Source: Rhea pennata
Lineage: Eukaryota > Chordata > Aves > Rheiformes > Rheidae
Length of the DNA: 64,000 nucleotides
NCBI RefSeq assembly: GCF_028389875.1
Contig: NC_084669.1
Coordinates: 29,996,567-30,060,566 of the forward strand
Direction: 5' to 3'
The notes beneath the pieces are model-generated. The model was given only the letters and a program-made list of their open reading frames with translations, was not told where the DNA came from and did no database searches. The position numbers and the translations under genes are program-made. Below, one piece after another: positions 1 through 64,000 of this stretch (positions are counted from its first letter, which is position 1; each line of letters opens with the position of its first letter).

Positions 1-2884
1 TGTTGGGACTGTGACCAGGAGAAGCCTGGACAAAAATCTGAAGAAGAGAGAAAAGGCCTGGGTGCTTGTAGGGAACAGAGAAGGACCTGAAGTAAATGAG
101 AAAAAATGGTTGTGCTCAAACAAGCGAGTCATCCTGAGAAGACTGCAGCAACACCAGGCAGTGCTGCTGTTCCCTAAGGAAACCGATAAAGATTTGAGAC
201 AAGGTCATCAGGATTATTGGTAGGGCCATAAGGAATCCAACCTATAAAAACAGTGAATATAACCTGGCTGACATTTCTTCTCCTACAGTATAAAAACAAA
301 GTCATTTCTACAAAATAGAGCTTAAATATGAATGATTAAGAATTTCTTAGTAGATCTTCCTACCTAGAATCCTTTTTTTCCTCTTGGGGCTTTGAAGAGC
401 GAAAGCTTCTTTATCACCACAGCATGATACAAAGCTCCTGTCTTTACAGTGCCTAAGAAGACAAATGTCTTATTGACTGAAAAAAGAAACCCAACAACAG
501 AACCTGTTCCTAAGTTAACTTAAAGCTGTTACATAAAATGCATGTTTCCCTATGTTGTACCTGAAGGACTTTTTTCCTTAGGAAATTAGAAGTTTGCAAA
601 GTACTCACAGAGCAAACTCATATGTGTGGTCATAGCAGTGTTTTCATGGAAACGAATGACTAAGGGCAGAAAACCTCAAGCAGTATAAAAATAGTCATTT
701 AAAACAAAACATGTTCTTTGAGATGTATTGTTTTGTTCTACAGACTTTCAGAAGCTGCAGATATATTATTTATTTTCTATTTTAAGAGGATCTTTTACAC
801 AAATGTGTATATATTTATTTTAAAAGCAGAAAATATCTGTAATAGCTATCTAGAAGGCTTTCTAGTTTTGTTTGCCCAAAACACATTTTTACATGCAGAA
901 AAATCCAGCTATCTCTTAAACGATACTGAAAACACTACTATACACCAGACGTGCCTGCCACAATACATTTATTTTGTTTTAGCAAGACAAATAAAATGTG
1001 AAATTCTTCAAGAATGATGCTTTTTTTTGACAGCACCTATTATGTTTTCTCACCAACGCTCACTCTCTTAACTCCGCCATAATACTACATTGAAGTTACT
1101 TTGCTTTGATACAAAACACACATACAAGTGTCTGAATTTCTGTACAGTGCTTTTTAAAACTTACAGGGTGCAAACTTTGTAACAAACTAAGTAAAAACCA
1201 TAACTTCAGTGTCAGCAACGTTCAGTGTCACTGTAATGAAGTAACTATTTTATTTGTGTTTTGAGATGTGGGAGAATAAACCTAGAGCTCAAAAATTCTC
1301 TAACTTGTCAAAAATATTGATGCTGCTTCACTTTGGGAACATCCCAACCTGCTCTTGCCATTCAGTTCTCAGCATGGAAGCAGTTATGTCCAAATCCCTT
1401 ATTCTTCCATGGCAAAGAGAGATCTGTTTAATGATATTTTTCTCTTGCCTTGCTTTGAGAAAACCAGTTGAGAAAGACATCAGTACTGTCTCTACAAATT
1501 CCCTCTACTGCACTACACCATTTAATGATATCTAATCTAAAATAAGAACATGATACTTATTAAACATGCATTTGTAACACAAACAGGAGCTACAGATTAA
1601 GTCTGAAAGTCCCTTGTAACACGCTGGGAGAGCTATCTGGAATGCTAGCATCAACACAGCCAAAAAGCATTCAAAATATTTTTTGTCAGCTCTAATTTAA
1701 AGAACTTAAGTGGCAAAGTTCACCCTAAGGAGAAATTGTGCTAACCACAGACTCATTTATTTTCTGCTGATGAAGACAGCCATGTGAACATTTTGATCAA
1801 GCTGTCTCTTTCTGCAAGAGGATGCCAGAGCTGCAGAGTTACAAGCTTAAACTTCAAAATTCTCAGTGACTCTATTTATTAACACAATTATGGGCTTGTT
1901 GTGGCTCATGCTGCTTTCCAGGACTGCAGCTAAAGGTAAGGATTTTTCACAGTCCTGCTTGGGATGACTGGCAAGGCAGAGTGCATAGCTGAAAATACGT
2001 CACATGGTTATTTTCCTGGAGGATGACTGCATTACTGGCCATCGGCACTTTTCTGTCAGGACAACAAAACTCCTTAACAAACCAGCTATCAGTGTGAACA
2101 GGCTGACTACGCTGGGTGGAAATAGGTGATGTTTCTCACAGCAGACCTGAGGGGGACCTCAGCTCTCTGCATGTGCTCACTGGGGCACGGGAACTGAGTG
2201 TGAACTCGGACCAGTCCCTTCGGGGCTGCTAGCCAGCAGTCCAGCCCCACAAGGGCACAGCAGCCAGGGACCTCCCTGCCTTATGCCGTGGCAGCAGCAT
2301 AGTTTGGGAAATTTCATTCACGGGAAGCAGCAAGGCTGGAGAAGGAGGCGAATCGGTGCACTCTCACTCTGCTCCCCCAGCTCCTGCCCCGCCAAGTGAC
2401 AGGGCACAAGGTCTGTCCTGCTGCCTCCCAGCTGCCATGCAGTCCTCCCGCATCAGGTTGGCAGGCTTCAAGGACTCTCAACTCCCTTCACAGTGGTGCT
2501 TCCTGCTGCTGCAAAATATATAATTACATATTAACCCTTTAGTATCAAACTGTGTTTGCTCCTGCCTAGATAAAATTACAAAATTTCCAGCAAATGCAAA
2601 ACCTGTTGCGGGTGAAAACATGGTCTGTTAAAATTATAAGAAGTTGTAGATCACTAAAAGTTCTGGTTTATCCTTTTGATTTCTGAAGAAATGTTCACCC
2701 ATTTCAAAGTATGTTTGTGATTTTTATTTTTTGAATATTTTGGGGTTTTTTTTCAGAAATGTCATCATTTCTATACATACTGCCTAAAGAAAATACGTTT
2801 AATATTTTCTAAGCACTTCTTACTAGTGCATATCAGCACCCCTGAAAAAAAAGTGTGTCCTTTAAGAATCACCTTTATCTTCAC
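1..2884. other. Upstream intergenic DNA, no gene seen
   Basis: AT-rich, stop-dense sequence with no splice-flanked open segment that I could frame. A short ORF lies at 11-223 but has no recognisable domain. Positions 2140-2500 are more GC-rich and contain no motif I recognise. In the human order the next gene on this side would be NRG3, far away. Confidence 0.5.
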
Positions 2885-3890
2885 ATTTCACAGAGTCATA
2901 GAATGGTTGAGGTTGGCAAGCACCTCTGGAGATCGTTGGAGAGGTCCAAGCCTCTGCTCAAAACAGGGCCAGCTAGAGCAGTTACCCAGGACCATGCCCA
3001 GTCGGGTTTTGAATCTCTCTACTGATGGAAACTCTACTGCGATTCTGGGCAACCTCTTCCAGCGTTCGATTACCCTCAAAATAAAAGTTTTTTCTTGTGT
3101 TTCAATGGAATTTCTGGTATTTCAGTTTATACTCATTGCCTCTTGTCCCATCACAGGTCACCACGGAGGAGACTCTGGCTCCATCTCCTTTACTTCTTCC
3201 CATCAGATATTTATACACATTGATAAGATCCATCTGAGTCTTCTCTTCTCTGGGCTGAAGAGTCCCTGCTCTCTCAGCTTTTCCTCCTGCAAGAAATGCT
3301 GCAGTGCCTTTATCATCTTAGTAGGCTTTCACTGGACTCACTCCAGTAGCTCCATGTCTGCCTGTCACCTTCCTCAGTCTTCTGGCAATACTCCTCCTAA
3401 TGCAGCTCTGAATGCCATTGGCCTTCTTTGCTGCAAGGGCATGTCGCTGGCCTGTGTTCAACTCAGTGTCCACCAGGATCACGGGGCCCCTTCTAGGAAT
3501 GCTGCTTTCCAGCTGGTGGCCCCAGCCTGTTCTTGTGCATGGGGTTATCCCTCCCTAGGTACATACTTTGCACTTCCCTTTGTTGAACTTCTTGAAATTC
3601 CTGTTTGCCTATTCCTTCAGCCTGTTGAGGTCCTTCTGAACAGCACAACCACCAGTCTTGTATCATCTGCAAATCGTCTAAGGGCGCACTCTGTCCATCA
3701 TCTAGGTCATTAATGAAGATGCTAAACAGTGCTGGACGCACAGTGCATATGAACATAATGCCATAAGGGAACAGTGCATCAGAGTTGAAAAGCACATTTT
3801 TGTGTGTGTATTTGGCTGCCATCGCACCAATGAGCCTTGCTATCATGCTGCTATCCATGCTTTTTGTCAGCATGTGCTTGAACTACTACA
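2885..3890 (-). mobile_element. CR1 LINE fragment, 3' part (reverse transcriptase tail plus 3' UTR)
   Basis: On the minus strand the 3493-3873 reading frame carries LINE reverse-transcriptase C-terminal signatures, including FSIFINDLDDG and later a YLGRDNP block, the usual 'xLGRNNP' region of bird CR1 ORF2. Downstream on the same strand come the typical CR1 3' sequences, including the complement of 'TTCTCTGGGCTGAAGA' near 3241-3257. It ends near 2890 with the complement of 'TCATAGAATGG', close to the CR1 terminal ATTCTATG repeats. The frame is broken and only the last 1 kb remains, so this is a dead 5'-truncated copy. It accounts for the 295-aa plus-strand ORF at 2826-3713, which is antisense. 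Confidence 0.9.
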
Positions 3891-5005
3891 AAAGCACAGC
3901 CAGCTGCTGTGAAGCTCTGCAGTAACATGAAGCTGCATGGTGACTGAAGCTATTGCGTCCCTGTCTGAGAAAAACAGTAATTTCACTGTGGCACCAACAG
4001 ATAGGCTTCAATCTGCTGGTTTTAACTCAAAAGCTGTTAGATGATTTGGGACTTGGTTATATAAGAGGCCCTGTTTTCCCACTTGTGCACAATCAGTGAT
4101 TTTGCTGGCTAGAGCTTTTTAAAACTGTTGACCATCTTGCAGAAAACGACTATCTGCTAAAACACACAAGTTTCTATGGCAAAGCCTCAACCACTGAATT
4201 TTCTGCACTGAGGCCCTTTATGAATTTGGTAGCTTCTGGCAAAACTATTTATTAAAGAAACAATTTGGCACAGAGCTGGATTGATGATCTTATTTGAAAG
4301 TCCCAGGAGATTTTTTTACATGATTATGATGCTGCAGTGAGAGAGATAAGTTTGATTTCTTGCATAAATTATTACTATTAATAACAGAATTATAAATTTA
4401 AATAGTAATTATTATAATGAATCCTTTAGTACATAACAATTACAGAGTGTTACAATCTCTAAAATAAACACTATAAGCCTCTAAATAAACAACGTATTTG
4501 TGGCCTGAAACTGGCAATTTTTTTTGCAATTGTAGAAGATCTTGCGGCTACAGACTTCAAAGTCCTGGATTTTCATTTACTAGAGAAGAAAGTAAATAAG
4601 CTGCACAGAAAATAAGAATCAGACCTTGAATCCCATTGGAACTGCCCCCTCATATGGAAGTTCCTCCCTGATAACAGTGCATTCTTCTGCTTCGGTCTCT
4701 TCATTCAAATTCTTCTCCAAGATCCTATGTGCTAGTGCATTTCTAGATCTCTTCCGCATCTGATCTCTCTTACCTGTCTTTCATTTGGCAAGCTAGCAGG
4801 TCAGTAGATTCCATTTCTTACTGTTTAAAAAAGGAAGCTCCAAGGTATGGGGAGGCTAGTCTCAGGATCCCTAACAGTTTTGCTCTAACTCAATCTATTT
4901 CTGTACTTCATTCTTTATTCCACACCTTTTCTGTTATATTTGTCTTTGATCTTGGCCTCAAGGCTCTCGCAGTCTGTTTCACTTGGCTCTGAAGAACCAT
5001 GGCCA
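3891..5005. other. Intergenic DNA between CR1 and the tandem repeat
   Basis: No gene seen. An AT-rich palindromic patch lies around 4370-4417 (ATTACTATT opposite AATAGTAAT). Confidence 0.4.
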
Positions 5006-5009
5006 TATG

Positions 5010-5590
5010 TAGTGTTAAGGCTGAAAGAAACTACAGAGCTGTAGCTGGAGTGGGGCTGGAAATGGGCTGCCAAAGCAAACTTAGGGCTGCCAAAACAGTT
5101 CTCCTCTGAAGAATACTGCATTTCTGAATAGTCAGTCCCTGACTCGTGGCTCAGACTAGGGTGAGGGTTAGCACTGAGAGACAGACAGAAGTGCAACTGC
5201 AATGGGGCTGGAAAAAAGCTGACCAAGGGGCAACGGGACTGCTAAAACAATTATCCTCACAGCGATATGAAGTCTCTGGATGAACAGCATCACTAGCCTT
5301 TGGCTTGGCCTAGGTTTGGGCTTAGGGTTAGGGCTGGTGGAAAGAAAAAGCCAGAGGTACAGTTGGAGTGGTGCTGGAAAGGAGCTGCCGCAGGAAAACG
5401 AGGGCTGTGGAAAGGACATGAAAGTCCTTTCCCTTGAGAAAGTCACAGATCAGAGAAATGCTGCAGTGCCTTGTCTGCAGCTCAGCCTGGGGTTAGCACT
5501 AATGAACAGAAAACAGCGCAGAGCTCCAGCAGGATGGAGGCTGGAAAGAGGCTGCCGGCAGAGACTCCATGGTGGTGAAAGGTCTCTCCC
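5010..5590 (+). repeat. Diverged tandem repeat, four units of about 155 bp
   Basis: Four successive blocks share the same order of words: a GTTAG/TTAGGG-like word, an AGA/ACAGA-rich spacer, a GGGCTGGAAA or GAGGCTGGAAAG core, then GCTGCC followed by G-rich sequence. Starts are near 5015, 5165, 5320 and 5490. The third copy opens with CTTAGGGTTAGGGCTGG, a telomere-like word. The copies are well diverged, so the array is old. It sits directly upstream of the GHITM CpG island. Confidence 0.6.
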
Positions 5591-5674
5591 CAGGGGTCGG
5601 TTAGGCTCTGGGAGGCCTAGAGCAGCCTGACGGCCGGGCTCCCTGGGGTTGCTGCCACCACTGGAGTCACACAA

Positions 5675-5695
5675 CCCCCCCCCCCCCCCCCCCCC
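5675..5695 (+). repeat. Poly-C tract (21 C)
   Basis: An uninterrupted run of C precedes AGCTG. A second C run lies at about 7022-7034. On the minus strand these are G runs that could fold as quadruplexes. The exact length is prone to sequencing and assembly error. Confidence 0.9.
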
Positions 5696-6140
5696 AGCTG
5701 CAGGTTCAGTGCCGTTATTTTGTGCTTGACTGGTGTCTGCACACCCGAGGGTCCCCGCCCCAGAGCAGGTAATACATCTGCATGAAGACAGGTATAACCC
5801 CCAAATAGGGTTAAAAAGGCAGGAAGAACTACCTCCCAGCTCTGGGTAAACTGCTCAGCAGTAAAGGGAAGCAAACGGAAAGGCCCTGAGCTTTTTGTCC
5901 CCCTGAGAAGAGCAAGGCTTCAGTTCACACACGGGAAGCGGCAAAGGGGACCGCAGGCCTCGGCTTCCCAGAGGGGCGCTGCGGGCACCAGCAGTGGCGT
6001 GGCATCCCGTCGGCCGTCGCTGGGAGGCCGCAGCAGCCTCACAACCCTGACGGTGGCTGGCCAGCGCCTGCTGGTGTTCGCAGAGAAGCCTCTGCTCCCT
6101 GCCATTTTAATGCCTCTGCCAGCAAAGCCAGCCGCTGACA

Positions 6141-6740
6141 AAATGGAGGGCAAAAGCACACAGAATAACTCAGATTATTACACTCCTTGAGAGTAAAGTT
6201 AACTTTTATAGCCTTACTCTCATTTATTTTCACATAGCTAATGCCATCTGCTGGAAAAAAGGAGCAAATCCTTTACAAGTGAGAACACGATAGAGAGGAG
6301 ACCGCTTTGCACAGGCTGGTAAGGGCAGTGATGCACGTGTGCTGAGCACTCTCAAACACGCACGGGAGAGTCTCTTAATAGTCAGCTGCAACCCATGAAG
6401 GGAGCAAACTGGGAACGAGAGACAAATCTGCCCGGGCGTCTCTTCCCTGCGGGGCTGCAGGGGACCGTGCCCCAACGCTTCCCCGCCCCCACTCAAAATG
6501 GCAGCGCCTGGGCTCAGGCGCCGCGACAAAATGGCAGCCAGCGAGCACTGCCATCTGTCGAGATAGCAACAGCCGGCCTCTGCCTCCTCGGCAAGCACCG
6601 CCGTGAGCCCTCGGAGCCAGCCTTGCCGAGCGCAGGGCCGCAGCCCCTGTGCGCACCACGCGGAAACGAACAGTAAATAGCGCAGAGCCCTAACGGGGAG
6701 GGCTTCCAGAAGCTTCCCTGGCCACACTTAAGATGGCTCC
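6141..6740 (+). promoter_or_regulatory. Cluster of AAATGGC-type (YY1-like) motifs
   Basis: ACAAAATGG occurs at about 6138-6146, CAAAATGGCAGC at about 6495 and again at about 6528, and TTAAGATGGCTCC at about 6728. GCCATTTTAATG near 6102 gives the reverse orientation. These resemble the YY1 core (AAnATGGC). Spacing is irregular. The binding protein is inferred from the motif only. Confidence 0.45.
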
Positions 6741-6889
6741 TGCGCCTTCCCTGACAACTGCGAGTGACGCTTAGCCCGGCCGCCTCCAGCCAATAGCGCT
6801 TGCATGTTCTAGGGTCACGTGGGGCGAGCGAGCCAGTCACCGGAGGCTCGGGCAGCTGCCGCACGTGACTTCCGCTACTGCGGTAGCGC

Positions 6890-6952
6890 GGCGTCTTTTC
6901 GGCTGCGGTGCGCGGCGGTGGAGCGGAGCGGGCTCGGTGGGGCTGAGCGGCG
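6890..6952 (+). other. GHITM: GHITM exon 1, non-coding (5' limit approximate)
   Basis: A GC-rich leader ends at a donor GGCG|GTGCGT at 6952/6953. No usable start codon joins it to exon 2 in frame, so it is placed as 5' UTR. The transcription start is a guess near GTCTTTTCGGC. Confidence 0.5.
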
Positions 6953-8380
6953 GTGCGTGGGGGCCGGGGCCGCCGGGCTGAGCCGCCCCTTTGGGCGGAG
7001 AGGGTGTGCTCCGGGCTGCGACCCCCCCCCCCCTCCATGAGGCGGAGGGAGCGGCGGGCCGGACCAGGCCGGGCCGGGCCTGCTCTGCGCCTCCGTCGCC
7101 TCAGCAGGGCCGCACGGCGGGGCGCTCCGTGGGCTGAGCCTGCCCTGGTGGAGTGTAGGGAAATAAAGGCTGCCGCTTCCCGAGCCGAGGTTATGCCCTT
7201 CGGCTGTGCTTTACTGTCGTGTCTGCCGTTACAAAGGCCTGTGGGAGAGTTTTGTGCGACAATAAAGCCTAACAGTTATCGTATAGTACCAAAACAGGCG
7301 TTTGGGGTGCTGTAGCTTGTGGGACTGAACTTTTTCCTCAAGGTACCGGCCTAGTTGGCCTCCCTAGAGTAGAACTGCCTTTCTTATGGTATGGGGTAGG
7401 AGTAACATTACAATCTTGCTGCTTTCTTTCCTAGGAGGAATGCTATAATGATGATAGTGTTTTATAGTATTAAACTTTTGCCATTGCCTGTTTTTATTCT
7501 TAATTTAATACTTGAAAATAATCATTTTCTTTTAAAAAAATGCAGGAGTAACTGTAATTTTTGAAAATTATTAGCTGAGTGGGACATTGAGGTTTAGTAG
7601 AACAAACGTGTCTCTGAAAATACTTGCCCTGAATAAGTATAAATAGCATTTCATAACTGATCTCCAAAGCAAAGTTTTTTTTTTCTTTTTGTAGTGGCAA
7701 AATTATTTTCCTCATTTTTTGCTTCTCTGCAGTTTGATCTGCAATGTCTACTGCTATGAGTGCTCCCTTTAAACTTGAATGAAAAGTTGTCTTTGTTCAT
7801 TGTACTCTTAAATTATATTTGACCCTGTATGTAAGCTATGAACAGTTGTTAGAATAAATATACTGGTGGTTGGGGGGTTATGGAAAAAAGAGGATGTATG
7901 TAGATGTAATTAAAATATATGAAACTACAAAAACTTTTTCTTTGTAAGTGGCATGCAGTGTTTATAGAACTAAGCAAGCAGTTTGAATATCACCTGTAAG
8001 GTATTCAGACTGGTCTTTACTTGTCCCAGGATCCTCTCATGTTTCTGATGTTTACTAAATGTTCTGTCTATAAAGCTAGCTAATTCTTCAAAAAGATTAT
8101 TTAAAAAATTTTTTTTAATGAAAAAATGTCTCTCTAAATCCTTTGCCACCATGTATATTATACTGTGTGCTCACTTGGCTTAATACTTAGGTGAAGGTTG
8201 TGTAAATTTGGAACAGTGTGCTGTTTGGCAGACAGAACGTTGATGCAGTAGTGTTTCTCAAAATGGAAATTTGTTGCCAAAGTAACTCAAGCCTTTAACT
8301 GGATGGCCTTTATGGGTACGTAATGATGCTTGTAAAGGTGTAACCCGTATGTATGAGAAGTTGTATTGTTCTCCTGTCAA

Positions 8381-8406
8381 TTTATTTTATTTTATTTTAT
8401 TTTTTT
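8381..8406 (+). repeat. (TTTTA)n microsatellite
   Basis: About four TTTTA units are followed by a T run. Confidence 0.9.
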
Positions 8407-8454
8407 ACGTGCCCTGTTGCGGTAGATAAGTGAGAGTGAAGTGGGAGACAAATA

Positions 8455-8528
8455 CAGAGCCAGAGTGTTCTTGAGTTACAATACTTCAGCATTAGTACTG
8501 TTTCTATTATATAGTGCAGTATAGTCAG
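8455..8528 (+). repeat. 74-bp direct repeat, copy 1 (GHITM intron 1)
   Basis: It matches 9141-9214 at 71 of 74 positions. It begins CAGAGCCAGAGTG and ends with ATAGTCAG. The two copies flank coding exon 1. Confidence 0.95.
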
Positions 8529-8637
8529 GCATGAGTACAAAGTATACCTCTTTGTCTGAAAACCATGTAACCAAATAATAAAGTATATTTTCCTTGTTCT
8601 CTTACAGGAATTTTGTGTATTAACCACTTAAGCAACC

Positions 8638-8766
8638 ATGCTGGCTGCAAGGCTAGTATGCCTGAGAACGTTATCCTGCCAGGCTACTCGCCCTGCCCTT
8701 ATTCAGGCTTCCCCAGCTTTAAGGAACACCAGTATAAAAGCATACAAGCTGTGGCAGCCTAGCCAG
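8638..8766 (+). CDS. GHITM: GHITM coding exon 1 (gene exon 2)
   Basis: The acceptor CTTACAG ends at 8607, so the exon begins at 8608 with 30 nt of 5' UTR. The donor is CAG|GTAAGG at 8766/8767. It encodes the 43-residue presequence and ends in phase 0. Confidence 0.95.
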
Positions 8767-11700
8767 GTAAGGTATTTTTTTCTAATGTTTCAAATTGCTT
8801 CTATATTAGAGGGTTAAATCTTTTTCCAAAAGAATCACTTTGCAGATAGTATCTCTTGTGAATGAACATGAGCCTTTCTACTTGTTTATGGGGTTCCTGT
8901 GCTAAAGTGAAGGAAGAGTGTTAATTAATTAAAAAAGGGGATTTTAAGAGAAATTCAAGTGGTATTTTCTGTTCCACTCTCAATTCTTAGAAAAGTAATT
9001 TCACAGCCATAATTAGTAATAGAGAAACCTCACTAGATAAGATGGGTAGGAATGCTTGTCTGAGAACCCTGCCACCTCCATTTCCCATTTCTGAGTAAAA
9101 AACTGAAATTACATTTTACTTTTAACGAAATACTTATCTTCAGAGCCAGAGTGTTCTTGAGTTACTGTACTTCAGCATTAGTACTGTTTCTATTATATAG
9201 TGCAGTACAGTCAGTCAGTTGCAATGTGTTTAGAGCTCCACCTTAGGTTGGAGAAGTTTCTGAACTCTGGCAAACTACCTTTGGTCTCATCAGTAGTGTC
9301 AAAAGTCAACTGTTACTATATCTAAGAAACATTGTTTTTATTCTTAAGTGAGAGAAGATGTTTCATTTTTGCTGTCTGCACAGATAACTCTCAATTTCCT
9401 TCAAAGAGTTTCTTCAAAGTTAATCTTGTTAATAGACTGTTGCACTATGTGGAGACATTGCTCTTTTGTCACGAACTTGTCAAAGTACCTTTGGCAAATT
9501 CTATTGACTCCTTTCTTTGTCACATATTTTTTTAAAGCATGCTAAGCTTGCAGGTTATTTTAAAAATATTTGAGGAGTGTTGTCTAATTTTTGCCTTTGA
9601 GCTAGATGTTAGATGCCAACTGAGTACATTGCTAGTCATCCTGGATTTTATCACTCTTAACTGCTGATTCTAACAATATATGTATATTTCCATTTTTAGT
9701 TTTAAAACATAAGCTTGTAGCTTGAAGCTATCCCCCCACTGGTTAGGTGCCTGCATAATGATTTCAGAAGTTTCCTAGCTTAAAATGTGATTTCTGAATG
9801 TAATTATGAATTTGTTCTTGATTGCTTTTGCATCTTACTAAGAGTTTGATAGAGCAGCATACTATAATTTTTTGGAGTGTGTCAGCCTTAAGTTTTCATT
9901 TCACAGACCTTCATTAAACTTGTTCTCTACATCAAGCCTAGATGTGTGAAAATGGAGAATTTATGCTGTTCTCTCAAATGTAATGTCTGTAAACATAACT
10001 GTAAGTTGGAGTTCATCTCTGCTTAGTACAGAGGGCAAGAACATGTAGTTTTTTTTTCCCATAAAAAGGCAAAATAAAAACTGAAGGCCTTGTTTAGTAC
10101 TGTGGAAATAGAGTAGAAGAAAAGCAAGTGTTTAATCTTTTTTTTAGCAAAACCTAAATGCTTTGGATATTAATTCACAGCATTGGTTCTATGCTTTCAG
10201 AATATGTAAATACATAGAACAATTCCCTGCGTATTCACCAAGGCTCTTAAACTTTCATGTTAAACTGTTCTCCTTTAGCAGAATTGTTCCATGTCTTAAG
10301 AGGTATGGACAGATGAGCAAGAGACCAACTAGCAGTTTTAATTGTAGCAAATAAATTGATTTGCCTCAAGAATCATTTGTCATTAGTCTGTAAATACAAC
10401 GTACAAGAGATGTCTTCTTTTCTTTCACTGAACCTTTCTTATGTTACCTCTGAATCTAACAGTGTTATGCCACAAGAGTAAGAACAGGTGTGAGGCGTGG
10501 AAAAATTGGCCAAGAAATCAAAGCAGCAGCATTTGAACCATCTGCAGAAACTGCACTTAAAGGTAGAGTAGCTCTACTTTAATGAATATGCTTGAAATTT
10601 AAGCTGAGAAGGGGACACCTTTTCATTCAAACTGTTAAACAGACTGGAAAACAACTGTTTAAAGCTTGCTAGTGACCCCTCTCAAGTGTCTCAAGTCTGT
10701 TTGTCTGCTTGTCTTCTTGTAATGCTTAAAGTTGCAAATACCTCGTGGTACAGAGAAGTTTCCAGTTGTCTCTTTCTTTGAGCTTCTATTGAGAATTTTT
10801 TCTGTGGATTACAAAGGGATTGTTTAAATAGCAGTGTTCTGCAAAATAGACTTGCAAATCTTCTGCTATAGAACTGAATTGATAAATAGCATTTGTCTAG
10901 ATAAAATCTTGTCTCTAACACATTAGAAAAAATATTCTTAAAAGAATCTTATAGCTGAAAGTATTTGGTCTCAGCTGTTCTTACATTGATTATACCAACA
11001 TTGTATGACTGATGCTTTTAATTGTAGCCATAATCTGGTGCCTGTGACTATCAGGCAATGTGTCTAAAGAATCAGATAGTAGAAACTGATAGGGAATATG
11101 TTACATTGTTGCCTGTGAGTGTTAGAAATCACTTTTTGAACTGAGTTGGATCTAATTGTTACCAAAGAGCTCTTAACGGAGCAAACATTAAGGATAGGTC
11201 AATCAAAAAGACAAAGAGGTCTAGCTTTTCTACTGGAAGTCTTACCAGCTAGTGTGTGTTGGCATTTCTGTTATAGTAATGAAGGTCAGTGACTTTGGCT
11301 AGTCTCCTGTTTCTTGCTCTGTTTTACGAAGCTAGATTGTGTTGGCAAGCTATCTAGAGTGCTTCAAATCCAAATTTTTTTTAAGAATTGACAACACAAT
11401 AACTCTTGAATAACTACCGAAGTTAAGTGAAGCTTTAAGAAGCCCACCTTGGATCAGTTATAACTGTTATGACTAATATACAATTTTTTTTCTACTTTAT
11501 GAGAAAACGCATTCATGAGAGCATATTTTTTTTTTTCATACAGCTGACCGCCTGGGAAGATTAGTTGTTGCTGGAGGGGCTGCTGTTGGCCTGGGAGCTC
11601 TGTGTTACTATGGAATGGGCATGTCCAGTGAGATTGGAGCTATTGAAAAAGCTGTGTAAGAAAGATGGCTTATTCTTTTAAGACTGTATGAAATGATGCC

Positions 11701-14700
11701 CTCCCGTACTTATATCTGCCTTTTCTCTGTGTGGTGTCTTCCAACATACATATGGCTTGCCCTTTTTTAAGCACTGAACAAAAAGCCCTCACCTCTGTGC
11801 ATGCAAGATCTTTAAGCATAAAGTCAAAAGCAAAATTTGGGTAACTCAAGCTTTTATTTGTATTGACTGACTTGAGTTTTTTTTGTATTGGCAAATTCGA
11901 AACTTCATTTCAAAGGCTATATACATACTTTTCATGAGGAGTGCCACAGGTAATTTAGGAAGGGTACTCAGTCTTTTGTAAACATACTGGTTAGGAATAC
12001 ATCTTACTAGTATTCCTGTCTGTTCATTAAATTTCCTTACAACATTGTGTAAGGAAATTGAGGAGAGAATTTCCTTTGAGCACATTGCTTATGCTAGCAT
12101 AAAGCTCTGCTTGTGAAGAATTTCTGTTGTACTTAAAACTTGGATAAATTACTTCTTGGTTAGCAAAAACAAACTGCAACAAAAAGCTATAGTTTTTTTA
12201 AACCTAAGGTAGTGATAAGCTGGAGTTTGGGACAGATGAGTACTGGAGATGCTTTGATTTGCTTTCTTCACACTTAAGAGTTGGAAATGATCATCAGTAT
12301 TTATCGTTAATGCTTGCTACTTGTAGCTGTGTGAAATCGTTCATCAAAAACTACTGTTTGTAGTTTTTTTTTCTTCCACAAGCATTCAAGTAATGAGTTA
12401 AGAGTAAATGGTAGAAAATATGTACAGCTTGTTTATTGGTGTTAGCTGGGGAAGCTTCCTGTCCGTAATATGATTGAATCATAGTGGAGAGACTCTAATG
12501 TCGAGTTCTGTTGCTATTGTTAGAGAGCTCTCAAAATGATGTGTGCATCTTGTGATGCCAGATAAACGTGTTCATTATGACTCAGCATTTGTGAATGGCT
12601 CAGCAGGGTACTTAATGCTTGATACACATTTTGTAGATTTTTTTTAAGCTAGTTTAAATTATGTATACCTCATTCCTTTTTTTGTAGTCAAAACATTTAT
12701 TGTTTCCATATATGCTTCCTCCATAGAGTTGATCTGTAACTAGAATTATTATAATTAGCAGTGTTTCCAAAGAATTGATTGTGGTATATCAGTGTTATGG
12801 TAGGAAAGACTTAAAAGGTCAGCCTGTTCCGCCCCCCCACCCTCAGTAAACCCATGGCAGAAGCTGCTGAGCCACACCATTATGAAACCTCCCTGGTATC
12901 TGAATCTAATAATGTACTTAATAGCTTTGATCATGTTTTTCGTTGATCTTTATTCTGGTAATGATAATTGCACAACTGTACATTACTGCTTATTTTTCAG
13001 TATTTGGCCACAGTATGTGAAAGACAGAATTCGCTCTACTTATATGTACTTTGCGGGAAGCATTGGCTTGACGGCATTGTCTGCTGTAGCAGTGAGCAGA
13101 TCTCCGGCACTCATGAGTCTTATGACGAGAGGTTCTTGGCTGGTAAGGTCATGTTAAATCTCAAGATGTTTACTGAGAAGCTGGCCCCCAAGTGTGGCAG
13201 CTGGTATCAAAAATGCAAAATATAAACTCCTCTGTAGAAGCTAAGGCAAAACTTGAGATACTAAACTCAGTAGTCCAGAGACTTGGAAGAATTCAGCTGA
13301 GCAAGGGACCCCTGGGCTCTGGAGGTGATGTTCCTAATTTTCCTTCAGCAGGCATCATAAAAGCCTTGGTAGCTACAAGTCATGGTGTTAAACTGCAGTG
13401 ATAGAAGCAGTGGGAACTGGATTTCACAGTAATACATCAGTCAAGGTCGGCAGTGACAATCACAGTAATTCCATTACGTAGGTTCAGCAGAACTGTTGAA
13501 AGCTTAAACTCCAGAGAACTAGAATGCACCCTGCTAGCTGGCTTTATCAAGTGTTATTAATGTGCTTTTCTTGGTGGGAAATGTACTGAAAGCCTTATAG
13601 GGGAATACATGGAGACTTCTGAAATACATCACCACTTTATGCAAGTATTAAACTTGTGAAATAGTGTCCATTCATAGATCCAAAGAGAACATGGTTGTAG
13701 GTATCACTGGATTTCTCAGATAGAAGTTGCTTTCAGCATGTGGAGTCATTTTAAGGACTTGAGTTTCTTAAGAGCAGTAGGCATCTTTCAAGGCTTCTGA
13801 CTGTTAGGACAGTGATTTATAGTTACATCTTTGCAAATACTGGGATCAAAAGCTTGCCCAAGTGGGTCTGGATGCCTTAGATGTAAAGACGTGTGAGTGG
13901 TATTGTATCTCCTATCTTAAATGATTCAGTAGCTTTGAGTAGCAAAACTGCAAATATTTTGGATTACTTCTTGCTTGTTTGAATTTTAAGAACAATTGCT
14001 TCCGAAGACAGGAGTGCTAATATACCAGAAGTTGAAAAGTACTGTCTTTAGTATCTGATTACATAGTGGACTTGCACCTTGTAGGTGCAGGTCACACATA
14101 ACTGGGCACACTCTTATGCATTCCTACTCCAGCCTGTGCCCTCCTGTATACCTCTTTGAAAGCTGTCTTCTGTCTTTTGCCAAGGCCAAAATGATACTGG
14201 TAATCAAATCACACAGGCAAACTGTCTATAAGATGTCTGCTGAGTACCTATGCAGTAAGTAGTGGAATGGTAATTCCAGTATCAACATAATTCTGCAGAG
14301 ATTAATTTAATAGTGAATCCTTCGTGATTAACTGGAAGCTGAACCTTTCAGATTAGATTGTTAGCTGCTGGAAAGTTCAGTTCAAAAGCAGCAGTAAAGG
14401 GAGGCAATGAGGTTTAAAAATCAGTGGCAGCAGAAGTGTGTGAACTGAATATTGGCTTTGGGTGGAGAAATGTACAAGAAAAGTAATGTTCATGTTTTGG
14501 GTACCTTTATGAGAATGAGTAAGAGGAGGTACTATGTATTTTCCGTGTTCTGTCTTGCACAAGTAGGACATTGTTGCTAGCCTATTCCTGAACTCAGATT
14601 CCTGAAAGACTGAGTAGAAGGAAAACGAAAGTTACTGCGAGCAAGGGTTTGCTCTTCTTTCAGAATTGCACTGTTAATTTATAGACTACAAGTTGGAACA

Positions 14701-15677
14701 GATTTTGGAGGAGAACAGGGACTGTGTGTCCTAATGCCAAATTGAGAAATGTAATGTTGTATTTTTACAGGCAATAGGTGCAACTTTTGCAGCTATGATT
14801 GGTGCTGGAATGTTGGTCAGGTCTATATCCTATGAAGATAGTCCAGCAGTTAAGCACCTTGCCTGGATGATGCATTCAGGTATGTGAGTTTTACTTCTCA
14901 TTATAGAGATCTGTTTCAGAGTGATGATGTTTACTTCAACAAAGCTTTGACTTCTAAACTAAATTTTAGATACTGGTTTAGGAGAGTTAGTTTTCAGAGA
15001 GACCAGTGAGAACTCCTGGATGTCAGTGAGCTTTAAGTGTCCACCACACAATTCTGATACTTCATAATCTTGTAAAAAGCCATGCTCAAGTTAAACTTGA
15101 GATACAAATATGCCCTGCTGGGTAGAACTAAATAGTTTCATAGTTGTTCTGGCTTGCTGGCCACTTTATGGGACCATAGCTTTTATAAGCATTGTTGTGT
15201 ACACTTACCATATCACCTCTTTTGTACAATGAAATTGTTCAAACACTGGAATTCTCAATTATAAGAATTGCTGCAGTGTGAAAGTCAAGTATTGCTTGGA
15301 TCAAGTTCTTCCACAAAAACATACTATTAACACTAATATTTAGCAATAGTTTTGAACTTACTGTAAAAATTTTTCTGCCCTACCTTCAAGTTGTTTGTGC
15401 AGTCTTTCCAGTATGCTGCTGCTTGACTTAATAACGCAAGAAGGAAGGTGTTGAAGCAACCTTATGCTAAGATGAACTAGCAGCTGTTCTTGCTGTTTCA
15501 TGAAGTGTCATTTTTGTGCTGCCCCTTCCACCCCACTCTCCCCCTGCAATCTTGTGAATGGATTGGTTTTATTCCTAGCAACTTTCCTAGAAAAGGAGAC
15601 TTGTTTCCTAAAGCCTCCTTTTAAGGAGAAAGGCTGGATTTTTCAGCAGGAAATTCTGTTTACTGTATGTATGAAAG

Positions 15678-15715
<38 letters not shown>

Positions 15716-18221
15716 GGTCTTAGGATGAATCTGGATAGAAGGATATTTGAAAACTGACTAGAAGCAGGGGATCTTAGTATTTAAACTTCAGCTTCTTAGA
15801 TGCATATGTGTATCAGGTGTATAAGACAGGACTACAGATCAGTTTCTTACTGAAGGTATTAGCTACTTCAGGTAATAGAGGCTTTCATTTTTTTGATCTA
15901 TTTTGCCAAAAACAATTTATGATTCAGGAACAATGAATGTAAGGCAGTGAAATCGTATTTGTCTCTCTGGAGCTAAAGATTTTTATCAGCTGAGAGGAAA
16001 TTTAGTCTGATATTAATGTAACAGATGGAGGTTTCATACAAGACATCAGTGAAAAGTCCAGCTTTTGCTTAACTATTTCTTGTAGCAGAACTTTGTCCTG
16101 CTTTTCAGTTTTGAGTGTTCTGTGGCTATTGTGTAGCTGATGAGTCTGTGCAAAGTATCTTTTCATTAACTGTGTTTTGAATGGATCGATATGCTGGCTG
16201 GTACTAAAGCTTTATTCCACAGACCACCTCCCTGGAGTATTCCCTAAAGCTAAATGAAAGTAGGTCACTTATTTTAAGATTGCTAGTCTATCATGTCTTC
16301 ATACTGTTTAGATAGATACACAGTCAAGTCTGGTGGTATTTTTGTCATGTAAGTGGTATAGCTTGAGCCCCACACTATCTGACTGAGAAAACATGGTTTT
16401 GGCAGGCGGAGTCTTCAACTGAACTGTTCCTAATGAGTTTTGTTTTGTTTCTCTTTGACTAGGTGTGATGGGTGCAGTGGTGGCTCCTCTGGCCTTCTTG
16501 GGTGGTCCTCTGCTGATCAGAGCTGCCTGGTATACAGCTGGAATTGTTGGAGGGCTCTCGACTGTGGCCATGTGTGCCCCGAGTGAAAAATTTCTGAATA
16601 TGGGAGGACCACTTGGAATAGGCTTAGGCTTTGTTCTTGCCTCTTCAATTGGTAAAATACTGTTTTGATACTGTCCCCAATTAAGGTTTGCCTTAAATAG
16701 CATTTGTAAGTCTAGCATAGCAGAAGATACTATGTTAAATCTTGTGTTGGAAGCAAACTGTGTAGTTGAAAATGTAGAACTACAATTCTGGCCAATATTA
16801 ATTTGACAAATGGCTGATAGTGGTAGCTTCTATTTTTGGCTGCTGTGGGTGGGTAACTAGGGAAGGTAGTAAGCGTGAGCTTAGCTTCAGATCCACTCAT
16901 TCTCCCTTCTGTGTTGCTGGGTGTTGTTGTATAAAAGTCACAGAGGCAGAACTACTTTCATATAAAGAAAAGTACATGATTCCCTAGAGTGCTTAAAAGT
17001 ACTACATCAACTCATATATGCCTTATCTGCAGCTGTTGTGTGCTGGTGTGTGAAAGCTGCTGGTGTGCAAATGCACTACAAACTGTTCAGAATTTTTGAG
17101 TACTCCTTGAAAAATATTTGCTGTAATAGCTGAGGTTTGACCTTATCCAGAGTAGCAGAGATGCTTACAGTAGCTTTTGTTTAATTCTTGTACATGTCCT
17201 TTTAGGATCCATGTTCTTGCCTCCTACATCTGCTTTTGGTGCTGGCTTGTATTCAGTAGCTGTTTATGGTGGATTGATACTCTTTGGCATGTTCCTGCTG
17301 TATGATACCCAGCACGTTATCAAGCGTGCAGAGACTATTCCGTACTATGGAGTAGCTAAATACGATCCAATCAATGCGTAAGTATTCTGTGTTAGCACAA
17401 AGCTGGTCTCGGTGTCTATATTTGCTTCAAATAGTATGGAAGTATGCTTTCAAAAAAAGAAACAAAAAACCTTATATTTTGTTAAACTGTGCAAAAATGT
17501 ATTGTTGCAAAATGTGACAAATTGTGAGGTTTTAAAATAAAATGTGGAAATAGCTGCCTGAAGTTAAAACAAAGCATCTGCCTGACACTAGAGAAACATG
17601 ATTAAATGTTACGTGCCTCCAACAATATTAACTTTTTTAGAACACGTTTTTCTACTCAGAAGGGAATTTTTATAGCTGCTCTCTGAAAATACCTGTCAAT
17701 ATCACCTCAAACAAGGCATGTTAACTCTTTTGTAGTAAGAGTAAGTATAAGTCTTATTAAGCAAGTAGCTTCCTTGCTATAGGTGTTGTCTTTCTCATCT
17801 TAGGTGAATTGTTTACTTCCTCTGATTTCTGATCATTAAAGTGCAATAATACTACTGATATTTAAAAATGCTTGGAGGTGAGCAGCTGGAAGTACAGCAT
17901 AAAAGCTGAGGGCTACTATTTGAATGGTATGATGTCTGTCAGGGCTTTAGCAAGTGTCTTTTATTGGTAAACTTTTGATTAAAACAAGGTATAGGTTTTG
18001 TATACCAAGTGCAGAGGACGCAGCACAGTTGAGTTTTGTCACAGGCCCTTAAGGGAGGCTTTTAACAATGAACTGTAATGGTGTGAGGCACCAAATACTA
18101 CTTCTAGATTAACCTTAATTTCCTGTTTCTTAGGTGCCTGCGTATCTACACAGATACACTGAACATCTTCATTCGGGTGGCCACCATGCTTGCCACTGGT
18201 GGAAGTGCCAGGAGAAAGTAA
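8638..18221 (+). CDS. GHITM: GHITM (TMBIM5/MICS1), mitochondrial inner-membrane protein
   Basis: Eight coding exons join in frame to 346 residues (human 345): 8638-8766, 10463-10562, 11544-11655, 13001-13142, 14771-14879, 16463-16651, 17206-17377, 18134-18221. The product belongs to the BAX-inhibitor-1/TMBIM family. Known roles are cristae organisation, cytochrome c retention and mitochondrial Ca2+/H+ exchange in the inner membrane. Residues 1 to about 60 are basic, Arg/Ser-rich and almost free of acidic residues, as expected of a mitochondrial presequence; the start MLAARLVCLRTL matches the human protein. A hydrophobic segment follows at about 83-103 and roughly seven more come after. The family C-terminal block YDPINA...DTLNIF is present at about 313-328, and the protein ends in basic ARRK. 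The start is the first ATG of exon 2 (CAACCATGC). No frame breaks or missing segments were seen. The long minus-strand ORF opposite exon 7 is a shadow. Confidence 0.97.
8767..10462 (+). other. GHITM: GHITM intron 2
   Basis: AT-rich intron. Apart from the second 74-bp repeat copy I see no gene, RNA or repeat family here. The same holds for the intron at 7160-8600 except for its own repeat copy. Confidence 0.6.
9141..9214 (+). repeat. 74-bp direct repeat, copy 2 (GHITM intron 2)
   Basis: Second copy of 8455-8528. Here GTACTG and CAGTAC pair around a CTAT/ATAG inner stem, so the right half can fold as a small hairpin. Confidence 0.95.
10463..10562 (+). CDS. GHITM: GHITM coding exon 2
   Basis: Acceptor CTAACAG|TGTTAT and donor AAAG|GTAGAG; ends in phase 1. 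It encodes the basic block with GVRRGKIGQEIK, aligned with human GIRRGRTGQELK. Confidence 0.95.
11544..11655 (+). CDS. GHITM: GHITM coding exon 3
   Basis: Acceptor CATACAG and donor CTGT|GTAAGA. It encodes the first membrane segment VVAGGAAVGLGALCYYG. Confidence 0.97.
13001..13142 (+). CDS. GHITM: GHITM coding exon 4
   Basis: Acceptor TTTTTCAG and donor CTG|GTAAGG. It encodes IWPQYVKDRI, nearly identical to human, and the second membrane segment. Confidence 0.97.
14771..14879 (+). CDS. GHITM: GHITM coding exon 5
   Basis: Acceptor TTTTTACAG and donor TCAG|GTATGT. It encodes AIGATFAAMIGAGMLVRSI and HLAWMMHS. Confidence 0.97.
15681..15714 (+). repeat. Poly-T tract (34 T)
   Basis: Uninterrupted T run in GHITM intron 6, with no retroposed sequence visible beside it. 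Confidence 0.95.
16463..16651 (+). CDS. GHITM: GHITM coding exon 6
   Basis: Acceptor TTTGACTAG and donor ATTG|GTAAAA. It encodes GVMGAVVAPL and AAWYTAGIVGGLSTVAMCAP, the most conserved part of the protein. Confidence 0.97.
17206..17377 (+). CDS. GHITM: GHITM coding exon 7
   Basis: Acceptor CCTTTTAG and donor ATGC|GTAAGT. It encodes MFLPPTSAFGAGLYSVAVYG, LLYDTQHVIKRAE and the start of the YDPIN block. Confidence 0.97.
18134..18221 (+). CDS. GHITM: GHITM last coding exon with stop
   Basis: Acceptor TTTCTTAG. It encodes LRIYTDTLNIFIRVATMLA, then a basic tail, with TAA at 18219-18221. Confidence 0.97.
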
Positions 18222-18289
18222 ATCAAGACTCCTCTCTGCAACTATCTGAAAGATCCAACTTCTAGGTTATCTGCCCAGTGCATATACTA

Positions 18290-18295
18290 AATAAA
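18290..18295 (+). terminator. GHITM: GHITM polyadenylation signal
   Basis: AATAAA lies 69 nt after the stop codon and is followed by a GT-rich stretch, giving a short 3' UTR. Further AATAAA copies downstream (for example 19388-19393) could serve longer isoforms. Confidence 0.8.
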
Positions 18296-18725
18296 AATTC
18301 GTGGGTACAAGCAGTCTTGCTGCAGGAGTCAGAAGTTTAAAGCATCTTAGCAAATTATTCTTGGTTCAGTGCAATGTGATTCAGACTTGATAGTTTTTCC
18401 TCAAACTCTTTTCAGTTTTGTGTTTAAAATAGTGAGAACTGCTCCTAAGTGTACATTATTTTGGGAAAGTAATTTATTTTTAATATATGGAGTAAAATAA
18501 TTAGTCAGCTTTTTAGTGGACTTGACAGCAGTTAGTTTCCTTTTTACTGTAACTGCTTAGTAAAAGGAAATAATCTGTAAAGTGTTATCCCTTATGCAAA
18601 TAGCGACAAAAGCTACTTCAGGAAATGCTGTTGAGATAAAACATGTTTTCAGTTAAGATTGTGTAAAATGATCTTCTAGTGACACATGAAGAACTGAACA
18701 AACTGGATACAGCACTATCCAGTTG

Positions 18726-21700
18726 ATGCCTTCTGGGCAGAAACTTCAGAAACGCTTAACTGTTAGAAATCCATTGGCCTGCATGGATGAGGTGACCAAA
18801 AATAGAAAGGGGACAGGAAGAGGAAACTATGCAGCATCTGTTCTGTATGAAAACTTCAGTCTTTCTGAAGCACATATGGAAACTACTTGTAGTTTTGGCA
18901 ACTAGACATGAATTTTCATGTTAACTGGGTATAATAGTAGCTAAGTTCTTCTGATACTAGAATTCTCAAACACTGAATAGTGCTAGAGGGCTCTTTTCCA
19001 GTGATTAGATTTCAATATTGCAGGTGAAGCACGGTCTTACGGAAGAACTCCCAGCGCTCAGCTTCTTTCACAAGCTCATACAGTTGGCACTGAGAGGGGC
19101 AATTGAGGATGTCCTGTTGTAAACCCAAGTATCATAAATTTACCATACTATTATAGTCTTTCCTTCCTCTGTTTTAACTCTTCTTCAGATTGGTATATTT
19201 AGCTGAGTCTAAAATGTTCCCTATCAGTGATGTTGACTTGACGTTAACAAATACCTGCCAAACTCTGTTGCTGTATGTTGGAATAAGAGGTGAGTTCTTG
19301 GGCACAAGGAAACTTGGAGCAAATGTCAACAACTCAAACTTTCATTTTCTGATAAATATGCTATGCTCATGTATTGACTTGTGGAACAATAAAAATCTAG
19401 CCTCACGAGTTTACTGCTTACTTCTGTGTTAATGGAAGTCTTTCATTACCCTGCACAAATAATCTGGTTTTAGAGTGCTAATACATATGTCTCTAAAGAA
19501 TCCACGAAGATGACTTCCAGTTTCAGTGGCTATTTGGGGTGTTTCCCAGACAAAGATGCTGATCAATGCTTGCTTGAAGTGGCCCAGTAAGTGTGACTTG
19601 TTGGGTACTGACTGCAGCCAGTGCTGCTTTTGTCTGTAGTATGCCGCAGTATTTCTACAGCCTTGGATCCTAAGGGAGGAGCAGTAGATTGTGAAGGACC
19701 TTGTGACAACTCTTTTTTTGTCCGTAACACCATCTAACTTCTGATGCTTTTACAGCTGAAAGAATCTCTGTAGTACTTTGGAGGAAGACGTTTCTGGATC
19801 ATGTCAAGTGTAAGTAGACTGAAGGGTTTATCTCTTCAAGCAATTTCTTAATGCTTAATCAAATTACAAATACTGTTGCTGTAACTGAACACAGCAGTGT
19901 GCTTGTCCTGAAATTCTGTCTTGCAGTGAAATTCTCATATCTGTGCAGATACTTAAAGTCTGGGGAAAGTACTTTTTTCTGAATTGAGGACAAAGCTTTC
20001 AGAGATTGACTGTGTGAACCAAGAGGAGGTTTCTGGATTGTTTGAAACGGTGAGGTGTAGAACTGGTTTAGCGAGGGAAAACAGTTTGGAGCAACAAGAG
20101 GTGTAGTACCTTTTAAGAGACCAATAAGTCAAATAGTGTCTGAAAAAGCACTAGCACTAATGTTATTTTGAAAAGGAGTGTGTGTGTAGAAGAACAGACT
20201 TAAGAATTATTTCTTTATACATGCAGTCCTAAGTGCAGAATTAAGATTTATTTTGTCAGTTAAGACAGCTCTGACGTAAGGAGTGATCAAAATCTAAAAT
20301 AGAGTGCTTTGAGATGAGCACAAGAACAGATGCCTGTTTTTTCCTAAGGGTGAAAGATGAGGGAGAGCTTCTGTCTGAGAGCTTGCTGTTGTGCTTTTCT
20401 ACTTGGTGCTGCTCTATTGGAGTGTAAACTTTGAAAAAAGTGAAATTTTCTAAAGTTATATCAATTAGACCTAACTAGGTCACTGTTGTTTTAGGAATTT
20501 TATTTTGCATTTCTTGCTAAAGAATGGAGAGTTACAACTGTAAAACTGAATTTTAACTTGGGAGACTTTCAAGACTGTATTAAGATGCATGAAGTATGTC
20601 TTACTGAGCAACTTGAGTAGAAAATGCAGCTGAGGAAGAACGCCACTGTTTGTTTCTATCTTTCAGCCTTCCTTCCAACCACTGAGTAGTTTCAGAAAGA
20701 AATGAGATGTTTTAGATCTTACAACATCTGATGTGTAAAAAATGGCCCTGCAACTAGACTGTCCAATTTTAGTGCTGTTACGAGTGGCCCTACAAATTGG
20801 GAAGGGGAAAAATGTTGGTCAACAGTAGGTAAAAATTCAGAAATCAAAGCTAAGGTGTGAATGTGTATACTTTCTCTGAAGATGCTACTTTTTTTGCCCT
20901 TGGGGTGCTGTTCACTTTTTTGACAGTTGGCTATAAAGTCACAGAAACTTCTTTTTGCCCTTTGATTCAGTCTCTTGTCTCAGATCAAAGAGGGTTATGC
21001 ATAATTGTATTCCCTTATTGACTGCTAGTAGAGACCTATATTAGATTTGCAGGGAACTCTTAAATAATTGCTTTAAGCTTAAAGAGAACGAGAGAAATTG
21101 GTTACAAAACCAAGCAAGACAGAATGTTTTCATGGTTTCCGCTGTTTCAAGTAAATAACAAACTATGTATTTAAAGAAAACGGTTTTCATGTTAGATGTT
21201 AAGAAGCTCAGTAGTGAGGAAAAAGTTTAAGCAGTTAATTTAAATTTTTAAAAGTTTAAGCTTAACTGTCAAATACAGGAGAAAGTTATGTGTTTTTATA
21301 TAAGTATAGCAAAAAAGTTTCATTAGCCAGAAGCAGTTTATTAAAATCACAGTAAAATAGGGCAGAATTTGGGAACGCTGCTTGGGAGAGGGGCGGGGGA
21401 GGAACAGGCCTTCAAAACTCACTACATGTTACCAGGAAATACAGTTGGTTTCCTATTGCGAGAAGTCTTTAAGTCAAGTTTGGACCTCATAGTAAAATGT
21501 GAGGTCCAGGTACAGTGTTTAAGAAGCAGCTTTTTTTTTTTTTTTTTTTTTTTTTTTCCCCAGGAGTTAAACAGGAAGTTGTACTGAATGGTTGAGTTAC
21601 GGCCTTTCTTAAGCTTGAAATGTAAAATTCCTTACAGAAACTGCAAAGCAGACGCACTTGAGGGTCTGTTTCGTCTCATAGCTGAAGCAACATCTGTCAG

Positions 21701-21733
21701 AACCACTTGTTGGCTTGGACTGGAGTCGCCTTC
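18726..21733 (+). CDS. Candidate 5' exons of an unrecognised gene
   Basis: Segments: 18726-18791 (possible start), 19024-19118, 19189-19289, 19499-19586, 19763-19807, 19989-20102, 20349-20423, 21638-21733. With splice phases 0, 2, 1, 2, 2, 2, 2, 2 they form one frame that leads into the exons at 24116-30716. The best segments are 19189-19289 (very strong pyrimidine tract, donor AGAG|GTGAGT) and 21638-21733 (acceptor CCTTACAG, donor TTC|GTGAGT). Encoded pieces such as LALRGAIEDVLLLVYLAES and DALEGLFRLIAEATS are helical in character. Weak points: the 18726 start has a poor Kozak context; the 19763 acceptor lies 8 nt beyond a better one that breaks frame; and the 19807 (GTGTAA) and 20102 (GTAGTA) donors are poor. 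The splice sites were chosen to keep frame. No family recognised. The segment could instead be longer GHITM 3' UTR or non-coding RNA. Confidence 0.35.
21531..21557 (+). repeat. Poly-T tract (27 T)
   Basis: Preceded at about 21481-21507 by a perfect 9-bp inverted repeat, TGGACCTCA opposite TGAGGTCCA. Confidence 0.9.
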
Positions 21734-24115
21734 GTGAGTTACGAAGGAAGAACAGGGAGAGGAAGAAAAGTGGGTTGTTTTTTCTTTGTTTCTGTTCTCT
21801 CCTCTAAAGGCAGTGAAAGTGGGAATTTGTGCTCTATGGTGACAGTGAATTCGATCACAGTAGTAGTTCATACCAATGTGAAGGTGGACAGGGAAGTATG
21901 CTGTGATTCCAGCTTGATTAGTCCAAGGTGGTAGGACCTGTCAGGAGCAATATGTGGTTTTGGGTTTGTTTTGCCTATTGTGTTACTTCTGATGTACAGT
22001 GACACAGAGTTTATGGCTACCCATTATAACATTCCCTCTTAGTTCCACTGCCCGTGATGGCACTTGAACAGCCTGGTGCTGAATTCAAATAGGGCAGATA
22101 ATCTGCCCTCACTTTGGGGGTGGCAGTTGAAGGATGTCGGGATTCATCCCTCCTCAGGTTCTTAACTGCAAGTGAAGGCTTATGTGGCCAGACTGCTTCC
22201 AAAACACTGGCTTGAGTTAATCCTGTCCACAATGCCTGCAGAAAGTTCTTCTGTAGCCTCTTGGTTTTCAAAGGGACTGCCATGTAATTAGTGTATTTTG
22301 AAAAGAGGGAAAAAAAAGAAAAAGAGTGTAGGGGTGCTGCCTACCTAATTGAGGCTTTGTGCAGTGTATCCTGCATGTGCCCTTGGGCACAGGAATGTGT
22401 GTGTGGGGGTGTTGCATGGTTGGGCAGCAGGGTGGAGGTGTGTGTTGGTGGGGGGCAGTACTTCCCTTGGTAGAGGGCATGCAAGTTGGACAGGGGCTTG
22501 CTGAAAGTAGAGTAGTTCCAGCAGAAACAGGTTGGGGAGAGTGAGGACCTGCTTCATTGCAAGGTTCCATTTGTGGTTTGGGGAATTGAAGAGTAATTAA
22601 AAATCTGTTTTAAATTCAATCTAGGATAAGATGGGAGAAGCAGAAAGGCAGAAAACATTGAGCAAGCTGGAAATGGAAGACTAGTAGCAATGAACTAGTG
22701 TCATCTCCAGAGTCACTAAGAAGGAAAAGTGCAACAAGGTCAAAGAATGTGTAAGTTTAAAAGTGCGTCAGGAGAGGGATTGGGGACAAGGGATTCAATT
22801 AAAACACAAATTACTGTAAAGTAAGCAAATCTGACTTCAGAGTCTATTACCTAGAAGTCTGAGATACAATAGCCTTTTTGTGGAAGCCTTTGTTTTATGA
22901 AAGTAGCAGCAAATGTTTTATTACACCTTTGCAGTTGAAAAGAGGTTGTTGTTGATTTCCGTGATGAGCATGGGGCTAGGAATTAAGTACAAAAGGAAGA
23001 TTTTCAGTCATCCAGGGATCTAAGGGATGCATCCTTAGATTCATGTTGCTAACACTTTGTTCAAAAGTCAAAGCATGTCTGTCATGTAAAAAGTAGTTTG
23101 AGTTCTTATGATTAAGATATGTTCAAGGCTTCTTTTCTTGCAATTGCATTGGTAAGAGACTGAATGAACTCAAAAATGTAATTTTTGTGTAGTCATTTCT
23201 GGAGACAATATGTCAAAATATTACAGGTTTCATCAATCTTGTATGGTAGAATAGTAGTATAATTCTAATGGTAGAAGCTCATGCCATTATAAGGAAAACC
23301 TGTGCTTTACATGTGAGAGCGTTCTCTAAGCAGGTTGAAACAGCTGCTTGCAGCATGAGGAAAACAAAACAGTTGGCGCAAAAGATCTTGTTAAATTTAG
23401 TGATAAATAAAAACTCTAACTTTGGAGTTGTGGGAAAGTAGGAAGCATTAAGAAATTCCAGGGTACAAAGTTCATTTAATTCAGCTTAGACAAATTATGA
23501 ATCATTGTAGTTCTATAGGAGTATATGCTGAACTTCCTCTTGAAAGGGTACGAATTGTAGAAACTGCAGACTGTGTAGTTGTATTTATTCTCTATTAGAA
23601 AGAGGTAATAATGACAGTGTCTGGGATATAGTAACGTGTAAAAACTGGAGTAAAGAGCAAAACCCAAGTAACTTCTCTTTAAGTTTATGGTAAGTTGAGA
23701 ATCACTTCAGACTGTCCTGGAGCAGGGTGTAAAACCTTTTTCTCTTTTTCCACAGAGCTTTTACAGCAAATCAATAGTAACTTCCTGAGTCTGTGCCTTG
23801 TAATTAATCCTTCGGTATAACTGGCATCTGACATGCCTTTGAGACTCGTGTACTTTGTTCACTGTTGCAAGTTGTGCATATTTATCCTTCTCATAACGAG
23901 TCATTCTTTTGGATGGTTTTGCACTATTAGGTGAGGTTTGTAGCTGCATTTATTCTGCTTGTTTATAACTTTCCTCCTACAGGCGAGGTGCTTAAGCTGT
24001 TTTAACAACTTTGTCCCCACTTCCCCCATGTTTTTGTGTGTAATTTCTATTCTCTCTCATCTTTCAAGGCGGGATGAGGCCAATTTATTATCATGGTAGC
24101 TGTTGGCCTCTGAAG
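21734..24115 (+). other. Intron of the candidate gene with alternative exon-like segments
   Basis: At 21809 a very strong acceptor (TTCTCTCCTCTAAAG) opens a frame reading NLCSMVTVNSITVVVHTNV to about 21886. At 23756 another (CTCTTTTTCCACAG) opens LLQQINSNFLSLCLVINPS. Neither fits the main chain in phase. The minus strand of 23761-23949 is also open with a charged, coding-like composition. These may be alternative exons, exons of an antisense gene, or chance. Confidence 0.3.
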
Positions 24116-27100
24116 AAAGTATACCAGAATGAGCCAAGGCCTCAGTCCAGGATTACTGGTGTTGGATGTGGCGCTACATGTGAGAGAAATTATGTTTTCT
24201 TATTGCACTGATAGTTCTCTGGCCCACTTGCTCAAGCAAGATGCAAGTTAATAAGCTGATTTTGACAACTGCTGGGCCAGAGCTTCACACTTCTGACCAG
24301 ATGACCAGAAGAGCTACAAAACCTGTTTATGGCAGAAGTTCTGTTCCTGCTGCAAGTCAGTTCTGCAGGGTGAGGGGAAAATGTAGGCACCCAAAAGGGG
24401 AAGGATCATCCTTATTTATATTAACTTTTGCTTTAAAAGATTCTAGTCTTTCACTCTCAGCTGCTTACGAAAATACTTTCTTTCCCTCCTTCCTTCAGAA
24501 ACATGGAAGGAGAATACAAGACACTTCATCAGGTATTTTGTATAAAATAACTAGTCTGTTTACCTAGTGCTTAATTCCAGAAAACTTAATATGAGAAAAT
24601 GAAGTGGTATGATGACAGATGTCTTGGCAGATATCATGCTTTTCCTGAATAGATAAGCCATTTAATTCAGCTGGCAGGCCTCCAAAGGAGAAAATACTGT
24701 GCAGCTGTCAGCCTCTAGGGCTTCTGGGAAGATTTTGTGATTAATCTACATATTGATCTCTCTCTTAAAAATGTAAATAAACTCTGCCTGTGCTGATCGG
24801 ACATGAGCTGGTGGCAGTGCCTTGAGGCAGGGATGACGGGGGGAGTTACGTCCTTTTGAACAAGCATAAATGCTGTTGCTCAGCGGCTGTGGCTCTGTTC
24901 ATGGTTCTTCTGTAGACTGTGGGCACGCTGATCGTTCCACACAACCAAAATGAATTTGAACTAAGACCTTTAGAAGCAAAGGCTAAGGTTGTCTACGCTT
25001 CTGGAACGGTATGAATTTTAACTCCTCCATCTCCCCCAGGCTCCTACAGAGAAACAGTTGTCCAAGAATGTTTCCTCGTTTGATTTAGTGGTAACTACTT
25101 GTGTTAGCTCGCAGGAGCTAACAGTGCCCAGTGAGGTGGATCGTGGCATTTTTTCAATGCAGTGAACACAGTCTGTTCCTCGAAGCATGTATGGTCATCC
25201 TAGTTGTATTTATATGGCTGCACAGGAACAGAAGATGATGCACAGTTCATGAAAAAGGATTTTACTTTTAGCCAGAAATTTGGTGGGCTAGCAAAACTGC
25301 AGCAGAGCTTTTATTGGAAGCTGAAGTTTTGTCTGAATCAATCTCACTAGGAGACTTAAGTCATGGAATAGTGGGCTTTTTGCATCTCTGTTCAGCTTAT
25401 ATTTCTCATTCCCTTGGGGCACCAATAGAATCAGCCAAAATATCTGGAAGTTAGTTTCATTAAATTATCTTTGGGGGGAGAAAAACTGTTAAATTATTTT
25501 TACAAGTTATTCAAAAATCCTGAAGGAAGCAACGTTCTAAGAAATGCAGCTTTTGGTTTTGCAGTTATTCTTAAAACTTTTCTTGTGATCTTTTTCTTTC
25601 TTAGAAAAAGATGGTGATGGGAAAGGAGGTGTTGTATTACCAGGAGGAAAAACAGAACATCTTCATCTCTGGACCACAGGATGGTAGATTGGTGTCATCC
25701 TGTGTCTGGCCTAGGTAGGATGATGTAGTGATTTTTAGTTTTGCACTTAGTACAGTAAGACTTGCAATTCAGCAGCCATTACCTTAATACAAATTATCAT
25801 GCCTCTGTTGTCTCACCCTTGCAGTGTTGATGAGTTAGCATCTAGGAAGGAATCTAGTACTTCTGCAAATAGGTAGGTCACCTTAAAATTTACAGGCAGT
25901 AAACCTAGTGTGTTTCATGCAGTTGTATTCAATCTTAAGACTTTTCCAGATGTGTTTAGCTGTTTGTTGCAGATAAGTCAGACACTCCAGTTTTTCTGCT
26001 CCTGGCATATTGTCTGTTGGCTAACTCTGTTTCCAGGAAGATAATATTGTCATGCTAATTCTTTAAATACAACTCTTGTAATTATAAATTTTCAATAACT
26101 TACTGATGTCAGGACCACTGTCAGGAAGTGGCAATATGTAATACATTGACAGATTAGTATTTCATACAGAAAAAACTGTCTTTCAGTTGAAGTTTAGCTC
26201 CTGTGTGCAAGTTACTAAAAAAGACCGGCTTTACAGTAGGCCTAAAGAACTGCTCAAAAACTTAACACAGACACATGCAACAACTAGATTGTTTTTACTA
26301 GTAAAGTGCCACTAATGTTGTGGTACTTTAGATTTGATTTACTAGTAAAGTACCACTAATGTTGTTTCATGTTTACATAAAGAAAAACATCTAAGGTAGT
26401 AACCCATGCCTTGGTAAGCATTAATAATACTGTTTCTGGGCTTAAAGTATTAAAATGGAGGGGTGAGGAGAATTGATGAAGATGTCTTTTTGAACATGTT
26501 CTTGTTCGTATTTGGCTCCAAAAGCAGTGTGGCAAAGGATCTAAACATAATCAGTTGGAAACATGGTGGGTGAGAGTATATGAATCAGACACTTGCTCTC
26601 CTGGAGTGTGTCAGCTCTACATTATAATTCTGTTCAGAGAATGTTCTTTGCATAGTAAAATGAGTGGGCAAATGTCGGGTTACTGACTGATCTTGGGCTT
26701 TGCACTGGCAGGTTATTTACCGTCATAGCAATTAGTGTTCCAGTGCCAGACTACAGGTTTGAACAGCCATCCTCACTGAGAGTTTCCCCAGAATGATTTA
26801 CTCAGTTGCCTGTGTTGTAAGACCCTTTCTCCCTGTTGTGATGTCTGAAGGTCACTGAGACAGTTGGGTGTTGAAATAAAAGCCCGGTTCTTACTGAAAT
26901 ACTGGGTGGAAGGGGTATTTGAATGCATCTTTTTCAGTTGCAGAGGAAGATCCTTTCAAAATTAAAAGGCGAAGCTATGAAAACTATTTTTAAATTGCTT
27001 GCTGCAGCTGAAGATCATTTATAAACAACCTGCCTTATCAAACTCTTCACGTATTTAATATAGTTTTGCTTTTTAATGTAGGCAGAAATAGGAAGGAATA

Positions 27101-30100
27101 GTCTGTCTTTTGGAGAGCAATTCAAGTTTTATAAAGGAAGCAGACATGCTAAGTGTTATTGTTTTATAGATGTTTTATAGATTTGAAGGCCAGAGCACAT
27201 TACTTTGTGGTTTACAACAGTGTTGGATTTAGGGCAAAGACCAAGTTGGATGAAAGGTCCAGCGTTTATTACATTGCACCTCACCTTACAGAAATACTCC
27301 AATTTCATGCTCTCATCTGCTCTGCAGGCTGAAAATGTATCTGTGAGGCAGGTCTGGCCTTCTTGCTTATACTAGCCAATTGTAAAGACTACTTATGAAA
27401 AAAGCGTGTATGATTGCAAAAAGTGAAAATCAATAGTATTTTCCAGCTGCTTATTTAGATCATGACTTAAAGTAGAATTACTTGAAACATCATGGGAATC
27501 CTTAGAAGTATCAACTGTAGTCAGTACCTAAGATCAGATTTTAATTTAGTCACAGGGTACACATGTGCTCTGTTTGTTCTCTGGCATACCCTGCAAAATT
27601 AGGCATGCCTGTAAAGAAGAGAAAGGAAAATGAGCAGGGTGAGAAATAAGCTGAACGTGTGTTTTAAAGAACAAAAGTTACAGAACTAGCTAGAGCATGT
27701 TTGGCAAATACTATGAATGTCTCTTGAAAGAAAGCAACATAATCAAGGGTATAAGGCAGAGAATAGAAACTCTTGACAGGATTTAAGAATAAAAAAAAAA
27801 AAGCCTCAGCTACTGCCCATTAAGAAGGAATGGCAGGGATAAACCTTGGAAGGAAGGAAGTTGAGCCTTTAGCATAAAGACAAGGGTTTACATAATAGAC
27901 CTATGGAGACTCTTGGCAATGGAGAGAAGAAGGGGCAGAGCAAGTGAATCCGCGAATAACTCAACCCCTTGCTGCTCTAGCAGGAGATGAGTGCCGGAAA
28001 ATGGGGAGACTTCTACCCATAAAGAAAGGCGTTAACTGAGCAGAACGGTCTCACAAAAATCATAAATGAAAAATTTTAGTTTTTTCATCTGGCATATTAA
28101 AAATATAAACATTGAAAAGCAGAATAAGCATATAGTGAGCTCAGAAAAAGAATTTGACTGTTTCTCATTGGAGAGGCTACATTTTTATTTCCAATAATAT
28201 TTATTTTGTGGGTTACTGTTAAACCATCCTGTTTGCGTGGTTATTACCTATATATGGTTATGCCAAGTAACAAAATTAACATTCTGCCAGGAAATCAGGA
28301 CCTTTTTTTTGCCTTTTTCTTTTGGCAAACCAAAGCAATACAGCTCTTGAAAAATAACTTTGTCTTGTTCAGTGCACAATTTCTATTCCTAACAGATAAA
28401 GCAGACTTAATTGAACTACAAGTATGTATAGTGATACATCATAAAACACATGGGAAAATCACCACAGTTACTCCCTTTCTAGCTTTCAGACTCCATGTAC
28501 TATGCCTGCTGCCTCATGTTTCCCAGACATTTTGGGAGGATCTTAGTTTCTTTAAAAAAAAAAAAAATTGTGGCACACACAACAGATTTGGCCTGAATCC
28601 ACTCAGAAAGATCCTCACTGACTTTGGCAAGACCGGAATTTAAAATGAGATGTTGTGATTTTTTTAGGTTTTTACAGTGATAACAATTAGATATAGTAAT
28701 TAAAGACTTCCAGATTTAAGTGAAGTTTGATTCAAATTCACAGGGCAGTAGACTGAACTTGCGGAATTAGTAGGGTTTTTTGTTGTTGTTTTACTTTAGC
28801 TCTTAGATGTATTGAAAATGTCTTACTGCTAACAGCTAGAGTCCCTTTGCAGTGTTAGTTATCTCCCTGTATTGGGCAGTGTCCTTCTATATATGTATGA
28901 GCTTGCCTAGAATTTCCCCAGTGTGATGGAGATAAAATACTGTAGTTTGAGGTGCTTACCTGGTTGAGCACTACAGTTACTCAAGCAGCCTGATTGAATA
29001 TTGCAGAGAAACAACTCTTCCACCTATCTTTTTTCCTGCCTTTTTGACATGTTGGATGTCCTGCTGATCTTAGCAAGTAGATTGACTAACCCATGCATGT
29101 TCTACCTACGTGCTCTGTTTAGGTTGAATTTTTTTTGTTTTCTTGGGAAAAGATCATGTCTACTTGTTCTATCTGTGCAAAGATTTAGCTTAGCTGGTAA
29201 AAATTTCTATATGCTGGAGATTGTGAAGGAAAAAATGAAACATGACGGAAAACTGCCTTGTTGCTGTCATCTTTTAATTGCTATCTCAACAATTGAGAGC
29301 TGAGTGCTGAGCTATACCGTCAGCACAGCTTGACTACCTGTGCTAACCTCCTTGTGTTCCTGGTAGCTTTGCTGACAGTGAATACCACCTAGCCTGCTTT
29401 TCTCTTTAGTTGTTAAAGCTTGACTTAATACCTGGAAGAATTAAAATAGTTTGGCAGATCACATATTTAAAAATCTCATTTTCTTTTCCTCCCCTGTCTG
29501 CAGCTTTGCTGTCATGTGGAACTGGAGGAAGAGGTAACTACCATTGTCTTGGTAAGAGTATCATTTAGGCTAGAAAGCTGAGAGTTTCAGCCTTAATTTT
29601 GTGTGGTATAGTACCTTAGACAGAAGAGTTGTTTGCCACCTTGTTAAAATTAGGTGAGTACTTTTCTGGACAAGAATGGACAGAAAAGGCACTCAAGGGT
29701 TTTCTCGAGTTGAGGTCGAAGGACTGTGTTACAGCTTCCACAAGTGCATGTTTGAAATGCTTTAGTCACAAATAAGCTGTCTGCTAAAATGGAAGCTTAC
29801 TGATGGAACTGAAAAGATTATTTCAGGAAAGCAATTCGGAAGAGATTCAGCTGTTATCAGCTTAGATTTTATCCTATATTCTTCCCAGTTCAGAGTACAT
29901 CTAAAGCAATTTAATGTTTCTTTTGGAGCACTGAAGTCCTAAATTTGATTTAGTCAATAAAATGGATTGTATAGATGTTTTGAAGTCAAAAATTCTTCCT
30001 ATAGCAATTCTGGTTTAAATGTAACAATTTATTTGTAAAATACTGAAACAAAATCAAATTTGGTTATAGTAATGACTGCTCTCCCATTAGAGGGGAGTAT

Positions 30101-30716
30101 AAAACTTCTCTACAAATTTTACTGATTTTTAAAAGTGCATGATTAAGGCTTATCTGTATGTTTGAGCTCTTGATAAGAAGCCCAAGAACAAAAGCAACAC
30201 TAAAGCTGGCTTGTTCCTTTTTCTCTTTTCTTCTACTTTGTCACTGACTGAACTGTAAAAGTACTTTCCGAGAGGCTTAGCAGCGTTATGAACCGGAAAC
30301 CATACTGTGTTCTGAGATGTGCTAATGGTAAAGCAAGACTGTTCATAAAGTGCTTTGAAGATAATGCTACCTGTAGCCACATGTTTCATCTTGTAGGCTT
30401 GGTAATGTCAGCTTTGGCAAAAAAGACTGTTAAGCATTAGCAAATCTCACAATATTTGGTGATCACAAGGTAGTAATGTAGAAATAACAAGGCTGGTTTT
30501 AGCTAAAACTGGTAGATAAAAGGGTGATTTGATCTGGAAGGTTTTCAGTCCAGCACAAGAAGGAAAACAAATCTAGAACCTTAAATGTGAACTTCTGAAT
30601 TTGCATGTGATGGGAGTGTACATGTATGCTATGTGTCAGAGTGAAGCCTCCTTTCTCATTGCAGTTTGAAGCATGAGCCGCTTGCAGATACTACTTGTAC
30701 CTCAGAAGCTGCCTGA
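24116..30716 (+). CDS. Unrecognised multi-exon gene, 3' part (six exons)
   Basis: Exons 24116-24179, 24916-25008, 25605-25714, 25825-25872, 29504-29533 and 30665-30716 have entry/exit phases 2/0, 0/0, 0/2, 2/2, 2/2 and 2/stop. All junctions agree and no internal stop occurs. Acceptors before 25605, 25825, 29504 and 30665 follow long pyrimidine tracts ending in TTAG or GCAG. Donors are GTGAGA, GTATGA, GTAGGA, GTAGGT and GTAACT. If translation starts at the ATG at 24129 (AGAATGA context) the protein has 127 residues; with the upstream exons it would have about 358. Peptide pieces include GLLVLDVALH, TVGTLIVPHNQNEF, KVVYASGT, EVLYYQEEKQNIFISGPQ and FAVMWNWRK. There is no signal peptide, clear membrane span or domain I can name. 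The first acceptor (CTCTGAAG) is the weakest site. A recent pseudogene is possible, since frame alone does not prove translation. Confidence 0.55.
24916..25008 (+). CDS. Unrecognised gene, exon TVGTL...ASGT
   Basis: A 93-nt open segment with acceptor TTCTTCTGTAG and donor AACG|GTATGA. The frame is open for 31 codons, symmetric phase 0/0. Confidence 0.6.
25605..25714 (+). CDS. Unrecognised gene, exon KKMVM...CVWP
   Basis: The acceptor follows TCTTTTTCTTTCTTAG, and the donor is CCTAG|GTAGGA. 110 nt, phase 0/2. An earlier donor at 25683 (GATG|GTAGAT) would change the exit phase and break the join to the next exon. Confidence 0.6.
25825..25872 (+). CDS. Unrecognised gene, exon VDELASRKESS
   Basis: 48 nt between TCTCACCCTTGCAG and AATAG|GTAGGT, phase 2/2. 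It adds a hydrophilic Ser-rich segment. Confidence 0.6.
25873..29503 (+). other. Largest intron of the candidate gene
   Basis: It holds a 27-bp duplicated word at 26295-26321 and 26339-26365. I see no other gene or repeat family. The ORF at 28206-28643 is pyrimidine-rich and unconvincing. Confidence 0.45.
26295..26365 (+). repeat. Short tandem duplication (27-bp word, 44-bp period)
   Basis: TTACTAGTAAAGTGCCAC and TTACTAGTAAAGTACCAC each continue with TAATGTTGT, giving one mismatch in 27. The spacer contains GTGGTACTTTA, the complement of TAAAGTACCAC in the unit, so the second copy can fold back on the spacer. Confidence 0.85.
29504..29533 (+). CDS. Unrecognised gene, 30-nt micro-exon
   Basis: Bounded by the strong tract TCCTCCCCTGTCTGCAG and by GAAGAG|GTAACT, phase 2/2. 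It encodes FAVMWNWRK plus split codons. Confidence 0.55.
30665..30716 (+). CDS. Unrecognised gene, last coding exon
   Basis: Acceptor TTTCTCATTGCAG. It encodes LKHEPLADTTCTSEAA, then TGA at 30714-30716. Confidence 0.55.
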
Positions 30717-30966
30717 CCCTCACAGCTTATTCTCTCAATTGGGAACCAGATCATCTCAAAGTGAGCTGATGCTGCCAAACCTAAATTTCTGCCTGACGTA
30801 GGAGACTGTCAGCTCTGCAACTTGTCCCTACTTCAAAGTTTTTTTTCAATACGTTCTCTCTGAACCTTGGTACTGTGTTGAATTTGATGGACTTCTTTAT
30901 CTTGACTGTTAAAAGGAGTCTCTTAAGACTTAATTATGCAGATACAATAGATACTGAGAAGTTAAT

Positions 30967-30972
30967 AATAAA
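30967..30972 (+). terminator. Polyadenylation signal of the unrecognised gene
   Basis: AATAAA lies 251 nt after the stop of the candidate last exon, giving a 3' UTR of normal size. This supports a real transcript end between this gene and GPR15LG. Confidence 0.5.
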
Positions 30973-31403
30973 CTCAGATATGCAGCTTAGCCAGGTGTCT
31001 TGTTAATTATGTTAATGTCACATTGAAAATTGCTGTGATTTAAGCACTACAGGTTTGTTTTGCCTTTTCTAGTTACCTGTCCACACAGCTTCATTTTTAA
31101 GTGCTTTCTGCCTTTGCAAGCACACAAAAGAGCACATGAGGTCAGCTAAGAAAGCTGCTGTAGAACCACAGGACCCAGCTGCAAGGTGAGACTATGCCTC
31201 AGAGCATCCTCTTTCTTCGGTCCTCAAAGCCAGGCTCTCCATATTAACTGGAAGGACTCTCTTTAATGTAAGTTAATTGCTGCTTGATTTGCAAGTCAGC
31301 CACTTCCCGTAGTAGGGAGGGCTGTTTCTTCCCATCCCTTGAAGGGCAATACAAAGGCCAAATCTCCACCCATCCCGAACACAACATTCCTTCTGATCTA
31401 CTT

Positions 31404-31410
31404 TATAAAA
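31404..31410 (+). promoter_or_regulatory. GPR15LG: TATA box of GPR15LG
   Basis: TATAAAA lies 88 nt upstream of the start codon, consistent with a short 5' UTR and a tissue-restricted TATA promoter. No CpG island is present. Confidence 0.6.
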
Positions 31411-31491
31411 AAGTAAGACTCTGCTGGAGGCAGAGCAGAACACTGCTTTGCTTGCAGTGTCACTGGAGAAGCTTCCTGACTAGCTGAAAGG

Positions 31492-31561
31492 ATGAAGCTG
31501 CTGGCACTCTGTAGCTTCTTGTTTGTCTTACTTCTGTGCTTCAACACCTTCACCGTAGAAG
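31492..31561 (+). CDS. GPR15LG: GPR15LG exon 1, signal peptide
   Basis: ATG at 31492 in GGATGA context; donor GAAG|GTAGAG; phase 1. Confidence 0.92.
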
Positions 31562-34500
31562 GTAGAGTACATTCTTCTAATGCAACTGCCTTGTTTCTTT
31601 TTCTGTTCTTTCCTCTTGTGATATAAAAAAATACTTATTCTCTAATTGTATGTTGATTTAATTCTAGAAAACAAAACTTGACAATTGAGAAGGAAGAGCA
31701 AGAATTTAGAGCTAGCAAGTGTGGCTGTGTATCAGTACTTCGTCTGGCTTTCACAATAGTATTTCCTCTCACTTGAAGAGGCCTCTTTTACTACCTGTTG
31801 CATGTAGTTCAGCATGATTAATTTTCCTGAAATTAATCCTTCCTCTGAAAAGAATTCTTGTTATTCTTCAACAAATATCCATCTGACGATATAAGAATAT
31901 TTCTTACTAATCAGGAAGTACATTAATGGATATAGCTGCTATCCTCATGGGACAAGAGAGTATGAAGCCAAGTAAGATACCTAGAACTGGAATAAATGAG
32001 AAATCCTTTACTGAAGGAATTCTTTACTGTGGGCATAGCTCTTCTGACCCTCAGTCAGAAAAACTGTTATGTGGGGTTGTTTTTTTCCCCTCCTGATGGT
32101 ACATGTTTTAATTACTATATTACTTTGTGCTGCTCAGCATTTTGCAGTATTTCAAAGCACAGAGCTTCACAAAGTAGTTTTAAATTTTAAAAGTTGGATC
32201 TTGTCTTTCTGCTGCAAGGCATTTGGAGATGTCATTGTGGATTTGCAAGGAGGCTACAGGAGTACAGGGAGTGTGGCAGGATTTTTAATCTGAAAGGTGT
32301 TTTAACTTCTGTAGCTATCTGTTCAACTCCTTAATGTTTGGGGTTGTAAATCTCATGATTGTTCCACACTATTTAGCTTTTACATGGATGTAGAGAATGA
32401 ATGAGATAAGGAAAGACAAATGTCCAAAGGTCAGTGGCAGCAGATCTGCTGTGCTTCATATTTTCTAGGAACCTCATAGGAATCACTGTGTGTGTGTGTG
32501 ACGAGAAACGAGTAGAAGCTGTCTTTAAGACTGGTCACATAAGCAGCCCTGTCTTCTTGTCTTTCTGCCTGTTAGAGAATGAACACTAGGGAATTAAAAG
32601 TGTATATGTACCTGAAGCATTTCTGCCCCTGCTTTGCATTTTTTTATTTATTCAGGCTTCCCAGTCCTCTTTGGGGGAACTTGAAGAAACAGTGCAAAGG
32701 GAGTTGCAGAAGGATCTCTAGAGGAGTCTTCAGGAGCATAGCAGGAAAGATGCGAGAAAACCACACCTGCTTAAAAACCCAAATGAAAACATGCAGGTTC
32801 CTGCAATAATGTTACCTTCTATTAGTGTGTGTCCTAGAGGTTTAGCCCTTCCCTATGTCAGAAAGGGGAGAGGAAATGTGAAAAGGACACTGTTTATCCA
32901 TAAACATACCGACTGAAAGGACAGTTTCAGTAATATGTGTGAGGTTGCCCAAAACCTCTTAAGCACATCACTATGCTTGAGTATAGCTGGAGCAGAAATG
33001 AGGGAACAGTCTGGGAGAAACTATAGCCACCTCTTACTGTTCCTTGAGGAAAAATACCCCTTTTCCAGTTGGGGTTAGCTAAGACAAATCAACCCTTTGC
33101 TTTAACACTCAGCCAGGCGCCCTCACCCACACCTACTTATGCCTGCATTTGAAGGCATTGCCCAGTGTCTGTCCTTCCATTCTTGTCCGTGTAGTTTGTT
33201 CTTGCTGCAGTACAGTGTTTCTCGCTCTAGCTTCGGTAGAAGCACCTGGGTGTGCGTTTCGTCATTTGAAACCTGTTAGGTTGGAATGAAGCAACGCTGG
33301 TGAGAAACTCCAACCTCCTTGGATGCTAGAGCAGCTGCCATGGCTAGCTGCAGCTGTTGAGCCATACCACTGAGATTGCTGGAAACACTGAGCATATGTG
33401 ATTCACAGTTTGCAGTCCTTTCTGCTCCATGGTCACTTCAGAACTGACCTTCCTTTTCTAATGTAGCTAGCACACTGTATCCAGCATTCGGTGTGCAATT
33501 AGTCTCACTTATTTAGATCTAGTACATAGGGAATAATAATCTATTCTACACCCTTGTGCATGTGACTACACACACTTTTAATTTTTATGCTTTCATTAGG
33601 TAACCATAAAAACAGTGCAAAGTCTATTTATTGGGTTAAGATAGTTGAAATTCATTGTGTTGTCTGCCAGTGTGTGACATTTCGATGGGTGAGAATCTCC
33701 ATGATGCATCTAATGTACAGTATCCGCTAGCAATGATGGGAAAGAACAAATTTATACCTGTTTTGTGCTAGTGATGAGGTTGTATGCACTGACGAAAAAT
33801 CAATCATGATGACCCTTTGTTTTGCAGATTGCCGTTCAAGGCTTTCAAATGCAAAGCAATAGTCAAAATGTTTGAGGAGTCTAGCCTGTTTGGTGAATGC
33901 ACACAGATAACTGTGTCTTCTGCTTCTGTTGGTAATATATTATTTTTCACCCTTAGGTCGGAAGGTTAAAAAAGTCTGCTGCTCAAAACTACCCAAACTC
34001 AACAAAAAAGCACAGAAAGGTAATATCCACATTAATTCATCATCTATAATGATAACAATTTGTTACTGTAGTTTTCATTTGTAAACTTCACAGGATTTTC
34101 CACATTGGTGAGAATTACCTTCATTGTATTACAAAAATAACTTTTTTCCTGAATCATCTTACGTATCAGAGTTTCGATTGGGAAGAAATGAGAGTAGGGA
34201 AACCATTTAATGCTCACAGTGTAAAACAATAGTGAGAAGATAATCTGATGAAAACGCATTGTTCATATCAGTTCCTGCTTTGTAGAAGGTCTTGCTTTTG
34301 TTTTGAGGGCAGGAAGAATAATACCATACTGTGATTCCTTACTGAAGAAGAATAGAGAACCTGCAAAAGTGAAGAGCTTTATGGTGGCTTTCCTTGGTCC
34401 ATTATGTCACCATCTATTTGTGGCTGCATCCATCTCCGTATTCTATGAGAGAACAACCAAAGTATGATTCTGTAAATTCAAAAGAAAAATCAAGTTTTGT

Positions 34501-36679
34501 TCTGGGCTCAAGAACTGTGTGAGGTAGACACCCCTGCTTAGGACAAACTCTTAAGAACTACACAAGTAAGAGTACACAAGTACTTTGGAGTTACTTTTAG
34601 CCAGTGTTCCCTGGCTTAAGTGAGTGGAAGGCAAGGGCTGTGCTGTAGTCTTTCAAGACCACCTGCTTTTAATGGGAAATGCAGAAAAGCCATAGCCTTT
34701 AAAGTGAGGGCCAAGTGTTTTGCTTTCTAAGTAGTCTCATTTTTTTTGGTAGGAACTTCAGATGGTGCGTTTGTACTTCCATAAAGCCTTGATTATAGTT
34801 CCCTTTTTTCCTAACTTTACTGGTGTTGCGCTGAGAGCTGGGAATCTGATGCAAATACTTCTAGCTACAAGCTCAGCATTCACTCTAAAAATGCTCAGAT
34901 TGCTTCTTTCTGTATGTCTATAGTTTCCCTGGTTTTAGTGAGACCCTGGTAAAAAGGTAAACCATGAGTAAGTCTAATAATACAATACTAGATATGCTCT
35001 TTAGATACCATTAAATATTACAGTAGCATTTATACATGGAAACCATGTATGTTCTGCAGAGTAATATTTTAAATTTTAGAAAATTTCTAAGTTAAAAAGT
35101 TAGCTGGTACCTTTTATTAATCTTTAAAAATATAAGATTTGTGACTTTTGACTGCAGATGGATTGTGTCTTAGCTGAACCTGTCACTTTTCCAAAATACT
35201 GAGCTCTCATGAGATAAGCACAGCTATTACTTTTCAGTCTGAGGGACCTTCCACTGCCTGACAATGTAGCATGTGTTTCAGGCCTCCTTGTGCAGTGGGC
35301 ACAAGCCCTTCCTGATTAGAACTGCTTCCAAACTAGAATATCTCCTTAAAAACAGGCCAGTTATTTCCCATGGGTAAAATACAGTGATACTGGTGTCCTA
35401 GGAGAGTGTAGTACTCTTCTGAGTTGGGGGAGAAATGTATGAAGGAACCTATTAAAACCCTGTACATTCACCACAAAAATCTCCAAGAAGGGATTCTGAA
35501 ATACTGTCCTCTGCAATATTACCTGATGATCTCTGTACCCAGTTTAACTGGTTGCCTACCAATAGGCATTATTACCATTACCATACAATTACCAGTAGGT
35601 TGCCTACCTCCTGTGGCTACCATCAAGTCTTCCCTAAATCAGATATTGCCTTTTTTTTTTTTTTTTTTTTGCTTCTGTTTATGCTGCAAACCACTGCTCA
35701 ACTCAGTTACAGATCTGCTTATATAAAAATGCTTGTTTTGAATCTTTGACTGCTACTGGGACAGACCTTAAAACAAGCCTAGTGCAGCAATTGCCAGAAG
35801 TTAAACACACGAGTGTTTTGTTTTGTGCTCGGTTCACTGTTGGAACTAAATGATGTAGGCTTGCGCTTTGAATTGTTATTAGGATTCTGGGTGATGTTTA
35901 TTTCCATGTTGCTTTCTTTTCCAAGGGACTTCCTATAATCTGTAGGCGAGCACAGTGCTTTTAAGTGTTACTCTGCTCTGTTCTTTCTGCTAGACCTATG
36001 TAAAAGTGGTTGCAAAGCTGCTTAAAAGGGTGCAGTTCCCTTCCTAAAGAGGGAGATAACCAAACCATACTGGCTACTGCTTTTGTAGTATCTCTGTTTC
36101 CTGAAACTTAGCTCTTTCTCCAAAGCAAAAATGATTGCTGCCTGAGAAAGCAAATACTTGGTGCAAATGTCAGCCTATGATTTTTTTCCAGGAAAGCTGG
36201 TGTCTGGTGATATGAAGGGGATGATATTATACAGTTAGCTGTGTAAAGTCTCAACTGTAAGACTTGAACTTTGAATAGTGTAGTTCTGCCACTTTTTCAG
36301 TGAGACCTTCACCTGTCTACAGACACTGCCAACAGCAGCAGCAAGTATCGTGGTACCTTTGGTGATTATGCACCCTCTGTACAGGAAGAAAAGCTGCCAG
36401 GATTGAGTCATCTCCAGCAATCTAATGAGGAGAAGATTACCTCATATCCCTTTTGTTTTCAGCTCACCAGTCACCTAAGCCTGCCCATACAAACAAGGGG
36501 CAGCTCCACGTATTGAAGTTGTGTGCCATTCTAAGCATCTAAGTATTAAATGTCTTGTTTTCTCTCCTTTCCATCCTTGTCCTACAGGTATGAATCCCAA
36601 AATGACTCTGATGGCAATAAGGAAATATTGCAAGCCTTGTCCTCCAGTGATTCCTGGACCTCTTCCACAGTTGAAATGA
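31492..36679 (+). CDS. GPR15LG: GPR15LG (C10orf99), secreted ligand of GPR15
   Basis: Three exons, 31492-31561, 33957-34019 and 36588-36679, join in phases 1 and 1 to 74 residues (human 81). Human GPR15LG is an epithelial chemokine-like peptide that recruits GPR15-bearing lymphocytes. Residues 1-24 are a signal peptide (MKLLALCSFLFVLLLC...), very close to the human one and ending VEG. The mature part is very basic (RKVKKVCC, KKAQK) and has the family cysteine layout CC ... CKPC (human LCC ... CKPC). The C-terminus is IPGPLPQLK against human VPGALPQV, the end that engages the receptor in the human system. The extra final Lys is notable. The position between GHITM and CDHR1 equals the human order. 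All exons are short, so the gene is easily missed. Identification by pattern plus synteny is strong. Confidence 0.92.
33267..33350 (-). mobile_element. Possible decayed CR1 3'-end remnant
   Basis: AGGTTGGAA ... ACTCCAACCTCC ... CTAGAGCAG resembles the word order of a minus-strand CR1 3' end, in GPR15LG intron 1. Very diverged; similarity by eye only. Confidence 0.3.
33957..34019 (+). CDS. GPR15LG: GPR15LG exon 2, basic CC segment
   Basis: Acceptor TTTCACCCTTAG and donor AAAG|GTAATA. It encodes RKVKKVCCSKLPKLNKKAQK. Confidence 0.92.
35651..35670 (+). repeat. Poly-T tract (20 T)
   Basis: T run in GPR15LG intron 2. Confidence 0.9.
36588..36679 (+). CDS. GPR15LG: GPR15LG exon 3, CKPC and receptor-binding tail
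   Basis: Acceptor CTTGTCCTACAG. It encodes IRKYCKPCPPVIPGPLPQLK at the end, with TGA at 36677-36679. AATAAA copies at 37500 and 37699 are possible 3' ends; which is used cannot be told. Confidence 0.92.
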
Positions 36680-39600
36680 GTAGACTCAGCAGGGTGAAGG
36701 GCATCTGCTTGCCAACACATTCAGTGCTTTACTTGGTTGAGGGTTCTCCTTTCACAAATTGGGCATGAGCGTATATTATTTTTGTTTAGGAAAAGTTTCA
36801 TTTGGTGTAATGTTTTCTTTGTCAGGCTCCTTTATCTTGTTGATGTTAGCCCTGGCAACTGAAGGGTCAGGCAAAGCTGTCTGCCTGCCACTGGGCCTTG
36901 TGTCAGTTGTGTTCCATTCATCTGCACCATACCTTGCGTGTTTTTCCCCTCAAGAGGGTGAAGGAGGTTGCTGAAGAACTTTCCTCAGAATCACTTTGTT
37001 TTGCGTTTGTGGATTGCCTAAAGGGTGGAAAGGGCTGTTACTGTTTCTCGGTATCAATATATACAGTATATATGTCTGTTTAACCTTTTTAATGATTTTA
37101 TATAGACAAAAATTTTGTTTGTAGCTGGCACATGATGACCTTGTTCCTGAATCCTTTGCTCTCAGTGCTTGCAATTCACTTGGAAGTAGATTTCTAGGAA
37201 ATGGGAAGGAGCTCAGGCTTTATAGAAAAGAGCTGAAAAAAATAGGAAAGCAGATAGTTAACATTGTGGTGGAGGGCCAGATCCGAGTAGGGCAATAACT
37301 TTTCTTCCAGCATCTTCCCTGGGGTTTAAATCAAGCCCTAAAAGCAAAGGTGTCTGTCCTTAACTTCTCAGAATAATGTTATCAAGTGGTTGTTAAACAG
37401 TGTTCTGAGAAGGTGTTAAGACTTATTTAAGTCTTTTTTCCTCCTGAAGCTAGAGAGCAGCTGTTCTTCTAAGGCACTTGAATTGTGGTAACACCTCAGA
37501 ATAAACAAAACTGAAGCTGGAGCATGAATAAAACAAATGCTAAGACTGATACCAAAGCTCTGAATAAGAGTAACAGAAGCTCCTTCTGCTAACGTCATAA
37601 GTAAGCACTGGGATCTTCGTTCATGTCTCCCATCCATTCCCCCGTGCTTCTACTTCTGTGCCTGTGGTGAGTTCCTGAGCCAGAATTACTTGGGTGCTAA
37701 TAAACCTGGCTCTTCTTGTAGTAAATACGAGGTGTGGAAAGCTCTTTGCACTCTCAGTACTCAGTACTGCTGTTTCCCTAAGATTATTTCTTTATGATAG
37801 CAATGGTCTCATTGCCCTTCAGTGATTTGAGGGAGTTAAATGGGGAAAGGCATATGCTTGTTACAACCCCCACAGGCAAATGCAATTCCCAGGACTAAAG
37901 TTAATGGGCATTTATGTGTGGCTATGCTTTCTTATTGACAGTGTTTCTATTTTAGCAAGCAATTGCACTGACTTCTGGCTCTGCCATTCCTTTGTTATTA
38001 CTTCTATTGCTTTTGAGATTAGATCTGACCATCAGCTTCCTAATTTTGAAGAGCTGTCCCTGCCTAGCAGTTTTATATCAAAGAAAAAGGAGCTTCAGGT
38101 CCTTGTAAACTTTGAGTCAGGAGGTTGGTGAAAGAACTGTTTGAATATTCTGCTGCTGCTCCCTGGGCAAATACATTTGTTTCTTTTTTTTTCCTTTTTT
38201 TTTTTTTTTGTAGGTCACAGAAGAAATCTGTAGAATACAAGTGACAAGTAAATGTAAAATATGATTTTGTAGAGTAAATGGATTTGGAACAGGGTTTGAC
38301 TGTGTTAAATACGGCCATGTGTGTTTACAGATCTGTATAAAGAACTGCTGACAGGTATGGGGATTCTCTTCTCTAATGTGAACTTAAACATTTGTTTTAG
38401 ATCTGAAAAATGCTAGATGATTCTTTCCCTGCCCCACAAACATCAGTTTCTTCAGGCAAAATGTTCTCTGGGGCTTATGCTATTGCTATCTGAGAGAACG
38501 TTAGCAGTACTACAGAGATATTCTGTTCCTGAATCCCCCAAAGGCCCATCCTCTGATGCACTTGTGAGTATTTTTACTCACCTCGTTACCCAGACTGGCC
38601 TCAATATAAGGTAAAAGGGCTATTCAGATGAAAAATACTGCTTGTTTGAGGCCCTACTTGTGACTGAAACTGAAGCAGGAATTATCAGGCTATTTCAGCA
38701 TGGATGTGACTGCTTCTGAAGCAGGCTTCTTACCTGGCCTGGAGGAACCTGGAGCTGATGTGTCAGCACCTGAAAGTGATTCTTCAACAGAAGTTTGACT
38801 GCTGTTTCCTGAGGCACTTTCCCCATGTGGTAGAACAGAGCTATAGTCTGATCATGGCTCCACTTATAACATGCCTGTTCTTCCTTTTGCTTTCCTTTCA
38901 CTTCTATATATGTCTGGCACTACCTGAGGAGAAAATGTTTACTCAGTGGCTTTTTCAAGTATAAAGGTGTGTGTTTGTATAAAGAAGTAAATCAAGCTTG
39001 TCTGAGCTGACAGATGCATTTGTCTGTATCTTGTGTTCTTGTGTGCGTTCAGCTGTTGAGCATGAGAATTGCACAGCTTTCAACTTCCAATAAAGATATC
39101 TTTGAAGCATCTCTGTGCCTACCAGCATAGATGATGGATCCTGATGGAGCCCTTTTCAACTGAGTGAGCCGTGTGACCCTCGCTCCACCAACTGACACCA
39201 AAGTAGTCTGTCTGATATGGCCCTGTGACAGGCAATTGTCAGGAGCACAGGAAGAACGTTGCTGCTGACAGGGAATATTAGGGCAGTTTTGAGGTTTTCC
39301 ATTGCTTCAGAATGGGTATTAAAAATAATTGCCTGTTTTTTCATACAAAATGAGCTCCCTAGCCTGTTTGGCCCCCAAATGATGTCAAGGTCTGTCTCCA
39401 GTTGAAGAATGCAAAATTTTCTCTGAAGAATTTTTGTCAAGCCCAAGTGTGGGCTGGGATGGCAACTTCTTGTGATTTATGTTTGCTCAAGAAAAATAAA
39501 ATCCTATCTCATTATACTAGACTTGTTCATGTGAAACAAAAGCAGAGGGTTAAACCTCTGCTCTTGTAGCTCTGTCTCATGAAAGTACTCTTACAGGATA

Positions 39601-42600
39601 ACTACTGTTCTCCAAACTCACTGAGACTTAAAGGGCCATTGGATCAAGTTTGCAAATCTCATCTGGTACAGTCCCATTTGCCACTTCGCAGGAAAGCATT
39701 GCCAGATGGTAAATGCAGATTGGAGTTCCTATCCACTTTTCACTGAAGCTTATTCCAAGAAGAATTTGTCCAAAGCTTAGCAATGACTTTCTCCCCTCAC
39801 TTGAGGAAGATGAGGGGAAAACACTCTTATGGTCAGTCTTTTTCCCCAAAGCAGCCAGCTCTTTCCATTAGATCTGAGTAGTTGTCTCTGTCACAACTAG
39901 TTCTTCTGCAGAGGTCATCAACTATTTTAAGTACTAGTGGGAAGCAAAGAGAGCTCCTTGCTTGTGCAAATTAAATGACACAAGGAATAGTGTTGATTCC
40001 AACTCACTTGTCACTGGTTCTTGGTAGCCCTTCGCATTGTAGAAGGGCAGGCACTGCTTAGTTGACCAGCTGTGCTGATTCTGGAAATGCTGGGATCGTC
40101 TCATCATACTTCAGTCTAAGATCCTGTGGGTGCAGAAGTGACTTCTGTGTTTTCAGTGTATTAGTGGTAGGAGTCTCTCTCCTGAAAGAGCAGTTGTCTG
40201 GAAATGGGTTTAGCCAATTCATCATTCATCTCTTATGCCAGTATGTGTTTCAGAGACATTGCCTGCAAGTATCTTCAGGTGTGGGATTAATTCTACTTTT
40301 TCAGTCTGATGCCTCTTTCATGAGGAAATGGATAAGGACAGGGATTTGCTGTAAGATAAGCACCTTACAGCCATAATGCCATCTGGCTAGCCTTTGAAAA
40401 CGTAATCAGATAAATCAGGCCACTGTGTGTCTGGGGGATGCTAAACTAAACATAATTTGTCCATCTTTTGCAGCCTGACACACTCAAAATCTCCATGATT
40501 GCAAGTACTTGTCAAACCAAGCCCACTTTCTGTCAGAGACTTGAACTGTGCTCGTGGCATGTTAGTTCAAGAGCTGGTTAGCCTCAGCTGGCAGTACAGC
40601 ACAGGTGCTTGCAGGAGAAGATTTAAAGCTTGCAAGGGAGACATCCAAACCCAAACATTCAAAAGTTCAGTGTACGTAAGAATGCCTGCTCAAGGGCTGG
40701 TTGTGATCAGCTGTCCACTAGGCAGTAGTATGATCTGCAAGCAGCACCAATGTGTATGTGCAATTGTGGTAAGTGTAGTGTGGTCAAAGTAACTAATATT
40801 TCCTGGGGTGGTAGGACCTCTAGTATAGAAGTTAAACAGTAGCAGGGCTTCCCTGACCTGACAGGCAAGGTGACGCTTGGAGGTCATTCAGTAAAGTGCT
40901 ACTAGATTCAGTGATTTTGTTTGGTCATCAGTGGTGATCCCAATTGTAGCAGGGAAAAGACATGTTCTTGAGGTGCTGTTTGGTTAGTCTTCTGCTAATA
41001 TAGCTTGCCCTGATCTCTGAAAATCAAATCTCTATAACATGTTTTCAGAATCAGCTCCCAAGACTGGAGCATACTGGAAAATACCATCTTTGCTACATGG
41101 ACTCCTGAGACAAAAGTTCTCGTTTGTGTTGTTGCAGAGCCTGTGTCACAATCAGTGGATGCTGTGTGGTGCAAGTGTGCTGTTTGCACTGAGAAATGCT
41201 AAAACCTATTTGCATCTTGGAAGTTCCCCATGCCTGGGAAGGAAGATACTTTCATACAAAAAAGCACGAAGAACTCCATCAGTTTACAAATGCTCTTAGA
41301 GAAGCGTTGAGATGGTTTGAAACAAAACAAACCTCTGAATGAGATGAAAGTCCCTCTGCAAGTCCCTCTATAAAATACTTACTAACTCTTCAATTAAATT
41401 TTCATTACTTGGGAGACAACAAACGGTGGCAATGTCACTAGACTCTTATCTTGAAGTTTTTTGAATTTACTGAGGTTAACAATTAAGCCCTATCCTTTGG
41501 CTTAACTAAACATGTACCAATTCCTCTTATTTCTTCCATAAAAATCTCTGATGGGTGAAAGGTGAAGAGAGATGAAAATCTGAGATGAAGTTATGTCTAG
41601 CAAAGCAATATGAATATAGTTGCCCTTAACCTGGTAAACTCAGTCTTTGATAATCTTTGAAAGGAATTCCCCTAGACTTTCACAGAGAAAAGTCAAGACT
41701 GACCAGTTTTGAAAACAGATCCTGAAGTCTGAGAAGTTAAGTCAACTGTTCCAATGCAATTTTATTTTGAAATGTGCTTTGCACTTTTTTTTTCTGTCTA
41801 TTGCACAAAACCACTTTCTCTTTTCTCCTCCATCTTTCTATGTTTTTCTTCTGTTTCTTGACATGTTTTTACAGTTTCTGGTTCAAGGTCTTCCTCGTGT
41901 TCTCACTATCTGGAAAAGTCATCTTACATTTCCTGGCTTCACTGTCCCCCACCTATTCCTTATCTGTGTCGGATCTCATCTCGGAGCAATTCCTCTGCTC
42001 TCTGAATTTCCCCAAGTTTTTCTCCTTGTGCTGAAATATTTTGACTCCAGGAATTTAAGTCTGTAAAACAGACCAGACTCCAGACTGTTAGAAAGACCAG
42101 TTGTAAAATAGCAGGGCGTTGTATTTGTTATTTCTAGGCATCTTTTTTTGTACTAAGGACAATTTCAGTCACAGGATGCAAGCATCTCTGTTTAAAAGTA
42201 CCATATAATCATCTCAAAGTCACAGGACGAATAGGGAATTTTCTGACATTTAGTTTGGATTTTAGCCTTCACTGTGATAACTTTTGGATCTGCTAAGTCA
42301 CATAATCACGATCTGAATCCTGCAATTACCACATGTGGAAGGCTGTTCCCTGATATTTTATCCATTCTTTAGATTAACACATGTTGTTGGGATTCTTTCC
42401 AAATAGCTCTATTGATTTATTTTATTAACAGGTTGTTGTAAAAAGTTATAACAGTACCTTGAGATAAGTACTGGAAGGAGTTGGGAGGAGAAGGTAATGG
42501 CACACTGCTTGTATGCAGAGCTAGTAGGCATGAGGTTGGCTTTGGCTCTAGCCAGGTTAAACTACTTGTTTTGACAGCTCTGAGAACCAATATACTTACA

Positions 42601-44845
42601 GGCTATTGATCATGTAAAAGTCTGTCCAGTCAAAGACTAGATAGTTGCTGGAGACTGTATATGGTGATAGTCCTATGTGTTTTTGAGGATTACTTCAAAA
42701 TTGAATATTTAGTCCTCTTGTTCTAAATTACAATTTGTTGAAATGTAGTTTGTTTCTTAGGTTAAGGACAAGCACTACTGTGGTATAAGAGGCTCTCCAG
42801 TTACTCAGATTTCATCTTGTTACTGAGTTCCTAAGTGAATGTGGAGGGTCACCTCAGCCATTTGAACCTCCCAGTCCTCGCAAGATAACGTACCTCGGTA
42901 AGTTCCCCAGGGCCTAGTCTGAGAGCTGTTGAGCAGAAGGACTCTCTGGTGGAGTCTCTGCACCACTCTTCTGGAGAACGGTGGAGGCATATGCCTTGCT
43001 TCTTAGCAAGAAGCCACAGGCAGACCCCTCTGCAACCATGTTGCAGAGCATTTAGCTGCATAAAATCCAGGGTCTGCTCATCCTTCCCTCCACCACTGAG
43101 AGCGAAGTTATGCTTCTGTCTAGAGCTGGTCCTGTGGCCAAGGCTGTAGTTCACCTATTATCTTTGCATGTGCCATTCCTATACTCAGCTGCTGCCTTTG
43201 GTTATGTGTGGCAGTGAAAGGAGCATCTTTAATTTTCATATGTTCTCTCATTCATAAAATTATACTATTGTCTTGTAAGCAGAGTGTCTGTACAGTGATG
43301 TCCGTGGCACGTAAGCTAGCCAGAAGACTTACAGAGATAACACGAGCATTTTATTGCCTTGCCTTGACAAGTCCCATTACTTTCCTCAGCTACACTGACT
43401 AAATTGCAAAATCTTGATTCATTCATTATTCATACCCCAACTGTACAGACTATGACATATATGTGCTATTTCTACAGGCAAAACAATGAGCTATAGTAGT
43501 TCTTGCATAAATAACTTGGACTATCTGTCTGCTGTTAAATGGCCTCTTTCAAACAGGTCTGTGTCATGCTCCACAGCACCACATCTATCAGTGGTCATGC
43601 TGCCAAAGTGAATATAGGGCAGATAAATATACCAGGATAGTCTAGGGACTGTTCTCGGTTTATTATCCCTGAAAAAAGTAAAATGAGTAGCGTGATCTTT
43701 GTCAATGATAAATAGCTTCTAAAAGACCAAGGTTACTGAACTGTAAATGGATTTTTGCAGTGCTCTTCAATATTTTGTAAGGTAGAAAGGTGGCTTAGCA
43801 GGAGCTTTCATTACTGAGCTACTGTGGCAAATGTTCTCCCTTCCCTCATTGCCCACAGAGCCTTTTTTGCAAATTCTAAAACACCCTTTGGCCAACTGCA
43901 ACCAGGAGGAGGCATATGTGAGATGAAGCGCTGGGAGAGTTTCTTCTCCTTCCCAGGAATTCTTCCAGACTTTCTTTGTGACCACCAACAGTGAATGATT
44001 GTATAATTCACAATAAACCATGCAGGCAAGTGATCCGAGGTTTTTATTTTGCAGATTAGTATTTTTTCCTATAGAAAGAATACAGTGTTTCTTTTTGCCC
44101 AAATTCACCTACTTGGAAAAAAAAGTCTGGTCTGTTGGGAAGCACTTTGACATCTGTATCTGTTTGAAAGTCAGTAGGGTAATGCTGAGATTGCTAGGTA
44201 TTTGCTGTATGCTTTCTCTCTGATTTCCTCCCATTGATGTTTCTTAGTTGCTTTGGAGATAGGGACATGATGTGTGTGCTTCCCTAATGACCTCCTGGAG
44301 CTTTGTCTAAAACTGTAGCATGACACGTAGCGCAATTTACGAAATAACAGGGCTATCTGACTCTGCAGAATAGTGGTACTGGGTTTTCAAGGTGACTGGC
44401 AGTTTGCCCTAAAGAGCCTTCAGGTACCTCCTGTTCTTAGACTATTACCTTGGCATATTTGCTCTGCCGCCCGGGTGACTTTTGTTGGTTCCTGATGCAG
44501 TACAATGAGTTATTTCTTTCGGTTTGTGCCAGGCAGAAATACTATCAAAAGTCCAGTAAATTGGGGCCTGCAGAGAAGGAAAATAGGTTTTACATTTAGG
44601 TATATGTGTAGAGTTTGGCCTTTAAAATGTTCCCCAAGCAGGGGAGAATTCTATTCTGACTCCGTTTTATCGAGCAATTTGAGGAGCTAGGGACAGGAAA
44701 AACTCGCTTTATTTCTGAAGTACTGACCGTACACTCCTCCATAACGTGGCCTTGCTCTGCGTGTGTTTAAACAATAAAGCAAGTATTTCCTCCTTCAAGC
44801 TCTGGCTTGTAACTTCATGAGAACAGTTCACTGGCTGTTGTTGGA
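36680..44845. other. GPR15LG-CDHR1 intergenic region
   Basis: No gene supported beyond the GPR15LG 3' UTR. It contains T runs at 38181-38209. The hydrophobic ORF at 41767-42066 reflects pyrimidine-rich DNA, and the minus-strand ORF at 43767-44108 shows no domain. Confidence 0.5.
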
Positions 44846-44897
44846 ATGAGACTTCTGGCTTCTTTCTACCTTTTCATGGCAGTGGCAGCCAACACAG
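44846..44897 (+). CDS. CDHR1: CDHR1 exon 1, signal peptide
   Basis: ATG at 44846 in GGAATGA context; donor ACAG|GTGAAT; phase 1. No TATA box or CpG island was obvious upstream. Confidence 0.85.
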
Positions 44898-47800
44898 GTG
44901 AATGTTTTTACTGCAGGTAGACTTCCAGTTTTGGTTCTTTTTTTGTTTGCTTTTTAAACCTGTTACCCGAGAATTTGTTATGATTATGAAGAACATTTCC
45001 AGTGGGTGTGAGAGGAGCTCTATGGCTATGTACCTTGGTTTTCTCTTAGTAAGCCTTGCTATCCATTTGGAAAATACGAGAAGTTTCCTGGTATATTTTT
45101 TGCTGTATCTGTCAAGTTTATATGGGATACATAAAAATAACCTGGAGGAAGTTCAGAACTGAACAAAGGAACTTTACATATCTCTAGAGCTGTGCGTGGA
45201 TATCCCACATTTAACAGTGAGACTGCTCTGAAACAGCAGGGGGCAGAGGATTTGTGATTATTCAGGGACATATTTTCTTTTTATTAATCTATTCCAGCAA
45301 TCCTTCAAAAATTTCTGACAATGTGAAGCTTTCGTGGCATATGGAGAGTTGGGCACGGCGCTGTGGGGGAATGCTGGTCCCGCGGGCTGGGGAAGGCATG
45401 CCTGCCCTTGCATGTCCATGGGACGCCAGGTGGGGCGAGACCTCCACAGGGCCTCGGAGCTGCTCCCCTCCTGCAGGAGGTTTCCTCATAATTGTACTTG
45501 ACCAGGTGTGTTGAGGCTGTAATCATGCATAATCAGAGGGCTAATGAAGGAGGTGCTTGCCGGGGGAAGAAAAAGGTAAATCTGAAAGGATAAGAGAGAC
45601 TAACTGCTCTGGATCAAATATGAGATCAGCACCGTGAGGCTGGAGGGTGTGCGTAAAACATAACTTGTGCGCAGTGAACAGGAGACAGTGCAGAGCTGGA
45701 AGGAGCCAGTGATCTCTCTGGCTTTCCTGCTTGTTCCCACCACAAATATCCCTTTCTGTCCTTCCGCTCCTGCTTGCATTGCATCAGGGCTGTAAGAGAG
45801 CTGCATGAAGCGCGTGCCTGCGCCTTACAAATGGCTGGAACAGGGGCAAGGGTCTCACTTTTTACGGTCAGTAGAGCAGGATGAAAACCAGAGTTTTTCT
45901 CCCTAGAGCGGGTTGGATGGAATCCATGTTTGCATTTCCCCTGAAATTTTCGGTTTCTCTGTGGAATAATATTCAGGAAAATATTTATGTAAAATACTAA
46001 AATATTTGAAATAGCAGTATGATTTCAAGCCAATATGAACATTTTCCAAAAAAAGAAGACAGAAGTGTTTAAGGTCAAAAAGTGATTTCCGTATTAGAAA
46101 AAGAAGCAAATGATGACCGGAAATTTTTGACTAGTCATAATGGTTAAGACACTTCGTCAAAGCCCAAGGCAAAAGTTTTAATGTGCCAGTCTTCCAGTCT
46201 TTTTAATTTATTAGCTGTCTGGTTTATTAATGGACAGAATGGATCAAAAGTAGATCACAGTCTAAAATGGTGTGCAATTCTCAAAAACAAAGAGGAAAAA
46301 AGGAGGAAAAAAAAGGACTTCTAACACCTAAGAATTAAGCAACTTCCAAGAAACCTGGCTTTTGAGAGGAAATAAAGCCTTCTCATGCTGTGACTTTTGT
46401 TGCCATGATTTTTTGTATCAAGGAGGAAGGTGACAGGCTACATCCTTTCAAAAAAATTGCAATTCAAATGTGAGTTTAATTATTTGTTTGCCCAGACTTT
46501 GTCCAGCAATTTGGCAGGCAGCCATTTTAGGCACTCTCATTTTTGTTATCCAATCCAGGACACTTCAAGGGGGTTCAAGTAGAAATAACACAGACACTTG
46601 TAGTCACTTCTCAAAAACATGTGTTTTCTTCCCAAGAAGGAATAATGTTCTTCTTTGGCCCCTCTTTTGGGGGGAGGAGAGGAATGTCTTTCTGAAACAG
46701 TTGAATTACCAGTTTTCTTCAGAATATGTGTTTTATCCAGGCTTTTACCTTTCTCCTGTGTGCTACTGAGGTTGTCCAGTGGAACTGTAATATAGAAGAG
46801 GTGCGTAAACAGCTGAGTTATGACTCCTGTTGTTCTACTCTTCATACCAAACTGTACAGTATTGCTTTCTGTGGATTGCTCTCTTCTTAATTTTTCTTTC
46901 AGTTCTTGTAGCTGAGTTGAGAGAGGTTTATAAATTTGGCCAAAATCATTGATGACAGACACTGTCTTTTGATGTCTTTAATGTGAATTTAATGATCTTG
47001 GGCTGATTATTTGTACTTTGTCAGTGACAGAGATGAAAACTGAACTTAGACCTCGTGGGTCAAAACTAACTGTGAGATCATTTTACCTTTCAGATGTAAA
47101 AGTGCTAAACTCATTCAATTAGTACCAAGAGAATAACATAGTGAGGGAGAGAAAGAGGTCTTTATTGGCTTACGTTTGAATCTTACGGGGCTATCCAAAA
47201 TTCCAGGTCATTTTATCAATTTGGCATATTCATGTCAACCACTCTCATCGCAGCCCCACAACAGCTCTGACGGAAAGTACCGCAGTGGGCGATAGCATGC
47301 TTAACGATTACGTATTCTGCCGATCGTGTTGATGGACCAGGCCCTTTATCTGCTATATAAGTAAGTCATAAAACTTCCTCTGTTCTTCCTGCTGTAACGA
47401 GCAGGCATTGCTTGTGTTACTTAGTTATTCCTACTGTGAAATAGTATTTCACCTCCTATAGGTGGTAATTCAAAACACGGAGATAGTGGCAGAATGTGAA
47501 GAGATTGAAGGGACTTTAGGCTCTGCTCTCCCGCCATCAAATTGGCTCAGCACTGGCCTCTCAGAAGCCAGACAGAAACTGTATTTCTGTTGTGCTGTGT
47601 TAGGAAAATGCAAAGGGTAGTTTGGGTAAAATTCTTCATAATTAAAATATGAAAACAGTCATCCAAAATAGTCATTGACAGTTGTTCTGGGATTTATAGA
47701 GCAATCATTTATGCTCTGTAGTATTGGAAGTTGGTGGACAGTGATGATGCTGTGCCCCAGTATAAATCATCATCCTGGGGATTTTGAGCGGAAGTGGTGA

Positions 47801-50800
47801 TGCAGGCTGTATGGGCGAGGTTTTTAATGAGGTTTTGTTGGGAGGGAACTGCACGCTTAACTTTATCTTAACCATCTGCTCATACTGACTCAGCTTTGCT
47901 GAAATGAAGAGTGCTATTACCTGCCCAGGTCCTGGTCAGAAAGCTAACATCCAACAACAGTGTGGATTTGTTGCATTTACTGTACCTCAGCACATGCTGC
48001 TGCTGATAAAATATTTGGAGAACAGCTTTGCTCTCGCAGAATCAGTAAGGTCGGAAGGGACCTCTGGAGATCATCTAGTCCAACCTCCCTAAGATTTCCT
48101 GATGCTGGTTCTACTGGGGTTTCAACCCAGGACCATTCAGCATGTAAAGCAGACGTGATAACCACTATACTGTCCCTCTATCCCCAACTTGAACAATTCT
48201 CACTTGCATGACAGCATGGGACTTGCTGGTGACCTGACTCTTCAGAGGGCAAACATTGGCTTGGCTGCAGCCACAGCTCTGTCAAATTTGGGGCATGTGC
48301 GGCATATGTCTACCTTACCTGTTACATGTCTCGAGCCCACCCTTCTGCCCTTCCTCTGCCCACCACCCATAGTAAGTAAGTTCTTACTGATTATGTTCTG
48401 AGTTCTTAAAACACCCCTATCATATTTGAAGGAGAAGGATCTTAAAAATGACTCTGACTCTACATCTCTCCTTTGTGGCTATTGTATCTAGCAATTCTGA
48501 GTAAATTGCTCTGTGCAGAATGCCTCCAGGTATCACTGATCTCTCCAGCTGCTCCTTTTAGTCAGCATGTAATTTAGAGAGGGAAAAGCACAGTGTGATT
48601 TGGTCTCTTTCTGCACATGCTGGTTTCTATGAAGTGTAGAGCACTTTTTATGTTGACTTTATTTACACACATACATGCACACAAAAATCACTGAATGTTC
48701 TTTTCCAGAATAACTCTTTATGTCAAATTTACACAGCAGAGGAGGAGGAGCATAGGAAGGAAAATGACTTGAGTTGTTACTACATGAATATGAACTTGGT
48801 TACTGATCAAAACTATCCAGAGTCTGAAATAGAGGGGTTTTTTAACTCCACTGGAAACAGGCATAAGATCTGAAGAGCATACCTAGTTAATACAAAGCAG
48901 AGCAGGAGAGTGGAAGATAATTTAATCTCTCTGTTGTTATTCCTTTAATTTTATTTCACTTTCTACTTTTAAATTGTGTGCGTATGCGTAAGAAAACTGA
49001 TTGAAATACAGAACAGTCAAAATCTCACATTTATGTGCCAGGCAGGCACTCCCCAGGGAGGCAGCTCTAACGTGATTGCTCTGAGGTAGAAGGGCCACCC
49101 ACAATGTGGGAAGCATAATTTATTGGCATGCCTGCTCTGTCTACCCTCTCAGCTCAGACCGCCAACCTAGGTGGAAATTAGTGCCAGCTGGGATGCTGGT
49201 GACTGGATAAGGGCATTTGCAAATTGCCAGCTGTGAACAGGCCTCCTTCGACTCTCCCCATGGAGGCACCACTGAGCTCTGTATTGATATTGCTGTCTTA
49301 GAGACAGATACTCTTGGGAGTATGCCTGCCCCTTCTCCTGGCGAGAACTTCCTTATACATATTGCCTGGCATGGGGGCTGTGGTCGTACGGTATTTTTTG
49401 TTCCGGGCTGAGACTTCTGGAAGCAGCTGTTCCCAGGGTCATGTGCTGCTGTCTCCCTTTCCCAGGTTTTGCACCTCAGCACCCAACCGTGTGGTGCTGA
49501 TGCTGTACCGATGACTGTTTTAATGTTGGCATTTTATTCAAGCTTGGTAGCCTGAGTGAGGGCTGATGTAGATAACACCTCAAGGCCACGTGTTTAGTTC
49601 TAGTGTTGGCATCTGTTGTTGGTTCTGGTTTGGTGCAGATTTCAGGTGGGGCTTTGAGCTTGAGAAACCTTGGAGAGGCCCAGGATTTCCATATTCCTTT
49701 GGGAGGCAGAGGCAGGAAAGGGGCAACTGTCACTACTGATGGAAGCCTGTTTTGTGCTGGCTGTACTTGATTAATGGAGACTAGTTCTAGGCTTAAGTCT
49801 GGGTTTTGGATGATGAAAAGTAACCATGTTTGGGCCCAGGTTCCTCCAAGATTCTTGAAGGCGCAGGGAGGAAAGACGGGCTGGAGCTGGCAGGAGGAAA
49901 ATCATAAAAATGAGCTGAGTTTTGTCAATCCTATTAGCTTTGATGAAGGAATATTTTCTGTGAGAAAAATAAATCTGTCAGACTATTGATGCTCAACTGT
50001 ACTAGGCGTATAACTAAGTGCATAAAGGCGTACTAGCTGGATTTTCATACTCTAGGGAGATTAAGAGCTCAAACTCATTGAAATTCAAGAGACGTTTTGC
50101 TCCCTTGGAGATACTGACTCTAGAGATTTAGATCGCTTGGGGCTTGCAGCAAGGGGAACAGGCAGGTGTTAACTTTGACTATTGACTTTGTCTCCCCACC
50201 ATTTTTAGGAAGATACCCTGTAGAAAAGTGTATTATCAGTTCTGGCTTGAGGAGGCACGTAGGAGGAGGTTTAGGTACTGTTTATGGTTTTTCTTGAAGG
50301 ATAGGTGTTGCACATGCCTCATGCTTCCCAAGTGGCTGATGTTTTCACTGCCTCCTCTGGCTGGCAGTAAAGCAATGGAGCTTCTTGGGCACCTTGCAGG
50401 TGTAGTTCTGTGCTTTTGCCAGGTGTACTGTGCTACTGTTGACAGTGGTAGCAGGGTTAGATCTGTATCACAGTTTGTGTTTTTTTTTTTTTTCTATTTG
50501 TGAACCCCTTTCCACCCAGTTTTCAGCTTTGGATCCCTGTACTGTGAATTTAAAGGCATTAACAGTAGATTTGGTTTTGTTAGTTGCTTGCTGCAGATTC
50601 TTCTGAGGTCTATAGGGAACTGTTGAAGTCACTGTGCTGGTTTGACATGGAGTCTTCGCAAGTGCTGCTGTATAAAAATGGTTAGAGAGAGTCACACCAA
50701 AGGTCTGCTCTTGTAGGAGATGCTTGGATAAAGAGAAAGAGGGCAAATACAGAGTGATCCTTCCCCTGGTATAACTTCCCAGCTTCCAGCAGGTAATAAT

Positions 50801-53800
50801 TTAGGATTATTTTTGCCCAGGTTTGCATCAGTATCATCATGTATGATAGTCACTCATGGACATAATCTTCATGAATTTGTTTAACCCTTTCCTTTTAAGC
50901 TTTTGCTGTCTATGCCATCCTCTGGCAAGTCCCAATGTGAATGATGAGTTTTTTTTTTAATATTCTGCACTAAACATTTGCATGTTCCTCTTCTGGAGGC
51001 CTTATAGCTAACTTGTTCTGCAGGCAGACATATCCACGCGGAAGCACCTTAGGTCCTAGGGGCCTACAGAGATGGCGGGAATGCTCAGGAGCTTCACAGC
51101 AATGTGTCTGCTGCAAAGACTTGTCTCCCCACAGTCTCCTCCGTCATTCGTTCATGCTGTGGTTTTGGTGACCAGTGAATAAGGTATGCTATAAATTTGT
51201 ACCAGGTTCTGACTGCTGAGGCCTTCTATACTATGGAGCCTGAGTGCGGGGACAGGGCTGCCAGGCAATTGCACCCATCTCGCCTGCACCCCCCGTATGT
51301 GCATTCAGCACCAGTGTAAATACCTTGCATCTGCCGGGAAGAAAGTGTAGCTTCTATCTCATTTAAAAGCATTGCAATAGAGAACTTTTAGAGTTTTAGA
51401 GTTTCTTCCTTTGTAATTTCTCAAGATTACCAAATATAAAATAAAGAAAAAGCCTCTGTCAGCTTTAAAAATATATAGAGGACTGTGAGAATTAAAGGCA
51501 GAGTTTGGAAAGAAAACAGCTTTCAGCTTTACCTTCTCTCTGACTTGCGCATTTAGGCAACACCAATACAATACTAACAACAGAACCTCTGAGAGTTACA
51601 CTGATTCCTCCAAATCTCATCTCAGAAATGAGTCCCACTGCTCCCTGCAAAGTAATTGGTCTAATTAGGTGGTAGGAAGGAGCTTCTTTAAATTCCTCAG
51701 AAATTAAGACGTGTCATCCGCTTAACATCTTAACATCTGTTACTGCCTCTTGCACATTTCTCCACTACATCAGTCTGAAGGACACTTTCCTAGTCTCTTC
51801 AGAGAAAATAAAATAAAACCCTTGAAACAGAAGACTTTGGCCCCTTCTTCATTGGAATGACGCATATAAGGCATTTTACGCCCTCCTTATTTCTCAGTTT
51901 GGTGCACGTTTGCCTGGGTGAGTACAATAATCACTTTGTTAATTAAAAATACAGGAGGATACAAGCATAACCTTAAATCCTGTAGTAATCCTTACTAGTG
52001 TGGTAATGTGGTCCTGAAATATTTTCCTCAGAGACTGATCCCTTTGCAAATGTTACCCACTGTACTTATATACTTGCAGTTTTGTTTGAAATGGGCTATT
52101 TTGAATCTCTTAACAGTCAGTAGAATGACAACTAATTTGCTGTTTTTTGTTTTTTTTTTTTTAACTTTGCTGTTGTCTGGCAGCAAGTAAGTAATGATTT
52201 AATTATGGCTAATTGCTCATGCAGTAGGCATACTTTTAAGAGAGAATATGTTTAGAACATGGGGTCAGGTTGGCGTTGGGAAAGTTTCAGACTCGCATGC
52301 GTAGGGTAGGGGAGAAGTGTGCAGTCATTACAGGCTGAAAAGGTTAATTTTGCAGTGAAACTGGCTGGAACTGAATGAGATTTCTTAGAGACATACTGCT
52401 GGATGATGGTTCTTTGTTTTTTTTACTGTACTCTCTGTTTGCTGCTTTGTGAATACTGGTACAGCAGCATGTACAGGTAATTTAATACAAATATCTGTAC
52501 ATATATAAGTTTGTAAGTCCCTTAGAGCAACTGATGTCTTATGCACTCATGCTGTTCCCAACCTAGCTTAAATTTACTCAGAGCTAGGGTAGCAAGCCAA
52601 GTAACTGCCATCTATGAAATACTTTTCTTTGGCTTTTGTTTTAATTGCAGTTCAGGCAAATTATGCCCCCTATTTCTTTGATAATGGAGACAGAAGCACA
52701 AACGGGAACATGGCACTTCTCAGCCTTTCGGAGGACACGCCCATTGGTCAGTATTAAAATTATTTATTTAACTGAATAGAGAAACTGTAGCCACTTGCCC
52801 TTTTGATTAGCAAAGTACATTTTGTTGCAAGTGTTATTACATACTGTGGCCTTGCATGTATTTTTTTTCCCTCCAAGTATTAATTGCCCTCAATTTCAAA
52901 TGATAGGTTTAAATTGTAGGTGTAATTTAAAACATGTATTTCAGCTTTCCTGTTCATGGTCTCTTAAGCTATTCACAGTACCAGAGCACGGACCTTTGAG
53001 ATCAAAAAAAAAAAAAAAAAAATTCTTGGTGATAATGGTTTTATCACCAATTCTGCAAATGTTTATGCAAAGAAAGCAAGGTTCCTAATAATTTTTTCAG
53101 ACTTTGTTTGCCCCAAAGCAAGCTGTACATTGAAAAATAAGAGGCAGATTTTTCTTCAAAAAGTTGTTATGTGTTTCATGTTTGCAGTGCAGATGGTAGA
53201 AAATGTTTCTGCTTAGAGTGAAAATTGCTTTCTCTAAATGTTTGACTTTTTTTAAAAAAAAAAAAAAAAGGTTTGGTTGTATTATTGAAAATTCATGTTC
53301 TTTTTTTTTAATTTGATTGCACTAAGAAAAGTTTACCTGAAATCAAAAAAGGTGGTTTGTAATCAATAGTTTCCCCAGGGTGGAGGGGACTATAACTATA
53401 CAAATTTTTATGTAAAGTACATTACCGTGATAAACACCTTTTTTTCTCTGCACAAATGCATCACTGAGGTTTTGTTTTAGGATTTGCTGCCGTTTGTTTG
53501 CGGCTGTGAGCAGCTAGATCAGAAAAGCGCTCAGCTGTTGCAGAAGGGAGCCCCAGAGCAGCAGCGTGGGAGCCGCCCGGGCCGAGAGGCGCCGCGGCTG
53601 GGCAGAGGGTGCCCCCGGCGCCCCCGGGGCCTGGCTCCCCGGCGAGGCCGAGGTGAAGGCGGGCTCCCCGGGCTCAGCAGCCTGCCGGCGCTCCCGGGTG
53701 GAGGAGCGCCTGCCGTCCCTCCGGGTGAAGCCGTGCAGGACGCGGCCGCGGAGGTGGCCCACCGGTCAGAGACGGAGCGTGGGACAGAGGGAAAACAAGC

Positions 53801-56800
53801 GCTGCCCCTGCAAGGCCTGGCGGTGCCGCTGGGTGCCCGGCCTCCCCACTGGGTGAGGCCGTCTGGGGTTCACTCGGAGTCTCATTTTTGGGCCTGGGGA
53901 TGCAGATCCCACCCAGGATCCACACTGAGACAGCAGGGGCGAGGAGAGGGTGGTTTGGAAGCAGGGCCATAATGGGAGCAATTTTTCAGCCAGCGAGGTG
54001 GGGGGGAGAGACGGCAATGCCTTGGAAAGCAGCACGCCGCGCAGAAGTGACGCATCGGGTGGACAAGCGTGAGGAGAACTTGCTTATGATGCAGCAGGGC
54101 TTTGCTGTAAGCCCAGTCAAGCTCAAGCGGAAAGCTCAGCTGAAGGCCAACGGCAACGCGGTGGCACGAGGAAAAGCCAGAGGCAGATGGGGAAGCTGTG
54201 ATTTGCGCGGTACCTTTGCCCGTGTTCATGCACATGGAAATCACACTTGCTCAGCTTTTACAATAAGGACAGCTGTGCTGATTTCTAGAATAAGATTAGC
54301 CAGTGGAACCACTTGTCTACTAGTGTTGGTGAGACTTGTAATGCTGGGCAGTCCCAGGCACAAAACGAGACCCTTGTTGCAGCTCATCTGAGGTGATGCC
54401 TGCCAGCTCCAGCACTGAGACCTCGGGCAGTGAAACTCACTTGCCATTAGACTCCCAGTCCCTGGTGCAGCGCCAGCTCCCAGGCACTTACAGAGCATCA
54501 GCCTCTCCACGCCACAGCTGTCAGCCTGCGCGGCCAGCCTGCAGCCACCTGCATGGGCATGGGGAGCTGAAGACGATGTGAAGCTGCAGCGCAGTCTTCC
54601 TAGCAGGAAGTCTCTCAGATGACAGCACTGACAACAGCAGTGAAGCACAGCAGGTGATTTCCTAGTGCCAGGACCCAGCTTGTCTGGTTTGGAGCTGCAG
54701 GCAGGCAAAAAATGAGTGTACATCCCTACACAGCAAAATGGTGGTGTGGAGGAGCATAGCCTATGTTAGCATACCTGTAAGCAGCCTGAGTAAGAATAGT
54801 GATAAACATGTGGTAGCAAGGGCTTTTGTAACATTAGCAACCAGACTAAGTACATGGCGGTCCCTGAAGAGTTTATGTTTTGGTTGCTATCATGATACAG
54901 CTCAAGCTGCTTGGTCTTTAGTGCTGTTTCTCTTGTGTGCTAGCTTCAGCCAGAATGTGTATTTACATTGGCTGGTCTGTATTTCCAGTTTGCTGTATAA
55001 AAATGTGCTTTAGAAGACAAGAGGGAAGTAAATTCTGGCCTGAAGGTGCTGCCAGAAAGGTTTCTCTGTGGTGAACTGTTAGGATGTGTTGAGTTTAGGC
55101 TGGAACTTCACAAAGGACCTAGAAGAACCCTTGGAAAGGGGTTAAGATAAGAACTTACTTTTGAGAAAGCTCAGTGTGGTGGCCTTGCCACACGATTGCC
55201 AGTGCTGCTTTGCTCTGTAATCCCTAAACCAACCTGACTAAAGTCTGGGAGTACTGTGAAGTCCTCTCATCATCTGGGAAGCTTCTTTCCAGCTCCAGCT
55301 TTTGCTAGTGGCAGAATGAGAAACAATTCAACACCATAGACTTGCCTGCAGCCCAAGTCAGCACAGCAAGCCCTCCTGGGATGCTTTGGAGGAAGACTCC
55401 CAGAGGAAGGCACACAGAACACAGCAGCTTCAGTGTTACTGTGCCTGGGTGACAAATCCAGGAAATTAAAACTTCCATACATTTGACTCTGGATCGCCTC
55501 AGCGTTGGTTTAGGCATTGCAAGAAATAGGCTTATAGCTCTTAAGCCTTCTCTGTGCTTAGTTAAAAGTTGGAGTCATAGTTGGATACTTCCCTTGGCTG
55601 TGCTGCAGCAGCAGCCAGTGTCTGATCTGAGCAATGCTACGAACAGCAGCTTAAATAAACCTCTAGGAATTTTTACAGTCTTTGGCCTTGCTGAGATTAT
55701 AAGCAGTTGGTAGTGTTGTGATACTGTGATAGGTTCCCAGTCATCTGTGGGCAGGAAACATCCAACATCTTGGAGCACTGAGAGAGGAGAAGATGGGCTA
55801 TGTATGTGGTTGCAGAAAGAGCAGTTGCAATGCTGCAGCTGCAAGAATGCGTCAAATTCAGGAAAAGGAGTCTTTTGACCATATCATCCTTAACTTGACC
55901 TTCTTTTCATTTTTAATGTACTTCCTACTTAAGATAGTGATGATTTGTCATGTTACATATCTAGTGCCATAAATTATCATAAACACAGCAAATGCCATTT
56001 CTATGTGAAAGTTTGGCGCTGTCTGCATATTTCCAGATCCTGTTTAGAGGCCCAGAGCATGAGACCCCATTGAAATGAGAAGGGCCATCAGCAGAGCAGC
56101 AGCCTCTCCCAGTGCTAAATTTAAGAAGAATGGGAAAAGTTATAGACTGAAACACCAGTTGCAGTTTATGTGGTTGTTGGGCAGAGCAGGTGGGGATATT
56201 TGGTGATTAGCTCTTTGCTGAGAGTTGCCTGTGTACATACAAAATATACATGTGCCCCTAATCAAGGTCTTAGGGCTTGTGCAGGATGCTATTTCAGGTT
56301 GTTTGCTTCATCCTGCCTCATTAATCCCTGTAAGCTGCCATAGCGGGCAATGAGAACAGCTGTGAAGCAAGGGATTGAAGCACAGTTGTGAGGCTGAAGT
56401 TCATTACTTTTCCAAAGTCCAAGCGTTGTCTGAGCTCTGGAGATCTTTGCATGCCTCTCATTCTTGCATTTTTCTTTTCCATTTTACTCTATGCCAGCAA
56501 ATGTGCACTCTCTCCCCAATTCTTCCTTGTGGTGAAAGCTACAACTCCTGGCTGCTTACCAGGTGGCTTATTTACCACTTGAGATCCCTCCACCCTTCAA
56601 GCTTCCCTTATTGTTCCTATATGCTCCTGGTCTGGTTCCTTCCCACTGTCTTCTCTTGACTGTGGAGATCTGCCTCATACTCTTTGGTATCTGGCACACC
56701 TTCTCCATTTCTATTTCCTTGACCCAGCTGATGGTTCCCAAACTGGTAACAGTCCCTGCTGTCATATTTCCTGGTCCTTCCTTCAATGCTCAGAAATCCC

Positions 56801-59800
56801 ACACTGGCACTCTGCTGTCTCCCACATGTATTTCTTTATCTCTTCCATCATAGGCATAGCTGAACCTGCAAGGAGTGTCTTCCGCACACAATTTGTTTCC
56901 CAAACCAAAAAATATTTTTGAGTGAAAGAAATTACAGTTCCTTGCTAACTAGACACACTACATGGTGTGGTCCTGGTGTCCATGTGGACATGGACGTTTT
57001 AATGCAAACTTTGTCTTGAAATCTGGAGACCCACCAAGACTTCACATTCAGATGACTCCAAAAAGGCCAAATTGTTTTAAAGCCAGTGACACAAAAATAC
57101 TCACCTTGTTGTAGAAAATGAAGTCTGCCCCTAGGAGAGGTAAGAGCTGCCAAAACTGGGTTGTTAAATACAGCCCATCTTCTGCATCGTTGTAGCTGAG
57201 CTCACGCCAGGCAAAATGGAGCACCCCCTGCAGAGCAGCCTTTGACAGAGATACACTGACACTTGCAGGTCATACAGCCTTGTCCTTTGCTTTGATGCTT
57301 TTAACAGAAATTGTAGGTACGTCAGGACATCAGCCTCAAATTGCTTCTCCTTGGTCCGACAAGGCCACCACCGTGGGTTGGTGTTTTGGGCCCACGGGTG
57401 AGCACTTGCCACTGTTTCCTCCTCCCCCGGCCACACAGGGTTACAGCCTCAGTGATGAGATTCAGCTTGTGGTGTAGCTGCTCCTGGCTTTCGCGCTGCT
57501 GCTCTGTGGCCATATCTCTCCTTCATCAGTCAACACAGTGTGGTGGCAGCCACGGCAGTGATGCAGGAAGGGAGCTGAAGCAGCTCAGAAAACAGGATTA
57601 ATTGGTAGTGAATAGAAAAGGGGTAGTTTTTGAGGTAGTCTTAGTGCATGATCCATGTTCTCCAGAAGCTTGAGATCCTCTTTGCTCAGGGTGAACTTGC
57701 AGTGTAAAGCAGCCATCTGTAGGCTTTGCATTAGCAGCTGTTCGTTGCCTTTCTAGGTAGGGGAACAAGCGGGCTAATAGCCCCTGGCTAGCTGGTATTT
57801 TCTGTGACATTAGGAACAGAGATACTTGCCTGGGAGCATGCCCATGGAGGTCCCTCTCAGCATCTTGTTAACAGATGTCAGCTGCGGTGGCAGAGGAGGA
57901 CCAGGAGAGCTGAACATGAGTCCAAAATGTGTTTGGCCTGTTTAACTTGGCTGCGAAGGGCCGATTCTTGAGCACTGGGCAGCAGCAAGGGAGAGTGTCT
58001 CTTCAGCAAGAGGGCAGTGCTGGCTCAGAGCATGTGGATAAAAATTGGCTGTGAATAAATCTAGGCTGAAAATGAAGTAAGATGGGGCACTGCCATCATG
58101 GGACAGCTCTGCAACCTAAGTGGCTGGGCGAAGAACAAATGACTTTTAAGATGGAATAGACAAATGAAATGAAAATCTAACATGGCTTCAGGGAACATGC
58201 AGTAGCAGGGAGCAATGTGCAGCTCCCCAGGAGCTTCCCCGGTCCCATCCTACTGTGCCATCGCAAAGGTACTCGGGGAACTTAGAGCTTCAGACCTGGG
58301 CTTGTGCACAACATTTCCCATATCCCCAGTAAAGACTGCTTTATTTCCTTATCTTTCTGACAGAAGGAGGCTGTTTGCTTGGTACTCTGATAAGATTTTG
58401 GCTGGGTTTTCATTTATTTTCTTTTCAGGAAGTGGAGGCAGCATACAGAGAGGAGATTTTTAATTGGCATTAACACTGTGCTGAGACGTGTTCCCATGGT
58501 GTTAATGATATGAGGAGTGCTGTGCACTGAAATTACAATTCTGTCAAAATTAGGAACTCTAGTAGAGCTAGAAGAGAAATTTTGATCAACAGTCCAATTT
58601 AATAGGCACACAAATGTTGTGCGTTACAAAAAATGGAGCAGTATCAGCTTTATCTAGAAAGCAAAGTGTGCTGTGTAAAGATCAATGATGCCCTCCATTA
58701 CTTGCTTGGAAACCTCAGTAAACTGAGTATGTGCCAATGTCAATGTTTCATCTCACTTTTAGAAACAAGTAAAAGGAAAACTCCCGGAAGATGCAAGTGA
58801 GAAAATTGATAGAAGAAGATTAGAATAAGGCTATGCTCAAATGTATTTGCCTGAACTTTTGCAATCCATTCTGCTCTAGCACACACCTTCTGATTTATGA
58901 GGACTCTTTCACAGCTTTTGGAATACCAGCATTTACTGGTTTTGGGATAGCCCCAGTCATAGGAGTAGAACATGTTACTGGTTATTACTGGTGTGCTGGG
59001 AAAACTTCAGACGCAGGATCATAATGCCCATTCCCTGTTTCCCTGCTGGACAGATAGGACTGCTCCAGCAGCTGCATGTGCTAGAAACATGTAGCCAGGC
59101 ATCTCAAAGAGACAAGGATGTCAGCAGGAAGAAGGAGTAGCGTTTCCATGCTTACAGAAACGGACAGGACAGCCAGCGGTATAAAAAGTGGAAGGGATAG
59201 GAAGAATGACCAAAAAAAGGGCAGAGAAGCAATTAAGAAATAAAAAAGTCCCAGTGGCTGAAAAAGAATGAGAAGGCACACTGTATTGACAAAACCATCA
59301 ATGAAGTTATGAGAGTTGATACCTGAGTTCTCGGTTTGGTCCTGGCTAGGCTAGGTGTTAAGATGAAAGCTTTAGAGAAACAATAAAAAGTGCAGTCAGT
59401 GCTGGTGCTGCAGGGCCTTCAGCAGCCTTGACGTTTCAGTCTCTGTGTGGTTTTTTATATGTGTGTATATATATAAATGCACACACACATATATATGCGT
59501 GTAAATAATATATATGACAGCTGTATCTGGAAGTTCTGGAAGTGAATGTCTACTTAGGACACTAGATTTTGGAACGTTCCCTGTTTATTCCTCTCCTTGC
59601 TTTTCTTTGTGCTAACATTGTTCCGTTGTTACAATTGGAGAAATGTCTCATAATTCTGCTCATTGCCTTTCCCTAATGTTTTTTGGAATCTCAATTTTAG
59701 ATTTATTGTTATTTTCTACTTTGATTTGTGGGAAAAGTCTAAGAAAAATGTGAAATTTGTTCGGCAGTTTTGTAAAACAGTTCTGCAAATGCTGAATGCT

Positions 59801-62800
59801 TGTTGGCTGGCTGAGCCAGCTCATAACAGGGTCGAGTTTTTGTGTTCCTTGGGACCCATTGGTTTTCGCAGTGTGAACATTTTTCTCTGCAAAGTTGCCC
59901 CATTTCTGGCAATGATCAGAAGGGAACTCGCACATAACTGAGCATAGATCCAGCAGGGCTTGACAGAGTCTCTCACTCTGTCACACACGTTTTCTAAGTT
60001 GCCATGTTTTCTTGTATCCCCTCTGATGTCTGGATGCTGCATTTCCATTAAGCCTGCTGACATTTTTTATGTCAAAAAATAAGCAAATGAGGTGCTGAAG
60101 ATTGTATTACAAAACTGACAAAACATTAGGATTACTGACAGGACCTCAAGCCAAAGCATTAAACAGAAATTCAGGTTCTAGTAAGTCAAAATCCCCATTG
60201 TCCCTGCAGAGGTTGTGCGAGAAAAAGATTGTGACTTTTGGTCCTAGAGTTAAAATTGCTTAAACTCAATGTGTCAGAGTAGTTTAAAACTGGAGTCTTC
60301 TGGGTTCCCTTTGATGATGTTATGCTGTAACTGTTAACTTTCTCAGAGAGGATTCTGCCAAGATATCATTGTGTCCTATGTAAAAGCAGCACTCAATACT
60401 AAGTAGTCAGTAGCTTAGCTGCAGCAGTGTGCTTTGAGTGAGTTACCTGAGATATTTGGAAATTGGATATCTCAGGTAGCTTACCCAAGGCACACCAGAT
60501 TACTATGATTTAAAAGAAAACAACAGCACTGTTTCATATTTCAGACCCAGTTAACTGATTCTTATAAAGTGCTTAAGGTTATTTGGATGAAGATATTAAT
60601 GCACAGTAAAATGATAGACATGTGAGTCAGAAAAATAAATAAACCCTCGCCACGTTCTCCCTCAGGCATATCACTTCCGATAAACAAAGTCGTTTACTGC
60701 AGAAACTGGCAACAATTTCTCAAATGTTTAAAAATAGAAGTAACAATCTCTGGTTTTTGCCAGCTTGTGAAGAAAATACATTGATGAGTTTAGAGGATTT
60801 ATTCATTGGTATGTGCATGAGTGGGTGTGTTAAGTAGGGAATTTAATGAGGGGGAGCTAAGTATGAAGGAAGACTCTTGCATCTGTTTATTTCTGCAAGT
60901 GGAAAAGTCTGGAAATGTCCTTGCATCTTCTGGGCTCCAGAGCTGGGGCGCTGTCCTGCAGGGGTGCTGCCGTCAGCCTCGGGGATCCTCCCCCTGCTAG
61001 TTTGCAGCTTCATTGTTCCCGCAGAACAAAGCTGTGCGAGGGCGTTTCGGTGCTGCTGGGGTTATCACCTGAGAGCTAGTCAAGAACTCCTCATCTGTGC
61101 AAACACTGTGATGGGAGTTGTGTTGCGTTTTGTGCAGTTCTACAGTAAAGAGCCCAAAGTGATAGAAACCAGCACAGATAAACTCAACTTAAGCATATAC
61201 TGAAAAGTGACCATCTATTGACTGTCTACTTACCCGTATTCCCCAGAAAGTGGGTCTGATTCACAGGAGCTTTGCCTGCCACACAGGAGCTAAATTCCTA
61301 AGGAACAGACCAGTGAAAAAATTCACGACTGAAGCAAGCACAAGGAAATGTTGTTGAACGGCCCAATTTTTCAGGTACCCACGTGTACACTCTGAACGGA
61401 ACTGACCCAGAAGGAGATCCCGTAACATATGACCTGACCTATGAAGCTGGATCAAGGCGCTACTTTTCTGTTGACAAGCACCTTGGAAACGTTACTCTGA
61501 TTGAGGAACTTGACAGAGAGGTAGAGTACAATGAAATGGAATATCCTTGAGTCCTTAATTTGGTCAGTAATTCTGAGGAATAGAGTGAACTTTCTTGCCC
61601 CTGAAACGTGATTAAATATGCAGTTGCAGACATTGTATTTCATCCATCATGTTGTTTTCCCAGTTCACTTTCACCACTGACATTACTGCTGAATTTTGGG
61701 CAGCTGTCTATTCAGTATTTGCCAAAATAGAAATTTATTCTTTATCTCTACCTTTCCTCCCCCATGCTCCACCTTCCCCCGTCAAGAGCTTGGGGACAAT
61801 TACAGTCCTCCAATTCTCAGAGAGAATTTCAGTTTCTTTAGGATTCTGCTGTCATTAGAAGGAAGTAGAGGTTTCTGTAAGCAGTGTTCCAGTTCACTTT
61901 TCTAGTTACATCACAGCCCTTTATGTTGGTTAAAGATTTTCCTAGCAATAGTGACCTGAAGGTATTCCAGGAACGCAAGCATTGAACCAATCATGTTTGC
62001 TTTTCAGGAAAGAGTATGCAATACTCAGTAAGCCCTTCAAATTATGGTATACTAAGACAGAAGAATTTGTACTAGAAATATCTTTTTAGGAAGTGTTTCT
62101 TGAAAGACAACTGGTTTTCATTAGCACAACAGGGATTCCCAGAGCAACCATCTCTTGCCCATGGCTGCAGGAAGTCCAAGAAGCCCTGTAAGAGCCAGGT
62201 GTGGAGTCTGTGAGAGGGTTTCCTCGCTGCTGCTGTGATGGCTTTGTAGTATTAACTGTTACTTTGCTGTATCCACTCAGACCTGTTTAAATCTGCAGAC
62301 CCTGTTTAAATCAGCACAAATGACCAACTCTCTAACAAAGCAATTTTCCTGATTTGCAGAAGGAAGATGAGATTGAAGTAATAGTCAGCATTTCAGATGG
62401 CCTGAGTACAGTAAGTATTTACTCATGCCATAGCTTGTCATGCTGTCACCCCCTGCACCTCTCCCCCATTAAACTACCTTTCAGGGAATGTCTTATTTTA
62501 TCAGAAAGCATAATTCCATTAGAGTCTTACCTTCTGTTTCAAGAGCCACTGAACTCCCAGTAATGCAGGTCTCATCCCTGCTCCTTGCTCAGCTATTTGA
62601 GGATAATTACAACTGTAGGGTGAGCTGAAAGCCTGACTCAGTGGCCTACAAAATAGTAGCAGCTGCCTATGACATTTCACTGCCCACTTAGTAGGGTTCA
62701 TACCTAAGAAAGAGCTGGAGGCTTTTAAAAGACATCAGAGGAGCTAGTGTTGGACACCCAAGAGCTGACTTTCTCCCCGCCCTCACCCCCCTGCAATGTT

Positions 62801-63837
62801 TCTGTAACATGACATTAAGATTTGCTTATGCTAAGGTTTTGAGATTTTTCTTGTCTGCTGCTGAATAAAGCTTTGGTCACTTCTAATCATTCAGGGCTTA
62901 TCTGGGGCAGTGCACCAGCATATGATCCTATGTCTACAGTTTTCTGTGGCATTTTCCATTTACAAACAGATGCTGTCACAGTCAGGATATTAGTCTGCCG
63001 AGATGATCTGGGCTTCGTCACTAGAGGTGCCACAAAAGTGGGACCCTTTTACTAGCCACAAGACTGGATTAACTACAAAGTACTTCCTCATGTCAAACAC
63101 ACACAGTAATATCACTACATTGAATATTTGGGAAGTGGCCAGGTCTTACAGTCTCAACTGCCCTGACAATCTCTGTAAATAAAGGAAATAATGGGATCAC
63201 ATCCACATCTCTATTTTGCAAACAATAATGAGGTTTTGTTGGTGAAAGGTATTTGCTTGTGTGTTTTTAGAAAGCGAACAGAGGCTGCTATGTTATTGTT
63301 AAATATTAATAGTGTGCATTTGTACATCCAAATTATATAGATCTTTAACACTGTGATATCAAATGAGGCATTAATGAATGCTTTTAGCTGTCAGGTGCCA
63401 ACTTCTGCACAGTCATTTATGTATTCCCATAAAATATATCATGGTATCTTGAATGCCATAAAGAAAAGGAAAGCCACTTTTGAAAATCAACCCTATAGTC
63501 TGTAATTTATAAAGTACTCTGAGATTCCTTATTTCATCTAGAGGTATCTGTGTGTTCTCCTTGAAGCCAGTTCTTGTGGATAATGTGATATTCTGCATTT
63601 TCTTTCTCATACTCAGTTTTTGTAGTGCAAGGACGTTCTATTAGTACACAATTTTCATTGCATTTAAATACACCTTACTAGGTAAACGAACATTTATATG
63701 TTGTAAATCACCTTGATTCATAGTGTGTTCTTCATATTCCACTCCAGGTTTCTGAAAAGGTCAGGATCCTTGTAACGGATGCTAACGATGAGAGCCCAGA
63801 GTTCATCAATGCACCTTACATAGTCCAAGTCCCAGAG
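44846..63837 (+). CDS. CDHR1: CDHR1 (photoreceptor cadherin, PCDH21), N-terminal part, runs off the right edge
   Basis: Five exons, 44846-44897, 52651-52746, 61375-61520, 62360-62410 and 63748-63837, join in frame to the first 145 residues. CDHR1 is a single-pass cadherin of the photoreceptor outer-segment base needed for disc formation; human defects cause cone-rod dystrophy. Residues 1 to about 17 are a signal peptide ([17 protein letters not shown]). The mature start [12 protein letters not shown] aligns with human QANFAPHFFDNG. Cadherin repeat 1 shows the calcium motifs DPEGDP (60-65), LDRE (95-98) and DANDE (126-130), and APYIVQVPE opens repeat 2. N-glycosylation sites lie at N57 and N88. 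Exons match human boundaries. The last donor is GAG|GTTGGT, a weak consensus, but human sequence also breaks there (VPE|D). The remaining cadherin repeats, membrane span and tail are outside the window. Confidence 0.95.
44898..52650 (+). other. CDHR1: CDHR1 intron 1
   Basis: 7.75 kb. It holds the SINE at 48036-48178, a small GC-rich patch at 45340-45480, and three TAAT-type homeodomain words at 45516-45544. No other gene supported. Confidence 0.5.
48036..48178 (-). mobile_element. tRNA-Val-like SINE with CR1 tail
   Basis: Read on the minus strand, 48177-48106 resembles a tRNA-Val: the A-box region TAGTGGTTATCACG is intact, an anticodon-loop-like CTTTACATG follows, then a B-box-like GGGTTGAAACCC and a CCA-like end. 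It is joined directly to a CR1 3' end (GGACTAGATGATCTCCAGAG, then GGTCCCTTCCGACC) that finishes near 48036. The acceptor stem halves do not pair, so it is not a working tRNA. tRNA-headed, CR1-tailed SINEs are known in some birds (TguSINE1 has a tRNA-Ile head); a Val head would differ from that. No target-site duplication was evident. Confidence 0.7.
52651..52746 (+). CDS. CDHR1: CDHR1 exon 2
   Basis: Acceptor TTTTAATTGCAG and donor ATTG|GTCAGT. It encodes the mature N-terminus through LSLSEDTPI. Confidence 0.96.
53490..53870. other. Isolated CpG-rich patch inside CDHR1 intron 2
   Basis: Abruptly GC- and CpG-rich DNA (GCGCCGCGG, CGGCCGCGG and similar words) between AT-rich flanks containing poly-A runs. 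It is open in several frames on both strands, as expected of GC-rich sequence, so the ORFs carry little weight. It could be an internal promoter or a non-coding RNA start, or inserted foreign-composition DNA. No domain recognised. Confidence 0.6.
59461..59516 (+). repeat. Mixed (GT/AT/CA)n microsatellite
   Basis: GTGTGTATATATAT, then CACACACATATATATG and AATAATATATAT; partly self-complementary. Confidence 0.9.
60427..60495 (+). ncRNA. Near-perfect 29-bp hairpin, microRNA-precursor-like
   Basis: The 5' arm 60427-60455 (GTGTGC...CTGAGATAT) and the 3' arm 60467-60495 (ATATCTCAG...GCACAC) are complementary around an 11-nt loop. Of 29 pairs, 25 are Watson-Crick, three are G:U wobbles in the sense RNA, and one is A:C. 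The length (69 nt) and shape fit a pre-miRNA transcribed with CDHR1 intron 2. It could equally be a short palindromic transposon (MITE). No known miRNA recognised. Confidence 0.5.
61375..61520 (+). CDS. CDHR1: CDHR1 exon 3
   Basis: Acceptor CAATTTTTCAG and donor GAGAG|GTAGAG; ends in phase 0. It carries DPEGDP and LDRE. Confidence 0.97.
61521..63747 (+). other. CDHR1: CDHR1 introns 3 and 4
   Basis: The introns at 61521-62359 and 62411-63747 hold no feature that I can support. After exon 5, 63838-64000 is the start of intron 5. Confidence 0.6.
62360..62410 (+). CDS. CDHR1: CDHR1 exon 4
   Basis: Acceptor GATTTGCAG and donor ACA|GTAAGT. It encodes [17 protein letters not shown] (human REDEIEAIISISDGLNL). 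Confidence 0.97.
63748..63837 (+). CDS. CDHR1: CDHR1 exon 5
   Basis: Acceptor TTCCACTCCAG. It encodes [19 protein letters not shown] and the start of cadherin repeat 2; phase 0 at both ends. Confidence 0.95.
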
Positions 63838-64000
63838 GTTGGTTATATTTCTTTGTATGCTACAAGTATATTTCAGTAGAGTATAAAGAGAAACTAGTGT
63901 GTTTTCGGTAAAATAACAAGATTTGCAGGATTAACTTGCAGTCCTTTGTTTCAGGGTTTTGGGTAGGTATTTAATATTCAGTGAGCACTTAGGGACCATG

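Follow-up and report, generated by a model that had tools for sequence, protein, structure and literature searches.

The described genes closest to the interval considered here are GHITM (TMBIM5), a member of the Bax1-I family, and GPR15L (GPR15LG, C10orf99), and we know of no human gene lying between them. Among the matches listed for literature searches on GHITM with CDHR1, GHITM with C10orf99, GPR15L synteny and GHITM in birds, no title concerned a gene in this interval. The window analysed here, a 64,000-nucleotide stretch of Rhea pennata DNA, holds both genes, which a preliminary description of it had named correctly:

8638..18221, + strand: the nine coding exons of GHITM (1077 nt, 358 aa), the upstream neighbour and positive control; gene-finder chain, Pfam Bax1-I at 1.9e-39
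18222..19410, + strand: probable GHITM 3' UTR, with AATAAA at 18290 and 19388
31492..36679, + strand: GPR15L, the downstream neighbour; exons 31492-31561, 33957-34019 and 36588-36679 placed by eye, joined peptide Pfam GPR15L at 8.9e-09
From ~52.6 kb of the window, + strand: CDHR1

Whole GHITM was recovered when the gene finder was run over 7601-18300 with looser thresholds; over 6001-19300 a CpG-island chain was chosen and GHITM missed. The human GHITM 3' UTR is presumably likewise longer than 1 kb, and a TATA-like sequence lies ~90 nt upstream of the GPR15L ATG.

The preliminary description had further proposed a gene of up to 14 exons and 358 codons in this interval. We found no support for that model, and consider it about an even proposition that there is no such gene and that ordinary intergenic sequence fills the gap from the end of GHITM to the GPR15L promoter. 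On this reading, splice-like sites and short open segments in the GHITM-GPR15L interval could be chained into one frame because the choice is so wide, with AG and GT sites in the hundreds and three possible frames. Given the AATAAA at 18290 and 19388, the first claimed 5' segments (from 18726) would lie partly inside the probable GHITM 3' UTR. The eight 5' exons are also one of very many chains. With the six 3' exons taken as 367 nt, the required 5' length is 710 nt; no eight-exon chain runs from the ATG at 18726 to the first of the six (exon A, below) with good sites, and moderate sites allow 1 chain of the required length, poor ones 93,720, so that the eight-exon chain carries no information. 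The claimed length of 1077 nt is exactly that of the GHITM coding sequence in the window. A nine-exon, 195-aa variant adding 19527-19586, 19756-19807 and 21638-21733 5' of exon A is in frame and was rejected for its poor sites (acceptors -2.7, 3.0 and -1.6; donors 3.6, -3.3 and -0.7); Pfam has no match for it, and the PDB gave a single one (E 0.81).

The six 3' segments are the sole part of the model that deserves a real test. As described earlier, they lie in one frame of 367 nt that ends in TGA, with all five junction phases in agreement and an AATAAA 251 nt past the stop. Their coordinates were rebuilt from the stop, the phases and the poly(A) distance. In the following lines, ranks are among the 933 AG or 777 GT of 19301-31100, and pyrimidines are counted over the 18 nt that precede the AG:

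19510..19586, + strand: optional first coding exon (peptide beginning MTSSFSGYLGCFPDKDADQCLLEVA), in phase with exon A; donor rank 16/777
24499..24532, + strand: candidate exon A (NMEGEYKTLHQ); acceptor rank 3/933, donor rank 40, 18/18 pyrimidines
24916..25008, + strand: candidate exon B (TVGTLIVPHNQNEFELRPLEAKAKVVYASGT), with one forward frame open; acceptor rank 32, donor rank 38, 13 pyrimidines
25040..25135, + strand: exon B', an alternative that fits the phase slot of B and is mutually exclusive with it; acceptor rank 6/933
25605..25714, + strand: candidate exon C (KKMVMGKEVLYYQEEKQNIFISGPQDGRLVSSCVWP), individually the strongest of these exons (segment score 16.8); acceptor rank 13, donor rank 21, 15 pyrimidines
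25825..25872, + strand: candidate exon D (SVDELASRKESSTSAN), separated from C by a 110-nt intron; acceptor rank 11, donor rank 9/777, 14 pyrimidines
29504..29533, + strand: candidate exon E, 30 nt; acceptor rank 4/933, donor rank 10/777, 16 pyrimidines
30665..30716, + strand: candidate terminal exon F, with TGA at 30714-30716; acceptor rank 23/933, 14 pyrimidines
30967..30972, + strand: AATAAA, 251 nt 3' of the stop

Five of the 13 best acceptors in these 11.8 kb belong to candidate exons A, B', C, D and E. Addition of 19510-19586 to the six exons gives a simpler 5' end and a 147-aa model; this exon was picked by the gene finder in one run and not with local background, and translation could also begin at an ATG within exon A (24503-24505), giving 120 aa. 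The gene finder took B' over B in most runs, in one of them only at a higher intron penalty, and B in one setting. Exon E can be skipped with the frame unchanged. Exon C is single-copy in the genome. Its score lies inside the span set by GHITM exons (11.4-21.1), though it is exceeded by five segments that fall in no known gene, the highest at 34.0. The AATAAA at 30967 is weak evidence because the window, counting both strands, has 105 such hexamers.

The six 3' exons had been judged unlikely to arise by chance. This held against Markov-simulated DNA at most settings, failed against block-shuffled DNA and came out borderline when the comparison was with real DNA from this genome. Markov simulation was rejected as a sole null for being too easy, since block-shuffled real DNA equals the score of the target. 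A generic chain as good as the target appeared in 140 of 300 copies shuffled in 300-nt blocks and in 159/300 with 600-nt blocks (GHITM, 1/100); for 24.3-31.1 kb alone, 600-nt shuffles gave an equal generic chain in 78/300. Six-exon chains scoring at least 76 arose in 29 to 102 per 300 shuffles, depending on block size and threshold. When 0-2 bases were inserted inside each exon, a chain of at least 76 was regained in 5/300. The shuffled + strand of the target (24.3-31.1 kb) had a mean of 15.9, versus -2.0, 2.5 and 0.1 in control DNA.

Comparison with DNA of the same genome gave results that varied with the thresholds. Lax generic chains reached at least 20 in 11 of 32 control strand-segments (10 kb each, GC <0.43), the target scoring 15-23, and 0, 1, 5 or 9 of the 32 reached 78.7 with six exons, by threshold. 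With site thresholds of (2, 1), set after the candidate had been seen, 4/40 control strand-segments reached the target's 78.7; three of these have a Pfam-matched gene inside the chain and the fourth is the opposite strand of one. At (3, 1.5), also set after the candidate had been seen, 2/40 did so, both at those Pfam-gene loci. The next intergenic stretch, at 37-47 kb, yielded six-exon chains of 73.9 (+ strand) and 74.4 (- strand) versus 76.0 for the six 3' exons (target range 76-79), neither with a Pfam match; at the strictest thresholds the - strand still gave 74 and the + strand 38.

The codon usage of the six exons has a z of 4.0 (GHITM, 9.6; the selected 37-47 kb chains, 3.6 and 3.1), a level reached once among 2,000 sets of length-matched open segments drawn at random from the same region. 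Overlapping + strand windows across the candidate region scored 17.5-24.1, other windows of GC <0.425 outside the CpG island scoring at most 14.3, and segments of at least 11 in 24.3-31.1 kb numbered seven on the + strand and two on the - strand. With a window-wide background the reverse strand was nearly equal at two of three settings (24.6 versus 24.7; 45.0 versus 46.4), a near-equality that disappeared with local background. The six exons outdo what chance typically yields; the intrinsic evidence for a gene made of them, with or without 19510-19586, is borderline.

That no known family is recognisable, as stated before, was upheld by Pfam searches, and no significant relative of the candidate was found in Pfam, PDB, GTDB or elsewhere in this genome. 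None of 22 IMG/VR viral contigs was related, Rfam gave no family match at gathering scores, and the genome search found no parent or paralogue. The Bd3614-like deaminase profile (PF14439) aligned nearly collinearly with residues 20-97 of the 147-aa model (E 0.044), an identity rejected at 14.2 bits, far under the curated cut-off of 38.5. By inspection, neither of the zinc-binding motifs of the deaminase superfamily (H/C-x-E and PC-x-x-C) occurs in the 147-aa sequence. Other open frames of the region matched about as well (ATPgrasp_TupA, 0.017; YAF2_RYBP, 0.086; DUF5546, 0.089), the model with B' in place of B has no match, and a literature search joining Bd3614, deaminase and vertebrate gave no match. 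Hits of the 147-aa model to cytochrome f in the PDB (E 1.5 and 2) were dismissed as chance. Of 17 contig stretches that matched a pattern, one, in a Rhodanobacter MAG (L001), passed tblastn (32% across residues 98-142; E 1e-4 with the candidate stretches as the only targets); it was rejected as noise because neither of its listed + strand ORFs of at least 40 aa is in the matched frame. A match on contig C6 (27%, E 0.21, two stops) was at chance level by its E-value.

Weighed together, the block shuffles, the lax control chains, the 37-47 kb chains, the mutual exclusion of B and B' and the lack of a relative were counted for chance, and codon usage, frame scrambling, the strict-threshold controls and the shuffled + strand mean against it. 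The main rival to chance is a short gene, so far undescribed, with six or seven coding exons and in head-to-tail order behind GHITM, a reading we regard as rather doubtful. It would encode ~120-148 aa with no recognised domain, evolve fast and possibly be tissue-restricted; its exons and phases are read from the sequence, and its transcription, translation and function are putative. The gene would start just past the GHITM poly(A) site or near 24 kb, be spliced, and be polyadenylated after 30967. Phase agreement, high-ranking splice sites, coding-like codon usage and the rarity with which phase scrambling restores the score all favour it, as do the good-site controls, which reach the target level at three Pfam-gene segments and one opposite strand, and the excess of + strand windows and segments. 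However, block permutation was unbeaten, the 37-47 kb chains come close in both score and codon z, the reverse strand is nearly equal under the window-wide background, the first exon and exon B are not uniquely fixed, and neither the libraries searched nor, to our knowledge, the human interval offers a counterpart. In its fuller form, as a single-copy bird gene between GHITM and GPR15LG encoding a soluble protein of that size from six or seven short exons, of no known family and absent or unrecognised in mammals, it seems to us unlikely.

The concentration of strong acceptors at A, B', C, D and E could instead mean splicing without coding. A non-coding RNA or decayed gene, in which some strong sites are or once were used and the joined frame is untranslated or unselected, would agree with the lack of an Rfam or Pfam match, yet codon usage and phase agreement would be unexpected of a non-coding RNA. 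Decay would be expected to leave stop codons within the exons; the joined frame is free of them, though the exons were chosen for that, and no parent or paralogue was found in the genome. We think this explanation quite improbable.

A real short gene would add to vertebrate genes one that a human-centred catalogue lacks, and because its neighbours are known, its losses or rapid change could be traced through birds and reptiles. If the interval is ordinary intergenic DNA, the case shows how easily phase-consistent exon chains are read from such DNA, and that block shuffling, mid-exon frame scrambling and same-genome segments are controls that put them to the test. Set beside the described genes, the candidate lies directly downstream of GHITM on the same strand and shares no family with it. 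On inspection the N-terminus of GPR15L resembles a signal peptide, and the protein has a Pfam family, whereas the candidate has neither; both are small, are built of short exons and lie on the same strand.

The candidate occupies the gap between GHITM and GPR15L, in a window that corresponds to positions 29996567-30060566 of contig C7 in the 1.27-Gb genome. Its size, its genes and its CR1-like repeats suggest that this genome is a bird's.

Neighbouring genes
8638-18221, + strand: GHITM, complete, nine exons, 1077 nt, 358 aa; Pfam Bax1-I, 1.9e-39
31492-36679, + strand: GPR15L; Pfam GPR15L, 8.9e-09
from ~52.6 kb, + strand: CDHR1; Pfam Cadherin just below the cut-off

The last of these is named CDHR1 from the gene order; a peptide joined from two of its exons (61375-61520 and 62360-62410) matched Pfam Cadherin at 3e-06 with 28.0 bits, versus a family cut-off of 28.8. 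About 0.7 kb 3' of a probable CDHR1 exon (52656-52746) lies a GC-rich stretch (53481-54300) with several open frames on both strands, and the CpG observed/expected ratio is 0.51 over 52001-54000. Near the start of the window, a + strand open frame of 330 aa (2721-3882) without a Pfam match overlaps a - strand frame (3493-3882) with LFSIFINDLDDG, which is typical of the reverse transcriptase of CR1-type LINEs; 2721-3882 is likely an old CR1 fragment. The sequence GGAAGGGACCTCTGGAGATCATCTAGTCCAACC at 48040-48200 resembles the conserved terminus of avian CR1 elements. Rfam at gathering scores gave no matches in the window.

Exon coordinates, which the preliminary description had not listed, were rebuilt from its stop, phases and poly(A) distance.

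Candidate segments
19510-19586, + strand: optional first exon, in phase with A, good donor, 4912-nt intron
24499-24532, + strand: exon A, with its own ATG, giving 120 aa
24916-25008, + strand: exon B, in phase with its neighbours
25040-25135, + strand: exon B', same slot as B, with a better acceptor than B
25605-25714, + strand: exon C, segment score 16.8
25825-25872, + strand: exon D, in phase with its neighbours
29504-29533, + strand: exon E, whose skipping leaves the frame intact
30665-30716, + strand: exon F, ending in TGA

The proposal of six 3' exons held at this level: A to F total 367 nt, all five junctions are in phase, and the chain ends in TGA with AATAAA 251 nt further on. The intervening introns measure 383, 596, 110, 3631 and 1131 nt, and addition of the optional first exon extends the frame to 444 nt (147 aa plus stop). 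A further splice-flanked open segment, GMRPIYYHGSCWPLKKVYQNEPRPQSRITGVGCGAT, lies at 24069-24179, just 5' of exon A; it was rejected as a chain member because, by inspection, joining it to A at these sites places a TAA stop in frame.

Conversely, the eight 5' exons that would complete a 14-exon gene could not be upheld. When in-frame eight-exon chains of 710 nt (the remainder of the proposed 1077-nt frame) were counted from the ATG at 18726 to exon A, there were none with good sites, one with moderate sites and 93,720 with poor sites, so finding a chain of this kind is no evidence for a gene. The start at 18726 probably falls within the GHITM 3' UTR, because AATAAA occurs at 18290 and 19388. 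The length claimed for the new gene, 1077 nt or about 358 codons, is exactly that of the GHITM coding sequence (358 codons and a stop), which may be a coincidence or a number carried over from GHITM. The 14-exon interpretation is not supported.

An exon-chaining gene finder was written for this analysis, with hand-entered splice weights and a hand-entered chicken codon table, which limits all its numbers; it recovered GHITM whole. The score of 19301-31100 was matched by 1/300 and 0/300 simulations of Markov order 4 and by 0/200, twice, of order 2. With order 3 and a window-wide background it lay above 100/100 simulations at two of three intron penalties, the third giving 24.7 versus a simulated maximum of 26.6. 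The reverse strand scored 10.8, 24.6 and 45.0 versus 15.8, 24.7 and 46.4 for the + strand with the window-wide background, and 5.3 and 17.5 versus 20.5 and 38.8 with a local background. After block reordering, the region scored as high as the original in 140 and 119 of 300 trials (300-nt blocks) and in 159 and 140 of 300 (600-nt blocks); GHITM did so in 1/100, twice. With one order-3 setting excepted, 19301-31100 thus stands above Markov-simulated DNA, but not above its own block-shuffled DNA. For 24.3-31.1 kb alone, 600-nt blocks gave 78/300 and 88/300, and 300-nt blocks 37/300 and 40/300. The power of this test is limited, since GHITM parts of similar size gave 9/300 to 17/300 when they included the first exon of the gene, but 48/300 and 70/300 when they lacked it. 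Irrespective of order, exon-like segments are abundant on the + strand of 24.3-31.1 kb: the block-shuffled target kept a mean of 15.9, compared with 0.1 on its reverse strand and with -2.0 and 2.5 in 37.5-44.3 kb.

In a scan with sliding, overlapping 11.8-kb windows and known exons masked, + strand windows starting at 15001-24001 scored 17.5-24.1. A CpG island lies near 6-7 kb; other masked windows with GC <0.425 that do not include it ranged from -7.2 to 14.3, those with the island scored 29 to 89, and GC-richer + strand windows from 43501 on scored up to 38.8. Segments scoring at least 11 numbered seven on the + and two on the - strand of 24.3-31.1 kb, two to three on each strand of 31.1-37 kb and of 37-44.3 kb, and seven and five in the GC-richer 44.3-52 kb. 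Exon C scores within the span of the GHITM exons, 11.4-21.1; it is exceeded by five segments that belong to no known gene, the highest at 34.0. Genome controls were twenty 10-kb pieces at preset round coordinates, read on both strands and possibly including genes. Among those strand-segments with GC <0.43, 11/32 reached 20 and 7/32 reached 38 at a lower intron penalty; on the same scale the target scored 15-23 and 33-43.

A further test scored chains of six exons, all in phase, that reach a stop within 6.3 kb; its site thresholds were fitted post hoc, after the candidate was known. Exons A to F scored 76.0, and the region's best chain (with B') 78.7; for GHITM itself, the strictest setting produced no such chain. 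In the first run, 76.0 was reached by 1/32 AT-rich control strand-segments (L016+, 78.6) and, among GC-richer controls, L003+ scored 84.7. With slightly wider exon limits and thresholds just below the candidate's weakest site, 78.7 was reached in 2/40 controls (AT-rich, 0/32), and with slightly lower thresholds in 4/40 (AT-rich, 1/32), namely L003+, L009+, L009- and L016+; lax thresholds gave 11/40 and 16/40 (AT-rich, 5/32 and 9/32). A Pfam scan of L003+, L009- and L016+ returned STIMATE (1.1e-08), OTU (1.9e-07) and Na/Pi-cotransporter (3.7e-14), respectively, each spanning only part of the chain, which places real genes at these loci; L009+ is the strand opposite the OTU locus. With good sites, chains of this quality accompanied real genes in this small sample. 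The gap between GPR15L and CDHR1 (37-47 kb), used as a control, yielded chains of 73.9 (+) and 74.4 (-), little below the candidate, for which the Pfam scan gave no match; this gap, 37000-47000, could itself hide something.

Pfam assigned no family to the candidate pieces and models, except for a Bd3614-like deaminase (E 0.044) with the 147-aa model, which was rejected: in the same scan comparable matches came from other open frames of the region, and the model lacks the catalytic motifs. The PDB search gave no significant relative (best E 0.81), none of 22 pattern matches in viral contigs was upheld, and the one of 17 in genome contigs that passed was then rejected. Exon C, 24000-26000 and 29300-31100 are single copy in their own genome, where the protein matched four pieces of itself and one further sequence at chance level. 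The collections were not meant to contain other bird genomes, so these negative searches have little bearing on whether the candidate is conserved in other birds.

The observation of splice-flanked segments that join in one frame is partly confirmed, and three explanations were weighed. A chance arrangement we consider about an even prospect. In the block shuffles a chain of at least 76 arose in 29 to 102 of 300 trials. When 0-2 bases were inserted inside each of the seven segments (six exons and B'), such a chain was regained in 5/300 trials at either threshold. Codon usage of the six exons (0.173 bits per codon) was equalled by 1/2,000 random same-length open-segment sets from the region, and with B' (0.154 bits per codon) by 2/2,000. 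The selected null is nonetheless close to the candidate, since the score-selected 37-47 kb chains had z values of 3.6 and 3.1 versus 4.0 for the six exons (GHITM, 9.6).

A real short coding gene is a tentative possibility. We put the prior probability that any one intergenic gap contains an unnamed gene at a few per cent, and the six-exon evidence lifts it perhaps tenfold to twentyfold. A gene that is non-coding or decayed seems unlikely. If the short coding gene is real, its predicted product would be described at most as a 'short soluble protein': by inspection it has neither signal peptide nor membrane segment, and nothing beyond this is assigned because no domain indicates a more exact function. 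The locus would then work like any other small spliced gene, its transcription running the same way as that of GHITM.
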